Origin: Oceanobacillus oncorhynchi
GTDB lineage: Bacteria; Bacillota; Bacilli; Bacillales; Amphibacillaceae
Length of the DNA: 64,000 bases
Direction of reading: 5' to 3'
Assembly: GCF_000821065.1 (NCBI RefSeq)
Contig: NZ_CDGG01000001.1
Span: 682,001 to 746,000, forward strand
Position numbers and translations under genes: made by a program. The notes below the pieces were generated by a model. The model saw nothing but the letters and a program-made list of their open reading frames with translations, did no database searches and was not told where the DNA came from. Below, in pieces: positions 1-64,000 of this stretch (position 1 is its first letter; each line of letters begins with the position of its first letter).

Positions 1-747
1 ATAATCTGATCTTAACATTGCTATTTCAGCAGATAATAAACTGGGAGCTGGAGCACTGCTAATATTGGATACAAATAAATTTCCACTCTCATCTATATCT
101 ACATCAAGTCCGAGCGTAGCTAACTCAACGCCCCTTATTTCCTCGACTTTCTTTGCAAATATTAATCCTAATTGTTTTAGTTTATGGTGCATTTGTTTAG
201 CTTTATCTGGATAATTCGCTTTAAAGAAAACTTTTCCTTCCGCAATTCCTGTACCTTTTTTCACATTTTCAACAGCATTTTCTCCTAAGCCGATACGAAC
301 ATAATTTTTAGCAACTTCCCATTCTCCTTGACCATTTTTTTCTAAATGTATTCTACAATCAAATGGGTCACCATTATTCGTTTTAGAATAGATTCTTTCT
401 GGTGAAAAATATTGACTTAATGATTGATCTTTTTGTAATTCATTATGAATAAGTTCTTTTGAACGATTATTTCCTGTATCTGTTAAATAAGCATGCTGTG
501 ACAAATGATTAATTTCTGACTCGTGCTTTAAGGCAAAAGCGTTGACATCAATAATAGAAGGTATTTTCATTTCAGTTTGTCTCCATTTATCTCCAACTAA
601 CATAGACCCAGTAATCTTATCAGTATTTAAGTCGATACCATCTGAATTAAAATAAACTACATTTATATTCTTAGCTTTAGCAATAAAAGAAATAATTTTT
701 ACTAAAGATGTAGGTTTGTTATAGTTATGCATGTAGCCAACTAGCAT
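1..747 (-). CDS. YheC/YheD-type ATP-grasp protein, internally shortened; partial at left edge
   Basis: The reverse frame is open from an ATG at 745-747, behind a GGAGGAG ribosome site, to the window edge. The predicted protein begins MLVGYMHNYNKPTSL, like the other YheC/D-type proteins here, and its C-terminal half keeps the motifs DPFDCRIHLEKN and ATLGLDVDIDESGN. Compared with the 343-residue paralogue at 19558-20589, about 75-80 residues are missing in the middle, between the helix after QHAYLT and the DPFDCR motif. That segment carries the VVKP lobe of the ATP-grasp fold, so the product probably cannot bind ATP normally. In Bacillus, YheC and YheD are known as spore-coat-associated proteins of unclear chemistry. 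The deletion keeps frame, so this could be a recently damaged gene or a minimal variant. Its end lies outside the window. Confidence 0.75.
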   Translation of the reverse strand, partial: MLVGYMHNYNKPTSLVKIISFIAKAKNINVVYFNSDGIDLNTDKITGSMLVGDKWRQTEMKIPSIIDVNAFALKHESEINHLSQHAYLTDTGNNRSKELIHNELQKDQSLSQYFSPERIYSKTNNGDPFDCRIHLEKNGQGEWEVAKNYVRIGLGENAVENVKKGTGIAEGKVFFKANYPDKAKQMHHKLKQLGLIFAKKVEEIRGVELATLGLDVDIDESGNLFVSNISSAPAPSLLSAEIAMLRSDY

Positions 748-1672
748 TTGTATACTCCTCCGATTTTGTGAATTATAATTAATCATGGGGTAATTATAGC
801 ATAATTAGGTTAGAGTATGCGTATTTAGAAACTTTTATAATCTTCAAGCAAGATACGCTTTTTTCGGGTATAATTATGCTTGCAAAAAAATCATAGAAAC
901 TTATTTGTTAAGTCTGGATGCTTTTGATAATAAATACTTATAATAATCTGTTCGTAATAAAACTGCATCAGTTCTCATTTTTTGTATGCCTGGCGCTCCA
1001 TTAACTTCAAATAAATATATGTCGCCGTTGGTATCCACCCCAAAATCTATACCCATTGTCATTAATTTAGTATCTCTTAATTCTTCCACTTTAATTGCAA
1101 TTTCGTATCCCAATTTCTCTAACCTTTCAAGGATATCATCAGCTTTTTCTTTATAGTATGTTTTGAAAAAAACATCGGGATCTGAAGCGCCTCCTCCTTG
1201 GCTGACGTTCGAAGTTACTTTTTGACCAAGGCCTATGCGTATAACTATTTCAGGTATAGTCCACTCTCCTTTTCTATTTTTTTCAAGGTGTACCCGACAG
1301 TCAAAAGGATTTCCATTTGGTGTTGTGGAATTTATAAATTTTTGGACAATATATTTCCTCTTAGATACTATTTCTTGGGTATAAAATTGATTAAGTTTGT
1401 CCAAAGAAACAATTTTTTTATCTTGTTGATAACTAAGTTCATATTGGTTTTCATTTTGTTTACTTACTTTATAAATTCCCTGTCCTTTTTGTCCATTAGC
1501 TGGTTTAATAATAACTGTACGATATAGGTTTAAAAACTCTTCTACTACTGAAAAAGAGGTGCAATCTTCAAATGGAATAAGATACTTTTTAAAATGAAGA
1601 TGGATCTATGTCAATAAATTGGACAATAGAAATGGTGAATTTTTTAATTTCCTACCGCGCTCCGCTTGCTCC

Positions 1673-1722
1673 CCTCTGTGTTAAAGGAAGGGGAAAGTAC
1701 GCCCCTTCCTTTAACACAGAGG
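1673..1722 (-). terminator. Strong hairpin after IS3 orfB
   Basis: A perfect 21-bp inverted repeat (arms 1673-1693 and 1702-1722) encloses an 8-base loop just after the orfB stop and inside the element end. A degenerate version follows the orfB remnant near 59965-60010, so the hairpin belongs to the element. It probably stops transcription at the element boundary. Confidence 0.7.
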
Positions 1723-1736
1723 CTAATGATATTCTT

Positions 1737-2618
1737 CTATGAAGCTATCTTGCGCAGATACATTTTCTCATACGCTATTGGTGATATATATCCAATCGTT
1801 GAGTGAATTCGCTTGGAATTATAAAATGTCATGATGTAAGAAAAGATACTACGCTTTGCTTCTTCTCGGCTTTGATAATCTTCATGAAAGATTAATTCTT
1901 TCTTAATCACACTATGAAATGATTCGATACAAGCATTGTCATAACAGTTGCCTTTCCGGCTCATGCTTGTGATGATATGATGTTTTCTTATTAGTGCTTG
2001 ATACTCCTTAGCTGCATATTGACTGCCTCTATCGGAATGATGAATCAAGCCTTCTTGCGGCGTTTGCTGATTAATAGCCCTTCTTAAAGCTGTGAGTGTT
2101 AATTCTTTGGTCATCCGATGACTCATTGCCCAGCCAATAATCCTTCTAGAAAATAAATCCATTACGGTCGCTAAATACAGCCATCCTTCTTTGGTCCAAA
2201 TGTAAGTTATATCACTTACCCATACTTTTCCTGGTTTATCTGCCTGGAAATTTTGGTTTAGTAAATTCGGATAGACAGGGTGCGAATGCTTGGAATTCGT
2301 TGTCGCTTTATATTTCTTCACCGTTTTCGAATGCAAGCCATTTTCTTTCATAATACGAGACACTGTTTTTTGGGAAACAGGTGTCCCTTCACCACGTAAA
2401 ACCTGCGTGATTTTAGGACTTCCATATCTTTTTTTCGACTCAATAAATACACGTTTTATTCGGGCCGTCAGTTTTTGTTTACGGTTGGCTCGATCGCTGA
2501 CAGGACGATTTCTCCACTCATAATAGCCACTCTTGGAAACACCTCATACTTGGCACATCTTCTCGACACGAAATTCGTGGCGGTGTTTATGGATAAATGC
2601 ATAGATTACCTCTACTTT
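1737..2618 (-). pseudogene. IS3-family transposase OrfB with in-frame stop
   Basis: The -1 frame after orfA reads VEVIYAFIHKHRHEF...EKMCQV, then meets a TGA at 2544-2546 where relatives have Leu, then continues GVSKSGYYEWRN. The rest is intact down to 1737 and keeps the rve integrase core: Asp in WVSDITYI, Asp in HHSDRGSQY, and Glu in ACIESFHSV, the DDE triad. A 208-residue product could start inside at 2363 but would lack the HTH_21-like N-terminus. The single nonsense change suggests this copy can no longer transpose by itself. Confidence 0.85.
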
Positions 2619-2893
2619 TTGGCGAAGATGCCCATTGCCTTTTTTAAGATAGCTACCTCCTCTTCCAAATCACGGATTCGCTTATCTTTTTCATATTCCA
2701 CTTGATCTTTGGGGCTGCGGTTTCCGCTACCTACAAAACTATCCTCTTGTTCTTCCTTGTACCTGGCTACCCATTTGTGCAGCGTCTGGGGTACTAAGTC
2801 TAATTCTCTTGCTACTTCGGTTGCTTTTCTTCCATCTTCCACTACCAATTTTACTGCATATACTTTAAATTCTTTATCATATCGTTTTACCAT
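2612..2893 (-). CDS. IS3-family transposase OrfA (helix-turn-helix)
   Basis: This 93-residue basic protein has a Tnp HTH_8-type helix-turn-helix in its first half (KVYAVKLVVEDGRKATEVAREL, then TLHKWVARYK) and a leucine-zipper-like C-terminus (RIRDLEEEVAILKKAMGIF), as in IS150-group OrfA proteins. The ATG at 2891-2893 is preferred over the GTG at 2902 because it has AGGAG eight bases upstream. OrfA ends at an AAAAAG run where IS3 elements usually shift -1 into orfB to make the fusion transposase. Confidence 0.85.
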   Translation of the reverse strand: MVKRYDKEFKVYAVKLVVEDGRKATEVARELDLVPQTLHKWVARYKEEQEDSFVGSGNRSPKDQVEYEKDKRIRDLEEEVAILKKAMGIFAKK

Positions 2894-3295
2894 CCTGGAC
2901 ACTCCTAAAGATTATTATATTTAGTATAAAAATCCCCATTTGGTATGTCCAATTATTAGACTAACATCAAGATCATTATTTAATTTCTTTTGAAGTGTAG
3001 ATTTATTCATTATATTTTTACCGCTGTTTGTTAATAATGAGTGGTTATTTAAATAAGCAATCGTTTCTCTGCTTTTTAAGGGGAAAGTGTATACATCAAT
3101 CACTTTCGGGATATTAGTAACGACATCCACCCATTCATTATCAATGAAAATTTTCCCATTAATTTTATGATTTTCTTGATCAACATCTCCTGCTCGAAAG
3201 TAGATGATATCGATTCCTTTAGCTTTTGCTACTAAAGAAATAAATCTCGCTAAAAATGTTGGTTTTGTATAGTGTCTAAGCAATCCAACTTCCAT

Positions 3296-3738
3296 TTTTT
3301 ATCTCACCCCTTGAAAAATAGTTTATGAATGTTTATGTTATTTGCTGCTGCTAGTCAATTTGCATATACTTTAAATTCTTTACATTTGTCATGTTAAGTA
3401 ACCCTGAAAATTATTATATTTAACATGAAAATTTTCTATAGGTTTATAACTATATTGCTAAAGGTGCAGGCGGTTATTGCAGTTTAAGTAGCCAATTAGT
3501 AATATGTATTCCTCATATTTTGTATACTATAAATAATCTTGGAGTAATTGTAGCATAAATATAGCAGAGTATATACTGCATAACAGTTTTTATTAATTGA
3601 GAATCAGGGAGATGTAATATCTGTTGTGTTATAGTAAAATAATAAAAGAAGTATTCAACAATTAGGTTTATATTATTATGTTTTGTTAATAAATCTTATC
3701 GGAATATATATTGAATTAAGAAAAGGATGGATTGCTAA
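3296..3738. repeat. Intergenic region with a relic of the IS3 orfA end
   Basis: Most of this stretch is plain AT-rich DNA upstream of the gene at 3739. Bases 3357-3445 resemble the orfA-side end of the IS3 element: GCATATACTTTAAATTCTTT occurs both here and at about 2857-2876, followed in both places by a similar AATTATTATATTTA block at a comparable distance. The coding frame is gone. It is either an old insertion trace or a local copy made by the element. Confidence 0.6.
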
Positions 3739-5418
3739 ATGGAGAATAATACATTACAAATTCAAATATCTGAAAATAAACAGAATACAATCGTTTTAAA
3801 TCAATTTTTTGCAAAAGAAAACAAGGTGGCTTATTTAAGAGAAACAATTCTTCGGTTTGGAATCAAAACGGCAGAGTGTGACATTGAGATAAATGAGAGT
3901 TTAGATAATAATACAATTTTGATATCTGATAATATAATGAAGAAAATGATGATTCCTGCTTTTGCTGACTACCAATTGAAAACTGTAAACAATGAGTTAA
4001 TATTAGGTCCTGTTATTGGAATTTTAGTCGGGCAAACAAACGAAGTATTATATAAGAGAATAAGGCTTTTAGAAAATCATGTGAGACATTATCAAAAAAT
4101 AGGTGGTTTAATTTGTGCTTTTACATTGGATGAAATGAATAAAAATGATTTAACTGTAGAAGGAATTATTTATAATTATAAAAAAGGTGTATGGGAAAAA
4201 AGCACAATTCCTTATCCATCTTCGATATTAAAGAGAAGTTCCTTAAATCAAGAAGAGAGAGAATATTTTAAATCAATATATGGTGATAGAATTTTTAACT
4301 ATAAGCCAATTGATAAATGGGGAATTTATGATAGGCTGTCTCAATTCCCGGAGTTAGAGAGATATTTACCTAAAACTGGATTGTATAAAACAAGCAAAGA
4401 TATCATTAATTTTTTAAATGAATATAAGGATATTTATGTGAAACCTCTTGGAGGCAACCGAGGGAGAGGTATTTATAATATTGTAAAAGATAACAATACA
4501 ATTTATATACGTTCAAGAGAAGAAGGAGAAAATATAGAGCTTGTTATAGAGAATGAAACAGATTTAACAAAGTTTATTAAAAAAACGTTTAAAACAAACA
4601 GGTATTTAATACAAGAAACGCTTGATTTGCAGGTTGAAAACAGATCCATTGATTTTAGAATCGGTTTAGATAAAAATCAAAGTGGTAATTGGCAAAATAA
4701 TATGTTTGTCACTAGAATAAGCGGGGAAAATAGTATTGTCAGTAATGTTGCAACATCAGGGGGATATGTTGCCTATCCAACAGATGCTTTAAAACAGTTT
4801 TATGGTTATTCGGAACAGGAAGCAACAGAAGTTGAAGAGAAGTTAAAAGAAATAGCACTCCTTACAGCAGCTAGATTAGACCAGACTGGTTATAGTTTTG
4901 GTAAATTAGCGTTTGATATTGCTATTGATACAAATAAACAAATATGGATTATTGAAGTAAATAACCAAAACCCAAATGATACGATACTAAAAGGATTAAC
5001 TAAAAATGAAGAAATGCACCATGAAATTAAGTTACAGAATATGCTTTATTCCAAATACTTGGCTGGCTTTAGTGATAAGGATGTAAATGAATATTATCAT
5101 GTAAGCAATTCTAATGATAATTTCATATTGGAAGAGGGAGAGGAATTAAGATATTTAATGCACATTGGTGTTCCGTTGAAACCTAAATCTTACTCAAAAT
5201 ATGTTAAATCATTAGCAGAGGACATGGGTCTTAAAGGAACAATCAATAAATTTTCAAAGTTTATAATTAGAATAGAAATAGAAGGAGAATCTTCCCTTTT
5301 AAATAAATTTATAAATAAAGCCCGTGAAAGTAAATATACCTTAAAAGGGTTTGTAATAGAGGAAATTTCACCATTAGGTGATGAAACAGGAATGGAAATT
5401 GAAAAAGATCTTAATTAA
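3739..5418 (+). CDS. Long YheC/D-like ATP-grasp protein with acylphosphatase-like C-terminal domain
   Basis: This 559-residue protein is about 215 residues longer than the other YheC/D-type proteins here. An N-terminal region of about 115 residues precedes a YheC/D-like part (GPVIGILVGQTNEVLYKR). ATP-grasp signatures follow: VKPLGGNRGRG near 234-244, SIDFRIGLDKN near 303 and IWIIEVNNQNPND near 400. After residue 465 comes a segment (YLMHIGVPLKPKSYSKYV, then AEDMGLKGTINKF, then IRIEIEGE) patterned like acylphosphatase, but the usual catalytic Arg of the first loop is not evident, so it may be a binding module. The start follows an AAAGGA site. It sits alone and convergent to nothing; a GntR regulator follows 115 bp later. 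The peptide or polymer it acts on is unknown. Confidence 0.8.
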   Translation: MENNTLQIQISENKQNTIVLNQFFAKENKVAYLRETILRFGIKTAECDIEINESLDNNTILISDNIMKKMMIPAFADYQLKTVNNELILGPVIGILVGQTNEVLYKRIRLLENHVRHYQKIGGLICAFTLDEMNKNDLTVEGIIYNYKKGVWEKSTIPYPSSILKRSSLNQEEREYFKSIYGDRIFNYKPIDKWGIYDRLSQFPELERYLPKTGLYKTSKDIINFLNEYKDIYVKPLGGNRGRGIYNIVKDNNTIYIRSREEGENIELVIENETDLTKFIKKTFKTNRYLIQETLDLQVENRSIDFRIGLDKNQSGNWQNNMFVTRISGENSIVSNVATSGGYVAYPTDALKQFYGYSEQEATEVEEKLKEIALLTAARLDQTGYSFGKLAFDIAIDTNKQIWIIEVNNQNPNDTILKGLTKNEEMHHEIKLQNMLYSKYLAGFSDKDVNEYYHVSNSNDNFILEEGEELRYLMHIGVPLKPKSYSKYVKSLAEDMGLKGTINKFSKFIIRIEIEGESSLLNKFINKARESKYTLKGFVIEEISPLGDETGMEIEKDLN

Positions 5419-5532
5419 TAGTGCTGCCGTAAATCAAATTTGATAAAACAGTATTTAACTTTTAATCGGTAATCGGAATAGATTTGGGTCTGTACCTATC
5501 TATTCCGATTATTTATAATTGGAGGGATTTAA

Positions 5533-6255
5533 ATGAGCTTAGACTATACAAACTCTATCCCGCTTCATGTTCAGCTAAAAAAAATATTAGAACAACAAAT
5601 ATATAATGGCTATTATACAGAGAAACTCCCCAGTGAGCGCGAACTAATGGATGAATACTATGTGAGCAGAAGTACAGTAAGGCAAAGTATCGAACAGCTG
5701 GTTCGGGAAAGGGTATTGGAAAGAAAACCGGGAAAAGGGACTTTTGTCGCAATTAGAACGATTAATGACTGGCTTGGCAGCCTTCACAGCACCTCAGAAA
5801 ATATTGAAAAAATGGGAATGGCTCCAGGAGCTAAGTTAGTAGCATCCCAAGAAATAGAGGTGTTTGGCAGATTAAAAGATGTTACTGGTTTAGATAAGGC
5901 ACATCATTTTAAAAGGGTAAGGTATGCAGATGATATTCCAATGGGGATTGAAAGACATTATTATCCTGTTGGATTAGGGAAAAAGTTATCTCAATACAAT
6001 TTAGATCAGGAAGCATTTTATGAACTGCTGGAAAAAGAATTAAAAGTAAAGACCTTTCAGGCAGAGCAGGAAATTAAAGCTGGAGCAGCTACACGGAATG
6101 ATGCGAAACTCTTACATATTCTTGAGGGAGCGAGCATTATTATTGCAGAAAGAAAAATTACCGATATTCATGGGGACTTTGTTGAATTTGAGAGGGCACA
6201 CTATCGAGCGGATATGTACTCTTTCAAGATAACTTTATCAAGAAACAGTAAATAA
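5533..6255 (+). CDS. GntR/HutC-family regulator with UTRA domain
   Basis: The 240-residue protein has a GntR winged helix at residues 5-70 (LPSERELMDEYYVSRSTVRQ, then GKGTFV) and a UTRA ligand-binding domain at about 90-235 (ending YRADMYSFKITLSR). GGAGGG lies seven bases before the ATG. UTRA members usually sense phosphosugars or small metabolites. No catabolic operon is adjacent, so its target may be itself or remote. It is followed by a terminator, so it is likely a single-gene unit. The closest functional analogues would be NagR/PhnF-like regulators; the exact ligand cannot be told. Confidence 0.88.
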   Translation: MSLDYTNSIPLHVQLKKILEQQIYNGYYTEKLPSERELMDEYYVSRSTVRQSIEQLVRERVLERKPGKGTFVAIRTINDWLGSLHSTSENIEKMGMAPGAKLVASQEIEVFGRLKDVTGLDKAHHFKRVRYADDIPMGIERHYYPVGLGKKLSQYNLDQEAFYELLEKELKVKTFQAEQEIKAGAATRNDAKLLHILEGASIIIAERKITDIHGDFVEFERAHYRADMYSFKITLSRNSK

Positions 6256-6437
6256 AAGTAGAAGGATTCGTTATATTGAATAAAAATCTAATTAAAATAA
6301 AGAAAATTTCTATTGAAGATATATAGGTTATAGAGATGAATAAGAAAGACGAAATCATTTGCTGAATAAAAACAAGTAGTGCTCCGTAAATAAAGAACAT
6401 AATTTAGTAGTAATGCCAAGAAAAGTGCCTGAAGAAC

Positions 6438-6491
6438 ACTCAAATACCAAGGGGAATGCGATTAATTTTCTCCTCGGTATTTGAGTTTTTT
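6438..6491 (+). terminator. Rho-independent terminator
   Basis: ACTCAAATACC pairs with GGTATTTGAGT around a loop, followed by a T6 run. The remaining bases from 6256 to the promoter at 6675 are AT-rich with no gene seen. Confidence 0.75.
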
Positions 6492-6674
6492 GTCTGCTAA
6501 CCTAGGATAATATTATTGGAAATTTATATACTTTATTCAGTCTTTTTACTCTTTTTATTTATCTTATTTAGGTATAAATGATTTTAAATTTGTGTTTTAT
6601 GAAATTTTATTATACCAATTTTACTAATCAAATTCCGAAATTTAATAGAATTTAGTTCAAATTATCAAAGTTTT

Positions 6675-6703
6675 ACTTAATATTCTATTAACCCTTGCCG
6701 ATA
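6675..6703 (+). promoter_or_regulatory. Bipartite promoter-like motif shared with the second hydrolase gene
   Basis: ACTTAA, then 14 bases, then TTGCCGATA, placed 42 bases before the TTG start of the amidase. The same two blocks with the same 14-base spacing occur at 11522-11550, 43 bases before the related glucosaminidase. The flanking sequences differ, so this looks like a selected element rather than simple duplication. The motif is not a sigma-A consensus. A link to the YvrI-like sigma factor encoded between the two genes is a hypothesis. Confidence 0.55.
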
Positions 6704-6744
6704 AAAATAAGGTAAGTCATAATAAAATTTGGAGGTGAGAATTT

Positions 6745-9504
6745 TTGAGGAAAAAGTGGATTCCTTTTTTGTTGATAATTCTGCTTATTGTTTCCCCGTT
6801 TTCGTCGGTGAGTGAAGTATATGCTATGGATAATAAACAATCCGAAAGTTCGGAAGAAAATAGTGAGAATGTAGAAGACAACAAAACAGGTGCTGAACAA
6901 GATGTTTTGATAGATGAACTGGAATCCGAAGAATTAATATTTCAGTTAGGGGATGAAGATGAAATAATCCAAGAGTTAAAAGGGAATTTAACAGAACTTG
7001 GATTTGCTACATTGGATAACCCTACAAACTATTTTGGTTTACATACTAAAAAATCTGTAATAGCATTTCAAGAATTTTATAACCTAGAAGATACTGGAAT
7101 TGCAGATGAAGACACACTAGAAAAAATAGAAGACATTTTATCAGAAGGTTCATTTGAGCGAGATGAGCATCTGGAGTTCAGTAAACCTGAAGAGTTTGAG
7201 ATGGAAAAAGAAGAAACGGAAGAAGGAACGGAAGCTGAGGGAGAAGAAAGCCCAGAAGCGGAAGAAGGTACCGAGGCTGAGGGAGAAGAAAGCCCGGAAG
7301 CAGAAGAAGGTACCGAGGCTGAGGGAGAAGAAAGCCCGGAAGCAGAAGAAGGAACGGAAGCTGAGGGAGAAGAAAGTCCGGAAGCAGAAGAAGGAATGGA
7401 AGCTGAGGGAGAAGAAAGTCCGGAAGCAGAAGAAGGTACCGAGGCTGAGGGAGAAGAAAGCCCGGAAGCAGAAGAAGGAACGGAAGCTGAGGGAGAAGAA
7501 AGCCCAGAAGCAGAAGAAGGTACCGAGGCTGAGGGAGAAGAAAGCCCGGAAGCAGAAGAAGGAATGGAAGCTGAGGGAGAAGAAAGCCCAGAAGCAGAAG
7601 AAGGTACCGAGGCTGAGGGAGAAGAAAGCCCGGAAGCAGAAGAAGGTACCGAGGCTGAGGGAGAAGAAAGCCCGGAAGCAGAAGAAGGAATGGAAGCTGA
7701 GGGAGAAGAAAGCCCGGAAGCAGAAGAAGGTACCGAGGCTGAGGGAGAAGAAAGTCCGGAAGCAGAAGAAGGAATGGAAGCTGAGGGAGAAGAAAGCCCG
7801 GAAGCAGAAGAAGGAACGGAAGCTGAGGGAGAAGATAACTCAGAAGCAGATAATACTAAAGATGTTCAGGTCCAATTATTTTCTACACAATCTAGTAATC
7901 TTCAAAAAGGAACAAGCTCTGAACAGGCAAAAAAACTAAAAGAAGATTTGAAAAGCTTAGGCTATTTAACGTTACCTAATCCAAATAATTACTACGGTGT
8001 TCAGACAGAAAATGCAGTCAAAGCATTCCAAAAAGATAATGGACTGGAACAAAGTGGAATTGCAGATAGAAAGACATTGGACCAAATAAAAAAGCAATTG
8101 AATAGAGTTCCGCAAAAAGGGACGCGGACGGGGGAAGTAAAAACCCTAAAAGAGAACCTAAATCGTTTAGGATTTACATCCTTTCCAAACCCAAATAATT
8201 ATTTTGGAGTACAAACGGAGAAAGGTGTCCGGGAATTTCAAAAACAATTTGGTTTAACCGTAAATGGCATGGCAGATCAAGCAACTCTAGCAAAAATAGA
8301 AGAAGTGTTAAATAGTCCGCTGCAAAGTGGGAAAAGTAATGCCTCTTCAAAAGAGTTAAAAGAGAATTTGAAAAGCTTAGGTTATTTAAATTTGGCCAAT
8401 CCGAATAATTTCTATGGTGTTCAAACAGCAAATGCAGTCAAAGCATTCCAAAAAGATAATGGATTAGCCCAAAGCGGAATTGCAGATGAAGTCACTTTGG
8501 ATAAAATAAAAACCGAGGTGAATAAAGTTCCGCAAAAAGGAACAAGCACGGAAGAAGTAAAAAATCTAAAAGAAGACCTAAATCGTTTAGGATTTACATC
8601 CTTTCCAAATCCAAATAACTATTTTGGAGTACAAACGGAAAGAGGCGTCCAAAATTTCCAAAGACAGTTTGGTCTAACCGTAAATGGCATAGCAGATCAA
8701 GCAACCTTAGCGAAGATAGAAGAAGTGCTAAACAGTTCGCTTCAAAGTGGAAAGAGTAATGCGTCTTCTAAACAATTAAAAGAGAATTTGAAAAGATTAG
8801 GATATCTAAACTTACCAAATCCAAATAATTTTTATGGTGTTCAAACAGCAAATGCTGTTAAAGCATTCCAAAAAGATAATGGGTTAGCTCAAAGCGGGAT
8901 TGCTGATGAGATTACATTAATTAAAATTGACCAAGAAGTAAAAAAATTAACTAATGTAAAAATCTTTCTTGATCCAGGCCATGGAGCGCATGATCCAGGC
9001 GGCCAAGGTTATGGATTAAATGAGAAAGACGTTGTATTGGACATTGCACTGGAAACAGAGCGGATACTTACGAGTAAGTATCAGGGTGTTGAAGTAGAAA
9101 TGTCGAGAAGATCAGATGTTTTTGTTGAATTAACCGAACGGGCAAACCATGCGAATAGATGGGGTGCTGATTATTTTGTGAGTTTCCATAACAACGCCTT
9201 TAATGGGTCAACAGGCGGATTTGAATCGTATATCTACAATGGGGGCGTTTCTCAGGAAACAAGAAATAGACAAAATGACATTCATTCGTATATTTCTTCC
9301 CGTTTAAATGTTTCCGACAGAGGACAAAAGTCAGCGAACTTTAATGTTCTGCGGAACACAGATATGCCGGCGATTCTTATTGAATACCTGTTTATCGATA
9401 ATTTCACAGAAAACGCATTGCTGAAAAGTGACAGCTATAAAAAGCAGCTGGCACAATATACAGCAGATGCCATTGCACAATCTTATAATCTGAAAAGAAG
9501 ATAA
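6745..9504 (+). CDS. Secreted N-acetylmuramoyl-L-alanine amidase with peptidoglycan-binding repeats
   Basis: This 919-residue protein starts at TTG behind GGAGGTGA. A signal peptide (residues 1-27, cut after VYA) is followed by one divergent peptidoglycan-binding-1 module (about 55-130), an acidic array of fifteen 14-residue units (about 155-370), five more peptidoglycan-binding modules of two alternating types (about 385-735) and an Amidase_3 domain from 738 on. Zinc ligands and catalytic residue are visible: His746 in DPGHG, Glu760 in LNEKD, His815 in SFHNN and Glu880 in ILIEYLF. It should cleave the amide bond between MurNAc and L-Ala in the wall. The acidic linker is likely an extended spacer. 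A bidirectional terminator follows. It shares modules and promoter motif with the gene at 11593. Confidence 0.93.
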   Translation: MRKKWIPFLLIILLIVSPFSSVSEVYAMDNKQSESSEENSENVEDNKTGAEQDVLIDELESEELIFQLGDEDEIIQELKGNLTELGFATLDNPTNYFGLHTKKSVIAFQEFYNLEDTGIADEDTLEKIEDILSEGSFERDEHLEFSKPEEFEMEKEETEEGTEAEGEESPEAEEGTEAEGEESPEAEEGTEAEGEESPEAEEGTEAEGEESPEAEEGMEAEGEESPEAEEGTEAEGEESPEAEEGTEAEGEESPEAEEGTEAEGEESPEAEEGMEAEGEESPEAEEGTEAEGEESPEAEEGTEAEGEESPEAEEGMEAEGEESPEAEEGTEAEGEESPEAEEGMEAEGEESPEAEEGTEAEGEDNSEADNTKDVQVQLFSTQSSNLQKGTSSEQAKKLKEDLKSLGYLTLPNPNNYYGVQTENAVKAFQKDNGLEQSGIADRKTLDQIKKQLNRVPQKGTRTGEVKTLKENLNRLGFTSFPNPNNYFGVQTEKGVREFQKQFGLTVNGMADQATLAKIEEVLNSPLQSGKSNASSKELKENLKSLGYLNLANPNNFYGVQTANAVKAFQKDNGLAQSGIADEVTLDKIKTEVNKVPQKGTSTEEVKNLKEDLNRLGFTSFPNPNNYFGVQTERGVQNFQRQFGLTVNGIADQATLAKIEEVLNSSLQSGKSNASSKQLKENLKRLGYLNLPNPNNFYGVQTANAVKAFQKDNGLAQSGIADEITLIKIDQEVKKLTNVKIFLDPGHGAHDPGGQGYGLNEKDVVLDIALETERILTSKYQGVEVEMSRRSDVFVELTERANHANRWGADYFVSFHNNAFNGSTGGFESYIYNGGVSQETRNRQNDIHSYISSRLNVSDRGQKSANFNVLRNTDMPAILIEYLFIDNFTENALLKSDSYKKQLAQYTADAIAQSYNLKRR
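7216..7845 (+). repeat. 42-bp coding minisatellite, about 15 units
   Basis: Tandem 42-bp units encode EGTEAEGEESPEAE, with Thr/Met alternation at position 3 and a degenerate last unit. Near-identical units imply recent expansion or homogenisation. The repeat keeps two other frames open, which produces long but unreal basic and neutral reading frames on top of it. Confidence 0.93.
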
Positions 9505-9530
9505 GAAACAGCATTTTTCCAAGAATAATA

Positions 9531-9578
9531 AAAAAGAGGATTTTCCACTGTTAAATCAGTGGAAAATCCTCTTTTTTT
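9531..9578. terminator. Bidirectional terminator between amidase and yvrJ-like gene
   Basis: AAAAAGAGGATTTTCCACTG pairs with its inverse ending in CCTCTTTTTTT, with A-run and T-run on the two sides, so it can serve both convergent genes. Its right end overlaps the stop of the minus-strand gene. Confidence 0.85.
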
Positions 9579-9717
9579 AGTGTAATCGTTTTGGAATAGA
9601 AATCGAGTAGATGGACTCAATCAACTGATTCAGTTTTCCTTCAACCCGGTGTAACAAGTAGAAGGTTACCGCAGCAGGAAACCCAATATCGGTTAATAGA
9701 GAAATCCATGCCTCCAT
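9577..9717 (-). CDS. yvrJ: YvrJ-family small protein
   Basis: A 46-residue protein begins MEAWISLLTDIGFPAAVTFYL and continues with LLHRVEGKL. It has one hydrophobic N-terminal helix and a charged tail, the pattern of the YvrJ family. GGTGG lies just upstream of the ATG at 9715-9717. In Bacillaceae, yvrJ genes commonly neighbour DUF2922 and DUF1659 genes, and the same trio occurs here in one direction (10332 to 9577). In B. subtilis, yvrJ sits beside the yvrI/sigO locus, which fits the sigma gene at 10696. Function is unknown. It was placed by eye because it is very short. Confidence 0.75.
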   Translation of the reverse strand: MEAWISLLTDIGFPAAVTFYLLHRVEGKLNQLIESIYSISIPKRLH

Positions 9718-9804
9718 CGTATTCACCACCTTTGATTTTTAAATAAATTTTAAGAACAAGCTTTCAGACGAAAAACAGAAGAATTTTCTAGAATAAAAGA
9801 CAAT

Positions 9805-9830
9805 GCCGTGAGGATACTCTCCTCACGGGC
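9805..9830 (-). terminator. Hairpin after the DUF2922 gene
   Basis: GCCGTGAGGA and TCCTCACGGGC form a GC-rich stem with a short loop downstream of the minus-strand gene ending at 9855. The following T content (TTGTCTTTTATT on the minus strand) is modest, so it may attenuate rather than fully stop reading into the yvrJ-like gene. Confidence 0.5.
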
Positions 9831-9854
9831 CAAAGTCTTGTTACGATAAAAGGA

Positions 9855-10067
9855 TTATAATTCAATATCTTCCACAATACGTTCCACGATACGGGCACTG
9901 TGGATTTCAGTTAATCCGCCGCTTGCGGAATACAGGGCATCCTGCTGAAGAATGGTATCCATTGCTTGCTGAACAGCTGCTGGATCTGCTGGTTCCACAG
10001 GATGATCGAGTGTGTAGGTTACCACACGGCCTTCTTCATTTACAAATTTCAATTCAAGCTTGCGCAT
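9855..10067 (-). CDS. DUF2922 family protein
   Basis: The protein has 70 residues, starting MRKLELKFVNEEGR, with the DUF2922 pattern of an N-terminal beta segment, a helix around DPAAVQQAMDTIL and a closing strand (HSARIVERIVED). GGAGGTGAG precedes the ATG. It lies 34 bp after the DUF1659 gene and is surely cotranscribed with it. The family has no known function; its constant partnership with DUF1659 and YvrJ suggests a small shared complex. Confidence 0.85.
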   Translation of the reverse strand: MRKLELKFVNEEGRVVTYTLDHPVEPADPAAVQQAMDTILQQDALYSASGGLTEIHSARIVERIVEDIEL

Positions 10068-10101
10068 AGGTTCTCACCTCCTTTCTTTACTGAATCCCCC
10101 A

Positions 10102-10332
10102 TTAAGCCTCTCTTTCATGAATTTCGGAAACATCCCGACGGCTGATTGCGTAAAGGGTATGCTGCTGAACAGATGCGAATGCATTTGCTGTTAATAAGAG
10201 CTGTTCAGCAGTAGCGTCTGGTTTCACATAATTGAATCGTTTTTGCTTTAGGACAAACTCGCCGGTGATGGGGTCTACACCTTCATTCAGCGTAAGCTGC
10301 AAAACCGATTCGGTTAATTCTGCGACTGCCAT
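10102..10332 (-). CDS. DUF1659 family protein
   Basis: The protein has 76 residues beginning MAVAELTESVLQLTLNEG. The chosen ATG at 10330-10332 has GGAGG eight bases upstream; the GTG at 10341 falls inside that ribosome site. It contains the family's DPITGEFVLKQKRFN turn and TAEQLLLTANAFA helix. It is first gene of the DUF1659-DUF2922(-yvrJ) unit, transcribed away from the sigma-factor gene. Function is unknown. Confidence 0.85.
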   Translation of the reverse strand: MAVAELTESVLQLTLNEGVDPITGEFVLKQKRFNYVKPDATAEQLLLTANAFASVQQHTLYAISRRDVSEIHEREA

Positions 10333-10538
10333 GGTCATCACCTCCTTTCACACTTATATTCAATTCTCAGAGACAAAAAGGGGCATGTTTATAAAAAGAT
10401 TTTATGTTTTGATAAAAAAATTACTTGTTTAAAAAGGGAAGAATGATCCTATAAAACGCTCTATATCACACTTTATAGCAGGGGCCCTGCAGAGAATGTC
10501 GAAAAATGTCATTAAAAAGGTCAAATAAGTTATAAATT

Positions 10539-10630
10539 ACCGTTTGTAGCGTTAAACGGTAGCATATTTATTAAAAAACGACAGTTTACCCGGACAAACT
10601 AGGATTTTACTCCGAGAAAATCCTAGTTTG
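10539..10630. promoter_or_regulatory. Two inverted repeats between DUF1659 and sigma genes
   Basis: ACCGTTT/AAACGGT (10539-10545 and 10554-10560) is followed by a perfect 14-bp stem, CAAACTAGGATTTT with its inverse, around an 8-base loop (10595-10630). Neither has a T-run, so these look like operator or RNA-structure signals for the divergent sigma gene rather than terminators. The rest of 10333-10695 shows nothing else. Confidence 0.5.
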
Positions 10631-10695
10631 GCAATATGACATAATTTTTAACTTCTGCTAGATTAAAAGCAATCTATTGAAAGGGGAGTTCAAAA

Positions 10696-11259
10696 ATGAC
10701 AAAGAAGAAATGGGAACTGGAGGATTTTATTGAACAGAATCAGCGTAGGGTATACTACCAAATGGCAAGGCTGCAAATTAATGATAAGGATGGGGAATAT
10801 TTTCAAGAAGGACTTGTAGCCATGTGGAGAGCGTATGAAAACTATAATCCGGATAAAGGACCATTAGCGACATACATGAATTTTGAAATTCGAAATCGTT
10901 TGGTGAATGTATTTCATAAATCCATTTTGGAAAGGAAATACATAGAGCAGCTAGGGCATCAGCAAGAAGTAGAGACGCAGGCAGGAAATTATATGGATGG
11001 GAAAAAGAAAAAAATACTCTCTAAAAATGAAGGGGGAACGAATCCGCAGGAAAAACTGGATCAGGAAAGTGAAACCGATTTCTCTGAATTCACATCGATA
11101 CTGACGGAAAAGCAAAAAGTCTGGTTTAACTGTGCAATTATAGAAGGACTATCCAATCAGGAAATTGCAGAGAAAGAACAGGTAAGCTTGGAAGCAGTAA
11201 AAAGCTGGGCAAAGAGCGCCAAACGTAAACTTCGGAAAATGGATTGGGATAGAGGCTAA
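10696..11259 (+). CDS. Sigma-70 family RNA polymerase sigma factor, YvrI-like
   Basis: The 187-residue protein has a region-2 segment (FQEGLVAMWRAYENYNPDKGPLA, then YMNFEIRNRLVNVFHK) and a region-4 helix-turn-helix (LTEKQKVWFNCAIIEGLSNQEIAEKEQVSLEAVKSWAKSAKRKL), separated by a charged linker. Size and architecture resemble B. subtilis YvrI (SigO) or phage-like small sigma factors. GGGGAG precedes the ATG. Its position between the DUF1659/DUF2922/yvrJ unit and the second hydrolase, plus the shared promoter motif before both hydrolases, makes a local regulon plausible. No anti-sigma gene is adjacent. Confidence 0.85.
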   Translation: MTKKKWELEDFIEQNQRRVYYQMARLQINDKDGEYFQEGLVAMWRAYENYNPDKGPLATYMNFEIRNRLVNVFHKSILERKYIEQLGHQQEVETQAGNYMDGKKKKILSKNEGGTNPQEKLDQESETDFSEFTSILTEKQKVWFNCAIIEGLSNQEIAEKEQVSLEAVKSWAKSAKRKLRKMDWDRG

Positions 11260-11290
11260 AAGGAAATCAGCACACACATTATAAATGGAA

Positions 11291-11328
11291 GGGCTATAAT
11301 TATTATTTTGGACGATTATAGTCCTTTC
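11291..11328 (+). terminator. Terminator after the sigma gene
   Basis: GGGCTATAAT pairs with ATTATAGTCC around a 14-base loop, followed by TTTCT. The T-run is short but the placement, 31 bases after the stop codon, fits. Confidence 0.6.
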
Positions 11329-11481
11329 TATCTAAGGAAAGAAATTTAGAAGATTTATATTCATATAACAGGGAATAAATCCCTAAGTGAAGTTTTCAAT
11401 TTATTTTACTTAAAAAACTGCAAAAATCAGGACTTTTGGCGCTAATAAAACAATCTAGTAAAATAGTGAACCTTTCGTGAA

Positions 11482-11501
11482 CGTTTTACCGCGGTAAAAC
11501 G
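11482..11501. promoter_or_regulatory. 20-bp perfect palindrome upstream of the glucosaminidase gene
   Basis: CGTTTTACCGCGGTAAAACG is a perfect 20-bp palindrome 20 bases upstream of the ACTTAA block. Its position suggests an operator for a dimeric regulator. The inverted repeat at 10539-10560 shares the AAACG/CGTTT core. Confidence 0.55.
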
Positions 11502-11521
11502 ATTTCAATTTAAAAAAAATG

Positions 11522-11550
11522 ACTTAAGAAAAGATTAGGTATTGCCGATA
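11522..11550 (+). promoter_or_regulatory. Bipartite promoter-like motif shared with the amidase gene
   Basis: ACTTAA, 14 bases, TTGCCGATA, 43 bases before the TTG start of the glucosaminidase; see 6675-6703. The spacing and distance to the start are nearly the same in both genes. Confidence 0.55.
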
Positions 11551-11592
11551 TATAGATAGAAAGCTAGAATTAAATATAGGAGGTGGAAAGAT

Positions 11593-14500
11593 TTGAGAAG
11601 AAAGTGGTTTCCTTTCTTTTTGGTGATTTTATTGGTAACTTCTCCATTTGCTTCCGTCAGTGAAGTATATGCGATGAGTCATTCATCTAAAGAAGATGAG
11701 CAAAATAATGAGCCAGAAGATAGGGATAAAGAATCAGATGTTGATGAACAGGATTCTTCCACGGACGAAGCGGTGTCAGAAGAAATAAAGCTTAAATTAG
11801 GGGATGACGATGAACAAATTCTAGATCTGAAAGAAGATTTAACAGAGCTTGGATTTGCAGCATTAGAAAAACCTACAACTTATTACGGCCTACATACAGA
11901 GGAAGCTGTAAAAGCATTTCAAAAGTTTTATGACATAGAAGACACGGGAGTTGCAGATGAAGACACACTACTACAAATAGAATACATTTTAGGAGACGAT
12001 TCATTCGACCGTGAAGAGCACCTGGAGTTCAGTAAACCTGAAGAATTTGTGACGGAAGAGGAAGAAGTCGAAGAACTGCCGGCAGCAGATGTGGAAGAAG
12101 ACGCTGAAGCCGAAGCAGGGGAAAGTTCTGAAGAAGCAACAGAGGAAGAAACTGAAGCGGACACAGAAGAAAATGCTGAGGAAGCAACAGAGGAAGAGTC
12201 TGAAGCAGACACAGAAGAAAAAGCTGGAGAAGCGACAGAGGAAGAGTCTGAGGCGGACGCAGAGGAAAATGCTGAGGAAGCAACAGAGGAAGAGTCTGAG
12301 GCGGACACAGAAGAAAAAGCTGGAGAAGAGACAGAGGAAGAGTCTGAGGCGGACACAGAAGAAAAAGCTGGAGAAGCGACAGAGGAAGAGTCTGAGGCGG
12401 ACGCAGAAGAAAAAGCTGGAGAAGCGACAGAGGAAGAGTCTGAGGCGGACGCAGAAGAAAAAGCTGGAGAAGCGACAGAGGAAGAGTCTGGAGCAGATGC
12501 AGAAGAGCAAGCTGGAGAAGCAACAGAGGAAGAGTCTAAAGCAGAGCCAGAAGAAAATGCGGAAGTAGCAGAGGAAGACGCTGAGGTAAAAGAACAGCAA
12601 ATTGGCATACAAAGTTTTGCTAGAGCAACAGTATTTTCTACACAGTCAAATAGTCTTCAAAAAGGAACAAGCTCTGCACAAGCTAAGAAGCTAAAAGAGA
12701 ATCTGAAAAGCTTAGGCTATTTAAGCTTACCAAATCCAAATAACTATTTTGGAGTACAAACAGAAAAAGCTGTAAAAGATTTTCAAAGACAGTTTGGTTT
12801 AACCGTAAATGGAATTGCGAATCAAACAACGATAGCAAAAATTGAAGAAGTGTTGAAAAGCCCATTACAAAAAGGGAAACGGAATGCGTCTTCTAAAACG
12901 CTAAAAGAGAATTTGAAAAGCTTAGGTTACTTAACGTTATCAAATCCAAATAATTACTATGGGGTACAAACAGAAAAAGCCGTTAGAGCGTTCCAAAAAG
13001 ACAATGGTCTAGCGCAAAGTGGAATTGCCGATAAAATTACATTGGATAAAATAAAAGCTGAATTGAATAAAGTTCCGCAAAAAGGGATCCGTACTAAGGA
13101 AGTAAAAAAACTCAAAGAAGATCTAAACCGCTTAGGGTTTACATCTTTTCCGAACCCCAATAATTATTTCGGAGTACAAACGGAAAGAGGAGTCCGGAAT
13201 TTCCAAAAACAATTTGGTTTAACTGTAAATGGAACAGCAGATCAAACAACTTTAAATAAGATTGAAGAAGTGTTAAATAGCTCGCTGCAAAGAGGAAAGA
13301 GCAATGCATCTTCTAAACAGTTAAAAGAGAATTTGAAAAGCTTAGGTTACTTAACGTTATCAAATCCAAATAATTATTATGGTGTTCAAACAGAAAATGC
13401 TGTCAAAGCATTTCAAAAAGACAATGGACTAACTCAAAGCGGGATTGCAGATGAAATCACATTAGAAAAGATAAAAACTGAATTGAACAAAGTTCCACAA
13501 AAAGGAACGCGTACCGGTCAAGTGAAAAATCTAAAAGAGAACCTAAACCGCTTAGGATTTACGTCCTTTCCAAACCCAAATAACTATTTTGGAGTACAAA
13601 CGGAAAAAGGCGTGCGAGGTTTTCAAAAACAGTTTGGGCTGGCTGTAAATGGAACAGCAGATCAAACAACTTTAAATAAGATTGAAGAAGTGTTAAATAG
13701 CTCGCTGCAAAGAGGAAAGAGCAATGCATCTTCCAAACAGCTAAAAGAGAATTTGAAAAGCTTAGGTTACTTAACGTTATCAAATCCAAATAATTACTAT
13801 GGTGTGCAAACAGAAAATGCCGTGAAAGCATTCCAAAGAGATAATGGATTAGCCCAAAGTGGTATAGCGGATGAAAGAACACTCGCTGCTCTAGATGAAG
13901 CAATCAGCAATCGCTGGGTAATTAACCACGAAACGTATGACGTAACATTCAATCAGGCGTTGGACACGCAAATGAACCAATTACAGCAGACAGATATGTA
14001 TCGAAATGAACCTGCTTATGTGCATAAAAATTATGTGAATGGTTCAAACAGAACAACAGCAAATGTAAATGTTCGCTCATCCGCAAGCAGTTCGAGCCAC
14101 ATTTATGGTCAGATAAAAAAGGGAACACAGGTCACAATTCTTGGTTCTACAGGTAATTGGTACAGAATCAGCTACAATGCTTGGAGAAATCCAACTAGAA
14201 GTGATGTAAGCAGTTATCTGAATCCAGAGAATAATGATATCTTCCAGCATTTAGATTTAACCAGCAGTGTTGGTGTCACAGCCTCTTCCTTAAATAACGA
14301 TATTCTAAAAGGGAAAGGCATTCTTGCCGGCAGAGGACAAGCCTTTATAACAGCTGGTAAACAGCATAGTGTCAACGAAATCTATTTGATTTCACATGCG
14401 TTATTGGAAACTGGTAATGGAAGCTCTGCTTTAGCAAAAGGAATTGAAGTAGGGATAAATAGCAGCGGAAATCCTGTTGTAGTTACTTCATCTAACCGAA

Positions 14501-14838
14501 GCAGCCTTCGAAATATTAGAACCACATACAATATGTATGGTATTGGTGCGGTAGATGGCAATGCGCATAATGGTGGAGCCATCAGAGCTTATAATGAAGG
14601 CTGGTTCTCACCAGAACAGGCTATCATTGGCGGTGCCCGATTTATCGGAAATAGCTACATTCATAATCAATATAACCAAAATACGTTATATAAAATGAGA
14701 TGGAACCCTGCGAATCCTGGCTACCCGCAATATGCAACAGATATTGGCTGGGCAGTGAAGCAAGTTCCAAGCATCAAGAGATTATATGATATGCTGAATA
14801 ACCCGGTATTCAAATTTAACATTACGCAATATCGTTAA
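11593..14838 (+). CDS. Secreted endo-beta-N-acetylglucosaminidase with peptidoglycan-binding repeats and SH3
   Basis: This 1081-residue protein starts at TTG behind GGAGGTGG. Its signal peptide and first peptidoglycan-binding module are close relatives of those in the amidase at 6745. Next come nine 16-residue acidic units (about 180-325), six peptidoglycan-binding modules (about 350-770), a bacterial SH3 domain (about 818-880, ANVNVRSSASS and GTQVTILGSTGNWYRI) and a glucosaminidase domain (about 895-1075). The likely catalytic Glu939 lies in SHALLETGNGSSALA. It should cut the glycan strand next to GlcNAc, as LytD/LytG-type enzymes do. The first module of the array is a hybrid of the two module types. 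A terminator follows. Confidence 0.92.
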   Translation: MRRKWFPFFLVILLVTSPFASVSEVYAMSHSSKEDEQNNEPEDRDKESDVDEQDSSTDEAVSEEIKLKLGDDDEQILDLKEDLTELGFAALEKPTTYYGLHTEEAVKAFQKFYDIEDTGVADEDTLLQIEYILGDDSFDREEHLEFSKPEEFVTEEEEVEELPAADVEEDAEAEAGESSEEATEEETEADTEENAEEATEEESEADTEEKAGEATEEESEADAEENAEEATEEESEADTEEKAGEETEEESEADTEEKAGEATEEESEADAEEKAGEATEEESEADAEEKAGEATEEESGADAEEQAGEATEEESKAEPEENAEVAEEDAEVKEQQIGIQSFARATVFSTQSNSLQKGTSSAQAKKLKENLKSLGYLSLPNPNNYFGVQTEKAVKDFQRQFGLTVNGIANQTTIAKIEEVLKSPLQKGKRNASSKTLKENLKSLGYLTLSNPNNYYGVQTEKAVRAFQKDNGLAQSGIADKITLDKIKAELNKVPQKGIRTKEVKKLKEDLNRLGFTSFPNPNNYFGVQTERGVRNFQKQFGLTVNGTADQTTLNKIEEVLNSSLQRGKSNASSKQLKENLKSLGYLTLSNPNNYYGVQTENAVKAFQKDNGLTQSGIADEITLEKIKTELNKVPQKGTRTGQVKNLKENLNRLGFTSFPNPNNYFGVQTEKGVRGFQKQFGLAVNGTADQTTLNKIEEVLNSSLQRGKSNASSKQLKENLKSLGYLTLSNPNNYYGVQTENAVKAFQRDNGLAQSGIADERTLAALDEAISNRWVINHETYDVTFNQALDTQMNQLQQTDMYRNEPAYVHKNYVNGSNRTTANVNVRSSASSSSHIYGQIKKGTQVTILGSTGNWYRISYNAWRNPTRSDVSSYLNPENNDIFQHLDLTSSVGVTASSLNNDILKGKGILAGRGQAFITAGKQHSVNEIYLISHALLETGNGSSALAKGIEVGINSSGNPVVVTSSNRSSLRNIRTTYNMYGIGAVDGNAHNGGAIRAYNEGWFSPEQAIIGGARFIGNSYIHNQYNQNTLYKMRWNPANPGYPQYATDIGWAVKQVPSIKRLYDMLNNPVFKFNITQYR
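12133..12560 (+). repeat. 48-bp coding minisatellite, about 9 units
   Basis: Units of 48 bp encode EATEEESEADTEEKAG and close variants. The unit differs in length and sequence from that in the amidase although the position in the protein is the same, so the two acidic linkers expanded independently or diverged fully. Confidence 0.9.
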
Positions 14839-14847
14839 TATGTTTTA

Positions 14848-14890
14848 ACACCCGAATTACTTTCTCTGGAAATCGATTCGGGTGTTTTTT
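14848..14890 (+). terminator. Terminator after the glucosaminidase gene
   Basis: ACACCCGAAT pairs with ATTCGGGTGT and is followed by TTTTTT. Confidence 0.85.
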
Positions 14891-14953
14891 GCTTTTTTAT
14901 ATAACAGTTCGTATCAAATTATGGTATGATAAACGAAAGAATGGGTAATAGAA

Positions 14954-15108
14954 TATAAAACGAAACTTCATTCAGTGGGAGTTTTTGCTCTTCCCCCACT
15001 GAAGGTTAGTTGAGTGAATCAGGGAGTTAGCGCCCGTTATCTCCCGCCTAAATAAATTCATTTTCACTCTCATTTTTAAGAAGGGAGTTTTACGGGCGAT
15101 TCTCCGTG
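14954..15108 (+). repeat. Dispersed structured repeat, copy 1 (about 155 bp)
   Basis: The sequence from TATAAAACGAAACTTCATTC to TTCTCCGTG is matched, in reverse orientation, at 36572-36725. Conserved blocks include CATTCAGTGGGAG, GAGTTAGCG, TTATCTCCCGCC and GGAGTTTTACGG. Internal pairings are conserved: CAGTGGGAG with CTTCCCCCACTG, and CGCCCGT (15031-15037) with ACGGGCG (15092-15098). It has no coding frame, occupies nearly the whole gap before tagO, and could be a small mobile element or structured RNA. Confidence 0.8.
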
Positions 15109-15152
15109 GCAAAGGTAAGTTTACTAGAATATAATTAAGTAGGTGAACAACT

Positions 15153-16229
15153 ATGTGGAGTGCTGCTGAGTTGCTGATTGCGTTTGTTATCGCTTTGTTG
15201 ACAGCAATCATCACGACACCAATCATTATATGGATCTCTAAAAAATGCAATCTAGTAGATCAGCCTGATAATAGAAAACAGCATCAACGGGCGGTACCAA
15301 GCATTGGCGGATTAGCTATTTTTATTGGTATCGCTGCAGGATTCCTCTATCTGCAGCCGGAACATCCGCAGATGACGGCGATTATCATTGGCGGAATCAT
15401 CATGCTATTGACAGGGTTTCTGGATGATATACTGGATCTTCGTCCCGGCACCAAGCTGTTAGGCCAAATAGGAGCAGCTTCGGTTGTTGCCTATTCCGGA
15501 TTAGTCATTGAGAAAGTGACATTACCTTTTATGGGAACGGTTTTCTTGGGAGAGTATGTTGGGATAGCTCTTACGATTTTCTGGATTGTGGCGGCTGCAA
15601 ATGCGATTAATCTGATTGATGGATTAGACGGTCTGGCTGGAGGCGTGTCAACCATTGCCTTCACCAGCATTTTGATTATGGCCATCATGGATTATCGTGT
15701 GATTGTCATTGGATTATGTGTCTTGTTGATTGGTGCAACATTAGGATTTTTAGCATTCAATTTTCATCCTGCAAAAATATTTATGGGAGACACCGGAGCA
15801 TTATTCTTAGGATATTCGATTGCGATAATATCCATGCTCGGCTTATTCAAAAATGTAGCCTTCTTCAGCTTCGTTATCCCGATTATTGTAATTGCACTCC
15901 CGGTATTCGATACATTGCTTGCTATCATCCGGAGAATCAACAATAAACAAGGTATTTCGGTAGCGGATCGAAATCATATTCATTATCTATTACTGAAAAA
16001 CGGCTATTCGCATAGACAATCCGTATGGATTATCTACGCATTCAGTATGTTTTTTGGGGTAATGGCGATTGTCGTTAATAACGCACAACTGATGACGTCC
16101 TTGGCTGTCTTCTGCTTTGTTCTATTAGGGATACATCTATTTTCAGTGGTATGTGGAATCAGGGCGAGAGGAAGCTTTATTTCTTTAGTTAACAAGAAAG
16201 AAGAATTGCATAAGAGAAGGTTAAAATAA
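15153..16229 (+). CDS. tagO: Undecaprenyl-phosphate GlcNAc-1-phosphate transferase (TagO/WecA)
   Basis: This 358-residue integral membrane protein has about ten or eleven hydrophobic segments. It starts wall teichoic acid synthesis by moving GlcNAc-1-phosphate from UDP-GlcNAc to undecaprenyl phosphate. Family motifs are clear: FLDDILDLR, NLIDGLDGLAGG, HPAKIFMGDTGALFLGY and the DRNHIHY loop. AGGTG precedes the ATG. It stands alone between the dispersed repeat and a terminator. With TagD (18906) and the LCP protein (17470) nearby it marks a teichoic-acid locus, though the polymerising tag genes are not in the window. Confidence 0.93.
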   Translation: MWSAAELLIAFVIALLTAIITTPIIIWISKKCNLVDQPDNRKQHQRAVPSIGGLAIFIGIAAGFLYLQPEHPQMTAIIIGGIIMLLTGFLDDILDLRPGTKLLGQIGAASVVAYSGLVIEKVTLPFMGTVFLGEYVGIALTIFWIVAAANAINLIDGLDGLAGGVSTIAFTSILIMAIMDYRVIVIGLCVLLIGATLGFLAFNFHPAKIFMGDTGALFLGYSIAIISMLGLFKNVAFFSFVIPIIVIALPVFDTLLAIIRRINNKQGISVADRNHIHYLLLKNGYSHRQSVWIIYAFSMFFGVMAIVVNNAQLMTSLAVFCFVLLGIHLFSVVCGIRARGSFISLVNKKEELHKRRLK

Positions 16230-16234
16230 AGAAT

Positions 16235-16277
16235 CTCACTATTCTTGGGTTGAAACAAGAATAGTGAGACTTTTTTC
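16235..16277 (+). terminator. Terminator after tagO
   Basis: TCTCACTATTCTT pairs perfectly with AAGAATAGTGAGA, followed by a T-run. The A/T symmetry might also serve the convergent ATP-grasp gene. Confidence 0.88.
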
Positions 16278-16346
16278 TGCGAAAATGAGAACTCGGTTAC
16301 TTTGATATATCTAGGGGGAAACCTTTTCAGTAATAGTAGTAAAAGT

Positions 16347-17327
16347 TTATTCTTTTTTTAGTGTGCTGGGAAACATACCGTCTATTACTTTTGAAACCAC
16401 TTCACGTTCTTCACCCTCCCAAGGGAAATGATGCATTGTCAGCATCGCGTGAGAGTTAATTTCTAAAATATGATAGTCGTCTTCATTAATCAATATATCT
16501 ACGCCGCAGACTCGCAAACCAGGTATAGCAAGAATTGCTTTTCGTACGGTTTCTTTCAGTTCTGGTGAGATATCATCAGTGACATCGACTGCGTCACCGC
16601 CGGTGGAAACATTTGAATTATTTCTTAAATAGACGACCTCGTCTTTTTTCGGAATATCCTTAAAGGAGAAATTTTGTTTTTTTAAAACGCGCTCACTTTC
16701 TTCACCAGTATCCAGTTTTTTATGAAGCGGATTCTTCCTTTGGGCACGTTGTTCATTTTTTGCTGCAATTAATTCTTCTATATTATGTAACCCATCCCCG
16801 ATAACATTGGCAGGTACTCTTTTTGCGATGGCTACAATTTCGTTTTTTACGAATGTAAATCGATATTCTATCCCTTCAACAAACTTTTCAATCAAAATTT
16901 CATCGCGAACTTCGGCAATCTTTTCGAAACAAGATTTAAATTCATCATAGGTATCTATTTTTACAAATACAAGCTTACCCATAATGCCATCGTTTGGTTT
17001 TAGCACAACAGGGAGAATATCCTCTGCCCATTTCCATGCTCTATCAGCTTGATTTTTCGAAAAAATTGCATTCTCAGGAGCAAAATAACCCATTCCGCGT
17101 AGTAGATTCCCAGTTGCATTTTTATATTTTGTTAGTTTTGTTGCCAGCCTTGTATTATAAGCAGTTGATATTTTACCCCCGCGTATAATATAACTTTTTT
17201 TACCATAAGACATTTTAAATCGTTTTCTCGGGAGAATTTCAAATGTAATACCGCGTTGGTGAGCTTCTTGAGCGAGCATTCTGTTGGATGTGCTTAAAGA
17301 TCGGCCAGTAATTTCCTTTATATTCAT
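16347..17327 (-). CDS. ATP-grasp enzyme of the GshAB/cyanophycin-synthetase ATP-grasp type
   Basis: The 326-residue protein has an ATP-grasp fold: VVLKPNDGIMGKLVFV near 110, ILIEKFVEGIEYRFTFV near 150, a long middle insert (VIGDGLHNIEELI, then GEESERVLKKQ) typical of the C-terminal ATP-grasp of GshAB and CphA, and the metal-binding end VCGVDILINEDDYHILEIN near 290. It probably joins a carboxylate to an amine, with unknown substrates. The ATG at 17325-17327 has GAGGTG seven bases upstream; the ATG at 17342 overlaps that site. It is a single gene between two wall-polymer genes. It is a different ATP-grasp branch from the YheC/D proteins here. Confidence 0.82.
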   Translation of the reverse strand: MNIKEITGRSLSTSNRMLAQEAHQRGITFEILPRKRFKMSYGKKSYIIRGGKISTAYNTRLATKLTKYKNATGNLLRGMGYFAPENAIFSKNQADRAWKWAEDILPVVLKPNDGIMGKLVFVKIDTYDEFKSCFEKIAEVRDEILIEKFVEGIEYRFTFVKNEIVAIAKRVPANVIGDGLHNIEELIAAKNEQRAQRKNPLHKKLDTGEESERVLKKQNFSFKDIPKKDEVVYLRNNSNVSTGGDAVDVTDDISPELKETVRKAILAIPGLRVCGVDILINEDDYHILEINSHAMLTMHHFPWEGEEREVVSKVIDGMFPSTLKKE

Positions 17328-17430
17328 GCATGTACACCTCATTAAACAAATTTTCTTTTATTATATCACTTTCAAGAAAAAGATAAGAATATTAATGTAT
17401 AAACATCTATTTTAGTTCTCTGATAAGCAA

Positions 17431-17464
17431 AAAACTCTTTCCCAATAAAATTGGGAAAGAGTTT
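17431..17464. terminator. Terminator downstream of the LCP gene
   Basis: AAACTCTTTCCCAA pairs with TTGGGAAAGAGTTT around a 6-base loop immediately after the LCP stop codon on the minus strand. Confidence 0.8.
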
Positions 17465-17469
17465 CGTGT

Positions 17470-18693
17470 TTATAAAGGATTTCCATATTCGTCCGTTTCT
17501 TCTTGAGGTACTTCTTCCTGATAAGGATCCTGTTCCTCTTGATATGGCTCTTCTTTGTAGGTTTCACCAGGCTGCTCTTCTTGATAAGGTTCTTCCTCCT
17601 GATAAGGATCACCTTGTTCTTCATAGGAGCCTTCCTCTTCGTACGTTCTTTCTTCGGTCGGTTCCTCCGAATTAGAATCCTCATAAGTTTCTCCTGATTC
17701 CTCCGCAGAGGAACTGGAGATTTCTAAGTGATCTTGAAGCAGTCTTTTCGTTTCTTCTAATGCCGGCTCGTCAAGCAGCCAATAATACGTAGAACCTGGC
17801 TGATAATCGCTGCCTTCTAAGGTCATATCTTCAATATCAAGACCGCCGGTAGCGTACTTTATAAAAGTCATCATTTCATTAAACGTCATGTTCGTATTCA
17901 TGTTGTTGCCGACAGCGGCAATCAAGTCATCAAATTGAAACACAGAGCTGAGTGATGCTGCTTTATCTGCTACAGCATTGACAACTTCCATTTGCCTTTT
18001 TCCGCGTTCAATATCATTATCCAGTTTACGGGTCCGGGCGAATGCTAATGCTTCTTCCCCATCAACGGATTGTTCCCCAGGAAGCAGATGGATTGCATCG
18101 CCTTTATCCATGGAATCAGATTCTTTAAATTCATAAGGCACATCAACATCGATGCCGCCAATAGCATCTACCACGTCAACAAAGGCGTGGAAATTAACAC
18201 GGACATAATAGTCCACAGGAATGTCCATTAAATTTTCAACCGTTTCAATCGTTGCTTTTGGTCCGCCATAGGCATGAGCATGAGTAATTTTTTCCTCCCG
18301 GCCTACTTCTGGAACGTATACATACGAATCACGCGGGATACTAACTAATTTAACGCTGCCTTCATCTCTGTTAAACGTTGCTAACATCAATGTATCGGAG
18401 CGAGAGGTTTCTGCATTATTTCGATGTTCGTTTTCGTCGACTCCAATAATAAGGACAGACACATTGTCGATATTCGGGTCCACTTCAAAATCCCGTAAAT
18501 CCGAACCTTCACGACCGTCATCTTCATAAGAATCAGAGACTGCATTATTTGCTTTAACATATAAATAACTTCCGTAACCGACAACACTAATTAAAGCCAA
18601 GCCTATGATAATTAAGGTAATTAAGACACCTTTACGGAGTTTACGCTTTTTTCGCGTAACCCGGCGGCCTCGCATATTCTTTTGTTTTACCAT
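17470..18693 (-). CDS. LytR-CpsA-Psr family wall polymer ligase with acidic tail
   Basis: The 407-residue protein has a basic N-terminus (MRGRRVTRKKRKLRK), one membrane helix (GVLITLIIIGLALISVVGYG) and an extracellular LCP domain from about 70 to 225. Landmarks are VLIIGVDEN, SRSDTLMLATFN, VSIPRDSYVYVP, NFHAFVDVVDAIGGIDVDVP and ALAFARTRKLDNDIERGKRQ. LCP enzymes move teichoic acid or capsule from undecaprenyl carrier to peptidoglycan. The last 85 residues are a Glu/Gln/Tyr-rich tail with DPYQEE-like repeats, an unusual low-complexity extension. The ATG at 18691-18693 follows GGAGATTT; an upstream ATG at 18747 lacks a ribosome site. It is a TagT/U/V-type enzyme, exact paralogue uncertain. Confidence 0.9.
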   Translation of the reverse strand: MVKQKNMRGRRVTRKKRKLRKGVLITLIIIGLALISVVGYGSYLYVKANNAVSDSYEDDGREGSDLRDFEVDPNIDNVSVLIIGVDENEHRNNAETSRSDTLMLATFNRDEGSVKLVSIPRDSYVYVPEVGREEKITHAHAYGGPKATIETVENLMDIPVDYYVRVNFHAFVDVVDAIGGIDVDVPYEFKESDSMDKGDAIHLLPGEQSVDGEEALAFARTRKLDNDIERGKRQMEVVNAVADKAASLSSVFQFDDLIAAVGNNMNTNMTFNEMMTFIKYATGGLDIEDMTLEGSDYQPGSTYYWLLDEPALEETKRLLQDHLEISSSSAEESGETYEDSNSEEPTEERTYEEEGSYEEQGDPYQEEEPYQEEQPGETYKEEPYQEEQDPYQEEVPQEETDEYGNPL

Positions 18694-18905
18694 TACAAAT
18701 CTCCTTTTTTTACAAGAAATATCGACGGATTTCTTGATAAAGCCCATTTAATTTTACTATGGAATGAACTATTAGTAAATTTACAATTGCATTACATATT
18801 CATGATGATGTAACAGGAAAAATCAAACAATTTATCCATCGCATAAGTACAGCAGAGACACGCTTAAACGGCGCCAGCTTTATCTATAGGACAGAGTGTC
18901 TATTT

Positions 18906-19301
18906 TTAGCTGTCGTCTCTTAAATTATCCTTAATCAACGTAGAAGAGATTCCATCTGTCCGGGGGAGGTAGACGACTTCACAAAAAGAGCGCAGAGCAT
19001 CGAATTTTCCCTTCCAATCATTCCCCATAACAAACGTATCGACGTGATAGGTCAAAATATCTTCTCTCTTTTGCTCCCAGGAGATTTCAGGGATAACCTT
19101 ATCGACATAACGAACAGATTCAAGAATGATTTTCCGATCTTCATAGGAATAAAAAGACTGCTTATGCTTGAGTATATTAAAATCATCGGTGGATAATCCT
19201 ACAATAAGATAATCACCCATTTCTTTTGCACGCTTTAATAAATTCACATGGCCTACATGCAGTAAATCAAACGTTCCATAAGTGAGAATAGTACGTATCA
19301 T
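18906..19301 (-). CDS. tagD: Glycerol-3-phosphate cytidylyltransferase
   Basis: The 131-residue protein makes CDP-glycerol from CTP and glycerol-3-phosphate for poly(glycerol-phosphate) teichoic acid. It has the nucleotidyltransferase motifs TYGTFDLLHVGHVNLL (HxGH) and RTDGISSTLIK, and FVMGNDWKGKFD, all near textbook for TagD. The ATG at 19299-19301 is preferred: AGGAGG lies about six bases upstream, while the in-frame GTG two codons earlier overlaps that site. It lies 212 bp upstream of the LCP gene in the same direction. A CDP-glycerol product implies glycerol teichoic acids in this organism. Confidence 0.93.
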   Translation of the reverse strand: MIRTILTYGTFDLLHVGHVNLLKRAKEMGDYLIVGLSTDDFNILKHKQSFYSYEDRKIILESVRYVDKVIPEISWEQKREDILTYHVDTFVMGNDWKGKFDALRSFCEVVYLPRTDGISSTLIKDNLRDDS

Positions 19302-19489
19302 TTCCACCTCCTAAAACCGTATTAACGTAATAGTAACATAAGAATAGAACCAGGAATAAATCTGAGGACAAAAAATATGTTTTTTCGCTATAAAAAAAGG
19401 GAATTTAGATAATGAAGTTCTGTGCAAAAAGCAGCTTGCATGGCATAAGGTAAGCTGAACGTACAGATAGCTGAAATGGATATAGGATT

Positions 19490-19518
19490 GCCAGGAATGT
19501 CGCTGTGACATTCCTGGC
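19490..19518. other. Perfect 12-bp-stem hairpin in intergenic DNA
   Basis: GCCAGGAATGTC and GACATTCCTGGC enclose a 5-base loop, 40 bases after the stop of the minus-strand gene ending at 19558. There is no following T-run on either strand, so it is probably not a simple terminator. Confidence 0.6.
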
Positions 19519-19557
19519 GGGATACATCATTAAAAAACATATAGAGAACCGAGCTTC

Positions 19558-20589
19558 TTAAGCTAATTCCTTGGGAAAGTTATTCGCATTTTGTTCAGCT
19601 AAGTAAACATAATAGTCTGTTCGTAATTGTGCTACTTCTTGATGAAGCAGTGAAGAATCAGGGGCACTGATAGATTCAAAGAGCACAAGGTTCTGGTCCT
19701 TATCGATTCCAATATCCAGACCAAGTGTAGCTAATTCTTTTTTTCGTGTTTTTTCTATCTTTTTTGCAACGTTTAAGGCAAACGAATCCAGATGCTCATC
19801 CACTGCAGAGGCATCCTCAGTAAATTTTAATGTTAAAAACATACCTGCATCAAAGGTGACGCCGCTTTCTTGATTGTTGGGAGAAACTTGTTTTTCCGTA
19901 CCAACGCGGATATATTTTTTCACAATGACCCACTTACCTTCTTTATTTTTTTCTAAATGAACACGGCAATTAAAGGGCTCACCTTGTTCCGTTCTGGAAG
20001 GTATGTATGGCTGGACAATACATTTACGTTTGGAAATAATAGATTGAAAGAACGCAAAGGCTTCTTTCAATGTCATGTTCGTAGTGGATTCCTGGTGACT
20101 GACCAGGAAGGAATCTTTATCTGCCTGTACGATTTTATAAATGTTTTCTCCGGATTGACTGTAGACAGGCTTCACAACGACTTCTCCATACTTTATTAAG
20201 AAGCCTTTAATGATAGAGAAGCTTTTACAGCGCAAGGTTGGAATGGCATACTTTTGAAACTGCGGATCCTTTGTTAACATTTCCTGGACACTTTCCTTGG
20301 AGATTTTATTTCTCCCATCCTCGGTTAAGTAGGCGCGATCTTGTAAATAGGCTATTTTTTGTTTGGATTTTAAGCAGAATGCAGAAACATCAATAATCTT
20401 TGGAATAGACATCTCGGCATTTTCCCACGTATCTTCCTTTAAAACCATCCCGGAGGTCATATGGTCATCTTCGTTGATATCGCTTGGGTTCATATACAGA
20501 ATCTCGATTCCTTTGGATTGTGCTTCGATGGATATCTCTTTTGCCAGATCGGTTGGTTCTTTGAAAGGTTGCATTAGTCCTACTAACAT
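19558..20589 (-). CDS. YheC/YheD-type ATP-grasp protein
   Basis: The full-length 343-residue family member starts MLVGLMQPFKEPTDLAKEIS. An N-terminal region with NPSDINEDD is followed by the ATP-grasp core: VVVKPVYSQSGENIYKI near 150, CIVQPYIPSRTEQGEPFNC near 205 and ATLGLDIGIDKDQNLVLFE near 300. AGGAGGAG precedes the ATG. The gene at 26907 has the same length and about two-thirds to three-quarters identical residues by eye, with a conserved ribosome-site segment, so the two are recent duplicates. In the terminal motif the usual EANSAPD is ESISAPD, losing a metal-ligand Asn, which may weaken catalysis. Known relatives are spore-associated; the reaction is unknown. Confidence 0.85.
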   Translation of the reverse strand: MLVGLMQPFKEPTDLAKEISIEAQSKGIEILYMNPSDINEDDHMTSGMVLKEDTWENAEMSIPKIIDVSAFCLKSKQKIAYLQDRAYLTEDGRNKISKESVQEMLTKDPQFQKYAIPTLRCKSFSIIKGFLIKYGEVVVKPVYSQSGENIYKIVQADKDSFLVSHQESTTNMTLKEAFAFFQSIISKRKCIVQPYIPSRTEQGEPFNCRVHLEKNKEGKWVIVKKYIRVGTEKQVSPNNQESGVTFDAGMFLTLKFTEDASAVDEHLDSFALNVAKKIEKTRKKELATLGLDIGIDKDQNLVLFESISAPDSSLLHQEVAQLRTDYYVYLAEQNANNFPKELA

Positions 20590-20722
20590 GGAATCAATTC
20601 TCCTCCTAATTATTCGTATTTCTAATTATTTATTTTTAATTTTACCATAATCTATTGTGTTATGAAGTACCATTTTTTGAAAAGACATGAACATGACCGG
20701 TTTGTCAAGCGGGAGGCAAAAT

Positions 20723-20770
20723 AAAAATCTGTACCTGCTGTTCGACTGGAACAGGCGGGTACAGATTTTT
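20723..20770 (-). terminator. Terminator after the LysM-NlpC/P60 gene
   Basis: AAAAATCTGTACC...GGTACAGATTTTT forms a long stem 17 bases after the stop codon, with a U-rich end in the minus direction. Confidence 0.85.
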
Positions 20771-20786
20771 CAATAATGCTCGTATT

Positions 20787-21899
20787 TTAATAAAAACGTT
20801 TAAAGCTGTCGAAATGAGAGCTCCAGTAAGGGTTATCCAATGATGTGATGGTAACACCAGTAGATGAACCTGCATGAAGGAACTGATTATTTCCAACATA
20901 GATACCCATATGAGATGGACCAGATTTATACGTTCCAGAGAAGAATACTAAATCTCCTACTTGCGGATTGCTAATCGTCTGTGCTCTATCATAATAGCCT
21001 GCAACACTGGTACGAGGGATATTTTTACCTGCCTGATTATAAGCGTAATAGATGAACCCACTGCAATCAAACCCGCCAGGAGAACTTCCTCCCCATACAT
21101 AAGGGTCACCCTGCTGGCTTTTTCCAACAGAGATAAGGGTATCTACATTATAACCTGCACTGGATGATGAGCTGCTGGAAGAGCTGTTGGATGATCCAGA
21201 GCTGCTATTTGAGCTGCTGCTGTTAGATGAGCTGGAACTAGAGCTGCTGGAACCATTTACTTTTAATGTCTGGCCGGCAATAATCAAATCAGATGACAAG
21301 TTATTGAGTGATTTTAATTTAGATACAGTCGTTCCATGCTGGCTTGCGATTTTAGAAAGGCTGTCGCCAGATTTCACTTTATAGGTGCTGGAAGAGCTTG
21401 ATCCAGAACTTGAATTGGAACTAGAGCTGCTAGAATTACTAGAGCTTGAACTGCTGGAACCGCTGTTGCTGACAGTTAATTTATTTCCAGGGTAGATTAA
21501 TGTCGTAGATAGATTATTCCACTTCATTAAGTTATTTAAAGAAATACCATGTCGAGAGGCAATACCGCTTAAAGTATCACCAGATTTCACTGTATATGTA
21601 CTTCCGCTGGAATTGCTTGAACTGGAATTCGAGCTGGAACTAGAAGAAGAACCAGAGCTAGAATTCGAACTGGAAGACCCAGTTGTTTGTAAAACCTGAT
21701 TCGGGAAAATAATATCCGAAGAAAGGTTATTGATAGATTTTAATTTGGACACGGTAGTTCCTTGACTTTGGGCGATTTTCCATAGGTTGTCGCCGCTTTT
21801 TACTTTGTAAGATGCTGCGTCGGCACTGTCTGTTGCTACAAAGGCAGATGCAATTGCTGCAGATGCAGTAACAGAGAAGATGATTTTTTTGTTAGCCAT
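20787..21899 (-). CDS. LysM-NlpC/P60 D,L-endopeptidase (LytE/CwlS type)
   Basis: This 370-residue secreted protein has a signal peptide (residues 1-28), three LysM domains (about 29-73, 98-142 and 172-216; each YxVKSGDxLxxIA) joined by Ser-rich linkers, and an NlpC/P60 domain from about 250. Catalytic Cys279 (FDCSGFIYYAY), His330 (SHMGIYVG) and His342 (FLHAG) are present. It should cleave the D-gamma-Glu/meso-DAP bond in stem peptides, as LytE and LytF do. GGAGG lies before the ATG. A perfect WalR-type box occurs 430 bp upstream. The Ser/Gly-rich linkers contrast with the acidic spacers in the two other hydrolases of this window. Confidence 0.93.
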   Translation of the reverse strand: MANKKIIFSVTASAAIASAFVATDSADAASYKVKSGDNLWKIAQSQGTTVSKLKSINNLSSDIIFPNQVLQTTGSSSSNSSSGSSSSSSSNSSSSNSSGSTYTVKSGDTLSGIASRHGISLNNLMKWNNLSTTLIYPGNKLTVSNSGSSSSSSSNSSSSSSNSSSGSSSSSTYKVKSGDSLSKIASQHGTTVSKLKSLNNLSSDLIIAGQTLKVNGSSSSSSSSSNSSSSNSSSGSSNSSSSSSSSSAGYNVDTLISVGKSQQGDPYVWGGSSPGGFDCSGFIYYAYNQAGKNIPRTSVAGYYDRAQTISNPQVGDLVFFSGTYKSGPSHMGIYVGNNQFLHAGSSTGVTITSLDNPYWSSHFDSFKRFY

Positions 21900-22655
21900 G
21901 TGTGCGTTTCCTCCTTAGATTTTAATGTTTGGGGTTTTATAGATGTGTTTGAATATGATTTGTAAGGAGACCAAGGAGGAGTGCATCAAGAAAATAACTG
22001 TGTGTGACAGGTATACTTTCTATTAGCTTTGTCCGTACGTTATATTAATGAAGAAATAAATCCATAAACGATGTACGCAACAATCCCGGTATAAGTACAA
22101 ATCCCATATTCCATAAACGAACAAGATGTATTTTACTTCCAGATGTTTGTTTATTGTGATTGATAGAATGTAGTTTGTTAGTTTTAAAGAAGTATTACTA
22201 GTTTATTCCATTACGGCATAGTACAAGTATGTAATCTAGCACATCTGTCTATGAAAAATAATCCAATAAATACATCTTTATAGAATTATATCGTTTTATA
22301 GATAATAATGGTAGGTTTTATAGAGAAATGTAACATGTTTGTAATGTTTTAAAAAATAAGGTCGATAGAACTGTTTTGATAACACTTTCATTTAAATCTC
22401 AGGTATATAACCGTGTTGAAAGTATTGTTAATAATAACAGAAATAGTCATATTGATATAGAAAAAGTAATTAATTACATAATCATTCTTGGCAAATAATG
22501 TTAATGAACATTGAACAGACGTTTACTTGTAACTTTCCATTGAATTTATTTCGATAAATCATATCATTTCCCGGGAAATAACAACAAAATATACATTTAT
22601 TAAAGAGATAGCGTTATAATAGAAGAAATAGATAAATGATTAATTGGAGGAATAG
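21900..22655. promoter_or_regulatory. Long intergenic region with a WalR-type box
   Basis: This divergent 756-bp region between the endopeptidase and nagA holds no gene. TGTAAC-ATGTT-TGTAAT at 22329-22345 exactly fits the WalR/YycF consensus TGTWAH-N5-TGTWAH, on the plus strand. The length is unusual and suggests long leaders or several promoters. Confidence 0.45.
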
Positions 22656-23846
22656 ATGGTGGAACAATCAACATTGCTTATAAAAAACATTCAAGAAGCT
22701 TATCTGCCGGAAGAAGTTATAAAAAATGCATCGGTTATATCAGAGAACGGAAAAATAACACAGATTCTGACACAAGAACAAGCAACTAATCTATCCTTTT
22801 CCGGGAAAGTCATCGATGCAGAGCATAAATTAAAATTGCTGCCGGGGTTTATTGATGGGCACATTCATGGTGGCTATGGCGTTGATATCATGGATGCAAC
22901 ACCAGAAACCTTACAGACACTTGCGGATAAACTGCCATCAGAAGGAACGACCAGCTATCTCGCTACGACCATTACCCAATCAGAGGAAGAAATCTCTAAT
23001 GCTTTAAAGAATGTTGCTGCATGGACAGCTGGCGGACAAAAATCGGGAGCAGATTTAGTCGGTGTTCATTTAGAAGGTCCTTTTGTAGAAGTTTCCAAAG
23101 CAGGAGCACAGCCGAAGCAATATATTACAGAGCCTGATTTAGCTAAATTTCTAGCCTGGCAGGACGATGCAAACGGACAAATTCGGACAATTACCATGGC
23201 TCCTGAGCATGATAAAACAGGGAAATTTATAGAAACACTAAATCAATCTGGCGTGAATGTATCTGCAGGTCATACTGATGCTTCCTTCCAGCAAATAAAG
23301 GATGCAACGAAATTAGGTGTTAGACAGCTGACGCATCTATGTAATGCAATGAATGGCATACATCATCGGGATATTGGAGCGGTTGGAGCTTCCTTTCAGT
23401 TGGAAGATTTACGCGCAGAGTTGATTTCAGACGGTATTCATGTTGTGCCAGAGATGCTGCAGCTTATTTTTGATAATGTCGGGTCTGATCGTATTATTAT
23501 GATTACAGACGCGATGCGGGCAAAAGGATTAGATGAAGGAGAATATGAGCTTGGCGGACAGCCTGTTTTTGTGAAAAATGGAGAGGCTACCCTGGATAAT
23601 GGTTCATTGGCTGGCAGTATTTTGAAAATGATTGATGCAGTGAAGATGATGCTGAAGCTAGATGGGGTAACATTACAGGATATTGTGAAGATGAATGCAG
23701 TTAACCCGGCAAAACAAGTTGGGATTTTTGATCGAAAAGGCAGTGTTGAGGTTGGAAAGGATGCAGATTTTGTTTTGTTAGATGAGCAGATGGATATTGC
23801 TTACACGGTTTGTAAAGGGGAAGTCGTTTATCAGGATGGAAAGTGA
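22656..23846 (+). CDS. nagA: N-acetylglucosamine-6-phosphate deacetylase
   Basis: The 396-residue protein removes acetate from GlcNAc-6-phosphate to give glucosamine-6-phosphate, in amino-sugar recycling. Amidohydrolase landmarks are GFIDGHIHGGYGVDIMD near 65, GVHLEGPFV near 130 (metal Glu), SAGHTDASF near 203, THLCNAMNGIHHRD near 225 and ITDAM near 283 (catalytic Asp). GGAGGAAT precedes the start. The usual partners nagB and nagR are not adjacent, so here it forms a single-gene unit ended by a terminator. It may deal with GlcNAc released by the wall hydrolases encoded nearby. Confidence 0.94.
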   Translation: MVEQSTLLIKNIQEAYLPEEVIKNASVISENGKITQILTQEQATNLSFSGKVIDAEHKLKLLPGFIDGHIHGGYGVDIMDATPETLQTLADKLPSEGTTSYLATTITQSEEEISNALKNVAAWTAGGQKSGADLVGVHLEGPFVEVSKAGAQPKQYITEPDLAKFLAWQDDANGQIRTITMAPEHDKTGKFIETLNQSGVNVSAGHTDASFQQIKDATKLGVRQLTHLCNAMNGIHHRDIGAVGASFQLEDLRAELISDGIHVVPEMLQLIFDNVGSDRIIMITDAMRAKGLDEGEYELGGQPVFVKNGEATLDNGSLAGSILKMIDAVKMMLKLDGVTLQDIVKMNAVNPAKQVGIFDRKGSVEVGKDADFVLLDEQMDIAYTVCKGEVVYQDGK

Positions 23847-23950
23847 AGCAGTTTTCTATACTATTAAATAGTAATATCCATGTCTGCTATAAAGAAAGAG
23901 TGAATGAATGTTAGTTTTAAATCATTTGGTCAATAACTATTTTTATTTTT

Positions 23951-23988
23951 AGTGAAGGTATTTTAAGTCAAAATACCTTTACTTTTTT
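23951..23988 (+). terminator. Terminator after nagA
   Basis: AGTGAAGGTATTTT pairs with AAAATACCTTTACT and is followed by T6. Confidence 0.82.
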
Positions 23989-25347
23989 CGATTCTATTCC
24001 TTACCTCCCTGACTCAATTGTTAGTTTATTTAACATTCAGATAATTAGTGTTTTCTTTAGATATTCTGCTCATATTTTTCTTTTATATGGTGCAATATAA
24101 AAGAAAAGCAATATATACAGGTAAACAGTGACCCTGTTTGCAGTTGGCTGTGAAAGGTATATTATCAATAAACGCGGAAAAATAAATTTAATTACCTGTG
24201 TAAATGCAGATGTATTTAACGCTACAATAAAAATATCTTCATAAAGCGACAAACCATTTGGGAATAAAGATATGTATTCTCCCTAGACTTGAAATATGCA
24301 CGCGCGAAGTTTACTCCTTACTAGAAAGGCTTTTAATGAAGAACCCAAAGATTATAGCAAATAGTAACATTAATAAAGCATAATTAATAGCTCTTTATGG
24401 ACCTGTCAACTCCATTCAATTGACGTACTGTACAAAAAAGCTGATTGTTGATCTTAAAGCAAATGCTCAGTTCGATTGTGATTTAATTTCCAAATACGTG
24501 GTCTAACTCCATTATCTATAGATGGTGTTGGCTTTTAGGCTTATCTTTAGCTGCTCATACTAAGAGATGAGATGAAAAGTAAGGACGGATATAAAAAGAA
24601 TAGCCGCACCGTATATGATATAAAATATCACGTTATTTTGGTAACCAAGTATCGATATAAAGTATTACGTGGAGAAATCGCAGTAAGAACATAGGTATTA
24701 ATAAGACAAAGGTGTGAAGGAAGAGGAATAACCATCTTGCAAGGAATTTTGGGGGGAATAATATTCATATTTACTTCTAAAATGTTTTACTAATCTAGTA
24801 CCAAGTAAAATCATGCAGTACCTAAAAGAAAGACTTTGTTGATTACTTCAAAATTAGTTTCCAGAGATAAAAAAAGAGATGCTGGGGGCAGCATTTTTTG
24901 GCGTCAGTAGGTAAAGTAAATGAGGGAACGGTTAGAAACTATAATAACGAAGAAAAAACATTTCGAATAGAAGGTTAAGTTCAGTCTTAGTAACGACATT
25001 AGTCATCGATATTTATGTTCAGATCAACATGCTTTAGCAGGGTAGGTCGTTTAATTGTTTTATACTTTGTTTCCTGTTCCCCTTTATAGATAAACTACTT
25101 TTTTATTCTAATTTCTATCATGTATTACTGCACATTAAAAAATTCAAAACAAATCGCCTAATAAATTCTAATTGGTATTTCTATAGTAACTTGAATAAAA
25201 CCAATACTTTTTACATGTTTTGATAAGAGATAGTTTAAAATGAATGAAGAATATAACTCATTGAAATTTATCATGTATAAATTAAAATAGTGTAGTATAG
25301 TAGACTTTAATTTTTAAGTAACAATGAATTTGGAGGCATAGTAAATT
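23989..25347 (+). pseudogene. Decayed IS200/IS605-family tnpA in a gene-poor stretch
   Basis: The only recognisable content is a TnpA (Y1 transposase) relic at about 24572-24980. It starts MKSKDGYKKNSRTVYDIKYH, continues VILVTKYRYKVLRGEIA to a TAG, and then reappears in shifted frames: VLIRQRCEGRGITILQG, NHIHIYF, and a final GGSIFWRQ. The HxH motif of the HUH transposase (HIH) survives but several stops and frameshifts make it dead. Conserved flanks such as TTATGTTCAGATCAACATGC near 25012 may be the element's right end. No associated tnpB was seen. Confidence 0.75.
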
Positions 25348-26361
25348 ATGAGAATTGGGTACTTACGTAACTTTAAACAACCTCAACAATTAGCAGGTTT
25401 AATTGCTTCAGTTGCACAAACTAAAAGAGTAGATATATTATATTTCACCCCTAAAGATGTTGACGTAAGGAGAAGCAGGATTAGAGGATTGCTTTATAAG
25501 GACGGTGAATGGAAGCTCGTAAAAGCAAAAATACCTAAAATCATTGATGTGAATTCTAATTGTTTAAAACATAGGGAAGTTATCAGACACTTGAGAAAGC
25601 GAGCTCATCTAACTGAAAATGGAAAAAATCGTTTATCAAAACTATCATTGCAAGAACAATTGAAGGCAGACTCAAACTATCAAAAATTTACTATACCCAC
25701 AAAGAACTGTTCTTCCTTCTCGGAAATTGAAGAATTTCTTAATGAATACGACGATATTGTTTTACGACCTATACACAGTAAACAAGCAGAAGGTGTATAT
25801 AAAATTACAAAAATTAGCCCGATGAAGTATATTTTAGACTATTACAACACTTCAATAGAAGTCTCTTATGAAGAGCTCGCCACATTTTGTAAAAACGAAA
25901 TTCTCAAAAAAAATTATATTATACAAAAATACATAGATTCAGTAACGCCAGAGAAAAATTCCTTCGATTTGCGAATTCATTTCGAAAAGACTGGATATGG
26001 AAATTGGCGAATTATTAGTAACCAGATTCGCATTGGTCTCAATCAAAAAACTACAACAAATTGGAGACAAGGGGGAGGAATTATTGATACAGATATATTT
26101 ATGAAATTAAAATACGGCAGTGAAGCAGAAATAAAACTAGAGCAAATGAAAGAATATGGACTTCAATTAGCAGCAAAAATAGAATTACTTAGAAAAACAA
26201 AACTAGCTACTTTAAGTATAGATTTAGGGATAGATCATAATGATGATATATTTATATTTGAAGCAAATGATGCTCCTGTAACGACAAATTTACTTGGTGA
26301 AATAGCTATGTTAAGAACAGATTATTACCGATATTTATTAAAAACAATTAAAGATAATTAA
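25348..26361 (+). CDS. YheC/YheD-type ATP-grasp protein
   Basis: The 337-residue protein starts MRIGYLRNFKQPQQLAGLIA, behind TTTGGAGG. The ATP-grasp motifs are IVLRPIHSKQAEGVYKI near 135 (usual VKP Lys replaced by Arg), NYIIQKYIDSVTPEKNSFDLRIHFEK near 190 and ATLSIDLGIDHNDDIFIFEAND near 290. Compared with the pair at 19558 and 26907 it is a diverged member and closer to the split gene at 901-3295. It precedes another family gene in the same direction after 545 bp. Lys-to-Arg in the nucleotide lobe may alter ATP binding. Function unproven. Confidence 0.84.
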   Translation: MRIGYLRNFKQPQQLAGLIASVAQTKRVDILYFTPKDVDVRRSRIRGLLYKDGEWKLVKAKIPKIIDVNSNCLKHREVIRHLRKRAHLTENGKNRLSKLSLQEQLKADSNYQKFTIPTKNCSSFSEIEEFLNEYDDIVLRPIHSKQAEGVYKITKISPMKYILDYYNTSIEVSYEELATFCKNEILKKNYIIQKYIDSVTPEKNSFDLRIHFEKTGYGNWRIISNQIRIGLNQKTTTNWRQGGGIIDTDIFMKLKYGSEAEIKLEQMKEYGLQLAAKIELLRKTKLATLSIDLGIDHNDDIFIFEANDAPVTTNLLGEIAMLRTDYYRYLLKTIKDN

Positions 26362-26906
26362 ACTAAAAGAGGAAGGACAAAACGACTTCTTTCTCTTCCT
26401 CAGTGCAAATTGCTTAGTGCATTTCGTTATAGAGTAATTGTAAAGCGTGCTGCTTTTACGACTGCAATTTGATACAATCTCTGTATGAAAATATGACAAA
26501 GCTAATTGTGATGCTACAAATCTCAATTGAGACAAGAATTTAGAACAGGTATGAAATTTATTTCCCTAAGGAAGTCTGGTATCCTAGACTCTCTTATCCA
26601 CACGTTGATAATGAAAATCACCAAACGCTTTTTGTGGACAACAAGATACGTATTTCCTTTTCGGGGCCGGATTTTCAGAAAACATTTGATGCGTTCTTTC
26701 CCGATTGAAATATTGGAGAAATATATATTTTCACGAAAAAAGCCTTTATTTTTTGATAGTAAATAGTAAAAATGGTACATCTTAAAACTTGACAAATGCG
26801 TCACTATCATTTTTTAAAAAAATTTATACTTCAAATTAATTTCTATTGTGGTAGAATTATATCTAGATAACTAGGATAACGAATGATTAGGAGGAGAATT
26901 GATTCC
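26362..26906 (+). other. Gene-poor gap with a possible coding relic
   Basis: No intact gene is supported. In one plus frame, bases 26592-26703 read like protein (SYPHVDNENHQTLFV, then KIRISFSGPDFQKTFDAFF) before a stop, flanked by out-of-frame sequence. This may be a decayed gene that I cannot name. An imperfect GAGGAAG...CTTCCTC hairpin at 26370-26400 may end the preceding gene. Confidence 0.35.
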
Positions 26907-27938
26907 ATGTTAGTAGGACTACTGCAACCTTTCAAAGAACCAACAGATCTGGCAAAAGAAATATCCATCGAAGCACAATCTAAAGGAATCGAGATTCTGT
27001 ATATGAACCCAAGCGATATCAACGAAGATGACCATATAGCCTCCGGGTTGGTTTTAAAGGGAGATACATGGGAAGATACAGAGATGCCTATCCCAGAAAT
27101 TATTGATGTTTCTGCATTCTGTTTAAAATCCAAACAAAAAATAGCCTATTTACAAGATCGCGCATACTTAACTGAAGGTGGGAGAAATAAAATCTCAAAA
27201 GAGAAGGTACAGAAAGTAATGGAGCAAGATGAACATTTACAACAGTATGCCATTCCAACATCCAGATGTAAAACATTCTCTGTTATTAAAGGCTATTTAT
27301 TAAAATATGGCGAAGTTGTTGTCAAGCCTATCTATAGTCAATTAGGGGAGAAAATATATAAAATATCACAAGTAAATAAAGATGAGTTCATTATCGGTTA
27401 CAATAAAACTAGCCAAAAAATGAATTTACAGGAAACTTTTTCATATTTTCAAAATATCATTTCAAAAGATAAATTTATTGTTCAAAAATACATTCCTTCC
27501 AGAACACATTTTGGGGATCCCTTTGACTGTCGTGCCCATTTGGAGAAAAATAAAGAAGGAAAATGGGTAATTGCAAAAAAATATATTAGAGTCGGAATAG
27601 GTCAGCAGGTTGCTTCCAATATTGGACAAAATAGCAGCATGCTGGATACCGGTATGTTTTTTAAACTAAAATTCGAAAAAGATGCACAATCAATTAATGA
27701 TCATATAAATTCCTTTGCATTAAATATGGCCAAAAAAATAGAAACAGTACGAAAGCAGAAGTTGGTAACACTTGGCCTAGATATTGGAATAGACGATAGT
27801 AAAAGACTCTTTCTTTTTGAAGCAAACAGTGCTCCAGACACTTCTTTACTACAAGAGGAAGTAGCTAAATTGCGTACGGATTATTATACTTATTTATTGA
27901 AAGCAAATGTCGAGCTTATTCCAAAGGAAATTGTTTAA
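26907..27938 (+). CDS. YheC/YheD-type ATP-grasp protein
   Basis: The 343-residue protein starts MLVGLLQPFKEPTDLAKEIS. The ATG at 26907 follows AGGAGGAGAATTGATTCC, a segment also present before the paralogue at 20589; an earlier in-frame ATG at 26883 overlaps it. ATP-grasp motifs: VVVKPIYSQLGEKIYKI near 150, FIVQKYIPSRTHFGDPFDCR near 205 and VTLGLDIGIDDSKRLFLFEANSAPD near 300. Unlike its twin it keeps the consensus EANSAPD end, so it is the better candidate for the active copy. Spore-related function is inferred from the YheC/D family only. Confidence 0.85.
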   Translation: MLVGLLQPFKEPTDLAKEISIEAQSKGIEILYMNPSDINEDDHIASGLVLKGDTWEDTEMPIPEIIDVSAFCLKSKQKIAYLQDRAYLTEGGRNKISKEKVQKVMEQDEHLQQYAIPTSRCKTFSVIKGYLLKYGEVVVKPIYSQLGEKIYKISQVNKDEFIIGYNKTSQKMNLQETFSYFQNIISKDKFIVQKYIPSRTHFGDPFDCRAHLEKNKEGKWVIAKKYIRVGIGQQVASNIGQNSSMLDTGMFFKLKFEKDAQSINDHINSFALNMAKKIETVRKQKLVTLGLDIGIDDSKRLFLFEANSAPDTSLLQEEVAKLRTDYYTYLLKANVELIPKEIV

Positions 27939-27989
27939 AATTCAAGGATTTTCTTTTCCTATTCAACCAGAAGTTCTAGTGCTTATTCC

Positions 27990-28830
27990 AAATCATTAAA
28001 ACGATACAAGGCGCAAAGTTGCTGATGAATGTGCATGACTTGGGCCAATTCAGGAGATATCTCTCCCATTGACCCAGCCGTTTCTGTTCTTATTTTGTTA
28101 AATCGTCAAAGGCTCCGGTGAACAGGTCTTTATCTCGTTTCAGGTCATTACGTTGTTGCTTGCTCATCGGTTTAAACGACTTTCCGAACTTCGTCCCAAT
28201 CCTTGGTAAATGCTGCTTGGATAACATGGAATGCATTGATTACCACAATAGCGCTTTGGGAGGTTTGAACAGCAATTTTATAATCTTACCACATATCAAT
28301 GGCAGCCGCCATGACATGTTCGGGCTGAGCTAATTCCCGAAGGATCTTCATGACTTCATTTTTGAGCTGGCTTTCATGCACCAGAAACAATTGTGGACGC
28401 CATGGAACAGAGAGAGTCTATATGACAAGACGATATTTGTCTTTTCCTTTCGCCAAACTAACCTTGTCTATTTCAATTAACGACAGCTTAGAATGCTCAG
28501 CAAGACCGGGGTGCTCCGAATAGTTCTCCAACGCATGAATTCGTTCATTTTGACCGCTGCGATGAATGACTTCCCTAACAGCTATAAAAGTACGATCGGC
28601 AGTGGCGTGCAGAAATGCTTTGTAACCGATCTTGGGAATGCATTGATATCGTTCCAGCCAAGGCAAAGGCTACATAAACGTATGATGGTAAGTTTCACAT
28701 AAAAAACGATGGTGATGGAAATAATCAATAATAGGAGTACCATTGTGAGAACTGGCAATAACCTGTTTACGATGATATTCATGTACTTTGGTGATCCAAA
28801 AAACGATCGGGACAATGAACTCCCTGATTG
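27990..28830 (-). pseudogene. Decayed ISL3-family transposase
   Basis: Reading the minus strand in pieces gives an ISL3-type transposase: PWLERYQCIPKIGYKAFLHA near 28670, SLIEIDKVSLAKGKDKYRLVI near 28450, then, after a stop, PEHVMAAAIDMW near 28300, VVINAFHVIQAAF near 28230 and DLFTGAFDDLTK near 28110. The DDE-type core (IDMW, then VINAFHV, normally VIDKFHV) is recognisable, with several stops and frame changes. No clear terminal repeats were identified. The small open frames here are debris of this gene. Confidence 0.72.
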
Positions 28831-29245
28831 ATTAACTGAATGTGATGGAATACTCTTGCGTTTAGATAGCTAAATGGAATTTCTTCTTGATAATAAATAA
28901 CAAAAGGCATTTCATTTCCATTATTCATTATGATATAATAGTAAAGTATCCATATCATCCTTTTGTTGGTATTTGTGTGAATACTTTACCAATATGACAG
29001 ATGGTTTGGATTTTTCTTTTTTTAATCTAATTTGTCGGATTATGTTCACCATAAGTTGTAACTGAATGAGAGCATTAAAATTTGATAATAATAAACCTTG
29101 TATTCCTTTTATTTAGTAATGAGAGGATGAGCGATAGTTAAGTTTGGTGAATATATTGCTATTCCTATAAACATTAAACATACTCCAACAAAATAACCTA
29201 CCATATGGTAGAAAAACATAAAGTGATTTTATAGGAGGGAACTTC
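28831..29245. other. Intergenic region upstream of ugd
   Basis: AT-rich DNA with no gene seen. AGGAGG lies just before the TTG start of ugd at 29246. No clear operator could be recognised. Confidence 0.5.
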
Positions 29246-30577
29246 TTGAAAAACATAGCAGTAGCCGGCACCGGTTACGTCGGTCTCGTAACCGGCGTGT
29301 GTATGGCAGAAAACGGACATAACGTAATATGCGTTGATATAGATGAACAAAAAGTAAAAATGATGCGAGAAGGAATCTCTCCAATCTATGAAGTAGGACT
29401 GGAAGGATTGATGCGTAGGAACATTGAAGCTGGCCGATTGCATTTTACCACTGATTATCCATCTGCGTATAAAGAAGCGGATGCTGTATTTATTGGTGTT
29501 GGTACACCGGAAAAAGAAGATGGGTCAGCGAACTTGCAATATGTAGAAACAGTGGCAATACAAATTGCTGAGTCTGTTGCAAAAGATTGTTTAGCTGTAA
29601 TTAAATCAACGGTACCAATTGGCACGAATGATAAAATTGAGGAGCTTATTAATAAGTCACTTGTTAATGATGTTAGAGTCGAAGTGGCATCTAACCCTGA
29701 ATTCCTTGCACAAGGATCTGCCGTAAAAGATACATTAGAGGCAGCTCGCATCGTTATCGGTACGGAGAGTGAATGGGCAGAGAATCTTTTAACAGAGATT
29801 TATACACCGTTTAACCTGCCAATTGTATCTGTCAATCGTCGTTCTGCTGAGATGATTAAATATGCTTCTAATGACTTTCTTGCTTTAAAAATCTCTTACA
29901 TGAATGATATTGCAAACCTATGTGAATTGGTTGGTGCAGATATTCAAGATGTTGCTGAAGGAATGAGTTATGATGACCGTATTGGCAGCAAGTTCTTAAA
30001 TGCTGGTATTGGTTATGGGGGATCTTGTTTCCCGAAAGACACTAGTGCTTTAGAGTATCTTGCAAGACAATATGGATATGACTTGAGGACAATGCAAGCA
30101 ACGATTAAGATAAATTCTGAACAAAAATTGAAATTGTATGATAAAGCGAAGCAGCGGTTAGAAACGTTTGAAGGTATCAAGGTAGCAGTACTGGGTTTAA
30201 CATTTAAACCAGGTACAGATGACCTTCGTGAAGCTCCGTCACTTGCAAATGTCCCATTGCTTTTAGAACAAGGGGCAGATATCTATGCATATGATCCAAT
30301 CGGGGTCGATAACTTTAAACAGTTTTATTCAGAAGGAAGTCATGGGCAGGGGAATATCACTTACGTGGATAGTCCGGAAGATGCTTTAAAAGGAGCAGCT
30401 GCATGTCTCATCTTCACAGAGTGGGGAGAGATTAAAGCTGTTACCCCAAATCAGTATAAAGATTTAATGCAGACTCCATTGGTGTTTGATGGTAGAAATA
30501 TTTATAATGTTCAGGAAATGGCTGATAATGGAGTGGAGTATCATTCTATTGGCAGACCGGTTAAGAATATAAATTAA
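29246..30577 (+). CDS. ugd: UDP-glucose 6-dehydrogenase
   Basis: The 443-residue enzyme oxidises UDP-glucose to UDP-glucuronate with two NAD. It has the Rossmann start VAGTGYVGLVTGVCMAENGHNV, the central helix domain (ASNDFLALKISYMNDIANLCE) and the active-site Cys near residue 260 in GIGYGGSCFPKDTSAL, plus the C-terminal UDP-binding domain (GLTFKPGTDDLREAPS). A TTG start follows AGGAGGG. The product feeds teichuronic acid, capsule or other uronate polymers (TuaD in B. subtilis), but no glycosyltransferase operon is adjacent. It is flanked by transposon relics on the left. Confidence 0.94.
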   Translation: MKNIAVAGTGYVGLVTGVCMAENGHNVICVDIDEQKVKMMREGISPIYEVGLEGLMRRNIEAGRLHFTTDYPSAYKEADAVFIGVGTPEKEDGSANLQYVETVAIQIAESVAKDCLAVIKSTVPIGTNDKIEELINKSLVNDVRVEVASNPEFLAQGSAVKDTLEAARIVIGTESEWAENLLTEIYTPFNLPIVSVNRRSAEMIKYASNDFLALKISYMNDIANLCELVGADIQDVAEGMSYDDRIGSKFLNAGIGYGGSCFPKDTSALEYLARQYGYDLRTMQATIKINSEQKLKLYDKAKQRLETFEGIKVAVLGLTFKPGTDDLREAPSLANVPLLLEQGADIYAYDPIGVDNFKQFYSEGSHGQGNITYVDSPEDALKGAAACLIFTEWGEIKAVTPNQYKDLMQTPLVFDGRNIYNVQEMADNGVEYHSIGRPVKNIN

Positions 30578-30673
30578 TTAGTGCATTTTGATTTAACTAG
30601 CATATTTATTAGCAGCAGTTTACGGTTGGGCATATAGATATTATTATGAATTGAAGAGTTGATAAGTAGGAGG

Positions 30674-30708
30674 GCCCTTGATATTTAGAATGAGGAATAT
30701 CAAGGGTC
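30674..30708 (+). terminator. Possible terminator after ugd
   Basis: GCCCTTGATATT pairs with AATATCAAGGGT; a short T-rich stretch (CGTTTCTAT) follows. The gap between here and 31037 shows no gene. Confidence 0.55.
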
Positions 30709-31036
30709 GTTTCTATACTTATAATATGTGTATATGTTGATCTCTCATTTTACATTCATTGTTTATGTAGTAAGTAGAACAAACATTAAACTTACTGAAT
30801 TAAAAGTAATTTGAGAAAGCACTTATTTGGGGCTGCTTTTATATGGATCAATCTTATGAACTGGAGTGTGGGATCATTTCTTTTCACCTGCTAAAATATG
30901 TTAAATAATAGTCATGATATAATCCTTTATTGCATCTAGGTGTATTTTTTCAAATAGATAGTCTTACTAAACTAGCTATTAAGATAAAGAGAGTCACTGC
31001 ATTTTGAGACAACATAATAGAAGTAAAAAAGAGTCT

Positions 31037-31132
31037 GTATGATTACGGCCAAGGAAATGTACCACTTGCGCCATCTTTTTTACCAGTGATTGCCACAGAA
31101 CTTACCACCTGTTGCCACCGCATTTACCAATT
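31037..31132 (-). repeat. IS21-end-like repeat array, copy A
   Basis: On the minus strand, units of about 22 bases begin GGTA and contain TGGC (GGTAAATGCGGTGGCAACAG and next units), ending GGTACATTTCC...CCGTAATCA. Copy B at 34366-34457 is a related array in the opposite orientation. Multiple GGTA/TGGC repeats of this period are typical of IS21-family ends. No istA or istB remains between them. Confidence 0.55.
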
Positions 31133-31244
31133 GGGAGATTTAAGATAACGTAGGCTTTTGATGTTCAACAATCGCGCCCGATTGAGGCAGAATCAAAGAG
31201 TCCATATTTGCAATATCCAACGTTTTTATCAACATTGATTATGG

Positions 31245-31619
31245 CTAATCAGTCATAACTTCAAATAGGCAACCATCTAAATTGGTCCAAAACAACCCAC
31301 GGGAAGCAAATGGGTGATCTGTGCGTCGATTTTCTGTTTCAAACGGGCTGTTCCCAAAGGCTACATTCCTTTTACGAAGTTGTTCATGAATCTGGTCAAA
31401 AGTATGTCCATCAACACTGAAAGCCAAATGCTGTTGTGGAGTATCATCCTCGATTGTCATAAAGAAAACAGAAAGATCGTCATTAACTTGCACTTCTGCA
31501 AACTTATTGTCTATCCCTTCATAACCATTAAGTTTTAGGCCCATATTCTCTGCAAATTCGTGTGCAGCTTTATCATTATTTTTAGCGAATACCACTGTGT
31601 GGTTAAGTGTAATTGTCAA
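31245..31619 (-). CDS. VOC-family (glyoxalase/bleomycin-resistance fold) protein
   Basis: The 124-residue protein has the vicinal-oxygen-chelate pattern, two beta-alpha-beta-beta-beta halves: MTITLNHTVVFAKNND...FAEVQVNDDLSVFFMT, then QQHLAFSVDGHTFDQIHEQL...GLFWTNLDGCLFEVM. Possible metal ligands are His7 in the first strand, His66 in QHLAFSV and Glu near the end in CLFEVM. The TTG start at 31619 follows AAGGAGA. It lies 30 bp after the PadR regulator and is cotranscribed with it. Substrate unknown; it could be a dioxygenase, a lyase or a resistance protein. Confidence 0.78.
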   Translation of the reverse strand: MTITLNHTVVFAKNNDKAAHEFAENMGLKLNGYEGIDNKFAEVQVNDDLSVFFMTIEDDTPQQHLAFSVDGHTFDQIHEQLRKRNVAFGNSPFETENRRTDHPFASRGLFWTNLDGCLFEVMTD

Positions 31620-31648
31620 TTTAAAGTCTCCTTATATATTTTTAAAAA

Positions 31649-32314
31649 TTATTGTCCATCTGAGTTTTTCTCTTCGTCATCAACTATTTTCAAAAGCTCT
31701 GCCCGTGTTTTTTCGAGCAGGTTTTGTAGTTGTTCCTTCTTTTCGGGCTTTTCTATAGCTTGACGGCCCACCTTGAAAAATTCATGGAATAAACCCTGAA
31801 TGTCAGATCTTAAAGTCTGAATTTCGTCCAGGTCCACATTTTCAAGCACATTCATTCTTGAGTTAACAGGATCTTCATCTTGGTTTTTTTTCAAAAAGGC
31901 TTGCCCCTCATCTGTAAGATGATAAACTTTTTTCCGACCTTCTTTGATTACATTAACTAAATCTTGATCCTCAAGCATCTGTAGAATAGGATAAACGGAA
32001 CCGGGACTAGGCGAATAAAGCCCCTTAAACTTTTCCTCAAGCTCTTTGATTAATCCATATCCATGTCTTGATTGTTCTTGTAACAATTTTAATAAGACAA
32101 TCTTGAGATCACCACGCCCGAAGAAACGTTCACCACTAGTATCCTCACCAGATTCTTTGCCTGCGAAGATATGAGGTCTGCCTTGCCCGTCAAAGTTACC
32201 GTTTCCTATCCCAACTTCCGCGTCGAATCTGTTGCCTCTAAAGACACCATGATGATAAAAATGACTCTGTCCTTTTAAAAAAGGATATTGGGCCATATCA
32301 GGTCTTTTGTACAC
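31649..32314 (-). CDS. PadR-family regulator with His/Gly-rich N-terminus
   Basis: About 221 residues. The PadR winged helix is at about 70-140 (RGDLKIVLLKLLQEQSRHGYGLIKEL, then PSPGSVYPILQMLEDQDLV, then RKKVYHLTDEGQAFL), followed by a C-terminal helix for dimerisation. The first 60 residues (SHFYHHGVFRGNRFD and Gly-rich following part) resemble the loose leader of PadR proteins found with heme or metal-related systems. GTG at 32312-32314 is chosen since AGGAGG is eight bases upstream; a TTG two codons earlier is too close. Two palindromic operators sit immediately upstream, implying autoregulation of the padR-VOC pair. Confidence 0.85.
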   Translation of the reverse strand: MYKRPDMAQYPFLKGQSHFYHHGVFRGNRFDAEVGIGNGNFDGQGRPHIFAGKESGEDTSGERFFGRGDLKIVLLKLLQEQSRHGYGLIKELEEKFKGLYSPSPGSVYPILQMLEDQDLVNVIKEGRKKVYHLTDEGQAFLKKNQDEDPVNSRMNVLENVDLDEIQTLRSDIQGLFHEFFKVGRQAIEKPEKKEQLQNLLEKTRAELLKIVDDEEKNSDGQ

Positions 32315-32347
32315 ATTCAAAACCTCCTGTTAATTTTATTTTAAGTT

Positions 32348-32387
32348 AACGATATATCGTTACGCTAAGAATAAACGATATATCGTT
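32348..32387. promoter_or_regulatory. Twin palindromic operators of the PadR regulator
   Basis: The 14-bp palindrome AACGATATATCGTT occurs twice, at 32348-32361 and 32374-32387, 26 bp centre to centre. The two copies are extended symmetrically by GTTAAC at the outer sides. Placement 34 bp before the padR start suggests cooperative binding by its product. The rest of 32388-32708 shows no gene. Confidence 0.8.
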
Positions 32388-32708
32388 AACTGTCAAGTTG
32401 GTGAATATACTTTCTTCAGTTCATTTTACCTATAACACGCTTTACTTAGAATAATGCCCTCTCTTATTCAGGTCCTACAATGAAAAATAAGCGCTTATCC
32501 TTATTTAAGGATAACGCCTGTTTGTTGGAAAACTGAACCGTCAATATTTTAACGAATGTATACTCTACGCCCCGGCCATGTTCAACTTGGCGTTTCTCTA
32601 TGCTCTAACGACATTCTCGTCCGAGCAAAATAACTTAAATGGACTCGAAAAAAAGCAGTCATTGACTAGACACACTAACCTAGAAAGTCACGGAACTAAC
32701 GTTACCTG

Positions 32709-33287
32709 TTAGCGTGACACTCCTTTAAAAGACTGAGATCCACCAACTACAAATGATGCAATCTTTTTGGCTACTTCTTCCTTTTTTAAGGTATGTTTAC
32801 CAAGATACAATTGCAATCCACCTTCATGAATGATTTGTGATAAGATTGGCACGAACATATCCTTTTCAATATCTGAATACTTATAATCCAAACTTTTTGA
32901 TAAAAAACTCTTTAATTCATTTAGTATTTTTTCCTTCATTTGAGGTAAGGCCCATTTACCATAGCTGCTGCGACATTCAATATTCGGTTGTTGGTAAAAA
33001 TCGTATACTGCAAAAATGAGTTGATGTATGGTCTCCTCACCGAATTTCATATCATCTAAAGTATGACTTTCGATAGATGCTGAGGCAAAATCCCCCATAA
33101 TATAGTCAATTAAATCGTATTTATCATTAAAATGTGCATAAAATGTAGCCCGGTTAACCTGCGCTTCCTTTGTTATATTAGCTATTGTAATTTTTTCAAA
33201 ATCCTTTTGAGAAGCTAGATTGTAAAAAGCATTAATTAAGAACTGTTTTGTTTGTGTAATACGTAGGTTCCTTACTTTCGATGCCAT
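32709..33287 (-). CDS. TetR/AcrR-family regulator
   Basis: The 192-residue protein has an N-terminal helix-turn-helix (KQFLINAFYNLASQKDFEKITIANI, then VNRATFYAHFNDKYDLIDYI) and an all-helical ligand domain. The last residues (SQSFKGVSR) are normal in length for the family, whose second domain resembles the TetR_C_7 (DhaS-like) group. ATG at 33285-33287 follows GGAGGTGAG; the in-frame GTG at 33302 is upstream of that site. It is divergent from the SDR gene at 33441, with a palindrome between, which fits a repressor of that gene. Confidence 0.86.
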   Translation of the reverse strand: MASKVRNLRITQTKQFLINAFYNLASQKDFEKITIANITKEAQVNRATFYAHFNDKYDLIDYIMGDFASASIESHTLDDMKFGEETIHQLIFAVYDFYQQPNIECRSSYGKWALPQMKEKILNELKSFLSKSLDYKYSDIEKDMFVPILSQIIHEGGLQLYLGKHTLKKEEVAKKIASFVVGGSQSFKGVSR

Positions 33288-33320
33288 TGTCTCACCTCCC
33301 ACCCGACAATTTCGTAATGT

Positions 33321-33336
33321 TGTTGCTATAGCAACA
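33321..33336. promoter_or_regulatory. 16-bp palindromic operator between tetR and SDR genes
   Basis: TGTTGCTATAGCAACA is a perfect palindrome in the divergent region. Related half-sites (AGCAACACATGTTGTT) occur at about 33394-33410, closer to the SDR gene. Likely site of the TetR-type protein. Confidence 0.72.
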
Positions 33337-33440
33337 TTCGGCAGTAGATTGTTGGTTGTTGTAAAAATGTATTGGCTGTATAGTTTTCATTAAAGCAACA
33401 CATGTTGTTTTAATATATCACAGATTGGAGTTTATAAAAA

Positions 33441-34127
33441 ATGAAAACTATTGCTATCGTTGGTGCAGGCCCTGGATTAGGATTGTCTATAGCAAAAAAA
33501 TTCGGAGAGAAGGGTTTTAGGGTAGCGACCATTGCAAGGAATCCTGAGAAATTAGCAATTATCGAACGTAAACTCAAGGAACTAAATATTGAAACACAAT
33601 CTTTTGTAGCCGATGTTACGAACTTAGCTGCCTTAAAACAAGCTATTCAATCAGCTAAAAAAGCATTCGGTTCGATTGATGTACTAGAATTTAGCCCCTA
33701 TGCTAAGGAGGATATATTCACTTCTGTGCTTGAAACGAAGCCGCAAAGTGTAGTAGATATTATGAACAGCTATTTGTTGGCTGGCATTCTTTCCGTGAAT
33801 GAGGTGCTACCAGATATGATAAGTAACGGTTCTGGTGCCATATTATTCACAACAGGCGTATCTACTATTTTCCCTTTACCATATGCGGGAAATGCCGGAA
33901 TCGTTGGGGCTGGTATGCGTAATTATGCCTTAAACCTGCACAATGAGTTGAAAGAAAAAGGGGTGTTTATCGGACATCTTTCAATCGGAGCCATGATACA
34001 ACCTGGAACAGAAGGAGACCCAGATCTTATTGCTGAAGCTTGGTATAACTTATATGAGAATAATGACCATTTTGAAGAAGTATTCCCTCCAGGACTCGAT
34101 CAAACTATACTTCTTGGCGGAAATTAA
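33441..34127 (+). CDS. Short-chain dehydrogenase/reductase
   Basis: The 228-residue protein has the SDR Rossmann motif AIVGAGPGLGLSIAKKFGEKGF, the cofactor acidic/basic turn TIARNPEKL (Arg suggests NADP), and VADVTN near 55. The usual YxxxK pair is altered: the expected Tyr region reads LPYAGNAGIVGAGMRNYALNL, so Tyr is present near 152 but the Lys four residues later is Gly. This may be a non-classical or inactive SDR. It is likely controlled by the divergent TetR-type regulator. Substrate unknown. A strong terminator follows. Confidence 0.85.
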   Translation: MKTIAIVGAGPGLGLSIAKKFGEKGFRVATIARNPEKLAIIERKLKELNIETQSFVADVTNLAALKQAIQSAKKAFGSIDVLEFSPYAKEDIFTSVLETKPQSVVDIMNSYLLAGILSVNEVLPDMISNGSGAILFTTGVSTIFPLPYAGNAGIVGAGMRNYALNLHNELKEKGVFIGHLSIGAMIQPGTEGDPDLIAEAWYNLYENNDHFEEVFPPGLDQTILLGGN

Positions 34128-34133
34128 TATAAA

Positions 34134-34178
34134 GGAGATAAGACAACTATTGAAATGATAGTTGTCTTATCTCTTTTT
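34134..34178 (+). terminator. Terminator after the SDR gene
   Basis: GAGATAAGACAACTAT pairs with ATAGTTGTCTTATCTC, followed by T5. Confidence 0.88.
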
Positions 34179-34365
34179 CCAGTACTTAGTGCAACATTTA
34201 GCTATTTACCTCTCTGTCAAAATTAACATGAGTATCCTGTTTTATTAGGAAGTATTATTCAACTAAATGGCCCGATTGTTGAATACTGTTCTGATTGAAA
34301 ACCAATCAAATTCGTACAACAAGCATAACATTTATAATTTAATATACGTATGTTTTTTATGTGAA

Positions 34366-34457
34366 GTGGTAATCACCTGTCATTTACTGGTACATTCCGT
34401 GTCATTCAGTGGTAAAAACTATGTCAGAGGTGGTACATTTCAATGGCTGTAATCAGT
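34366..34457 (+). repeat. IS21-end-like repeat array, copy B
   Basis: Plus-strand units of about 22 bases start GGTA (GGTAATCACCTGTCATT, GGTACATTCCGTGTCATT, GGTAAAAACTATGTCAG, GGTACATTTCAATGGC) and end in TGTAATCA. It aligns with copy A at 31037-31132 in the opposite orientation, so the two arrays bracket 31.1-34.4 kb. Confidence 0.55.
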
Positions 34458-34517
34458 CTGTATTCCAATGCCTTCGCATTAAAAGTAGACTCTTTTATTA
34501 TCTGTATATAACACACG

Positions 34518-34797
34518 TTATTTATCATCAATCGCTAACTCATTCTGCAAAAAATCCCAAAAACGGCTTAAACGCTCTGCATTCTCCATAGGATTTTCAC
34601 CAATCTTTTCAAGAAGCTTTAACTCCTTCATTCTTTGTATAGCCCTCAATTCAGATTCATTCAAAGCCAAATCATCAGAAACGGAATAGTAGACAGGATG
34701 CTGAGGAGTATCTATTTTACCCAATAAATAATCAATGGATACCTGAAAGAATTCCGCAATCTTATAAAGTGTCTCTAATGAAGGTTCGTTTCTGATC
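34518..34797 (-). pseudogene. 3' part of an XRE-family regulator lacking its DNA-binding domain
   Basis: The reverse frame reads NEPSLETLYKIAEFFQVS, then IDYLLGKIDTPQHPVYY and on to ELAIDDK. This matches the C-terminal two-thirds of the regulator at 35183-35575 (same IDTPQHPVYY and TELAIDEK end). The helix-turn-helix half is missing and is replaced, out of frame, by the end of the neighbouring gene at 34762. The fragment has no start of its own except an internal ATG at 34724. Confidence 0.8.
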
Positions 34798-35016
34798 CGG
34801 CATCTCTTCTAATTCCGATGCGAAAAAGCTTGAAAGATTGGTATCAAGTGCTTTTAATATATTTTCTAGCATTTCTATATCTGGTTTTGAGCGCCCATTT
34901 TCAAATTTACTTATATATGATTGTGAAACGCTAACTTTATCAGCGAGTTCTTGTGTAGACATATTTTTTGACTTCCGAAGTGCTCTTAATTGTTTGCCAA
35001 TTTTATTGTTATTCAT
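34762..35016 (-). CDS. XRE-family helix-turn-helix protein with foreign C-terminus
   Basis: The 84-residue protein has a Cro/CI-type helix-turn-helix (IGKQLRALRKSKNMSTQELADKVSVSQSYISKFENG) and a SinR-like second part (LENILKALDTNLSSFFASELEEMP). The last 11 residues come from an out-of-frame reading of the neighbouring XRE fragment, so the original C-terminal part is lost. AGGGGC precedes the ATG. It probably still binds DNA. The fusion suggests a deletion joining two adjacent regulator genes. Confidence 0.75.
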   Translation of the reverse strand: MNNNKIGKQLRALRKSKNMSTQELADKVSVSQSYISKFENGRSKPDIEMLENILKALDTNLSSFFASELEEMPDQKRTFIRDTL

Positions 35017-35115
35017 CGTACCATGCCCCTTTTAGAATCATCTAACTGCTAAATTAACTAAGAAAAAGAAAGGAGACAATATTTTTTTAGAAGCATAGTA
35101 AGTATAGAAGTAAAA

Positions 35116-35160
35116 AACGAGTCTGCATCCAAATATCTTCCTATTAAGAGCGGGCTCGTT
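35116..35160 (-). terminator. Terminator after the XRE gene at 35183
   Basis: On the minus strand AACGAGCCCGCT and AGACTCGTT pair with a following TTTTTT. The stem is imperfect but correctly placed 23 bases after the stop codon. Confidence 0.6.
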
Positions 35161-35182
35161 TCATTATCAATAATAACTTGCT

Positions 35183-35575
35183 TTATTTTTCATCAATTGC
35201 TAACTCTGTCTTTATAAATTCCCAACAGCGGTTTAACCGTTCTGTATTTAATTTAGAGTTTTCACCGACTTTTTCAAGAAGATTTAATTCCTTCATTCTT
35301 TGAATAGCACTTAATTCCGACTCATTCAAAGTTAGTTCATTGGAAATTGGATAATAGACAGGATGTTGAGGAGTATCTATTATGCCTAATAAATAATCAA
35401 TGGATACTTGAAAGAAATTAGCAATTTTATAAAGTGTTTCTAATGAAGGTTCGTTTTTACCTTGTTCATAATAACCATATGCGCTTGTTGTTAGATTCAG
35501 TTCTTTCGCTACATTCTCTTGCTTATATCCAAGTTCAACTCGAAGGTCTATTAACCGTTCTTTAAACACGTCCAT
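35183..35575 (-). CDS. XRE-family transcriptional regulator
   Basis: The 130-residue protein has an N-terminal Cro/CI helix-turn-helix (FKERLIDLRVELGYKQENVAKELNLTTSAYGYYEQGKNEPSLETLYKI, residues 3-52) followed by the IDYLLGIIDTPQHP linker and a helical C-terminus. AGGAGG lies ten bases before the ATG. It is typical of prophage or integrative-element repressors, but no phage structural genes are nearby. A palindrome in its upstream region overlaps a TATAAT box facing the GntR gene, so it may control the divergent catabolic locus as well as itself. Confidence 0.85.
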   Translation of the reverse strand: MDVFKERLIDLRVELGYKQENVAKELNLTTSAYGYYEQGKNEPSLETLYKIANFFQVSIDYLLGIIDTPQHPVYYPISNELTLNESELSAIQRMKELNLLEKVGENSKLNTERLNRCWEFIKTELAIDEK

Positions 35576-35665
35576 GTATAGATTTCCTCCTTACTATTAG
35601 TAAAATTATATCGTCATAAAAGGTTTATTTTTTCTTGAACAATAATTAATTGTTTTTATGTATAT

Positions 35666-35691
35666 ACAAACAATATTTGTTTGTGTATAAT
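35666..35691 (+). promoter_or_regulatory. Operator-like inverted repeat overlapping a -10 box
   Basis: ACAAACAA (35666-35673) and TTGTTTGT (35677-35684) are perfect inverted arms around TAT, directly followed by TATAAT at 35686-35691 reading toward 35835. It is a strong candidate site for the divergent XRE regulator. Confidence 0.6.
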
Positions 35692-35834
35692 GGATTTTAA
35701 TAGTTAGAATAGTTAGTTGATATTGAGCTACTCTGTGTTGAGATAAAAGGTTAGTAGAGTAGATAAAAAATTTAAATACATAAGCTCTCAAAGGTCAGAC
35801 CATGAGACATACTACCATTAACAGGAGAAAACCA

Positions 35835-36551
35835 ATGAAACCACTATTTGAAAAAATACCGCAGCGAGATTCCATACGTGAGATTATAATGAATCAGTTT
35901 ACGAAAATGATTAAAGAAGGGGAGCTGTCCATAGGTGATAAAATCCCTCCTGAACGAAATCTGGCAGAACAGTTTGGTGTCGGGAGGTCGACGATCCGAG
36001 AAGCGATTAAAAGTATGACTTCCATGGGATTGCTTGAAGCAAGGTTAGGGGAAGGCACCTTTGTGCGAAAAGTGGATTCGGATGATATTAAACAACAGCT
36101 GCAATGGGGACTATACCTTGATCCGGTTCCTTTTAACGAATTGATTGAATTAAGAAAGGTTTTAGAACTGGAAACTGTGAAGCGGGCTGCTTTAAACCGG
36201 ACAGCAGAAGAGATCATCGAATTAGAATCCTGGATTAATGAAATGAAGCAAGAAGGGAAGGTACATCACAATAAGAAAAATGATTTGATGTTTCATATGA
36301 CTATAGCTAAGGCGAGTAATAACAAAATGATTTATAATCTGCTGGATTTAATTCGAATGTCGCTGGAAGAATGGTTTGAAAATGTACTGAAGAATCCCGA
36401 GCATGTGAAGAACTCGATTGCGGAGCATCAATTAATATTAGAAGCAATTATACAACAGGATGTTGCGCAGGCGGTAAAGGTGATGGAAGCACATCTGGAA
36501 CGCGGCGAACAGAGGTTGTTTGAGCAAATTAATCAAAATAAGGATGGCTAA
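35835..36551 (+). CDS. GntR-family regulator, FadR subfamily
   Basis: The 238-residue protein has a winged helix (IPPERNLAEQFGVGRSTIREAIKSMTSMGLLEARLGEGTFV, about 40-80) and an FCD domain of helices with putative metal ligands (RKVLELETVKRAA near 115; HMTIAKASNNKM near 155; SIAEHQLILEAI near 200; MEAHLERGEQRLF near 220). The ATG at 35835 follows CAGGAG; the one at 35802 lacks a site. It heads the acid-sugar cluster in the same direction, though the dispersed repeat at 36572-36725 lies between. FCD regulators usually sense organic or sugar acids, which fits the downstream pathway. Confidence 0.9.
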   Translation: MKPLFEKIPQRDSIREIIMNQFTKMIKEGELSIGDKIPPERNLAEQFGVGRSTIREAIKSMTSMGLLEARLGEGTFVRKVDSDDIKQQLQWGLYLDPVPFNELIELRKVLELETVKRAALNRTAEEIIELESWINEMKQEGKVHHNKKNDLMFHMTIAKASNNKMIYNLLDLIRMSLEEWFENVLKNPEHVKNSIAEHQLILEAIIQQDVAQAVKVMEAHLERGEQRLFEQINQNKDG

Positions 36552-36571
36552 GTAATCAATCTATGATTTAT

Positions 36572-36725
36572 CACGGAGAAGCGTCCGTAAAACTCCTGCC
36601 TTCAAATAAAGAGTAAACACAAATTTATTTTGGCGGGAGATAACTGACGCTAACTCTCTGAATCACTTAGGCTAATTCAGTGGAAGAAGAACAAACACTC
36701 CCACTGAATGAAGTTTCGTTTTATA
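36572..36725 (-). repeat. Dispersed structured repeat, copy 2
   Basis: It is the reverse-complement counterpart of 14954-15108. The pairing CGCCCGT/ACGGGCG of copy 1 is replaced here by GCGTC/GACGC, a C-G to U-A type double change that keeps the stem. The repeat lies between the FadR-type regulator and dctP and overlaps an apparent upstream extension of dctP, which is not real coding. Confidence 0.8.
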
Positions 36726-36797
36726 TCCTTAAAGGGGGTGATGCAAAGCTATATTGTCTGGAAAATAAAAAATGCAAAAGGGAGGGAAATACGTTTC

Positions 36798-37814
36798 ATG
36801 AAAAAACTCATTTTTATTTTAGGACTGTTTACTGTTCTCGTCATGTATGGCTGCGGAGGTTCCAGCAGTGAGACGAATGCGGAAGAAGAAGTAGTAGAAA
36901 TCAGTATTGGGCATGTTGGGGCGCCGGTCAGTCCACAACAAGGGGCAGCAGATATCTTTACGGAATTGGTAGAAGAAAAAACAGGCGGCTCCGTTGAAAT
37001 TAAAATCTATAATTCATCCCAGCTCGGTGACGAAAGAGAGCTTGTGGAAGGGGTGCAGATGGGAACAATCGATGGAGGGATTATTTCCGCAGGCTTGTTT
37101 GCTTCCAGCTACAATGTAATGGAAGCGTTTGAAGTACCGTTCTTATTTGAAGATACCGAGCATACATTAGCGGTCAACAATGGAGAGATAGGCAGAGAAG
37201 TATTGGATAATCTCGAAGCAAACGCAGGATTGAAAGCCCTTTCTTTGTGGGAGCATGGATTTAGACAGATTACCAATTCAAGAGGACCTATTGATACACC
37301 AGAGGATTTACAGGGACTTAAAATAAGAAGTCCGGAAGTACAATCGTACAGTGTTGCTTTGCAGGAATTTGGAGCGAACCCGATTCCGCTGTCTTTTTCA
37401 GAGTTATATGTAGCGATGGACAGAGGAGTTGTGGACGGTCAGCATAATCCGTTAATGCATATTGAAGGACAGCGATTCTACGAGGTACAGGATTATCTGA
37501 CGGTCATGGATTTTGCTTATACACCAAATGTTCTGGCGTTGAGTGATTCGATATGGGAGCAGTTGTCAGAGGAGCAGCAGAATGCATTGGATGAGGCGGC
37601 ATTAGAAACGGCAGAGCTTTGGGCAGAAGAAGCTGCCGAAGAAAATGAAGAAATCCTAACCGAATTAGAAGACAAAATAGAAATTATTCATAAGGAAGAC
37701 CTGGATTGGGAGGCGTTTAAGCAAGTTGTAGAAGATGTTTATCCAGTCTATGAAGAAGAGTATGGCAGCGAATTTGTTCAATTCTTAGAAGAAGTACAAG
37801 CTGCAGCAAATTAA
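36798..37814 (+). CDS. TRAP transporter solute-binding lipoprotein (DctP family)
   Basis: The 338-residue protein has a lipoprotein signal (MKKLIFILGLFTVLVMYGC, Cys19), so it is anchored outside the membrane. The DctP fold shows IGHVGAPVSPQQGAADIF, the SSQLGDERELVEGVQMGTIDG segment, and the carboxylate-binding Arg region TPEDLQGLKIRSPE near 185 with SFSELYVAMDRGVVDGQ near 225. ATG at 36798 has GGAGGG at 36781. It captures a sugar acid for the DctQ/DctM permease encoded at 39373-41187. Order P-(enzymes)-M-Q is unusual in that two non-transport genes separate it from the permease. Confidence 0.9.
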   Translation: MKKLIFILGLFTVLVMYGCGGSSSETNAEEEVVEISIGHVGAPVSPQQGAADIFTELVEEKTGGSVEIKIYNSSQLGDERELVEGVQMGTIDGGIISAGLFASSYNVMEAFEVPFLFEDTEHTLAVNNGEIGREVLDNLEANAGLKALSLWEHGFRQITNSRGPIDTPEDLQGLKIRSPEVQSYSVALQEFGANPIPLSFSELYVAMDRGVVDGQHNPLMHIEGQRFYEVQDYLTVMDFAYTPNVLALSDSIWEQLSEEQQNALDEAALETAELWAEEAAEENEEILTELEDKIEIIHKEDLDWEAFKQVVEDVYPVYEEEYGSEFVQFLEEVQAAAN

Positions 37815-37865
37815 ATAGACATGATTTTATCAGAAAATAAATTGCTAGAAAGGATGTATCACATA

Positions 37866-38348
37866 ATGAAAGAAACAAGAGTACAGTATGCAACTGGAGA
37901 AATCGGTAAAACCGTAGCGGGGAGATTATTGCCGGGAACGGATTTAATTACTGGGATTGAAGAAATCTGTAAAGCGAATGATATTACGTATGCGTCTATT
38001 GCCAACTGCTTTGGCAGTTTTCAAGAAGCGGCCTATATGTATCTCGTTCCACAAGAAGAATCTGTCGTCGGTGCCGGATATGGCGAATTATTTGTGGCAG
38101 ACGGTCCAGTCGAGTTTTTAAATGGTACGGGCGTTGTTTGTCAGCGGGACGGAGATTATGATACGCATTTTCACGCTACGATGTGTGATAAAGAAGGAAA
38201 GGTATTCGGCGGGCACATGGTGAAGGATAAAACACCGGTTCTGACAACTGTTGATCTGGTCATTAATGAAGTGAAACATGTGCATATGTATCGCGATTAT
38301 GATAAAGAGACAGAACTAATTCAATTTAATCCGAAAGCAAAAGCATAG
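37866..38348 (+). CDS. PPC (DUF296) domain protein
   Basis: The 160-residue protein has the plants-and-prokaryotes-conserved domain: RLLPGTDLITGIEEICKAN, ASIANCFGSFQEA, and the metal-site pattern THFHATMCDKEGKVFGGHM near 102-118 (HxH then GGH). PPC domains form trimers and were first known from AT-hook DNA-binding proteins; prokaryotic stand-alone ones have no settled role. ATG at 37866 follows AAAGG about ten bases upstream. Its place in an acid-sugar operon, 52 bp after dctP and before the dehydrogenase, argues for a metabolic role. The operon lacks the usual isomerase. Confidence 0.83.
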   Translation: MKETRVQYATGEIGKTVAGRLLPGTDLITGIEEICKANDITYASIANCFGSFQEAAYMYLVPQEESVVGAGYGELFVADGPVEFLNGTGVVCQRDGDYDTHFHATMCDKEGKVFGGHMVKDKTPVLTTVDLVINEVKHVHMYRDYDKETELIQFNPKAKA

Positions 38349-38375
38349 ATGGCTAAAATAACGCATTAAAAAAGA

Positions 38376-38427
38376 CATAGCCATCTGAACCAAGAACATC
38401 TCCGACAATGTTGTTCAGATGGCTATG
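38376..38427 (+). other. Intra-operon stem-loop
   Basis: CATAGCCATCTGAAC (38376-38390) and GTTCAGATGGCTATG (38413-38427) form a perfect 15-bp stem with further pairing inside (AACAT/ATGTT). There is no T-run after it and the next ribosome site follows at once. It probably affects mRNA stability or processing between the PPC and dehydrogenase genes. Confidence 0.75.
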
Positions 38428-38455
38428 CAAATCAATTATAAGGAGATTATACGAT

Positions 38456-39376
38456 ATGAATAACAAAAATTCAATTGGTTTCATCGGTTTAGGTGTCATG
38501 GGATTCCCCATGGCCAGCAATTTATTACGGGAAGGCAAAGAACTAGTCGTTTTTGATATTAATGCCGAACAAGCAGCGCGGCTTCCCTATCAGGAGCGTG
38601 TGACCATTGCATCCTCGAAGGAAGAATTAGCAAAACAGGTTGATATGGTACTGCTTATGCTGCCAAACAGTCCGCATGTGAAAGAAGCAGTGACTGGAGA
38701 GGGCGGGCTAATAGAGAGTTTGCCGGCTGGAGCTTTACTTATTGATATGAGCAGTATTTCTTCCACGGTTACAAAGGAAATAAATAAAAAGCTGGAGGAA
38801 AAGAACATCGACATGCTCGATGCGCCTGTCAGCGGCGGCCAGAATGGAGCTATGAATGGAGCATTGACCTTTATGGTTGGAGGAAAAAAAGCGAATTACT
38901 ATAAAGCACTTGAATTGCTGCAAATCATGGGAGAAAAAGTGATTCATTGCGGGGAAGTTGGGAGCGGTCAGACAGTGAAGATTGTTAACCAGCTGATGTC
39001 TGCAGTAAACCTAGTCAGCATGTCAGAAGGATTTACGTTAGGCGTCAAAGGAGGCGTTGATCCGGAAATTATGCGTGAGGTTATTTTAAATGGTTCTGGA
39101 AGATGCTGGGCACTTGAGGATAGAATGCCGGTTATTTTAGATCGGAATTTTGAACCGGGCTTTACGGTCGATTTGCATACAAAAGATATCTCCTTGGCGC
39201 TGGAAGTGGGGAAAGAACTGCAGGTACCGTTATATGCCACCTCGCTCGTCCATGAACTATTTAAAACATTACAGGCGAAAGGGGAAGGTGGAAAGGATAA
39301 TTCGGCAGTGATTACGTTATACGAAGCGTTAGCAGAAACGGAAGTAATCAAACGGAATAAGGCGGTAATACAATGA
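38456..39376 (+). CDS. 3-hydroxyisobutyrate/L-threonate dehydrogenase-like NAD(P) enzyme (LtnD type)
   Basis: The 306-residue beta-hydroxyacid dehydrogenase has an N-terminal Rossmann motif (IGFIGLGVMGFPMASNLL), substrate motif DAPVSGGQNGAMNGALTFMVGG near 120 and the catalytic Lys near 173 in GSGQTVKIVNQLM. AAGGAG precedes the ATG. In the described L-threonate pathway, LtnD oxidises C2 of the acid; the company of DUF1537 kinase and class II aldolase supports this branch here. It overlaps dctM by four bases (ATGA), so translation is coupled. Glyoxylate or tartronate semialdehyde reductase activity is an alternative. Confidence 0.87.
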   Translation: MNNKNSIGFIGLGVMGFPMASNLLREGKELVVFDINAEQAARLPYQERVTIASSKEELAKQVDMVLLMLPNSPHVKEAVTGEGGLIESLPAGALLIDMSSISSTVTKEINKKLEEKNIDMLDAPVSGGQNGAMNGALTFMVGGKKANYYKALELLQIMGEKVIHCGEVGSGQTVKIVNQLMSAVNLVSMSEGFTLGVKGGVDPEIMREVILNGSGRCWALEDRMPVILDRNFEPGFTVDLHTKDISLALEVGKELQVPLYATSLVHELFKTLQAKGEGGKDNSAVITLYEALAETEVIKRNKAVIQ

Positions 39377-40656
39377 CTTCGGCCGTCGTTTTATTTGTAT
39401 CTTTTCTTATCTTTTTGCTGCTGGGAATACCAGTCGCTTTTGGGCTGGCAGGGGCCTCTATCCTATCCTTGCTAATGATAGATTCTGGTATGATGACACA
39501 GGTTTTTTCAAAGATGTTTTCTGGCGCAAATTCCTGGCTGCTACTAGCCATCCCGTTTTTTATCCTTGCCGGTAATATCATGGAAAAGGGCGGGGTAACC
39601 AGACGTCTGGTTGATTTTGCAGATGCACTTGTCGGATTTCTGCCGGGCGGTCTCTCAGCAACAAATGTGACGGCCAGTATGTTTTTCGGAGGAGTCTCTG
39701 GTTCCGCTGTAGCTGATACGTCTGCGACAGGAACGATACTGATTCCGGCAATGGTCAGGCAGGGCTACAGCTCCAAGTATTCAGCAGCCATTACAGCTGC
39801 TTCATCGCCTATTGGAATTATTATACCACCAAGTATCCCGATGATATTATGGGGCTTCACTGCCGGTCTTTCGGTAGCTGATTTATTTTTAGCTGGTATC
39901 GGAGCGGGGATTTTAGTCGGTGTTGCTTTATTAGCAGCGTCTACGGTGGTTTCGATAAAAAGAGGGTATAAGTCATCGATTCCTTTCTCATTTAAAAATG
40001 TATTCGGGAAAGGGAAAGAAGGTATTTTAGCTTTGGTCACACCAGCAATTATCATTGTTGGAATTATTACCGGGGTTGTTACCCCAACGGAAGCGGCAGT
40101 TGTCGCTGTGATCTATTCGATGATACTTGGTTTCTTTGTATACCGAGAATTAAAAATCAAGCACCTGAAGGATATTATTATTAATTCCGGCAAAATGACT
40201 GCCACGGTTATGATGATTATTATTAGCGCATCAGCTTTTTCTTACTTGTTGACTATTAACGATGTACCGAGCAGTTTGGCTGGTTTTGTGATTGACATGA
40301 ATCTATCACCCTTTTTGCTGATGCTTATGTTTATTTTGTTATTCCTGTTTTTAGGAATGTTCTTAGATGCCAATGCAGCTATTATTATGACGGTTCCTGT
40401 GATTGCTCCGGTAATTGTCGCGTCTGGAATCGACCCGATTCATGCCAGCGTTGTATTAATTGCAACATTAGGGGTAGGATTGTTGACGCCTCCAGTAGGC
40501 TTATGTACGTATGTGGCTGCCGGGATTGCGAATTTGAGGTTTGACGAACTGATGCGGGATCTTGTCCCATTTGTCATCGTGTTATTAACATGCGTTATTC
40601 TCATGCTCGTATTTCCGCAGATTATTACATTTATACCGAGCTTATTAAATGGATAG
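39373..40656 (+). CDS. dctM: TRAP transporter large permease (DctM)
   Basis: The 427-residue, about 12-helix membrane protein has the DctM family signatures IPFFILAGNIMEKGGVTRRLVDFADALVG near 60 and FGGVSGSAVADTSATGTILIPAMVRQGYS near 105. It couples sodium influx to uptake of the acid delivered by the lipoprotein at 36798. Start overlaps the upstream stop; dctQ follows 18 bp later. Confidence 0.93.
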   Translation: MTSAVVLFVSFLIFLLLGIPVAFGLAGASILSLLMIDSGMMTQVFSKMFSGANSWLLLAIPFFILAGNIMEKGGVTRRLVDFADALVGFLPGGLSATNVTASMFFGGVSGSAVADTSATGTILIPAMVRQGYSSKYSAAITAASSPIGIIIPPSIPMILWGFTAGLSVADLFLAGIGAGILVGVALLAASTVVSIKRGYKSSIPFSFKNVFGKGKEGILALVTPAIIIVGIITGVVTPTEAAVVAVIYSMILGFFVYRELKIKHLKDIIINSGKMTATVMMIIISASAFSYLLTINDVPSSLAGFVIDMNLSPFLLMLMFILLFLFLGMFLDANAAIIMTVPVIAPVIVASGIDPIHASVVLIATLGVGLLTPPVGLCTYVAAGIANLRFDELMRDLVPFVIVLLTCVILMLVFPQIITFIPSLLNG

Positions 40657-40674
40657 AAGAGAGGTGAAATTTAC

Positions 40675-41187
40675 ATGTTGATTTCAAAGGTAAGTAAAAG
40701 CTTGGACAGGCTATGCATACTTCTGTTAGTTGTAATTACAGCAGTGATGACAGGCAGCCTGGTCATCATGATTTTTGGCAGGAATTTCTTTAACACTTCC
40801 TTTGCGTCCTTGGAAGAAATCTCAAGATATACGTTTGTATGGCTGACCTTTATCGGTGCAGCAATTGCTTTTAAACGAAAAGAACACATGGGGATGGATT
40901 TTATCGTCAGTAAATTAAGAGGAAAAGCAGCAAAATATGTGGAAGCCTTGCAGGATATTTTTGCGCTGATTCTATTTGCTTTGTTTATCTATTATGGGGC
41001 CGAGTTAGCGATACTTAATATGAATGTAGTCAGTCTCCAATCAGGGATTCCAATGGGGTACGTCTATTTCATCATTCCGATATCCGGTTTCATTATGGCA
41101 GTACATGCCATAGATCATATGATAAAAAGAGCGAATAAGAAAAATAGTCATTATGAAATAGTAAATAATGAAGCATCTTCTATATAG
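40675..41187 (+). CDS. dctQ: TRAP transporter small permease (DctQ)
   Basis: The 170-residue protein has four hydrophobic helices and the DctQ motif RNFFNTSFASLEEISRYTFVWLTFIGAAIAFKRKEHMGMD (residues 32-71). It partners DctM. GAGGTG precedes the ATG. Position after dctM instead of before it is less common but seen in other operons. Confidence 0.9.
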   Translation: MLISKVSKSLDRLCILLLVVITAVMTGSLVIMIFGRNFFNTSFASLEEISRYTFVWLTFIGAAIAFKRKEHMGMDFIVSKLRGKAAKYVEALQDIFALILFALFIYYGAELAILNMNVVSLQSGIPMGYVYFIIPISGFIMAVHAIDHMIKRANKKNSHYEIVNNEASSI

Positions 41188-41220
41188 GAGATAGTATATT
41201 CCTGATGGAGGGATTGACAA

Positions 41221-42612
41221 ATGCAGTTAGAAGAAAGACTCTTAAGCTTCTATGGGGATGATTTTACAGGTTCAACTGATGCAATGGAGGCATTGACACT
41301 TAGCGGTTTACGAACCATTTTATTTTTAGAACCGCCTACCAAAGAACTGCTTGATGAAAAGTTTACAGATGTAGCCTGTATCGGAGTTGCCGGGATCAGC
41401 CGAACGATGAGTCCAGAGCAAATGGAAACAGATTTGAAGCCGATATTAAAACAAATCCAAGAACTCGGTGCATCGATTAATCACTATAAAATATGCTCTA
41501 CCTTTGATTCTTCCCCGACGGTGGGGAATATCGGAAGAGTGCTGGAAATGATTTTAGATATAAATCATACGCAAGCCTTTGTCCCTATCATTGCAGGAGC
41601 AACACCATTACAGCGTTATACCGTGTTCGGCAATCATTTTGCCAGAGTGGATAGTAAAACGTTTCGTCTGGATGAGCACCCTGTGATGTCGAGGCATCCG
41701 ATTACGCCGATGCAGGAAGCTAATTTAATCAAACATTTGAGTAAACAAACGAGTTATCCGGTTGATTTGGTAGATGTTTTATCCATGGATGATCATTTTA
41801 CCGAGCTTGAAGCAACGGTGGAGCGAATCGTTACAAAGCAAAAACCAAAGGGACTTCTATTTGATATGCTGACAAGCAATCATTTAACGAAAATAGGAAA
41901 GTTTATTTACGAAGAATCTAAAGAGAAGCCACTATTTGTCATAGGCTCCTCTGGAGTGGAATATGCGTTGACGAATTATTGGAGTTCTATGCAGGACCTG
42001 AAGAAACAGGAAGCTAACGTGGATAAGATAAATAAGACAGAAAAAGAGCAGATATTGGTTGTTTCCGGAAGCTGTTCCCCGATTACTTCTGAACAAATCA
42101 AACATGCTTTAGACAATGGATTCACTGGTTTAAAAGTTTCTCCTGTTAAATTGATAGATCCGAAAACAGGCTCATCCTATTTTAATGACCTTATGAAGAC
42201 AGTTACGGAATTGATTAATGCAGGGGAGAACGTCATCGTTTACTCAGCACTTGGATCGGATGATTCATCAATTGAGGAAACAAGAGAATACCTGCAATCT
42301 ATCGGAGCAGAACCTACCAGCAGCGGACAGCTTCTAGGCGAGCAGTTCGGAAAATTAATAAAAAAGACAGTAGAAAATACATCCTTAAACCGCATCGTCA
42401 TTGCTGGAGGAGATACATCAAGCTATGCGACACAGGAAATGGGTATTTATGCATTAGAAATGATACGCAGTGTCGCTCCAGGGGCGCCTCTTTGTAAATC
42501 GTATTCAAATACGCAACGATTTGATGGAGTGGAGATAGCCTTAAAGGGAGGCCAGCTGGGTCAAGTCGATTACTTTTCTAAAGTGCATCTGGGAAGCAAC
42601 GTAACTGTATAG
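41221..42612 (+). CDS. Four-carbon acid sugar kinase (DUF1537 family)
   Basis: The 463-residue protein has the N-terminal substrate motif SFYGDDFTGSTDAMEAL (residues 9-25) and a C-terminal nucleotide-binding half with VVSGSCSPITSEQI near 280, IVIAGGDTSSYATQEMG near 395 and ALKGGQLGQVDYF near 440. DUF1537 enzymes phosphorylate threonate or 3-oxo-tetronate. Beside a dehydrogenase and a class II aldolase, the 3-oxo-tetronate 4-kinase role (OtnK) is most likely. It starts 33 bp after dctQ and is followed by the aldolase 24 bp later. Confidence 0.88.
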   Translation: MQLEERLLSFYGDDFTGSTDAMEALTLSGLRTILFLEPPTKELLDEKFTDVACIGVAGISRTMSPEQMETDLKPILKQIQELGASINHYKICSTFDSSPTVGNIGRVLEMILDINHTQAFVPIIAGATPLQRYTVFGNHFARVDSKTFRLDEHPVMSRHPITPMQEANLIKHLSKQTSYPVDLVDVLSMDDHFTELEATVERIVTKQKPKGLLFDMLTSNHLTKIGKFIYEESKEKPLFVIGSSGVEYALTNYWSSMQDLKKQEANVDKINKTEKEQILVVSGSCSPITSEQIKHALDNGFTGLKVSPVKLIDPKTGSSYFNDLMKTVTELINAGENVIVYSALGSDDSSIEETREYLQSIGAEPTSSGQLLGEQFGKLIKKTVENTSLNRIVIAGGDTSSYATQEMGIYALEMIRSVAPGAPLCKSYSNTQRFDGVEIALKGGQLGQVDYFSKVHLGSNVTV

Positions 42613-42636
42613 AGGAGACGATTGGAGGGAGGATCA

Positions 42637-43275
42637 ATGGATATAGAATCAAAAATCATTCATACCGGAAATGAATTACTGCAGAAGCATCTCACATGGG
42701 GAAATTCCGGAAATATGAGTGTCCGTAAAAACGAAAATCAAATGATTATAACCGGTTCAGGGACAAATATGGGCAATCTGACAGAAGGTGATTGTGTTTT
42801 TGTTAATATCGAAACGCAAGCATGGGAGGGGACGAGGAAGCCTTCTAAGGAAATACCAATGCATCGCGCAATATATAGGAATCGGCCTGATGCCAACGTA
42901 GTTATTCATGCATCCCCGTTCTGGTCAACGCTTGTGGCTTGTTCGGAAGAGGTCATAGAATCGAAACTATTTATTGAATCGATGTATTATCTTGAGAAAA
43001 TAGAAGAAGTCGCATATTTTCATCCGGGCAGTACAGCTTTAGGAGAAGAAGTTGGAGAGGCAGCGAAGAAGGCGAATGTTCTATTTTTGAAGAATCATGG
43101 GATTATTGTTTTCGATGATAGTGTGGAAGAAGCGATAATGCGGTTGGAAACGTTGGAGTTTACTTGTCGGATGATGGTTATGGCTAAGGCTTCGGGTGTG
43201 GCGTTGAGCGCGTTGTCCGATGATATCGTAAAGGACTTTTTGGAGAATTCGGGGTATAGGAATAGAGATAGATAA
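42637..43275 (+). CDS. Class II aldolase/3-oxo-tetronate-4-phosphate decarboxylase-like protein
   Basis: The 212-residue protein has the class II aldolase/adducin fold: LTWGNSGNMSVR near 20, ITGSGTNMGNL near 40, the Glu in SKEIPMHRAIYRNRPD, and a third zinc ligand in LKNHGIIVF near 150. In OtnC-type enzymes this step gives dihydroxyacetone phosphate and CO2. Oddly, the paired zinc histidines (HxH) read HAS here, so one ligand appears replaced by Ser. GGAGGGAGG before ATG 42637 fixes the start; the TTG at 42622 lies upstream of it. It is the last gene of the acid-sugar operon. Confidence 0.85.
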   Translation: MDIESKIIHTGNELLQKHLTWGNSGNMSVRKNENQMIITGSGTNMGNLTEGDCVFVNIETQAWEGTRKPSKEIPMHRAIYRNRPDANVVIHASPFWSTLVACSEEVIESKLFIESMYYLEKIEEVAYFHPGSTALGEEVGEAAKKANVLFLKNHGIIVFDDSVEEAIMRLETLEFTCRMMVMAKASGVALSALSDDIVKDFLENSGYRNRDR

Positions 43276-43818
43276 GTTGATATGGGTTTGGTGGGAGCTA
43301 TTCATTCTGGTTGTTTTTGGCTGGGGAGGGTAGCTTTTTTAAAAATAAAATGATGAACAGAAACATATGATATCCCAAATTATCTAAAAGTATTACATAT
43401 GTAGGTTTAATTTCAGCCATTGTAGATTTAATGAATAATTAGTTAATCTAATAGAATCATTCATTTTTCTCTATAATTGGTAATTCTAAAGTATAAGTTA
43501 TTATTATGGAAGCTTAAGGTCAAAGAACGAGGCTAAGAAAAATTATTTTCCATAGGAGAAGCAAAATCAAAAAATACCTAATGCGTTGGTTAACCTTTCT
43601 TAAAGTATAGTTTATCTAGGGGGTGGGTGTTTTTCTATATTCTTAGCTATTAATCGTTTACAATGTTGCCTTTCTTTTTTGACGGTAGAACAACAAGAAA
43701 AGAACATCACAAAAAATTCTAATAATAAAAATGTTGACAAAGCTTTCAAACAATATTAATATAAGTATCAATCGTAAGGGCATGATAGACAATATATGAA
43801 AATAGGACAGTTGATAAA
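43276..43818. other. Intergenic region between the two catabolic operons
   Basis: AT-rich DNA with no gene seen and no clear strong terminator. A TTGACA with AATATTAATATAAG downstream (43735-43765) may be a promoter for the GntR gene at 43819. Confidence 0.45.
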
Positions 43819-44532
43819 ATGAGAGATTTTCTTAATAAAAATAGTAGCATCCCATTATATTATCAAGTTAAAGAAGTTATAAAAGAAAAGATAAAATCTG
43901 AGGAATGGAAAAATGATGAAAAAATACCAAATGAACTGGAGTTAGTAGAACAATTTAACGTCAGTAGATCAACAGTTCGACAGGCTATTTTGGAGTTAGT
44001 GAACGAAGGGTTATTGACAAGAAAAAAAGGGCATGGTACTTTTGTGAAAAAACTCCAACATGAAGGTAACTTTATGACTTTTTCTTATCCCGATGAACTT
44101 GGAAAAAAGCATATTCCAATTAGCGCCAAGGTTATAGAAGGGCCATTAGAATATTTGCATATCTTTAAGTTATATAACAGTAAAAAAATAAATGAAACAA
44201 TTCGTTTAAGGTATTTTAAGGAAGATCCGGCTATTATTGAAAGAACTTATCTTCCCTATTATCTTTTTCCAGATATTTTAAATAAAGATATGGAAAAACC
44301 TATATATGATACTGTTATAGATGATTACAAGATTAATATAATTCGTCATAAAGTTTATATAGAACCAATATTACTTGATGAGTATGATGCTAATCTGTTA
44401 GGAGTTGATTCAGGTCAGCCTGCCTTAAAAACAACAAAGATATGCGAAACTTCAAACAACTTGCCAATATTATTAACTATAAGTATCTTTAGAGAAGATA
44501 GAAGTAAATTATTTTTTCAATATGATGTATAG
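43819..44532 (+). CDS. GntR/HutC-family regulator with UTRA domain
   Basis: The 237-residue protein has a GntR winged helix (IPNELELVEQFNVSRSTVRQAILELVNEGLLTRKKGHGTFV, residues 33-73) and a UTRA domain (about 95-235). It is only weakly similar to the one at 5533. Its AT content is high and the ribosome site is poor (ATAGGACAG). It heads the argininosuccinate-lyase-like/TAXI operon in the same direction, with direct repeats in the 690-bp gap, which fits a local regulator of that operon. Confidence 0.88.
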   Translation: MRDFLNKNSSIPLYYQVKEVIKEKIKSEEWKNDEKIPNELELVEQFNVSRSTVRQAILELVNEGLLTRKKGHGTFVKKLQHEGNFMTFSYPDELGKKHIPISAKVIEGPLEYLHIFKLYNSKKINETIRLRYFKEDPAIIERTYLPYYLFPDILNKDMEKPIYDTVIDDYKINIIRHKVYIEPILLDEYDANLLGVDSGQPALKTTKICETSNNLPILLTISIFREDRSKLFFQYDV

Positions 44533-44560
44533 GAATAAAGATATTTTTTATTTTTCTATA

Positions 44561-44667
44561 TATGTACGTACATACTGACATGTATCCTCATTTCTAGGTT
44601 TATATATTTCTTAGGTACATATAAACCTAGAATAATTCAACTTTCGTATGTACGCACATACTAACAT
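44561..44667 (+). promoter_or_regulatory. Direct repeats flanking a hairpin: candidate operator and attenuator
   Basis: TATGTACGTACATACTGACA (44561-44580) recurs as TATGTACGCACATACTAACA (44647-44666). Each contains the palindromic core TATGTACGTACATA or its near copy. Between them TTCTAGGTTTATAT pairs with ATATAAACCTAGAA (44592-44632). The arrangement suggests a DNA loop or attenuator controlled by the GntR/UTRA protein just upstream. Confidence 0.6.
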
Positions 44668-44940
44668 AAGAGGAGAGGATTGTTTCAATTGGATACTTTA
44701 GGAAATTGAAAATGCTTATTTATATTAGAATTACTTTTAATTTTACTTACATCCAATGATATAGTTAAAAAAAGAGAAAGAAGTAGAACCTAATATTGAT
44801 GTATAAAGTTATGAATTAAGTAATTTTAGGGAAAATTGTAGTATCTTTATATAATTTCACAATTTATTGTAAGCGCATACTATATTGTGATATTCCCATA
44901 AAAATTAGTTGTTAAAAAGGAGGTGTTTAAAATTAAAAAT

Positions 44941-45195
44941 ACAAACTTAAACGACTTAAAAATTTGTATTATAGGTTCGGGCGATGGTGTTTAGCAGCAG
45001 CCACAGATTAACCTTACGAGGACATAAAGTTATATTAGCAGAATTAAGGAGAAAGGAGGAATACACCTTGAAACATTAGAAAGAACTGGATTAAAAGGTG
45101 AGTTTACTACAATTTATAAAGTAACAACAAATGTTTCTGAAGTAAAAATAGTATTAATTGTCACACCTTCTTTTCCTCATAAATAAATTGCAGAC
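44941..45195 (+). pseudogene. Decayed N-terminus of an opine-dehydrogenase-like gene
   Basis: Pieces in shifting frames read LKICIIGSGDG, then RGHKVILAEL, then HLETLERTGLKGEFTTIYKVTTNVSEVKIVLIVTPSFPHK before a TAA. These match the first 90 residues of the gene at 49721 (FTIIGAGNGG..., VEGFFASVEATTDIEKAMKDTDVIMVTTTGPAHK). A good ribosome site (AAGGAGGTG) is kept near 44923. It is a degenerate paralogue at the 5' end of the operon whose last gene is the intact form. Confidence 0.72.
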
Positions 45196-45222
45196 ACTTT
45201 CTGATAAGGAGGAATTTTTGTA

Positions 45223-46698
45223 ATGAGAGAACGCCTAAAATCAAATTTATCAAATAATATCATTACGCATCTATTTGCACCATCCATAGAAATAGAACAA
45301 TACCGTTCGTTTGAATCGATGATGGAAGTAAATAAAGCACATCTAGTTATGCTAATTTCAGAAGGTATTATAAAACTTGAAGTTGGTAAAGAAATTATGG
45401 ATTCATTAGAAGAAATCGGTGAAGCTGGTCCGGAGCAACTGGAAATTGATCCGAATCTGGAAGATTTATATTTTAATATAGAAGCAGTCTTGATTAATAA
45501 GGTAGGTAAAGAAATTGGCGGTCAGTTACACACAGGAAGGAGCAGAAATGATTTATATGCGACCGTACTTAGATTAAATAGCCGGAAGTCTGTGCTCGAA
45601 ATCTGTCATTTGTTGATTGAGCTTCGTTATACGCTACTTACGCTTGCTGAAAAGTACAAAAATGCTGTGATGACGGCTTATACGCATATGCAGCCAGCTG
45701 AACCGATAACATTAGGACATTATCTTTCGGCAATACTTTATGCGTTAGATAGGGATTTTAGCCGATTCATAGCTGCTTTTCATCGTACGAATTATTCTCC
45801 TTTGGGAGCGGGAGCTACGGCATCAACGACATTTCCGATTAATAGGAAGCAGACAGCAAGATTGTTAGGCTTTATCAATCCAATGGGGAATTCGTTGGAT
45901 GGGATTGCTTCTCGTGATTATTTGCTGGAAATTGTATCTGCAATGAATATCTTTGCAAACAATATGAGTCGTCTCAGTCAGGATCTGTATATTTGGTCGA
46001 CCGATGAATTTGGACTTGTTGAAGTGGATGATTCTGTAGCTGCGAGCAGCAGTATTATGCCGCAGAAAAAGAATCCAATTACATTGGAACATATTAAAGC
46101 AAAGTCTGGACATGTGCTGGGCGGATTAGTTTCTATGACGAGCATTATGAAGAACACGCCATATGGACATTCACGGGACTTGGCAGGGGAGAGTCACAAA
46201 GGATTTTGGGAAGCTGTTTCTGAAATAAAGGCAGCTGCTGTTTTAATGAATGAAACGCTTGATACAGTAAGTTTTAAAGAAGAGCAAATGATAAAACGGG
46301 CGAAGAATAATTTTTCCACTGTCACAGAATTAGCCAATGTACTGGTAAGGGAAGGGGGGATTTCTTTTCGTGAAGCGCATCAGATTGTTGGCCAGCTTGT
46401 TAGTGAAATGATAGAAGCGAATACACCAGTCACTAAAGTTACATCAGAAGCAATCGGAAAAATTTCTTATCAACTATTAGGAAAAGAACTCGTTATTACA
46501 GAAGTTTCTATTAATAAAGCACTAGACCCAGCGGAGAATGCAAAGGCAAAAAATGCAGAAGGTGGTCCTGCACCAAACACTGTAGAATTGCAATTAGAAG
46601 CAATGAGGAACAAGCTTCATAAAGATCGTAAATGGTTAGAAGAGCAATATAAAGTTATAGAAGAGCGAAAAGAAGATTTATCGAATTTCATAAAATAA
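45223..46698 (+). CDS. Argininosuccinate lyase-like member of the fumarase/aspartase superfamily
   Basis: The 491-residue protein has the superfamily motifs HTGRSRNDLYATVLRLNSR near 105, TAYTHMQPAEPITLGHYL near 152 and the signature SSSIMPQKKNPITLEHIKAKSG near 276, which carries the catalytic Ser loop. True ArgH is usually 455-475 residues and reads MPQKKNPDVAELIRGK; here the following stretch, including MKNTPYGHSRDLAGE, is divergent. The family breaks C-N bonds releasing fumarate. Partners are a TAXI-TRAP importer and an opine-dehydrogenase-like gene, not arginine genes, so I infer a catabolic role on an N-substituted aspartate rather than arginine synthesis. AAGGAGG precedes the ATG. Confidence 0.85.
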   Translation: MRERLKSNLSNNIITHLFAPSIEIEQYRSFESMMEVNKAHLVMLISEGIIKLEVGKEIMDSLEEIGEAGPEQLEIDPNLEDLYFNIEAVLINKVGKEIGGQLHTGRSRNDLYATVLRLNSRKSVLEICHLLIELRYTLLTLAEKYKNAVMTAYTHMQPAEPITLGHYLSAILYALDRDFSRFIAAFHRTNYSPLGAGATASTTFPINRKQTARLLGFINPMGNSLDGIASRDYLLEIVSAMNIFANNMSRLSQDLYIWSTDEFGLVEVDDSVAASSSIMPQKKNPITLEHIKAKSGHVLGGLVSMTSIMKNTPYGHSRDLAGESHKGFWEAVSEIKAAAVLMNETLDTVSFKEEQMIKRAKNNFSTVTELANVLVREGGISFREAHQIVGQLVSEMIEANTPVTKVTSEAIGKISYQLLGKELVITEVSINKALDPAENAKAKNAEGGPAPNTVELQLEAMRNKLHKDRKWLEEQYKVIEERKEDLSNFIK

Positions 46699-46730
46699 CA
46701 TTTTCATTAACTTATAGGAGGTCAATGTGT

Positions 46731-47741
46731 ATGCTTAAAATATTGAATATTATTAAGGTTATGATTATTATTTGTGTAATTCTTGTTTTTGCTTATGGAT
46801 GCTCAAATGATGAAGCTGGTGAAGCAGAAGGGCCAAACGACAGCTCTAACCTGTTATTGGGTACGTCAAGCCAAGGAGGAACCTATTATGTTTGGGGAGG
46901 CGGCTGGGCAGATATTATCGGAAATACACTTCCGGAAGTAGATGTGTCTGTAGAAGTGTCGGGTGGTCCAGCTTCGAATGTTCAATTAATTCAGAGTGGA
47001 GAAATGGACTTAGGATTTGTGACAACATGGTTGGGTGCAGAAGGATATAACGGCGAAGGATGGACAGATGTAGAACATGATAAGATTCGCGGGATGTTTA
47101 TCATGTATCCGAGTGTAATGCATATGTATTCTCTGCAAGGAAATGGAATTAAGACAATAGCAGATTTTAGTGGAAATCATGTTAGTACTGGACCGCCAGG
47201 AAGTACAAGTGCAGAGGCGGGAGAAATATTGATGAATGCACTTGGTATTGAACCAGGCAAAGTAAGTAATATACCAACCAATACAGCCGTTGACGGGTTA
47301 AGAGATGGAACAAATGATGCGGGGTTTGCCATCACGGGATTACCAGGACCTTTTATGTTGGATTTAGAAACAACACATGATGTTCAGCATATAGGCTTAT
47401 CTAATCAAGAAATGGAAACAGTTTTATCTGAAAATCCATATTGGGATTCTATCGTTATACCTGAAGATACCTATCAGCATTTAGAAGAAGATATCTCTGT
47501 AGTTGCTTTTTGGAATTTAGCTGTTGCATCGGAAGATTTATCAGAAGACTTAGTATATGACTTGGTGAAAACAACTTTTGAAAAACATGAAGAATTATTA
47601 GCAGTGGATCCGACAGCAAAAGATACCATTGCGGAGAATATTACGTATAGTACGGTTCCGCTTCATCCAGGTGCTATAAAGTACTATGAAGAACAGGGGA
47701 TTGATATACCAGATGATCTTATCCCGCCAGAAATGGAATAG
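46731..47741 (+). CDS. TAXI-family TRAP transporter solute-binding lipoprotein
   Basis: The 336-residue lipoprotein (FAYGCS lipobox, Cys24 from the chosen ATG at 46731; GGAGG is ten bases upstream) has TAXI-family motifs: LLLGTSSQGGTYYVWGGGWADII near 45, VEVSGGPASNVQLIQSGEMDLGFV near 80 and the GPPGSTSAEAGEILMNALGI segment near 160. TAXI proteins deliver carboxylates such as glutamate, oxoglutarate or related acids to fused permeases. The permease gene starts 42 bp downstream. Cotranscribed with the lyase 32 bp upstream. Confidence 0.9.
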   Translation: MLKILNIIKVMIIICVILVFAYGCSNDEAGEAEGPNDSSNLLLGTSSQGGTYYVWGGGWADIIGNTLPEVDVSVEVSGGPASNVQLIQSGEMDLGFVTTWLGAEGYNGEGWTDVEHDKIRGMFIMYPSVMHMYSLQGNGIKTIADFSGNHVSTGPPGSTSAEAGEILMNALGIEPGKVSNIPTNTAVDGLRDGTNDAGFAITGLPGPFMLDLETTHDVQHIGLSNQEMETVLSENPYWDSIVIPEDTYQHLEEDISVVAFWNLAVASEDLSEDLVYDLVKTTFEKHEELLAVDPTAKDTIAENITYSTVPLHPGAIKYYEEQGIDIPDDLIPPEME

Positions 47742-47783
47742 GGGATAAAATGATATTCAATTCTGTGGTACCAGGAGGTATAT

Positions 47784-49724
47784 ATGTCTAATAATTCAAA
47801 ACCTGAGAATACCGAAGTAGAAGTGAAAAGTACAAAAAGAAGTCTAAAAGGATATCAATTGAAAGTGTTTATTACGATTGCATCCTTTATGTCATTATTT
47901 CATCTTTTTGTATTGGGATTTTACCCTATTACACCATGGGTATTATACACTGTCCATGTAGGATTGGGAGCGATATTGGTTTTTTTGGTCTATCCTTTTA
48001 AAAAGTCAACCAAAAGTGAAAGCGTAACCATCGTTGATATGTTACTGATTTTATCTGTTATCTTTGCAGGCACCTATCTTATATTGGAAATGGATCAGCT
48101 GATATATCGGATTGGTGTGGCACCAACTAATTTAGATTTAATCGTCAGTATCTTGTTAATTGGAGTTGTTTTGGAAATAACTCGAAGAACAACGGGACTT
48201 ATCTTACCAATTTTGGCAATACTTTTTATCTTATATTCTTATTTCGGTGCGTATTTTCCCGGGATTTTAGAACATAGAGGATATGGATGGGATAGAGTTC
48301 TAAGTTATCTGATTAGTTTGGAAGGTATATTTAGTGTTCCAATTGGTGCGTCTGCGAGTTTTGTATTCCTATTTATCCTGTTTGGAGCTTTCTTGGCTGA
48401 ATCTGGAGGGAGTAAATTCTTTATTAATTTTGCAATTGGAGCAACAGGAGGAAAACGGGGAGGCCCAGCTAAAGCAGCAGTATTATCCAGCGCACTATTT
48501 GGGTCTGTATCTGGAAATTCTGTAGCTAATGTTGTTTCTACGGGTGTATTTACAATTCCTTTAATGAAGAAAATTGGTTACTCGCCGAGATATGCAGGGG
48601 CGATTGAGTCGGTAGCTTCCACGGGTGGTCAGATTATGCCTCCGATATTGGGTTCAGCAGCTTTTATTATGGCACAGTTAGTAGGAGTTGCTTATTTAGA
48701 TATTGTGGCAGCCTCTGTTATTCCTGCGCTATTATATTTTGTTACTGTCATTATTATTATCGACTTACAAGCTGCGAAGTTAGGTTTAAAAGGGATGCCA
48801 AGCCATATGCTTCCGAATTTAAAGCAAATCATCATCAAAGAAGGCTACCTGTTTATTCCATTGCTAGTCTTAATATTTGTAATGACTGTATTAAAAGCAA
48901 GTCCTATCAAAGCAGCGATTTGGGCAATCGCATCGATTATCGTGGTTACTATATGGAGAAAGAAAACGAGATTAGGGCCTAAAAGGATTATTAAAAGTCT
49001 ATCTAATGGAGCAGATTCTGCTTTGGGTATGATTGCTGCCTGTGCAACTGCAGGTATTATTATCGGTGTACTTAATTTAACCGGAGCAGGCTTAAAATTT
49101 GCATCACTAATTATTTCTTTTTCAGGAGGGCACCTGTCAATTGCACTTGTTCTAACCATGTGCGCAACGATTATTTTAGGGATGGGACTGCCGACAACAG
49201 CAGCTTATCTAATTACTGCTGCAGTTGTTGCACCAGCATTAATTCAAATGGGAGTCGATCCGATCGGTGCGCATATGTTTGTATTTTACTTTGCATGTTT
49301 GTCTGCTTTCACGCCACCTGTGGCATTGGCAGCATATGCAGCAGCTGGAATTTCCCAAGCTAAGCCAATGCAAGTTGCTATGACGGCAATGAAAGTTGGC
49401 ATTGTAGCATTTATCATTCCGTTTGTTTTTGTTTATGGTCCGGCTATTCTTTTGAATGGTTCGGTTATGGAGATTATTCTTGCTACAATTACTGCTTTAG
49501 CAGGTGCTTTTATGTTAGCGAGTGCAGTAGAAGGATGGTTTTTAGCAGCAAAAGCATCCATTGTTGTAAGAATTTTATTGATTAGCAGTGCTTTAATGAT
49601 GATTATTCCTGGTATTTTAACAGATATTATTGGGATTGCAATTGTAGTATTGGCTGTTTTTTATCAAATTATTGTTAAAAAGAAAAGAACACATATAAAA
49701 CAAGAAGAGGAGAATGCGATATGA
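47784..49724 (+). CDS. TRAP transporter fused permease (4TM/12TM)
   Basis: The 646-residue protein has about 18 hydrophobic segments: a DctQ-like N-terminal part fused to a DctM-like part with FGSVSGNSVANVVSTGVFTIPLMKKIGYSPRYAGAIESVASTGGQIMPPILG near 235-285 and GMGLPTTAAYLITAAVVAPALIQMG near 470. This is the standard TAXI-associated permease. AGGAGG precedes the ATG. It overlaps the next gene by four bases. The acid imported is unknown. Confidence 0.93.
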   Translation: MSNNSKPENTEVEVKSTKRSLKGYQLKVFITIASFMSLFHLFVLGFYPITPWVLYTVHVGLGAILVFLVYPFKKSTKSESVTIVDMLLILSVIFAGTYLILEMDQLIYRIGVAPTNLDLIVSILLIGVVLEITRRTTGLILPILAILFILYSYFGAYFPGILEHRGYGWDRVLSYLISLEGIFSVPIGASASFVFLFILFGAFLAESGGSKFFINFAIGATGGKRGGPAKAAVLSSALFGSVSGNSVANVVSTGVFTIPLMKKIGYSPRYAGAIESVASTGGQIMPPILGSAAFIMAQLVGVAYLDIVAASVIPALLYFVTVIIIIDLQAAKLGLKGMPSHMLPNLKQIIIKEGYLFIPLLVLIFVMTVLKASPIKAAIWAIASIIVVTIWRKKTRLGPKRIIKSLSNGADSALGMIAACATAGIIIGVLNLTGAGLKFASLIISFSGGHLSIALVLTMCATIILGMGLPTTAAYLITAAVVAPALIQMGVDPIGAHMFVFYFACLSAFTPPVALAAYAAAGISQAKPMQVAMTAMKVGIVAFIIPFVFVYGPAILLNGSVMEIILATITALAGAFMLASAVEGWFLAAKASIVVRILLISSALMMIIPGILTDIIGIAIVVLAVFYQIIVKKKRTHIKQEEENAI

Positions 49725-50806
49725 AATTTACGATTATTGGAGCTGGAAATGGTGGACAAAGCATGGCGGCTCATTTAACTTCTATAGAACAGGATGTCAT
49801 TTTATATGATGTGCAAACGGATTTGATTGCAGCGATTAATGAGCGTGGTGGAATCAAAGCGGAAGGTGTAGTGGAAGGTTTTTTTGCAAGTGTAGAAGCA
49901 ACCACAGATATAGAGAAGGCTATGAAAGATACAGACGTCATTATGGTGACAACAACCGGACCAGCTCATAAACATGTTGCAAAGGCTGTTGTTCCATTTC
50001 TACAAGATGAACAGACGATTATGATTTTACCGGGGTATTGGGGAGCACTTGAGTTTAGAAATGTCTTCAAAGAGGCCGGTTGCGAAAAAAATGTATATGT
50101 TGCTGAAACAGAGTCACTTATCTACACCTGTCGTTCCATTGAGCCGGGATATGTCCGTATTCGAAAAATAAAAGAAGGATTAGAATTTGCAACGCTCCCA
50201 GCGGTGGATGGAGAAAAAGTAAAAAGTCAATTGATGGATGTTTATCCGCAGCTCAAATTGACGGATAGCGTTTTAACCACAACTTTGAATAACACAAATC
50301 CTGTTTTTCATGTGCCAATTACATTATTTAATGCAGGCAGAATTGAAGCAGAGGGAGACTTTTACTTTTACCCGGATGGAGCAACCCCTTCCATTGTTCA
50401 GATCATGGAAAAATTGGAAGAGGAGAAAAGACAGATTGCTGAAAAACTGCAAATAGATTTAGCTTCCTGTCAAGATTTGCTTGCCCGTTTCTATCAAGTA
50501 GAGGAAAAAAGCTTGTACGAAGCTCTTCAAAAAAATCCTGCTTATCAGACAGGAAAAGCACCCACAACGCTAAACTACCGTTATATCTACGAGGATATCC
50601 CATATGGGCTGTATCCGCTGGTGAAGCTGGGTGAACAATTAGGGGTAGAAATGAAAACAGCCAAGTTGCTCATAGAAACGGCTGAATTATTGGTTGATAA
50701 GGATTTACAAAAAGATGGGCTGGAATTATCTGATTTAGGTTTAGCTGATATGTCAGGCGATGAGATGAAGAAATATTTGATTGAAGGGGTGAAGCAGGGA
50801 GTTTAA
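49721..50806 (+). CDS. NAD/NADP octopine/nopaline dehydrogenase family protein
   Basis: The 361-residue protein has an N-terminal Rossmann domain (FTIIGAGNGGQSMAAHL; IMVTTTGPAHKHVAKAVVPFL) and an octopine-dehydrogenase alpha-helical C-domain from about 180, with NTNPVFHVPITLFNAGRIE holding the catalytic-type Asn/His pair. Family members oxidise or form N-(carboxyalkyl)amino acids (opines), or reduce related keto acids. Start overlaps the permease stop (ATGA), so it belongs to the uptake operon. In a catabolic setting it would split an opine to an amino acid and a keto acid. Confidence 0.87.
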   Translation: MKFTIIGAGNGGQSMAAHLTSIEQDVILYDVQTDLIAAINERGGIKAEGVVEGFFASVEATTDIEKAMKDTDVIMVTTTGPAHKHVAKAVVPFLQDEQTIMILPGYWGALEFRNVFKEAGCEKNVYVAETESLIYTCRSIEPGYVRIRKIKEGLEFATLPAVDGEKVKSQLMDVYPQLKLTDSVLTTTLNNTNPVFHVPITLFNAGRIEAEGDFYFYPDGATPSIVQIMEKLEEEKRQIAEKLQIDLASCQDLLARFYQVEEKSLYEALQKNPAYQTGKAPTTLNYRYIYEDIPYGLYPLVKLGEQLGVEMKTAKLLIETAELLVDKDLQKDGLELSDLGLADMSGDEMKKYLIEGVKQGV

Positions 50807-50880
50807 AGGTATGAAGTGTGAGGGAACGGCTTAGAGATTAGAGTTTGTTTTAGTTGATTGATAGTAAATATGTTATTTAG

Positions 50881-50914
50881 GCACCTGGATTGGATTTGAT
50901 CTGGGTGTTTTTTT
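50881..50914 (+). terminator. Terminator of the lyase/TAXI operon
   Basis: CACCTGGAT and ATCTGGGTG pair with one wobble and one mismatch, followed by T8. Confidence 0.78.
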
Positions 50915-51025
50915 GTTTGTTGGATGGGGTTATAAAAGGTAAAATAGGACTGATTTGGTTTATTAGAAATTAAATTAAAAAGTGGTGTAAGACTTCAACC
51001 TGAAGAGTGACTTTACAGTTATCGT

Positions 51026-51304
51026 TTACTGAACTGATTGTCCATACTTAGTAATAAGGGTAGACCATTGTCTGTGCTTTGTTTGAAGAGAATTAGGGGT
51101 CAGAGATTCCATATGTTCATCTAGGTAAAAATTATTAGAAAGCAAGTCATTAATAAATTGTTCTAACTCCAATTCATTGTATAGTAAAGAATCCGGTATG
51201 TTATGTTTTTCGCAGATTATTTTAACCATCTTTAATTTGTTAATAGTTAATCTGTAAACATGATTTTTATTTAAAATTGCTTTTTCATATAAAATTGCCT
51301 TCAT
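51026..51304 (-). CDS. Hypothetical protein, partner of the gene at 51301
   Basis: A 92-residue, mainly helical protein (MKAILYEKAILNKNHVYRLT) that I do not recognise. Its ATG overlaps the upstream stop by four bases, so the two are made together. Composition is charged and no membrane segment is seen. The tight coupling suggests a two-part system such as a partition, toxin-antitoxin or regulatory pair, but no signature supports any of these. Confidence 0.55.
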   Translation of the reverse strand: MKAILYEKAILNKNHVYRLTINKLKMVKIICEKHNIPDSLLYNELELEQFINDLLSNNFYLDEHMESLTPNSLQTKHRQWSTLITKYGQSVQ

Positions 51305-51618
51305 CGTTTTGGGTATTTCTTTAACGGAATAGTGACCTTTAAAATATGAATTAAACGCTCTTTTTCACTTCTGCCAGGATAAACTAGACAAGGTATCCTT
51401 GAATCCCCGTTTATCTTTTTAAGGGCTGCATAATATTGAAACTTTTCAATCAGAATAAATTCACCTTTTCTTATTTCTTCTGCGACAAGAGAAACGATAC
51501 GGCTTTTCTTACTTTTTTCGGCTTCAATAATTCGTTCTGCAGTTATGGTATTTTCGATTTTCTTGTAATAATAAGTATCAATATTATGCAAACTAATAAG
51601 CTTAACCTTCGATGTCAT
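51301..51618 (-). CDS. Hypothetical protein with a possible ParB/sulfiredoxin-like pattern
   Basis: A 105-residue protein starting MTSKVKLISLHNIDTYYYKK. GAGGTG lies six bases before the ATG; an earlier GTG overlaps that site. The order (I)VSLVAEEIRKGEFILIEKFQYYAALKKINGDSRIPCLVYPG loosely follows ParB-like N-terminal domains (helix, strand, G..R..A helix, IPC strand), though the GERR box is absent. This is weak pattern similarity only. It is cotranscribed with the gene at 51026. Confidence 0.5.
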   Translation of the reverse strand: MTSKVKLISLHNIDTYYYKKIENTITAERIIEAEKSKKSRIVSLVAEEIRKGEFILIEKFQYYAALKKINGDSRIPCLVYPGRSEKERLIHILKVTIPLKKYPKR

Positions 51619-52101
51619 TGTTTTCACCTCAATTAAACATATGACACCTCTATATTGTCCAATACCTCTTTAATTCGAAATATTTAAATCCAGTATTTTA
51701 AAGGTTTACTGAGCTTAGTCAAACTATACTGCATTTTTACGAAGAGAAAAAATATTCATTAACTTGAAAATAACATAAATTCATTCCTGATTAGGCTGTA
51801 TTTCTAATATGATGAGTCACTGATTTTCAACAGCCTTGCGGTACACGCCTCTAAGGAATGCTCTTATAGGGCTGTTGTCAAAACACCATTTGAAATGATG
51901 GTTGCTGACTTAATAACTTTTTCAAAAAATACCACCTATATATTGTGAATAAAACTACTTCACTATCAAAAAGGGAATTTACCAAATAATTCATTTAAAT
52001 TCAAAACGATTACAATCCAAGATGACAGCATGTAATGTAAAATTTAGCCGAGTACTAATTTCTAATGGAAAAAATCTACCTAAAACAACCCCAAAGTACA
52101 C
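51619..52101. other. Intergenic region, nothing recognised
   Basis: AT-rich stretch with no convincing frame, hairpin or operator. Both flanking genes read leftward. Confidence 0.5.
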
Positions 52102-53586
52102 CTACATATACACTAACTGCAAAGCAGGATGTAATTTCTTAAAAGTCTCATATTGTGCTGCATAAACCTCTACTCTTTCTTGATTCGGCGTATAGTTTTT
52201 ACTAGGGATGTTTCTCACAAAACTATTAACAAACTGCCGATAAGATTCACACCATCCCAGCTCGATAAAAGCCGTAGACGCCACCCCGATAGATGGCAGA
52301 TATTCACTATTTAACGGAACTCGAATGGGATGGTTCATAATATCTGTCATCATTTGACACCAATGATTGCTCTTTGAGACGCCGCCAATTAATGTAATCG
52401 TGCGTTGATCCTTTAAATCATACATTTCTAATGTTTGCTTTAAGGAGAAAGTGACCCCTTCCAGGGCTGCACGTGCTAAATCTTTTCGCTCTGTACGTGG
52501 GGTAATTCCCCAATAGGCACCTTTTGCTTGTGGGTCAATCATGGGGTTCCGTTCCCCGTTCAAATAAGGCAAAAATAATACACCGCCGCTGCCTGGCTCC
52601 GTTTGTTCGATTAACGTTTCAAATGTTTCATATTTATGTGCAACATGCTGGTCGATATACAATTGAGCTGCCCATTGGTGGACATTTCCCACATTAAGTA
52701 ATGGTGCAACCGATATACGATGTGATTTTTCTACAAAAGCCAGATTAAAATGACTTTCGGATAAGGTGTCTAACTGTCCTTTATTTTTTTCTACAATGGC
52801 TAACCAGCCGGTTGTCCCCATATAAAAATAACAATCATTTTCATGGACTGCCCCGGCTCCGAGGGTGGTTGCTCCCGCATCACCCGTTCCATTGATGACA
52901 ACAGTCGATGTCAAAAATCCGGTGACTTTACTAGCTTCTTCGGTGATTGTTCCTATGACACTATCTGCTTCTAGTAATGCAGGTAATTTTTCTTCATCGA
53001 TCCTGCAAGTTTGATAGATTGTCTCGTTCCAGATGCGATTTTTAAGATCCATCATTCCTGTAGTTGCTGCAGTGATTGGATCGGTAACTGTTTCTTGAGT
53101 CAGTTTATAAATAACGTAGTCCTTTGAACTAAATACAAATTTCTTTGTATTCTCATACTGATCAGGGGAATGCTTTTCCAACCATTTGATTTTTGCCAGT
53201 GGTGTGGAGGAACTGACATTATTCCCTGTATAACTGCGAATTTCCGGACACTGCTTCGTTATCCATTTCGCTTCTTTTCCAGCTCTCATATCAGAGTATA
53301 AAATAGCGCGATATGCATCCGCTTCACTAATGGAAATGACATCTTCCATTTGGCCTGAAAAGGTTATTGCCCGAACAGATTCAGGAGAAATGCCGTTTTT
53401 CCACCAAAGCGATGTAATCTGTATGACCGCTTCCCACCAATCCGATGGTTGTTGTTCGATCATTCCTTCTTCGGAGACAAAGGTTGTTAATTCCACCGAA
53501 TGTTCTTCCATAAGCTGTACGTCTTTATCCACCAAAATTCCTTTTACTGCGGTTGTTCCGATATCAAAAACAGCTACATATGTCAT
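52102..53586 (-). CDS. FGGY-family carbohydrate kinase (xylulokinase/gluconokinase-like)
   Basis: The 494-residue protein has FGGY motifs: an N-terminal phosphate loop (YVAVFDIGTTAVKGILVD), TFSGQMEDVI near 78, the AAATGMMDLKNR-type Asp region near 160, ING TGDAG ATTLGAG near 240 and the signature GARL-type segment LIGGVSKSNHWCQMMTDIM near 420. The ATG at 53584-53586 follows TAGGGG. No permease or isomerase gene is adjacent, so sugar specificity cannot be told. It is likely a single gene with a promoter near 53760 (TATAAT on the minus strand). Confidence 0.87.
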   Translation of the reverse strand: MTYVAVFDIGTTAVKGILVDKDVQLMEEHSVELTTFVSEEGMIEQQPSDWWEAVIQITSLWWKNGISPESVRAITFSGQMEDVISISEADAYRAILYSDMRAGKEAKWITKQCPEIRSYTGNNVSSSTPLAKIKWLEKHSPDQYENTKKFVFSSKDYVIYKLTQETVTDPITAATTGMMDLKNRIWNETIYQTCRIDEEKLPALLEADSVIGTITEEASKVTGFLTSTVVINGTGDAGATTLGAGAVHENDCYFYMGTTGWLAIVEKNKGQLDTLSESHFNLAFVEKSHRISVAPLLNVGNVHQWAAQLYIDQHVAHKYETFETLIEQTEPGSGGVLFLPYLNGERNPMIDPQAKGAYWGITPRTERKDLARAALEGVTFSLKQTLEMYDLKDQRTITLIGGVSKSNHWCQMMTDIMNHPIRVPLNSEYLPSIGVASTAFIELGWCESYRQFVNSFVRNIPSKNYTPNQERVEVYAAQYETFKKLHPALQLVYM

Positions 53587-53635
53587 ATTACCCCTACTTT
53601 TTCTATGATTGTTTTTATTCTTCAATAAATTGATA

Positions 53636-53740
53636 TTATGCCGCTTCCTCTGCTAAAGCTACAAGCCGGACGAATTCACTGCCCGCAACTGTCCCATCAT
53701 GACCTTGCTGTAGAATACTTCTTAGATTATAAAGTTGCAT
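53636..53740 (-). other. Possible 34-residue leader or gene remnant
   Basis: A short minus-strand frame, MQLYNLRSILQQGHDGTVAG then SEFVRLVALAEEAA, lies between the FGGY promoter and gene. The sequence looks protein-like but has no ribosome site. It may be the C-terminal remnant of a lost gene. Confidence 0.3.
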
Positions 53741-53841
53741 GCAAATATGTATGAGACTATTATACATGATTTTTTTAATGATTAATTGTCAGAAGACTCT
53801 GGAGTTATATTCGTAGAGAGCGGTCAAAGAATAATTGATTC

Positions 53842-54063
53842 TTGAATATTGTGTTATGTAGGCAAGTGAAAGGGTGGAGCGTCTTAAATTATGCAATTGC
53901 AGAACTAGTAATAGGAGCGGTACTTGAATGTAGGAGTTACTTATACACTCAAATTTTTGATTGGGGGAGTCTATTCATTTATACTTCAGCAGCAATAAGC
54001 TACTACATATCTTTACATTATTCTGAAGGCGTGGTTAAAAGATTAGAGGATAGATATTCCTAA
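53842..54063 (+). CDS. Small hydrophobic hypothetical protein
   Basis: The frame starts at TTG and encodes up to 73 residues with two hydrophobic stretches (AIAELVIGAVLECRSYLY and FIYTSAAISYYISLHYS) and a charged end VKRLEDRYS. No clear ribosome site is seen and I do not recognise it. It could be a decayed membrane protein. Confidence 0.3.
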   Translation: MNIVLCRQVKGWSVLNYAIAELVIGAVLECRSYLYTQIFDWGSLFIYTSAAISYYISLHYSEGVVKRLEDRYS

Positions 54064-54140
54064 AATAAACTGAAGAGAGCAGGTCATAGGGGATTGCTGT
54101 ACGGATATTCAGCAACTGTGGAAAAAGTGTTTTTATTGTA

Positions 54141-54162
54141 TATATAAGTGAATAGTTATATA
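54141..54162 (+). promoter_or_regulatory. Candidate ArsR operator
   Basis: TATATAA (54141-54147) and TTATATA (54156-54162) are inverted around 8 bases, 37 bases before the arsR start, where ArsR-type repressors bind. Confidence 0.55.
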
Positions 54163-54198
54163 ATAATATGACATTAGGATAGTGAAAGGGGAATCTAG

Positions 54199-54543
54199 AT
54201 GTTACAAACAACAATCAGCATGGAGAAGGCTGCCGGGATTTTAAAATTACTTGGTGATAAAACAAGGCTGACTATGTTGAAACTAATGGATGAACAGACT
54301 TGTTGTGTTTGTGAGTTCGTTGAAATATTTCAATCGAGCCAACCATCCATTAGCCAACATTTACGCAAACTGAAAGATTTGGAGTTAGTGAAGGAAGAAA
54401 GAAAAGGACAATGGATATTTTATTCGGTCAATAGTAAGAGTGCGTATTATTCATTCATCAAACCAATTTTGGATCAATTACCGGATCAAGATGATAAATT
54501 GAAAGAATTAGAAGAAAAAGGAATACGCATTTCTTGTTGTTAG
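54199..54543 (+). CDS. arsR: ArsR-family arsenic-responsive repressor
   Basis: The 114-residue winged-helix protein has [18 protein letters not shown] with Cys35, Cys36 and Cys38 in the recognition-helix metal site (family ELCVCDL) and [17 protein letters not shown] as the DNA-reading helix. A C-terminal CC pair (113-114) may add a ligand. It should repress the arsRBC operon until arsenite binds. AGGGG precedes the ATG, and arsB follows 16 bp later. Confidence 0.93.
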
Positions 54544-54559
54544 GTTTGGAGGTCTTATT

Positions 54560-55858
54560 TTGTCAGCAACACTTATACTCGCCATTTTAATATTTGTATT
54601 AACCCTCGTCCTGGTCATTTGGCAACCGAAGAATTTAAATATTGGCTGGTCTGCCATGGGAGGAGCAGTTATTGCTTTACTCGCAGGAGTAGTGGGATTT
54701 AGTGATGTACTTGAAGTTATTGGCATCACATGGAATGCAACATTATCATTTGTGGCAATCATTCTTATTTCATTAGTATTAGATGAGATTGGATTGTTTG
54801 AATGGGCAGCATTACATATGGCGCGAATTGCAAAAGGACATGGAATCAGGATGTTTGTCTATATCAGCATTTTGGGTGCGATTGTCGCAGCTTTATTTGC
54901 GAATGATGGTGCAGCACTTATTCTAACACCGATTGTACTTGCGATGGTACGTCATTTGAATTTTAAAGAAAAAATGATTTTTCCATTTATTATGGCAAGT
55001 GGGTTTATCGCTGATACAACATCCCTGCCGTTTATTGTCAGTAACTTAGTTAATATCGTTTCAGCCGATTTTTTTGGTATTGGATTTGTCGAATATGCTT
55101 CAAGAATGATTATTCCAAACCTATTTTCTTTAATCGCAACGATTTCGGTATTATTAATTTATTTCAGAAAAAACATCCCTAAAAATTATGATGTATCGAA
55201 ATTGAGAACACCAAGTGAAGCGATTAAGGACTTAAAAATGTTTCATCTATCCTGGTTTGTACTTGGTTTATTAGTAATTGGGTACTTTACGAGTGAATTT
55301 ATCCATGTACCTGTTTCCGTTATTGCTGGGGTCATTGCGATTTCCTTTATCATGATGGCAAGACGCAGTGCTGCAGTTAATACAAAAGAAGTGATGAAAG
55401 GTGCACCATGGAATATTGTATTCTTCTCTATTGGAATGTACGTGGTGGTCTACGGACTCGGTAATGCTGGGCTTACTTCTGCACTTGCAAGTATGATTCA
55501 AACAGTGGCTAATCAGGGATTATTTGTAGCAACGGTTGCCATGGGATTTATTGCAGCCATTCTGTCATCCATCATGAATAATATGCCTACCGTAATGATT
55601 GACGCTTTAGCCATTGCGGAAACCAATACATCTGGTGTGTTACGGGAAGCTCTTATTTATGCGAATGTAGTTGGTTCAGATTTAGGTCCCAAAATTACGC
55701 CTATCGGGTCTTTAGCAACATTGGTATGGTTGCATGTATTATCTCAAAAAGGCGTTAAGATTTCATGGGGGACTTATTTTAAAACAGGGATTATTTTAAC
55801 CCTTCCCATCTTATTGATTACATTAGTAGGTCTATATCTAACATTAATTCTATTTTAA
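54560..55858 (+). CDS. arsB: Arsenite efflux permease ArsB
   Basis: The 432-residue membrane protein has about 12 helices and ArsB/ion-transporter signatures: [16 protein letters not shown] near 75, [22 protein letters not shown] near 110, and [26 protein letters not shown] near 375. It extrudes arsenite. TTG start behind GGAGG. ArsC follows 14 bp later in the same operon. Confidence 0.94.
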
Positions 55859-55872
55859 CAAGGAGAATGATT

Positions 55873-56292
55873 ATGTCTAAAAAAACAATTTATTTCTTAT
55901 GTACAGGAAACTCTTGCAGAAGCCAGATGGCTGAAGGCTGGGCGAAAAAACACCTTGGAGATGATTGGGAAGTGAAAAGTGCAGGCATTGAGGCACATGG
56001 CTTAAATCCAAATGCAGTAAAAGCAATGCAAGAGGTCAATATTGATATTTCTAACCAAACATCCGATATGATTGATCCGGAAATCTTAAATAATGCGGAT
56101 TTTGTGGTAACCTTATGCGGAGATGCTGCGGATAAATGTCCAATGACACCGCCACAAGTGAAACGTGACCATTGGGGATTTGATGATCCGGCCAAAGCTC
56201 AAGGGAATGAAGAGGAAAAATGGGCTGTATTCCAAAACGTCCGTGACCAAATAGGAGAAAGAATGAAACGTTTTTCGGAAACAGGAGAATAA
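55873..56292 (+). CDS. arsC: Arsenate reductase, thioredoxin-coupled
   Basis: The 139-residue protein is of the low-molecular-weight phosphatase type. Cys10 and Arg16 are in the P-loop [15 protein letters not shown], and Cys82 and Cys89 ([13 protein letters not shown]) form the redox relay, the same numbering as S. aureus ArsC. ATG at 55873 is preferred over one six bases earlier, which crowds the GGAGA site. It reduces arsenate to arsenite for ArsB. Confidence 0.95.
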
Positions 56293-56304
56293 AATTATAA
56301 TATC

Positions 56305-56500
56305 TACGAAAATAAAAGATATTTCTATTGTTGGGTTTGATGATCAAGAAATTATTTCTGCTCATTAACATCCTCGATTGACTTCGGTTGAGCTACCGCA
56401 CATGAATTAGGTGTGCGGGGAGTTAAAGAATTATTAAAAATAACTAGTAACCAAGATTTAGAAATATATAAACACCAACTATGGCGAGGCATTCCATAAA
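56305..56500 (+). pseudogene. C-terminal remnant of a LacI-family regulator
   Basis: The frames read KDISIVGFDDQEIISAH, stop, HPRLTSVELP, then, after a frameshift, HELGVRGVKELLKITSNQDL. This is the end of a LacI/PurR sugar-binding domain. The DNA-binding part is absent. No matching operon is nearby. Confidence 0.72.
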
Positions 56501-56721
56501 ACAATTATGACCAATATATTTTTTTCTAATATATTTGAAATACTTAATCAATCAACGAAGATATAGTATATAAGACAGGCACATCATTTAAAGATAAATT
56601 TCTCGCTTTTTACGACTAAAAATAATAATGGTAATTACTTGTCTTGGAAGAAAAATGTGTTATCTAACTATTAGCTTTGTCCAATCTCCCGTATATTGAA
56701 TACGAAAGGAGTGATAAAGCT

Positions 56722-56925
56722 ATGTGTTATAATTATGATCCATGTAAAAAGAAACACGATAATCATTGTAAGTGCCGCTGTCACAAGAAGAAAGAGCGTC
56801 ATCATGATTGGTGTTGGAGAAATGATTACTATGGTAACCAAGACCATGATAGATATCAAGGAAATTACTATCGTAGCAAACGATGTAAGAAAAAATTCTG
56901 TCATTGCTGTAACAGGTATTATTAA
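56722..56925 (+). CDS. Small Cys/His-rich protein, possible metal-binding or spore-coat protein
   Basis: The 67-residue protein starts MCYNYDPCKKKHDNHCKCRC and ends KFCHCCNRYY; it has nine Cys, eight His, many Lys/Arg and several Tyr. AAAGGAG lies about 13 bases before the ATG, so the upstream ATG at 56677 is not needed. Composition resembles small spore-coat or inner-coat proteins and metal-binding proteins, and lies near the ars operon. No family could be assigned. A good terminator follows. Confidence 0.6.
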   Translation: MCYNYDPCKKKHDNHCKCRCHKKKERHHDWCWRNDYYGNQDHDRYQGNYYRSKRCKKKFCHCCNRYY

Positions 56926-56974
56926 AGATAAACAGTTGTGACCCTCTAAAAGTTATCATTTTAATTAGGCTGGT

Positions 56975-57026
56975 AATTGGCTGTATTATGTTCGGATTGG
57001 ACTCCCCTTAATACAGCCAATTTTCT
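56975..57026 (+). terminator. Terminator after the Cys/His-rich gene
   Basis: AATTGGCTGTATTA pairs perfectly with TAATACAGCCAATT and is followed by TTCT. A second hairpin, TCCCTTTGGA/TCCAAAGGGA, lies at 57093-57121; the region to 57260 holds no gene. Confidence 0.7.
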
Positions 57027-57260
57027 ACCTATAACGTTTCAGTTACAATAAGCTGTTTAAGAAATACCTTGAAATAAAGTTGTGAAATTCTATCCCTTTG
57101 GATTCTTTCTTGTCCAAAGGGACTTATTGTGGTTAAAATAAGGTAGCTGATTAATAATTTGGCTATATTACAAAAAATGAAAATCCTCTTTAGGATATGA
57201 ACTAGGTTGCTAAAATAAATTTAGTGAAATAAGAAATAAGGAAGAGCACCGTAGGGTATA

Positions 57261-57699
57261 ATGACAAATAGAAATATTAAATCATATGAAGAGGACTTGA
57301 TGTTGTTAAGCCGGTGTTCGAAGCTATCGTAAATCCTTTGAAAATCGGAAACTTCTGGTTCTCCTCGAGCTCCGAGAGATGGGAAGAAGGCAAGTCCATT
57401 ACGTTGAGGTATGATGAATATGGAGCAGAAGGTAAAATAAATGTATTAACCATCGAGGAAAACAGGAAAATCAAATTTTCATGGGGCGAAGAAACCAAAC
57501 AGTTGTTAGCCTTACCCTAAAAGAGTTTGAAAATACGAGTACCATTATTGAAGTGAACGAATCAGGCATTAATGAATAAGACCCCGAAGCAGTATACAAA
57601 ATGCTGGGACAAAAAGAAGGCTGGGTATATATGTTAACTTGTTTAAAGGGCTATTTGGAACATGGAATTCGTGATTTGAGAGCGTCATTAATTCATTAG
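57261..57699 (+). pseudogene. Broken SRPBCC (AHSA1-like) gene
   Basis: The reading PVFEAIVNPLKIGNFWFSS...GKSITLRYDEYGAEGKINV...IKFSWGEE, then in another frame VVSLTLKEFENTSTIIEVNESGINE, stop, DPEAVYKMLGQKEGWVYMLTCLKGYLEHGIRD, is an AHSA1/START-like domain protein. At least one frameshift near 57495 and an in-frame TAA near 57578 break it; the first codons also appear out of frame. Confidence 0.78.
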
Positions 57700-57785
57700 A
57701 TAGAAGCATTTTAGGAAAATAATCCCTTACAGTTCGTGAATGAACAGTAGGGATTATTTTTAGTGGTTTTTAAAATGTACAAAAA

Positions 57786-58091
57786 CACGTGTGTATCTTT
57801 ATAAAGGCGGCAATTGGCCATGAAAAAATGTACCCCCTTCCAGGACCCAAAAGGGCGCCTAATCCGCCACGTCCTCCTGCCATAAAGGAACTCCTGCTGC
57901 AACTAGCATGATGAAAGCAGTAAAGTCATTCCGCAGCGATGCGCTCCTAAAACCCCGCTGGCCAGCATAACTCCCAGTGTTTGTGCAGTAACGGGAACAG
58001 ATGGAAATGGAACTGGAATTGACCGAAAAAACGCTAGTATCCCAATAATTGCAGTAAATAATGATATAAACATCATATCTTTTATGTTCAA
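57786..58091 (-). pseudogene. bioY: Decayed biotin transporter gene (bioY)
   Basis: The start MNIKDMMFISLFTAIIGILA and SIPVPFPSVPVTAQTLGVMLASGVLGAHR are typical BioY. Downstream, LAAAGVPL and GGRGGLGALLGPGRGY appear in other frames, and the C-terminal two-thirds is missing. It lies divergent from bioB across a BirA-type operator, so the lost partner was probably regulated with it. Confidence 0.82.
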
Positions 58092-58143
58092 AATTCTTCC
58101 CTCTCTTTTCCATAATCATATCAAGAGAATAATAAAAAATTGT

Positions 58144-58179
58144 TCATTGTCAACTTATATTTTTATTGGTTGACAATGA
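58144..58179. promoter_or_regulatory. BirA biotin operator
   Basis: TCATTGTCAAC and GTTGACAATGA are perfect inverted arms separated by 14 bases, the arrangement of the BirA operator (GTTAAC-like arms, 14-15-base gap). It lies between bioY and bioB and would control both. Confidence 0.88.
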
Positions 58180-58286
58180 AGGTATCAGTTGCTATGCTGG
58201 TTTTATGTTTTGGTGTTCAATTTTAGTATGAGGAGCAAAAGGTAGTTTCTTTTGGTTCAAAAAATGGAAAAGGTGTGATTTGGATT

Positions 58287-59321
58287 ATGTTAGATTTTAA
58301 CGCTTTAGCAAAGAAGGTATTAGAAGGATATGAATTAACAGAGGAAGAAGGATTAGCTATTTTAGAGTGCCCGGATGACGCTGTTTTGCCATTACTGCAT
58401 AGTGCTTATTTGATAAGAAAATATTATTACGGCAATAGGGTTAAACTGAATATGATTATTAACACGAAATCAGGATCTTGTTCAGAAAATTGCGGGTATT
58501 GCGCTCAATCCAGAGATTCAACAAATCCAATTCAAAAATATAGAATGATGGATAAAGATTTGATTGTAAAAGGGGCAGCACGCGCTAATAAAGTTAATGC
58601 AGGAACCTACTGTATTGTTGCAAGCGGAAGAGGGCCAACAACTAGAGAATTAAATAATGTTATCGACGCTGTAAAGGAGATAAAAGAAAAGTATCCTTTG
58701 AAAATTTGTGCTTGTCTTGGTATTTTAAAGCCCGGTCAAGCGGAGCAGTTAAAAGAAGCAGGGGTAGATCGATATAATCATAATATCAATACTTCTGAAG
58801 CGCACCATCCGAATATCACTACTAGTCATACCTATGAGGATCGTATACGAACAGTAAATCAAGTGAAGGATGCTCAGATATCTCCTTGCTCAGGGGTTAT
58901 TGTCGGTATGAGAGAAACGAAACAGGATGTGAATGCTATGGCTTTTGCATTAAAAGAATTAAAAGCGGAATCCATTCCTGTTAATTTTCTGCATGCAATG
59001 GAAGGAACACTTTTAGAAGGGACAGATGAATTAACCCCACTATATTGCTTGAAAGTACTAAGCCTATTTCGTTTTATTAACCCTACAGTAGAAATTAGAG
59101 TTTCTGGAGGAAGAGAAGTTAATCTGAGAAGTCTCCAGCCTCTCAGCTTATATCCGGCCAATTCTATTTTTATAGGAGATTATTTAACAACAATTGGACA
59201 AGCAGCTAAAAATGATATTCAAATGTTGAAAGATTTTGGATTTGAAATTGATTATAATAATTTAGAAACTCCTGTAACTCCAAAAGAGATCTCGGCAGGG
59301 GGTAAAAAGTTCGATCAATGA
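58287..59321 (+). CDS. bioB: Biotin synthase
   Basis: The 344-residue radical-SAM enzyme converts dethiobiotin to biotin. The Fe-S motif SGSCSENCGYCAQS gives Cys65, Cys69 and Cys72; later landmarks are GLEDTSEAHH-type NTSEAHHPNITTSHTYEDR near 175, GVIVGMRET near 205 and the final RVSGGREVNLRSLQPL near 276 with Arg for the second cluster. ATG at 58287 is favoured over a GTG at 58275. No bioA, bioD or bioF follows, so the cell may rely on dethiobiotin from outside or on genes elsewhere. Confidence 0.93.
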   Translation: MLDFNALAKKVLEGYELTEEEGLAILECPDDAVLPLLHSAYLIRKYYYGNRVKLNMIINTKSGSCSENCGYCAQSRDSTNPIQKYRMMDKDLIVKGAARANKVNAGTYCIVASGRGPTTRELNNVIDAVKEIKEKYPLKICACLGILKPGQAEQLKEAGVDRYNHNINTSEAHHPNITTSHTYEDRIRTVNQVKDAQISPCSGVIVGMRETKQDVNAMAFALKELKAESIPVNFLHAMEGTLLEGTDELTPLYCLKVLSLFRFINPTVEIRVSGGREVNLRSLQPLSLYPANSIFIGDYLTTIGQAAKNDIQMLKDFGFEIDYNNLETPVTPKEISAGGKKFDQ

Positions 59322-59609
59322 GAGATAGTAAAGTAATGTATAGCACATGAATTTTAAAAGAATCCATTTGCGTATTATATCATTACGTTTTTTATTGGTC
59401 TGATTTTAACTGCAGTGGAAATGACACAAAAGAGTTATGTGACTTAGGGCTAGGCAAAGTAAATACATCTATAATTGACAGAAATCTATAACTTTAATAT
59501 ATGAAGACCCCGCAGAAAAAGGCTCTTCTTTTTTTCGTCCAAGGGCATAAGTGCGACTTTGTCTGCCCCTCTTGGCTTGCCAATCGCTAAGTCTTCTTTA
59601 ACGAGGTTG

Positions 59610-60080
59610 AGAGCCCGGCCAGCAAACGCCACAGGAAGGGTTGGTTCATCATTCTGATAGAGGCAGTCAATATGCAGCCATGGAGTATCAAGCGCTTTTA
59701 AGAAAACATCATATCACCACAAGCATGAGTCGGAAGGGTAACTGTTATGACAATGCATGTATCGAATCGTTTCATAGTGTAATCAAAAGTTAATTAATAT
59801 TTCATGAAGATTATCAAATCAGAGAGGAAGCAAAGTGTAGTATCTCTCTTACATCATGACGTTTTATAATTCCAAACGAATCCATTCAACAATTGGATAT
59901 ATGTCACCAATAGCGTATGAAAAATTATATTTGCGCAAGATAGCTTCATAGAAGAACGTCATTAGCCTCTGAGTTAAAGAAAGAGGCAGACTTTCCCCTT
60001 TTTTTAACTCAGAGAGAAGCAAGCGGAGCGTGGTAGGAATTTAAAAAATTCACCATTTCTATTGTCCATATTTACTGACA
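59610..60080 (+). pseudogene. Decayed IS3-family orfB fragment and element end
   Basis: The plus strand reads [18 protein letters not shown]...[14 protein letters not shown]...[12 protein letters not shown], stop, then LIFHEDYQIREEAK and more in shifted frames. It matches the intact IS3 orfB at 1737. It starts abruptly within orfB, so the 5' half is lost. The element end, TGACATAGAT, is near 60078-60087. Upstream (59322-59609) no gene is recognised, though the sequence 59510-59608 looks unlike its AT-rich surroundings and may belong to another fragment. Confidence 0.85.
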
Positions 60081-60150
60081 TAGATTCAGCCATTCCATGC
60101 CTTACCCCGTTCAAATTTGATAACTAACTGCCCGAAGTTACCAAGCTTGT

Positions 60151-60590
60151 TTAACTTGACACAATAGTACTATACTCCTCTCTAAGTTTACTGAGTTTTT
60201 CTAAATTTTTTAGAGAACGATCTTCCAGGTTCAATCCAACTAACATTACTACTGTTTCAACAACTGATATAGGAGCTACCATAGAATGAAAATTCCACGT
60301 ATCTCCTCGATAAGCGTACAATATATAATTTGCGAGCTGTTTTACATCGGCGGTAAGTTGATCAGTAAACAGAACAGTTGTCATTCCTAATTATCTAGCA
60401 TAATCAAGTAATGCTTTGGATTCGGGAAGCAATTTTACATATTGAAAAATAACTAAACAGTCCTCTTTTTCAAAATGTATCATGGATTCATAGATTTCAT
60501 GACCACTTTTCGCAGTTCTCTCCATGCTAATCCCAAATCGTTTTAAGCGATGTATAAGCAAATTTCCAAGCCCTTCTGATGAGGAAGGGG
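60151..60590 (-). pseudogene. 5'-truncated MurR/RpiR-family regulator
   Basis: The reverse frame encodes the SIS sugar-phosphate-binding part (MERTAKSGHEIYESMIHFEKEDCLVIFQYV, then SKALLDYAR, stop, LGMTTVLFTDQLTADVKQLANYIL). The helix-turn-helix part is absent because the sequence is cut at the junction with the PHP fragment, and a TAA falls before LGMTTVLF. Only 234 bp of open frame remain. Such regulators often control amino-sugar genes. Confidence 0.75.
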
Positions 60591-60591
60591 C

Positions 60592-60933
60592 ATGAACAAA
60601 ATGCAGGAAGCTAAAAGAAATGGACTTTCTGCTTTAGCCATTACGGAACATTTTAATGCCGGTAATATAATTGAGTTCTATGACATGCTTCAGCAAAATT
60701 TCTCTTATAAAGAGGAGTATTATATGATTGAGGGAATCAAAGTATTCTGCGGCCTGGAAATTGATGTGAAGGAAAATGGACATTTCTTGGTTATTGGTTC
60801 ACGTGATGATATTATGACTATTTCTCGAATGCTGTATCCTTATCATGACAAAAAGGCATTTATATCAGTAATAGATTTGCTTGCATTATTAACAGATTTT
60901 AATGTTTTAAAAATTGGTGCGCATCAAGTATAA
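60592..60933 (+). pseudogene. Truncated PHP-domain phosphoesterase
   Basis: The 113-residue fragment reads AKRNGLSALAITEHFNA, then CGLEIDVKENGHFLVIGS and ends at LKIGAHQV with an immediate stop. PHP proteins normally begin with a metal motif HxH near residue 7 and carry more histidines later; both ends are missing here. With the truncated regulator at its left and IS66 at its right it is probably the product of deletion. It might have been a histidinol-phosphatase-like enzyme. Confidence 0.7.
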
Positions 60934-61252
60934 GATAATGATTTCGGCAATTTTGGGAGTGAAATAAGTATAATTTAAATGAATTTAGGTGAACTTGTAT
61001 AAAGAGTTCTTTTCACAAATCACAAAACAAAATTGCTGGATTTCTTAGCTAGTTATTTTTATAAGGATCCAATCTGTTTTTGAGCCGATTCATTTTCTAT
61101 CACTCATTTGCTTAAATGATAGTTTGCTTTTTTCAAAAGCAGCCAGGACAGTGCTAGAATCAGAGTATTAACGTAAGCGGGAAATAATATGACGCCATGA
61201 CAAATAGCCCTAAAAGGAGTAAACTTTTTGTAAAGAAGCTCCATTAGGGCTA

Positions 61253-62809
61253 TTATGCTTGTTTTATATGTTTTGAAAGTGGCTTCACCTTGGCTTGGAT
61301 ATAAGGACTCCATGGAAAATAGTTTTCCCATTGTTCCGAGTCTTGAAAAATATTAAGCTGGGGAAGTTCCGTAAATAAAACGGTTAAGTATTCAAACGGA
61401 TCAATTCCATTTTCTTTAGCTGTTTGGATAACACTGTATCCAATGGTATTCGCATGAGCTCCAGCTACGCTGGTTGAAAAATACCAGTTTTTACGTCCGA
61501 CGGTGACAGGCCGAATGGAACGTTCTGCGAGATTATTACTAATGAAAAGGCGTCCGTCTGTTAAAAAGCGTTGAAGGGAATCCCTTAACTTTTGTGTATA
61601 ATCCACAGCTTTTTGTAAAGGACCTTTCATTGTAACGAGAGCGTCCAGCCATCCCCAAAACTCCTTCAGTAACGGCTTGCTTTCCAGCTGGCGTTGCTGC
61701 AGGCGTTCCTCTGGAGATAAATCTTTCCATTGCCTTTCCAGCTTGAAAAGCTGGTCACAGTAATGGACGCCGACAGCGCCTTGTCCATTTGAATCATTGG
61801 TCTCTAAAAACTTTCTCCGAACATGCGCCCAGCACGTTTGAAGCTGCACATCTTCTAATTTTTGATAGACGGAATATCCATCACAATGAAGAAGTCCTTG
61901 AAATCCTTTGAGAAAGGTTTCTGCTACTTCAAACCGGCGCGTCTCGGAAGAATGGTAGAGAATAATGGGATGTTCGGCGGCTTCCGCTGTTCGAAATAAC
62001 CATATCCTCGCATCGGCTGTAGCTGACTTTTCGTCTGCCCGGCGTAAAATTTGATAGGTCGTTTCATCAGCGGAGAGCACAGGTTCTAGAAGTAATTTTT
62101 CTCTCATTTGTTGGTACAATGGCTCCAGCCATTCTTCGGAACTTCGAATCGCCCAGTTTGCCAACGTTCGCCGGGAAACCTTCAATCCATATCTTGCCCA
62201 TTCTTTTTCCTGACGATGATAAGGAATACTCATCTCCAGCTTTTGATAGAGATTACAGGCTAACACGCTCGGTCCAGCTAAACTTTTAGCTAAGGCTGGT
62301 TCCGGTGCTTTTTGTCGGAGAATGTGATTTTGACCGGTTTTCTTACAGGCTAAGCATTCATAAGCATGTTCATAATGTACATGTTTTACTAAATGAGCTG
62401 GGATAAACTCTAACTCCGTTCGAGCTTCTCGCTTCCCAAGATGTTTTAATGGGCTGGCACAGCACGAACAGACCTGGCTATCGGACGGAAGAGTGTGTTC
62501 TTCCACCACGATAGGCAAGTCTCTTGTGATATCGGCCCGCTGCCCTTGATATTTTTTTCGCTGATAAGAGATGGTCTCTATTTCAACGGCTTTGTCTGCA
62601 GGTTGCTCTGCCTCGCTAAAAGGGGAATTATTGTCTTCTTCGAAGAAGGAGAGTTGACCTTGAGGATTCTTTTCGGATGATGTTCCAAATAGTCGACGAT
62701 TCATATTGGTCAGCTGGTTAATCAGCTGTTCAATTTGTTTTGCTTGTTTTTCATTTTGAATTGTCAAATGTTCGATTTGTTTCATCAGCTTCTTTTCCAA
62801 TTCTGTCAA
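61253..62809 (-). CDS. IS66-family transposase TnpC
   Basis: The 518-residue transposase has an N-terminal leucine-zipper segment (KKLMKQIEHLTIQNEKQAKQIEQLINQL), an IS66 zinc-finger-like block (VCSCCASPLKHLG near 105 and ACKKTGQN) and the DDE core with SADETTYQIL near 250, LLHCDGYSVYQKL near 320 and NNLAERSIRPVTVGRKNWYF near 450. The TTG at 62807-62809 follows AGGGGG; longer starts at GTG 62818 and TTG 62863 are possible. Intact. Cotranscribed with tnpB. Confidence 0.9.
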   Translation of the reverse strand: MTELEKKLMKQIEHLTIQNEKQAKQIEQLINQLTNMNRRLFGTSSEKNPQGQLSFFEEDNNSPFSEAEQPADKAVEIETISYQRKKYQGQRADITRDLPIVVEEHTLPSDSQVCSCCASPLKHLGKREARTELEFIPAHLVKHVHYEHAYECLACKKTGQNHILRQKAPEPALAKSLAGPSVLACNLYQKLEMSIPYHRQEKEWARYGLKVSRRTLANWAIRSSEEWLEPLYQQMREKLLLEPVLSADETTYQILRRADEKSATADARIWLFRTAEAAEHPIILYHSSETRRFEVAETFLKGFQGLLHCDGYSVYQKLEDVQLQTCWAHVRRKFLETNDSNGQGAVGVHYCDQLFKLERQWKDLSPEERLQQRQLESKPLLKEFWGWLDALVTMKGPLQKAVDYTQKLRDSLQRFLTDGRLFISNNLAERSIRPVTVGRKNWYFSTSVAGAHANTIGYSVIQTAKENGIDPFEYLTVLFTELPQLNIFQDSEQWENYFPWSPYIQAKVKPLSKHIKQA

Positions 62810-62906
62810 CGTATTCACCCCCTGTGTCCAAATAATTTCTTTTATCGTACCACACTTTATCAAAAAGGGAAGAAAAAATTTTTAAAAAAATTTCTCTCCC
62901 CCATGA

Positions 62907-63263
62907 TTAAGTGAGGACACCTAATTTGGCAGGTTGAATTTTTTGTTTTTGATAGATGGAAAAACCGTCAAACAGCCACTCGATTTGTTTTGGTGTCAGT
63001 TTTTCAACGTCGGTTTGCGAACGCGGCCAAGTTAACTTTCCCTGATCGTATCGCTTATAAAGTAAATAAAAACCTTCTCCATCAAACCAGAGAGCTTTAA
63101 ATCGATCCGTCCTTCTCCCGCAGAATAGGAAAACAGATTCATCTAAAATATCTAATTGAAATTGACTGGTGATTACGGAAGCCAGACCATCAATGCCTTT
63201 GCGAAGATCTGTATAGCCACAGACTAAATAACAATTTTTCATCTGGGAGAAGTCAACCAGCAT
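62907..63263 (-). CDS. IS66 accessory protein TnpB
   Basis: The 118-residue IS66 Orf2 protein reads LVCGYTDLRKGIDGLASVI near 13 and VFLFCGRRTDRFKALWFDGEGFYLLYKRYDQGKL near 45, ending TPKQIEWLFDGF. GGAGGTG precedes the ATG. It overlaps the tnpA-like frame by 11 bases and probably helps TnpC. Typical length is 110-120 residues. Confidence 0.92.
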   Translation of the reverse strand: MLVDFSQMKNCYLVCGYTDLRKGIDGLASVITSQFQLDILDESVFLFCGRRTDRFKALWFDGEGFYLLYKRYDQGKLTWPRSQTDVEKLTPKQIEWLFDGFSIYQKQKIQPAKLGVLT

Positions 63264-63423
63264 GGTGGCACACCTCCTTTATCAAGGCAACTGCCAAAGA
63301 TTCCTGACAACCTTCAAAAATTGTTAGCTGTAGAGAATGACAAGAAACTTCCGCTACTGGATTTACAGGCGTAGAGGAAGTTGATGCTGGGATCGTTACG
63401 GGAACAATCGGGTTTTCCTTCAT
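63253..63423 (-). CDS. IS66 tnpA-like short protein
   Basis: The 56-residue frame starts MKENPIVPVTIPASTSSTPV, has GGAGG ten bases upstream of its ATG, and overlaps tnpB. It occupies the tnpA position but is shorter than usual (about 100 residues), with no helix-turn-helix visible; IS66 variants with short first genes exist. It may be a truncated accessory protein or only a leader for coupled translation. Confidence 0.6.
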   Translation of the reverse strand: MKENPIVPVTIPASTSSTPVNPVAEVSCHSLQLTIFEGCQESLAVALIKEVCHHAG

Positions 63424-63699
63424 GAAAACACTACCTCCTATTACTTGTTAAATCCAAGTATAGAGGTAGTTCCGTTATAATAGAATGCGGTCTATTATTT
63501 CCCGCTTACGTATTAACTATGAGTAAGGTAATACGCTTCGTAATAAAAAAATAATGAACGTAGAAAAATCTGAAATAAATGGATATTAATAATCAGCATG
63601 GAAGTGGAGATTAGGACATGTGATGAAAATTTGAAAGGAAAAACAACTTGAATGCCAAAACCAGATATGTTTTAATAGAAAATAAATATCTTAATTTTT

Positions 63700-63778
63700 A
63701 CTTGGGGAGCAATTTTTATTGCTAAGAGAGGGAGCTCTACCCTTGGAATCTGATCTAGTTAATCCTAGCGTAGGGAAG
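63700..63778 (+). ncRNA. TPP riboswitch, first of two
   Basis: The THI-box elements are recognisable: TTGGGGAGC, GCTAAGAGAG (P2/GCTGAGA block), ACCCTTGGAATCTGATCTAG (P3/P4 block) and TAGCGTAGGGAA. It is the more degenerate of the two (GAATCTGATCTAG instead of GAACCTGATCTGG). It controls downstream genes outside the window or an interposed lost gene. Confidence 0.85.
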
Positions 63779-63899
63779 TGATGGCCTGCTTAGTAATAAT
63801 AATCTGTATACAATTTCCGTGCTTCTGAATTCGTTGAATGAATTTTTAAATGCTTATTGAAAGGCTTTAATTATAATAGCTATAAAAATTTAATAAAAT

Positions 63900-63988
63900 T
63901 GTAGGGGGACCAGTGTTGCTGGTTGAGATAGTATCCGTAAGATATAGACCCTTTGAACCTGATCTGGTTGATGCCAGCGTAGGGAACA
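63900..63988 (+). ncRNA. TPP riboswitch, second of two
   Basis: Near-consensus TPP elements: GTAGGGGGACC, GGTTGAGATAG, ACCCTTTGAACCTGATCTGG and TTGATGCCAGCGTAGGGAA. It lies 122 bp downstream of the first, same strand, with no gene between. The regulated thiamine gene must lie beyond 64000. Confidence 0.92.
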
Positions 63989-64000
63989 TACGAGATTTAC

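What the first reader, a model, noticed from the sequence alone, without database searches (positions are those of the whole stretch)
43819..50806. Candidate undescribed catabolic system: argininosuccinate-lyase-like enzyme with TAXI-TRAP importer and opine dehydrogenase
The gene order is GntR/UTRA regulator, (decayed opine dehydrogenase), fumarase-superfamily lyase, TAXI lipoprotein, fused permease, opine dehydrogenase. The lyase differs from ArgH in length and around the MPQKKNP signature and no arginine gene is near. Known argininosuccinate-lyase-like enzymes include C-N lyases acting on aminocarboxylic acids such as EDDS, releasing fumarate. I infer an imported N-substituted aspartate or opine that is cleaved by the lyase and dehydrogenase. 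This combination is unfamiliar to me; I cannot exclude an earlier description.
Basis: partly seen in the sequence, partly recalled or inferred. Interest (0 to 1): 0.72.

Follow-up and report, generated by a model that had tools for sequence, protein, structure and literature searches.

The report
Import-and-cleave operon for substituted aspartates
A Bacilli genome carries a small, tightly regulated gene set that looks built to import an aspartate molecule carrying an extra group on its nitrogen and cut it apart, using an enzyme that automatic annotation would mislabel as an arginine-making one.

Summary
The gene order is confirmed: GntR/UTRA regulator, opine dehydrogenase (ODH) remnant, argininosuccinate-lyase-like enzyme, TAXI binding protein, fused TRAP permease, ODH. 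The lyase passes NCBI's argH cut-off, yet the genome has a separate ArgH beside ArgG. The lyase falls outside the ArgH clade and lacks two substrate-side motifs, including the Asp after MPQKKNP (Asp in 72 of 72 ArgH-clade rows and in wild-type EDDS lyase; Ile here). Only one other genome of 398 sampled Bacilli (Ammoniphilus sp. YIM 78166) has the close lyase, and it has the same five-gene unit. An 18-bp operator-like pattern occurs in exactly those two genomes, five times, always just upstream of the lyase. Relatives of the lyase often sit with uptake systems, and in 6 of 19 loci with an asparaginase; none of the 19 is near argG. ODH relatives in Bacilli sit beside diverse transporters. Best reading: import of an N-substituted aspartate, C-N lysis to fumarate plus an amine, with ODH splitting the same or a sister opine-type compound. 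The substrate is unproven: an aspartate opine, a glycated asparagine/aspartate and a chelator-like aminopolycarboxylate remain open. This is a new variant of a known kind; interest is moderate.

The parts
43819..44532 (+). GntR/UTRA (HutC-type) transcriptional regulator
   Evidence: PF00392 + PF07702; 44% identical to the GntR inside the Ammoniphilus operon
44562..44581 (+). operator-like element 1 (16 of 20 positions as in the Ammoniphilus element)
   Evidence: binding by GntR is inferred
44648..44667 (+). operator-like element 2 (15 of 20 positions as in the Ammoniphilus element)
   Evidence: binding by GntR is inferred
44953..45192 (+). probable remnant of an opine dehydrogenase N-terminus, two in-frame stops; rest of the gene missing
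   Evidence: tblastn: 6 of 8 ODH queries hit, best E 4.3e-4
45223..46698 (+). argininosuccinate-lyase-like C-N lyase, 491 aa, not ArgH
46725..47741 (+). TAXI-family TRAP substrate-binding protein, likely a lipoprotein (by eye)
   Evidence: TIGR02122 231.1 bits; pocket comparison
47784..49724 (+). fused TRAP permease
   Evidence: TIGR02123 678.1 bits
49721..50806 (+). opine dehydrogenase, CENDH-like
   Evidence: PF02317; PDB 1bg6 219.9 bits; His/Arg/Asp kept
50879..50910 (+). terminator-like hairpin with T run
   Evidence: the scan is at chance level for the region

Best explanation
A substrate-induced catabolic operon for an imported N-substituted L-aspartate. GntR/UTRA represses at two operators upstream of the unit (inferred from the footprint). 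The TAXI protein captures the compound and the fused TRAP permease imports it (family function; ligand unknown). The lyase removes a C3 proton with the serine of the SSIMPQKKNP loop and expels the amine, giving fumarate plus a primary amine or amino acid (mechanism by homology with ArgH and EDDS lyase, recalled). The opine dehydrogenase cleaves the secondary amine oxidatively to an amino acid and a 2-oxo acid, on the same compound, its other diastereomer or a sister compound. My favoured substrate class is an N-carboxyalkyl aspartate, an 'aspartate opine', because it alone fits both enzymes in one unit. Class of chemistry (N-substituted aspartate lysis): fairly likely, about 0.65. Aspartate opine as the substrate: about 0.3.
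For: Separate ArgH beside ArgG in the same genome. Window lyase groups with the two Ammoniphilus lyases (SH-aLRT 95) outside the ArgH clade. Asp after MPQK[KR]NP in 72 of 72 ArgH-clade rows and 9 of 10 archaeal rows, in none of the 17 natural rows of the catabolic-type set that have the motif and none of 15 rows of a Bacilli-ABC set. The motif Y[NS][KR]D[ML]Qx[DE][KR] is in 64 of 72 ArgH-clade rows, in none of the catabolic-type or Bacilli-ABC rows (and, in this strict form, in none of the 10 archaeal rows, which mostly show YNRD.Q). Wild-type EDDS lyase has Asp290 and Tyr320; the window has Ile286 and His316. Same five-gene unit in Ammoniphilus; operator-like 18-mer in 2 of 398 genomes, 5 sites, all upstream of the lyase. 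argG within 8 kb in 0 of 19 relatives' loci against 30 of 59 ArgH loci; amino-acid ABC or TctC/Bug parts in 10 of 19 against 0 of 59, and transporter genes directly beside the lyase in three more of the 19 (L133, L138 as annotated; L151 by Pfam). The six ODH relatives besides Ammoniphilus in the class sample each lie beside a transporter. ODH keeps His202, Arg292, Asp297 of CENDH. Of 13 ligand-pocket positions of the glutamate-binding VcGluP the TAXI protein keeps 4, but it matches the Ammoniphilus TAXI at 12 of 13.
Against: No ligand or activity is known for any part. The full unit was found in only two genomes, so co-conservation rests on one comparison, and the other genome (G170) has an estimated 7% contamination. 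The lyase passes NCBI's argH equivalog cut-off (435.5 against 279.5 bits). By sequence the best PDB hit is an ArgH (2e9f, 277 bits) ahead of EDDS lyase (258). EDDS lyase is first by Foldseek E-value but with larger rmsd than many ArgH chains and similar TM-scores. The wider grouping of catabolic-type lyases has almost no support (4) and EDDS lyase has a very long branch. Nothing shows that lyase and ODH share a substrate.
Confidence: 0.5

Rival explanations
1. The substrate is a glycated (Amadori) asparagine or aspartate: the lyase releases fumarate and fructosamine from fructosyl-aspartate, and the window unit is the transport-and-lysis half of such a pathway.
For: Lyase relatives lie with asparaginase in 6 of 19 loci and with a deglycase-type SIS protein in 4 of 19, against 0 of 59 ArgH loci for each. 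Agrobacterium sp. 33MFTa1.1 plasmid: asparaginase, GntR, polar amino-acid ABC, MmgE/PrpD, lyase, SIS, PfkB kinase. Cereibacter pB: annotated fructoselysine kinase, asparaginase, lyase, SIS. The Ammoniphilus SIS matches PDB 3eua, titled putative fructose-aminoacid-6-phosphate deglycase, at 409.9 bits. In Salmonella fructose-asparagine is first deamidated by the asparaginase FraE (PMC12051030, one passage).
Against: The window shows none of these genes, and the genome only a sub-cut-off asparaginase match far away (186.1 against 314.3 bits, with a stop inside). In Ammoniphilus they belong to a separate unit with the other lyase copy, 452 nt upstream of the lyase-GntR-TAXI-permease-ODH unit. The SIS and epimerase proteins stay below NCBI's cut-offs for FrlB and FrlC (135.3 and 79.7 against 430; 112.4 against 305). 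Fra-type pathways release aspartate without a lyase. ODH has no obvious role.
Confidence: 0.2
2. The operon degrades aminopolycarboxylates of the EDDS, iminodisuccinate or aspergillomarasmine type.
For: EDDS lyase is first by E-value in the structure search and is aligned to its C-terminal end. In Agrobacterium the gene before the lyase is closest in the PDB to IDS-epimerase (205.8 bits, against 148.1 for B. subtilis IRG1); the known IDS pathway is an epimerase plus a C-N lyase (recalled).
Against: The window lyase lacks Asp290, Tyr320 and Gln159 of EDDS lyase and no epimerase gene was seen beside it; ODH is unexplained unless the amine product is an opine.
Confidence: 0.15
3. The lyase and ODH run in the synthetic direction and make an N-substituted aspartate or opine for secretion.
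For: Opine dehydrogenases and C-N lyases are both used as synthetic enzymes (PMC12363623, passage).
Against: An importer and no exporter in the unit; ODH relatives sit with transporters of several kinds, read here as uptake systems.
Confidence: 0.06
4. A second or back-up ArgH.
For: Passes the TIGR00838 cut-off; best PDB sequence hit is an ArgH.
Against: Own ArgH next to ArgG (657.7 bits); ArgH motifs lost; operon partners.
Confidence: 0.03

Closest known systems
EDDS lyase (Chelativorans sp. BNC1, PDB 6G3D)
   Same: ASL superfamily; aligned over residues 34-488 of the query (257.7 bits); first by Foldseek E-value; makes or splits N-substituted L-aspartates (PMC12363623, abstract)
   Different: 31-32% identity; Ile for Asp290, His for Tyr320, His155 for Gln159; not grouped with the window lyase in the quick tree, where its branch is very long
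Argininosuccinate lyase ArgH
   Same: Fold; SSIMPQKKNP, T-H and GRSRND stretches kept; passes the argH HMM; best PDB sequence hit
   Different: Not in the ArgH clade; no Asp after KKNP; no YN[KR]D motif; no WGGRF; the genome has another ArgH
Fra fructose-asparagine pathway (Salmonella)
   Same: Uptake of an N-substituted Asn/Asp in the idea; relatives of the lyase sit with asparaginase, SIS deglycase-type protein and kinase
   Different: Window lacks asparaginase, kinase and deglycase; the Fra genes named in PMC12051030 (one passage) include no lyase and no ODH
Opine dehydrogenase of Arthrobacter 1C (CENDH, PDB 1BG6)
   Same: 219.9 bits over nearly full length; His202, Arg292, Asp297 kept (roles and strain recalled)
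   Different: Here in an operon with a lyase and TAXI-TRAP; substrate unknown
TAXI-TRAP VcGluP (V. cholerae)
   Same: TAXI family; Ser40, Tyr45, Tyr46, Gly203 kept
   Different: 9 of 13 listed pocket positions differ, among them Gln93 and Glu125 (amine side) and Tyr200, now Thr, Ser and Ala; a plain glutamate binder is unlikely

Membership tests
ArgH (true argininosuccinate lyase) | placement in the ArgH clade | tested here: not met
   quick tree; own ArgH L051 is in the clade, window lyase is not
ArgH (true argininosuccinate lyase) | MPQKKNP followed by Asp; Y[NS][KR]D[ML]Q motif | tested here: not met
   72 of 72 and 64 of 72 in the ArgH clade; absent in the window
ArgH (true argininosuccinate lyase) | curated argH HMM cut-off | tested here: met
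   435.5 against 279.5 bits; the model is not selective here
ArgH (true argininosuccinate lyase) | argG or other arginine genes nearby | tested here: not met
   ArgG is beside the other ArgH
EDDS lyase | fold as in 6G3D | tested here: met
   shared with ArgH
EDDS lyase | substrate-side Asp290, Tyr320, Gln159 | tested here: not met
   Ile286, His316, His155 in the window
EDDS lyase | common clade | tested here: inconclusive
   long branch, support 4 at the deepest forks
Iminodisuccinate C-N lyase | sequence similarity to the characterised enzyme | not testable with these tools
   no sequence of that lyase was found here; only the epimerase (2hp0) could be compared, for a relative's neighbour
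Fra/Amadori pathway | asparaginase, kinase and deglycase in the operon | tested here: not met
   window; seen only at relatives
TAXI-TRAP transporter | TAXI binding protein plus single fused permease | tested here: met
   TIGR02122 and TIGR02123
Opine dehydrogenase | Octopine_DH domain and catalytic His/Arg/Asp | tested here: met
   residue roles recalled
Opine dehydrogenase | activity on a secondary-amine dicarboxylate | not testable with these tools
   needs an assay

The most novel reading that the evidence does not exclude
A scattered, mostly misannotated branch of ASL-like C-N lyases forms a catabolic guild for N-substituted asparagines and aspartates in the environment (glycated Asn/Asp, aspartate opines): an asparaginase where needed makes the aspartate, the lyase ends the pathway at fumarate, and the freed amino-sugar or amino acid goes to a deglycase or dehydrogenase. 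The window unit is the TAXI-TRAP/opine-dehydrogenase version.
Probability: 0.25. Interest if true: 0.7.

Novelty: new variant of a known kind. Interest (0 to 1): 0.5.

Why it matters
Databases name these enzymes ArgH (6 of the first 10 plasmid hits), so a catabolic function may be hidden under an arginine label and arginine prototrophy mispredicted. If right, it links opine-type and possibly Maillard-type compounds to central metabolism through fumarate, gives TAXI transporters a new ligand class to test, and offers C-N lyases whose pocket differs naturally at two positions (290, 320) that were targets of engineering in EDDS lyase (PMC12363623, passages).

Tried and rejected
Rejected: (1) ArgH duplicate (own ArgH, motifs). 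(2) My first reading that EDDS lyase shares the non-Asp residue after KKNP: the chain printed first (6rx8) is the D290M/Y320M variant (title); wild type has Asp, so the claim was dropped. The tree and the table hold that variant as one row, as a fragment (residues 44-488); my counts leave it out. One natural row of that set (L140) has no KKNP; hence 17 rows with the motif. (3) GGP near the C-terminus as a marker: also in 19 of 72 ArgH-clade rows. (4) Lyase as aspartase: the Selenomonadaceae locus has a separate aspartase-family gene beside it. (5) Asparaginase link as exclusive: five archaeal argH loci have a weak asparaginase-family neighbour (GatD by name recalled); archaeal loci were left out of both sides of the count, so its '0 of 59' is for the bacterial ArgH clade only.

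Dropped rows: ArgH loci with under 6 kb held (59 of 72 kept), the Bacilli-ABC set, archaeal loci and L137 (lyase in two pieces); four loci outside the tree (L151, L155, L156, L157) were added. The 19 catabolic loci are not independent: on the tree those with an asparaginase fall in three groups (Ammoniphilus; Selenomonadaceae with L036, the locus of L151; Cereibacter with Cupriavidus); L155 was not in the tree.

Led nowhere: Rfam (only two TPP riboswitches); promoter scan at chance level. Paper searches, all by listing unless said: EDDS lyase with argininosuccinate lyase (0); fructose-asparagine with asparaginase and deglycase (6; passages of one read); argininosuccinate lyase with Amadori and asparaginase (1, off topic); iminodisuccinate with lyase (6, none on this enzyme by title); opine with TAXI and TRAP transporter (1); ASL active-site residue (0); TAXI glutamate structures (6; passages of one read); EDDS/C-N lyase/aspergillomarasmine (7; passages of one read); six-term search (27, 15 listed, none on this combination by title). 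Absence in print is claimed only for these searches of an open-access library.


Full report
What is there. Pfam and NCBIfam give GntR+UTRA, Lyase_1+ASL_C2, TAXI binding protein, fused TRAP permease and Octopine_DH. Gaps are 26 nt, 42 nt and a 4-nt overlap from lyase to ODH, so one transcript is likely; a hairpin with a T run follows at 50879-50910, though such sites are at chance level in the scan. In the 690 nt between regulator and lyase lies a stretch similar to the N-terminus of opine dehydrogenases with two in-frame stops (6 of 8 ODH queries, best E 4.3e-4 in a very small search): a decayed ODH is plausible, not certain.

It is not ArgH. The genome's ArgH is elsewhere (657.7 bits against TIGR00838; the window lyase 435.5, cut-off 279.5) and directly follows ArgG. 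In a tree of 116 rows the window lyase groups with two Ammoniphilus lyases (SH-aLRT 95), outside the clade with the genome's own ArgH (quick method, deepest forks unsupported, EDDS lyase on a long branch). The residue after MPQK[KR]NP is Asp in 72 of 72 ArgH-clade rows and 9 of 10 archaeal ones, but in none of the 17 natural rows of the catabolic-type set that have the motif (the window among them), nor in 15 rows of another Bacilli group. The strict motif Y[NS][KR]D[ML]Qx[DE][KR] is in 64 of 72 ArgH-clade rows and in no row of the other sets, the archaeal ones included, where by eye a related YNRD.Q stands in 9 of 10. Wild-type EDDS lyase keeps the Asp (D290) and a Tyr (Y320); the window has Ile286 and His316 there. 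The EDDS lyase paper lists R112, N113, Q159, N288, D290 and Y320 as within 4-6 A of the substrate and says that a variant called MM has a pocket reshaped for bulkier substrates (PMC12363623, passages); that MM is the D290M/Y320M protein of PDB 6rx8 is my inference from that entry's title. I infer for the window lyase a rather bulky leaving amine without a second positive charge. General motifs (GRSRND, T-H, SSIMPQKKNP) are kept. By sequence the best PDB hit is an ArgH (2e9f, 277 bits), then EDDS lyase (258). The AlphaFold model (mean pLDDT 90.3) matches four EDDS lyase entries first by E-value, then ArgH; TM-scores are close and rmsd is larger for EDDS lyase.

A conserved regulated unit. In the class sample (398 genomes, the own one included) one other genome, G170, has a close lyase (54% and 51%, two copies); its contig has the length and place of a record of Ammoniphilus sp. 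YIM 78166. There lyase, GntR, TAXI, permease and ODH stand in one unit with gaps of -4, 38, 25 and 2 nt, at 54, 44, 57, 63 and 59% identity. The element TATGTACGYACATA with up to one mismatch occurs at only two places in the own genome, both between regulator and lyase. Ammoniphilus has three identical 20-mers and a weaker fourth within 250 nt upstream of its lyase. The pattern TGTACGYACATACNNACA is in 2 of 398 genomes: two sites in the own genome, three in Ammoniphilus, all at this unit; the reversed control pattern hit once, in another genome. This footprint across two families, with a GntR in both units, is the strongest result here. In the own family (159 genomes) the only other match at E <= 1e-95 is a 36% lyase in one congener, not studied further; the ODH has no relative at E <= 1e-60 in 119 other sampled family members. 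The unit was therefore probably acquired.

Neighbours of relatives. Nineteen loci of catabolic-type lyases were compared with 59 ArgH loci by one method: argG 0 against 30; asparaginase 6 against 0; SIS deglycase-type 4 against 0; polar amino-acid ABC parts 4 against 0; TctC/Bug receptor 6 against 0; TAXI and ODH only in Ammoniphilus. Examples: Selenomonadaceae asparaginase-lyase-aspartase; an unnamed Bacilli genome asparaginase-lyase-MFS; Pseudomonas lyase inside a polar amino-acid ABC set; Cupriavidus pinatubonensis lyase and Bug receptor, with an asparaginase on the other strand beyond a transposase gene; Cereibacter sphaeroides pB with annotated fructoselysine kinase, asparaginase, ABC, lyase, SIS; Agrobacterium sp. 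33MFTa1.1 with asparaginase, GntR, ABC, an IDS-epimerase-like MmgE/PrpD protein, lyase, SIS, PfkB kinase. Others show no asparaginase. Ammoniphilus has a neighbouring unit with ABC transporter, MFS, SIS (3eua, 409.9 bits), asparaginase II, the second lyase and an epimerase; SIS and epimerase are below NCBI's FrlB and FrlC cut-offs. I read the asparaginase link as a sign that these lyases act on N-substituted aspartates, some made from asparagine derivatives.

The dehydrogenase and the binding protein. In the class sample 8 of 398 genomes have an ODH at E <= 1e-45 (own included). The six besides Ammoniphilus have it beside a DcuC-family carrier (3; Pfam for two, the third by eye), a sodium:solute symporter (2) or an amino-acid ABC transporter (1), each with a GntR-type gene close by (four by BLAST, two by eye), and a Cytobacillus plasmid has it beside an annotated symporter. 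So this ODH type looks like a catabolic enzyme fed by an importer. All eight ODHs aligned keep His202, Arg292 and Asp297 of CENDH (roles recalled). Of 13 pocket positions of VcGluP (residues from PMC11574862, passages) the window TAXI keeps 4; the amine-side Gln93 and Glu125 are Thr and Ser, Tyr200 is Ala; 12 of 13 positions agree between window and Ammoniphilus. A plain glutamate transporter is unlikely, and both organisms probably take up the same ligand.

Mechanism. Shown: gene content, co-conservation in two genomes, footprint, loss of ArgH motifs. Inferred: repression by GntR, uptake by TAXI-TRAP, elimination to fumarate and an amine, oxidative cleavage by ODH. An N-carboxyalkyl aspartate would satisfy both enzymes; a glycated aspartate would fit the neighbours of relatives but leaves ODH idle; a chelator-like aminopolycarboxylate fits the nearest characterised C-N lyase but not its pocket residues.

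Known or new. Each part belongs to a known family, and C-N lysis of N-substituted aspartates is known. The combination with TAXI-TRAP and ODH and its operator was not found in the paper searches named in Tried and rejected. I file it as a new variant of a known kind.

Noticed in passing
L048, L049, L050 (unnamed Bacilli genomes): A second group of 15 non-ArgH ASL-like lyases (MPQKRNPV) in the tree; in the three loci read it stands with an iron-type ABC set and a PIG-L-like deacetylase, in one also a creatininase-like gene. Looks like another catabolic operon. Gene names by eye.
   Followed up: partly
window 35802-43275: Separate DctPQM-TRAP operon with a GntR regulator, a 3-hydroxyisobutyrate-dehydrogenase-like protein (by eye), an OiaK-like acid-sugar kinase (436.6 bits, below its cut-off of 700) and a class II aldolase: acid-sugar catabolism of unknown substrate.
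   Followed up: no
window 63693-64000: Two TPP riboswitches in tandem.
   Followed up: no
window 901-27938: Several ATP-grasp-like YheC/YheD-type paralogues within 28 kb (named by eye).
   Followed up: no
window 6745-14838: Two long proteins with acidic tandem repeats and peptidoglycan-binding-like repeats (by eye); the repeats leave long open frames in other frames.
   Followed up: no
L167-L172, L139: CENDH-like opine dehydrogenases in Bacilli pair with at least three other transporter types (DcuC, SSF, amino-acid ABC), suggesting a wider opine-uptake guild.
   Followed up: partly
L058, L062, L063, L066, L070: In five archaeal loci an asparaginase-family gene follows argH.
   Followed up: no
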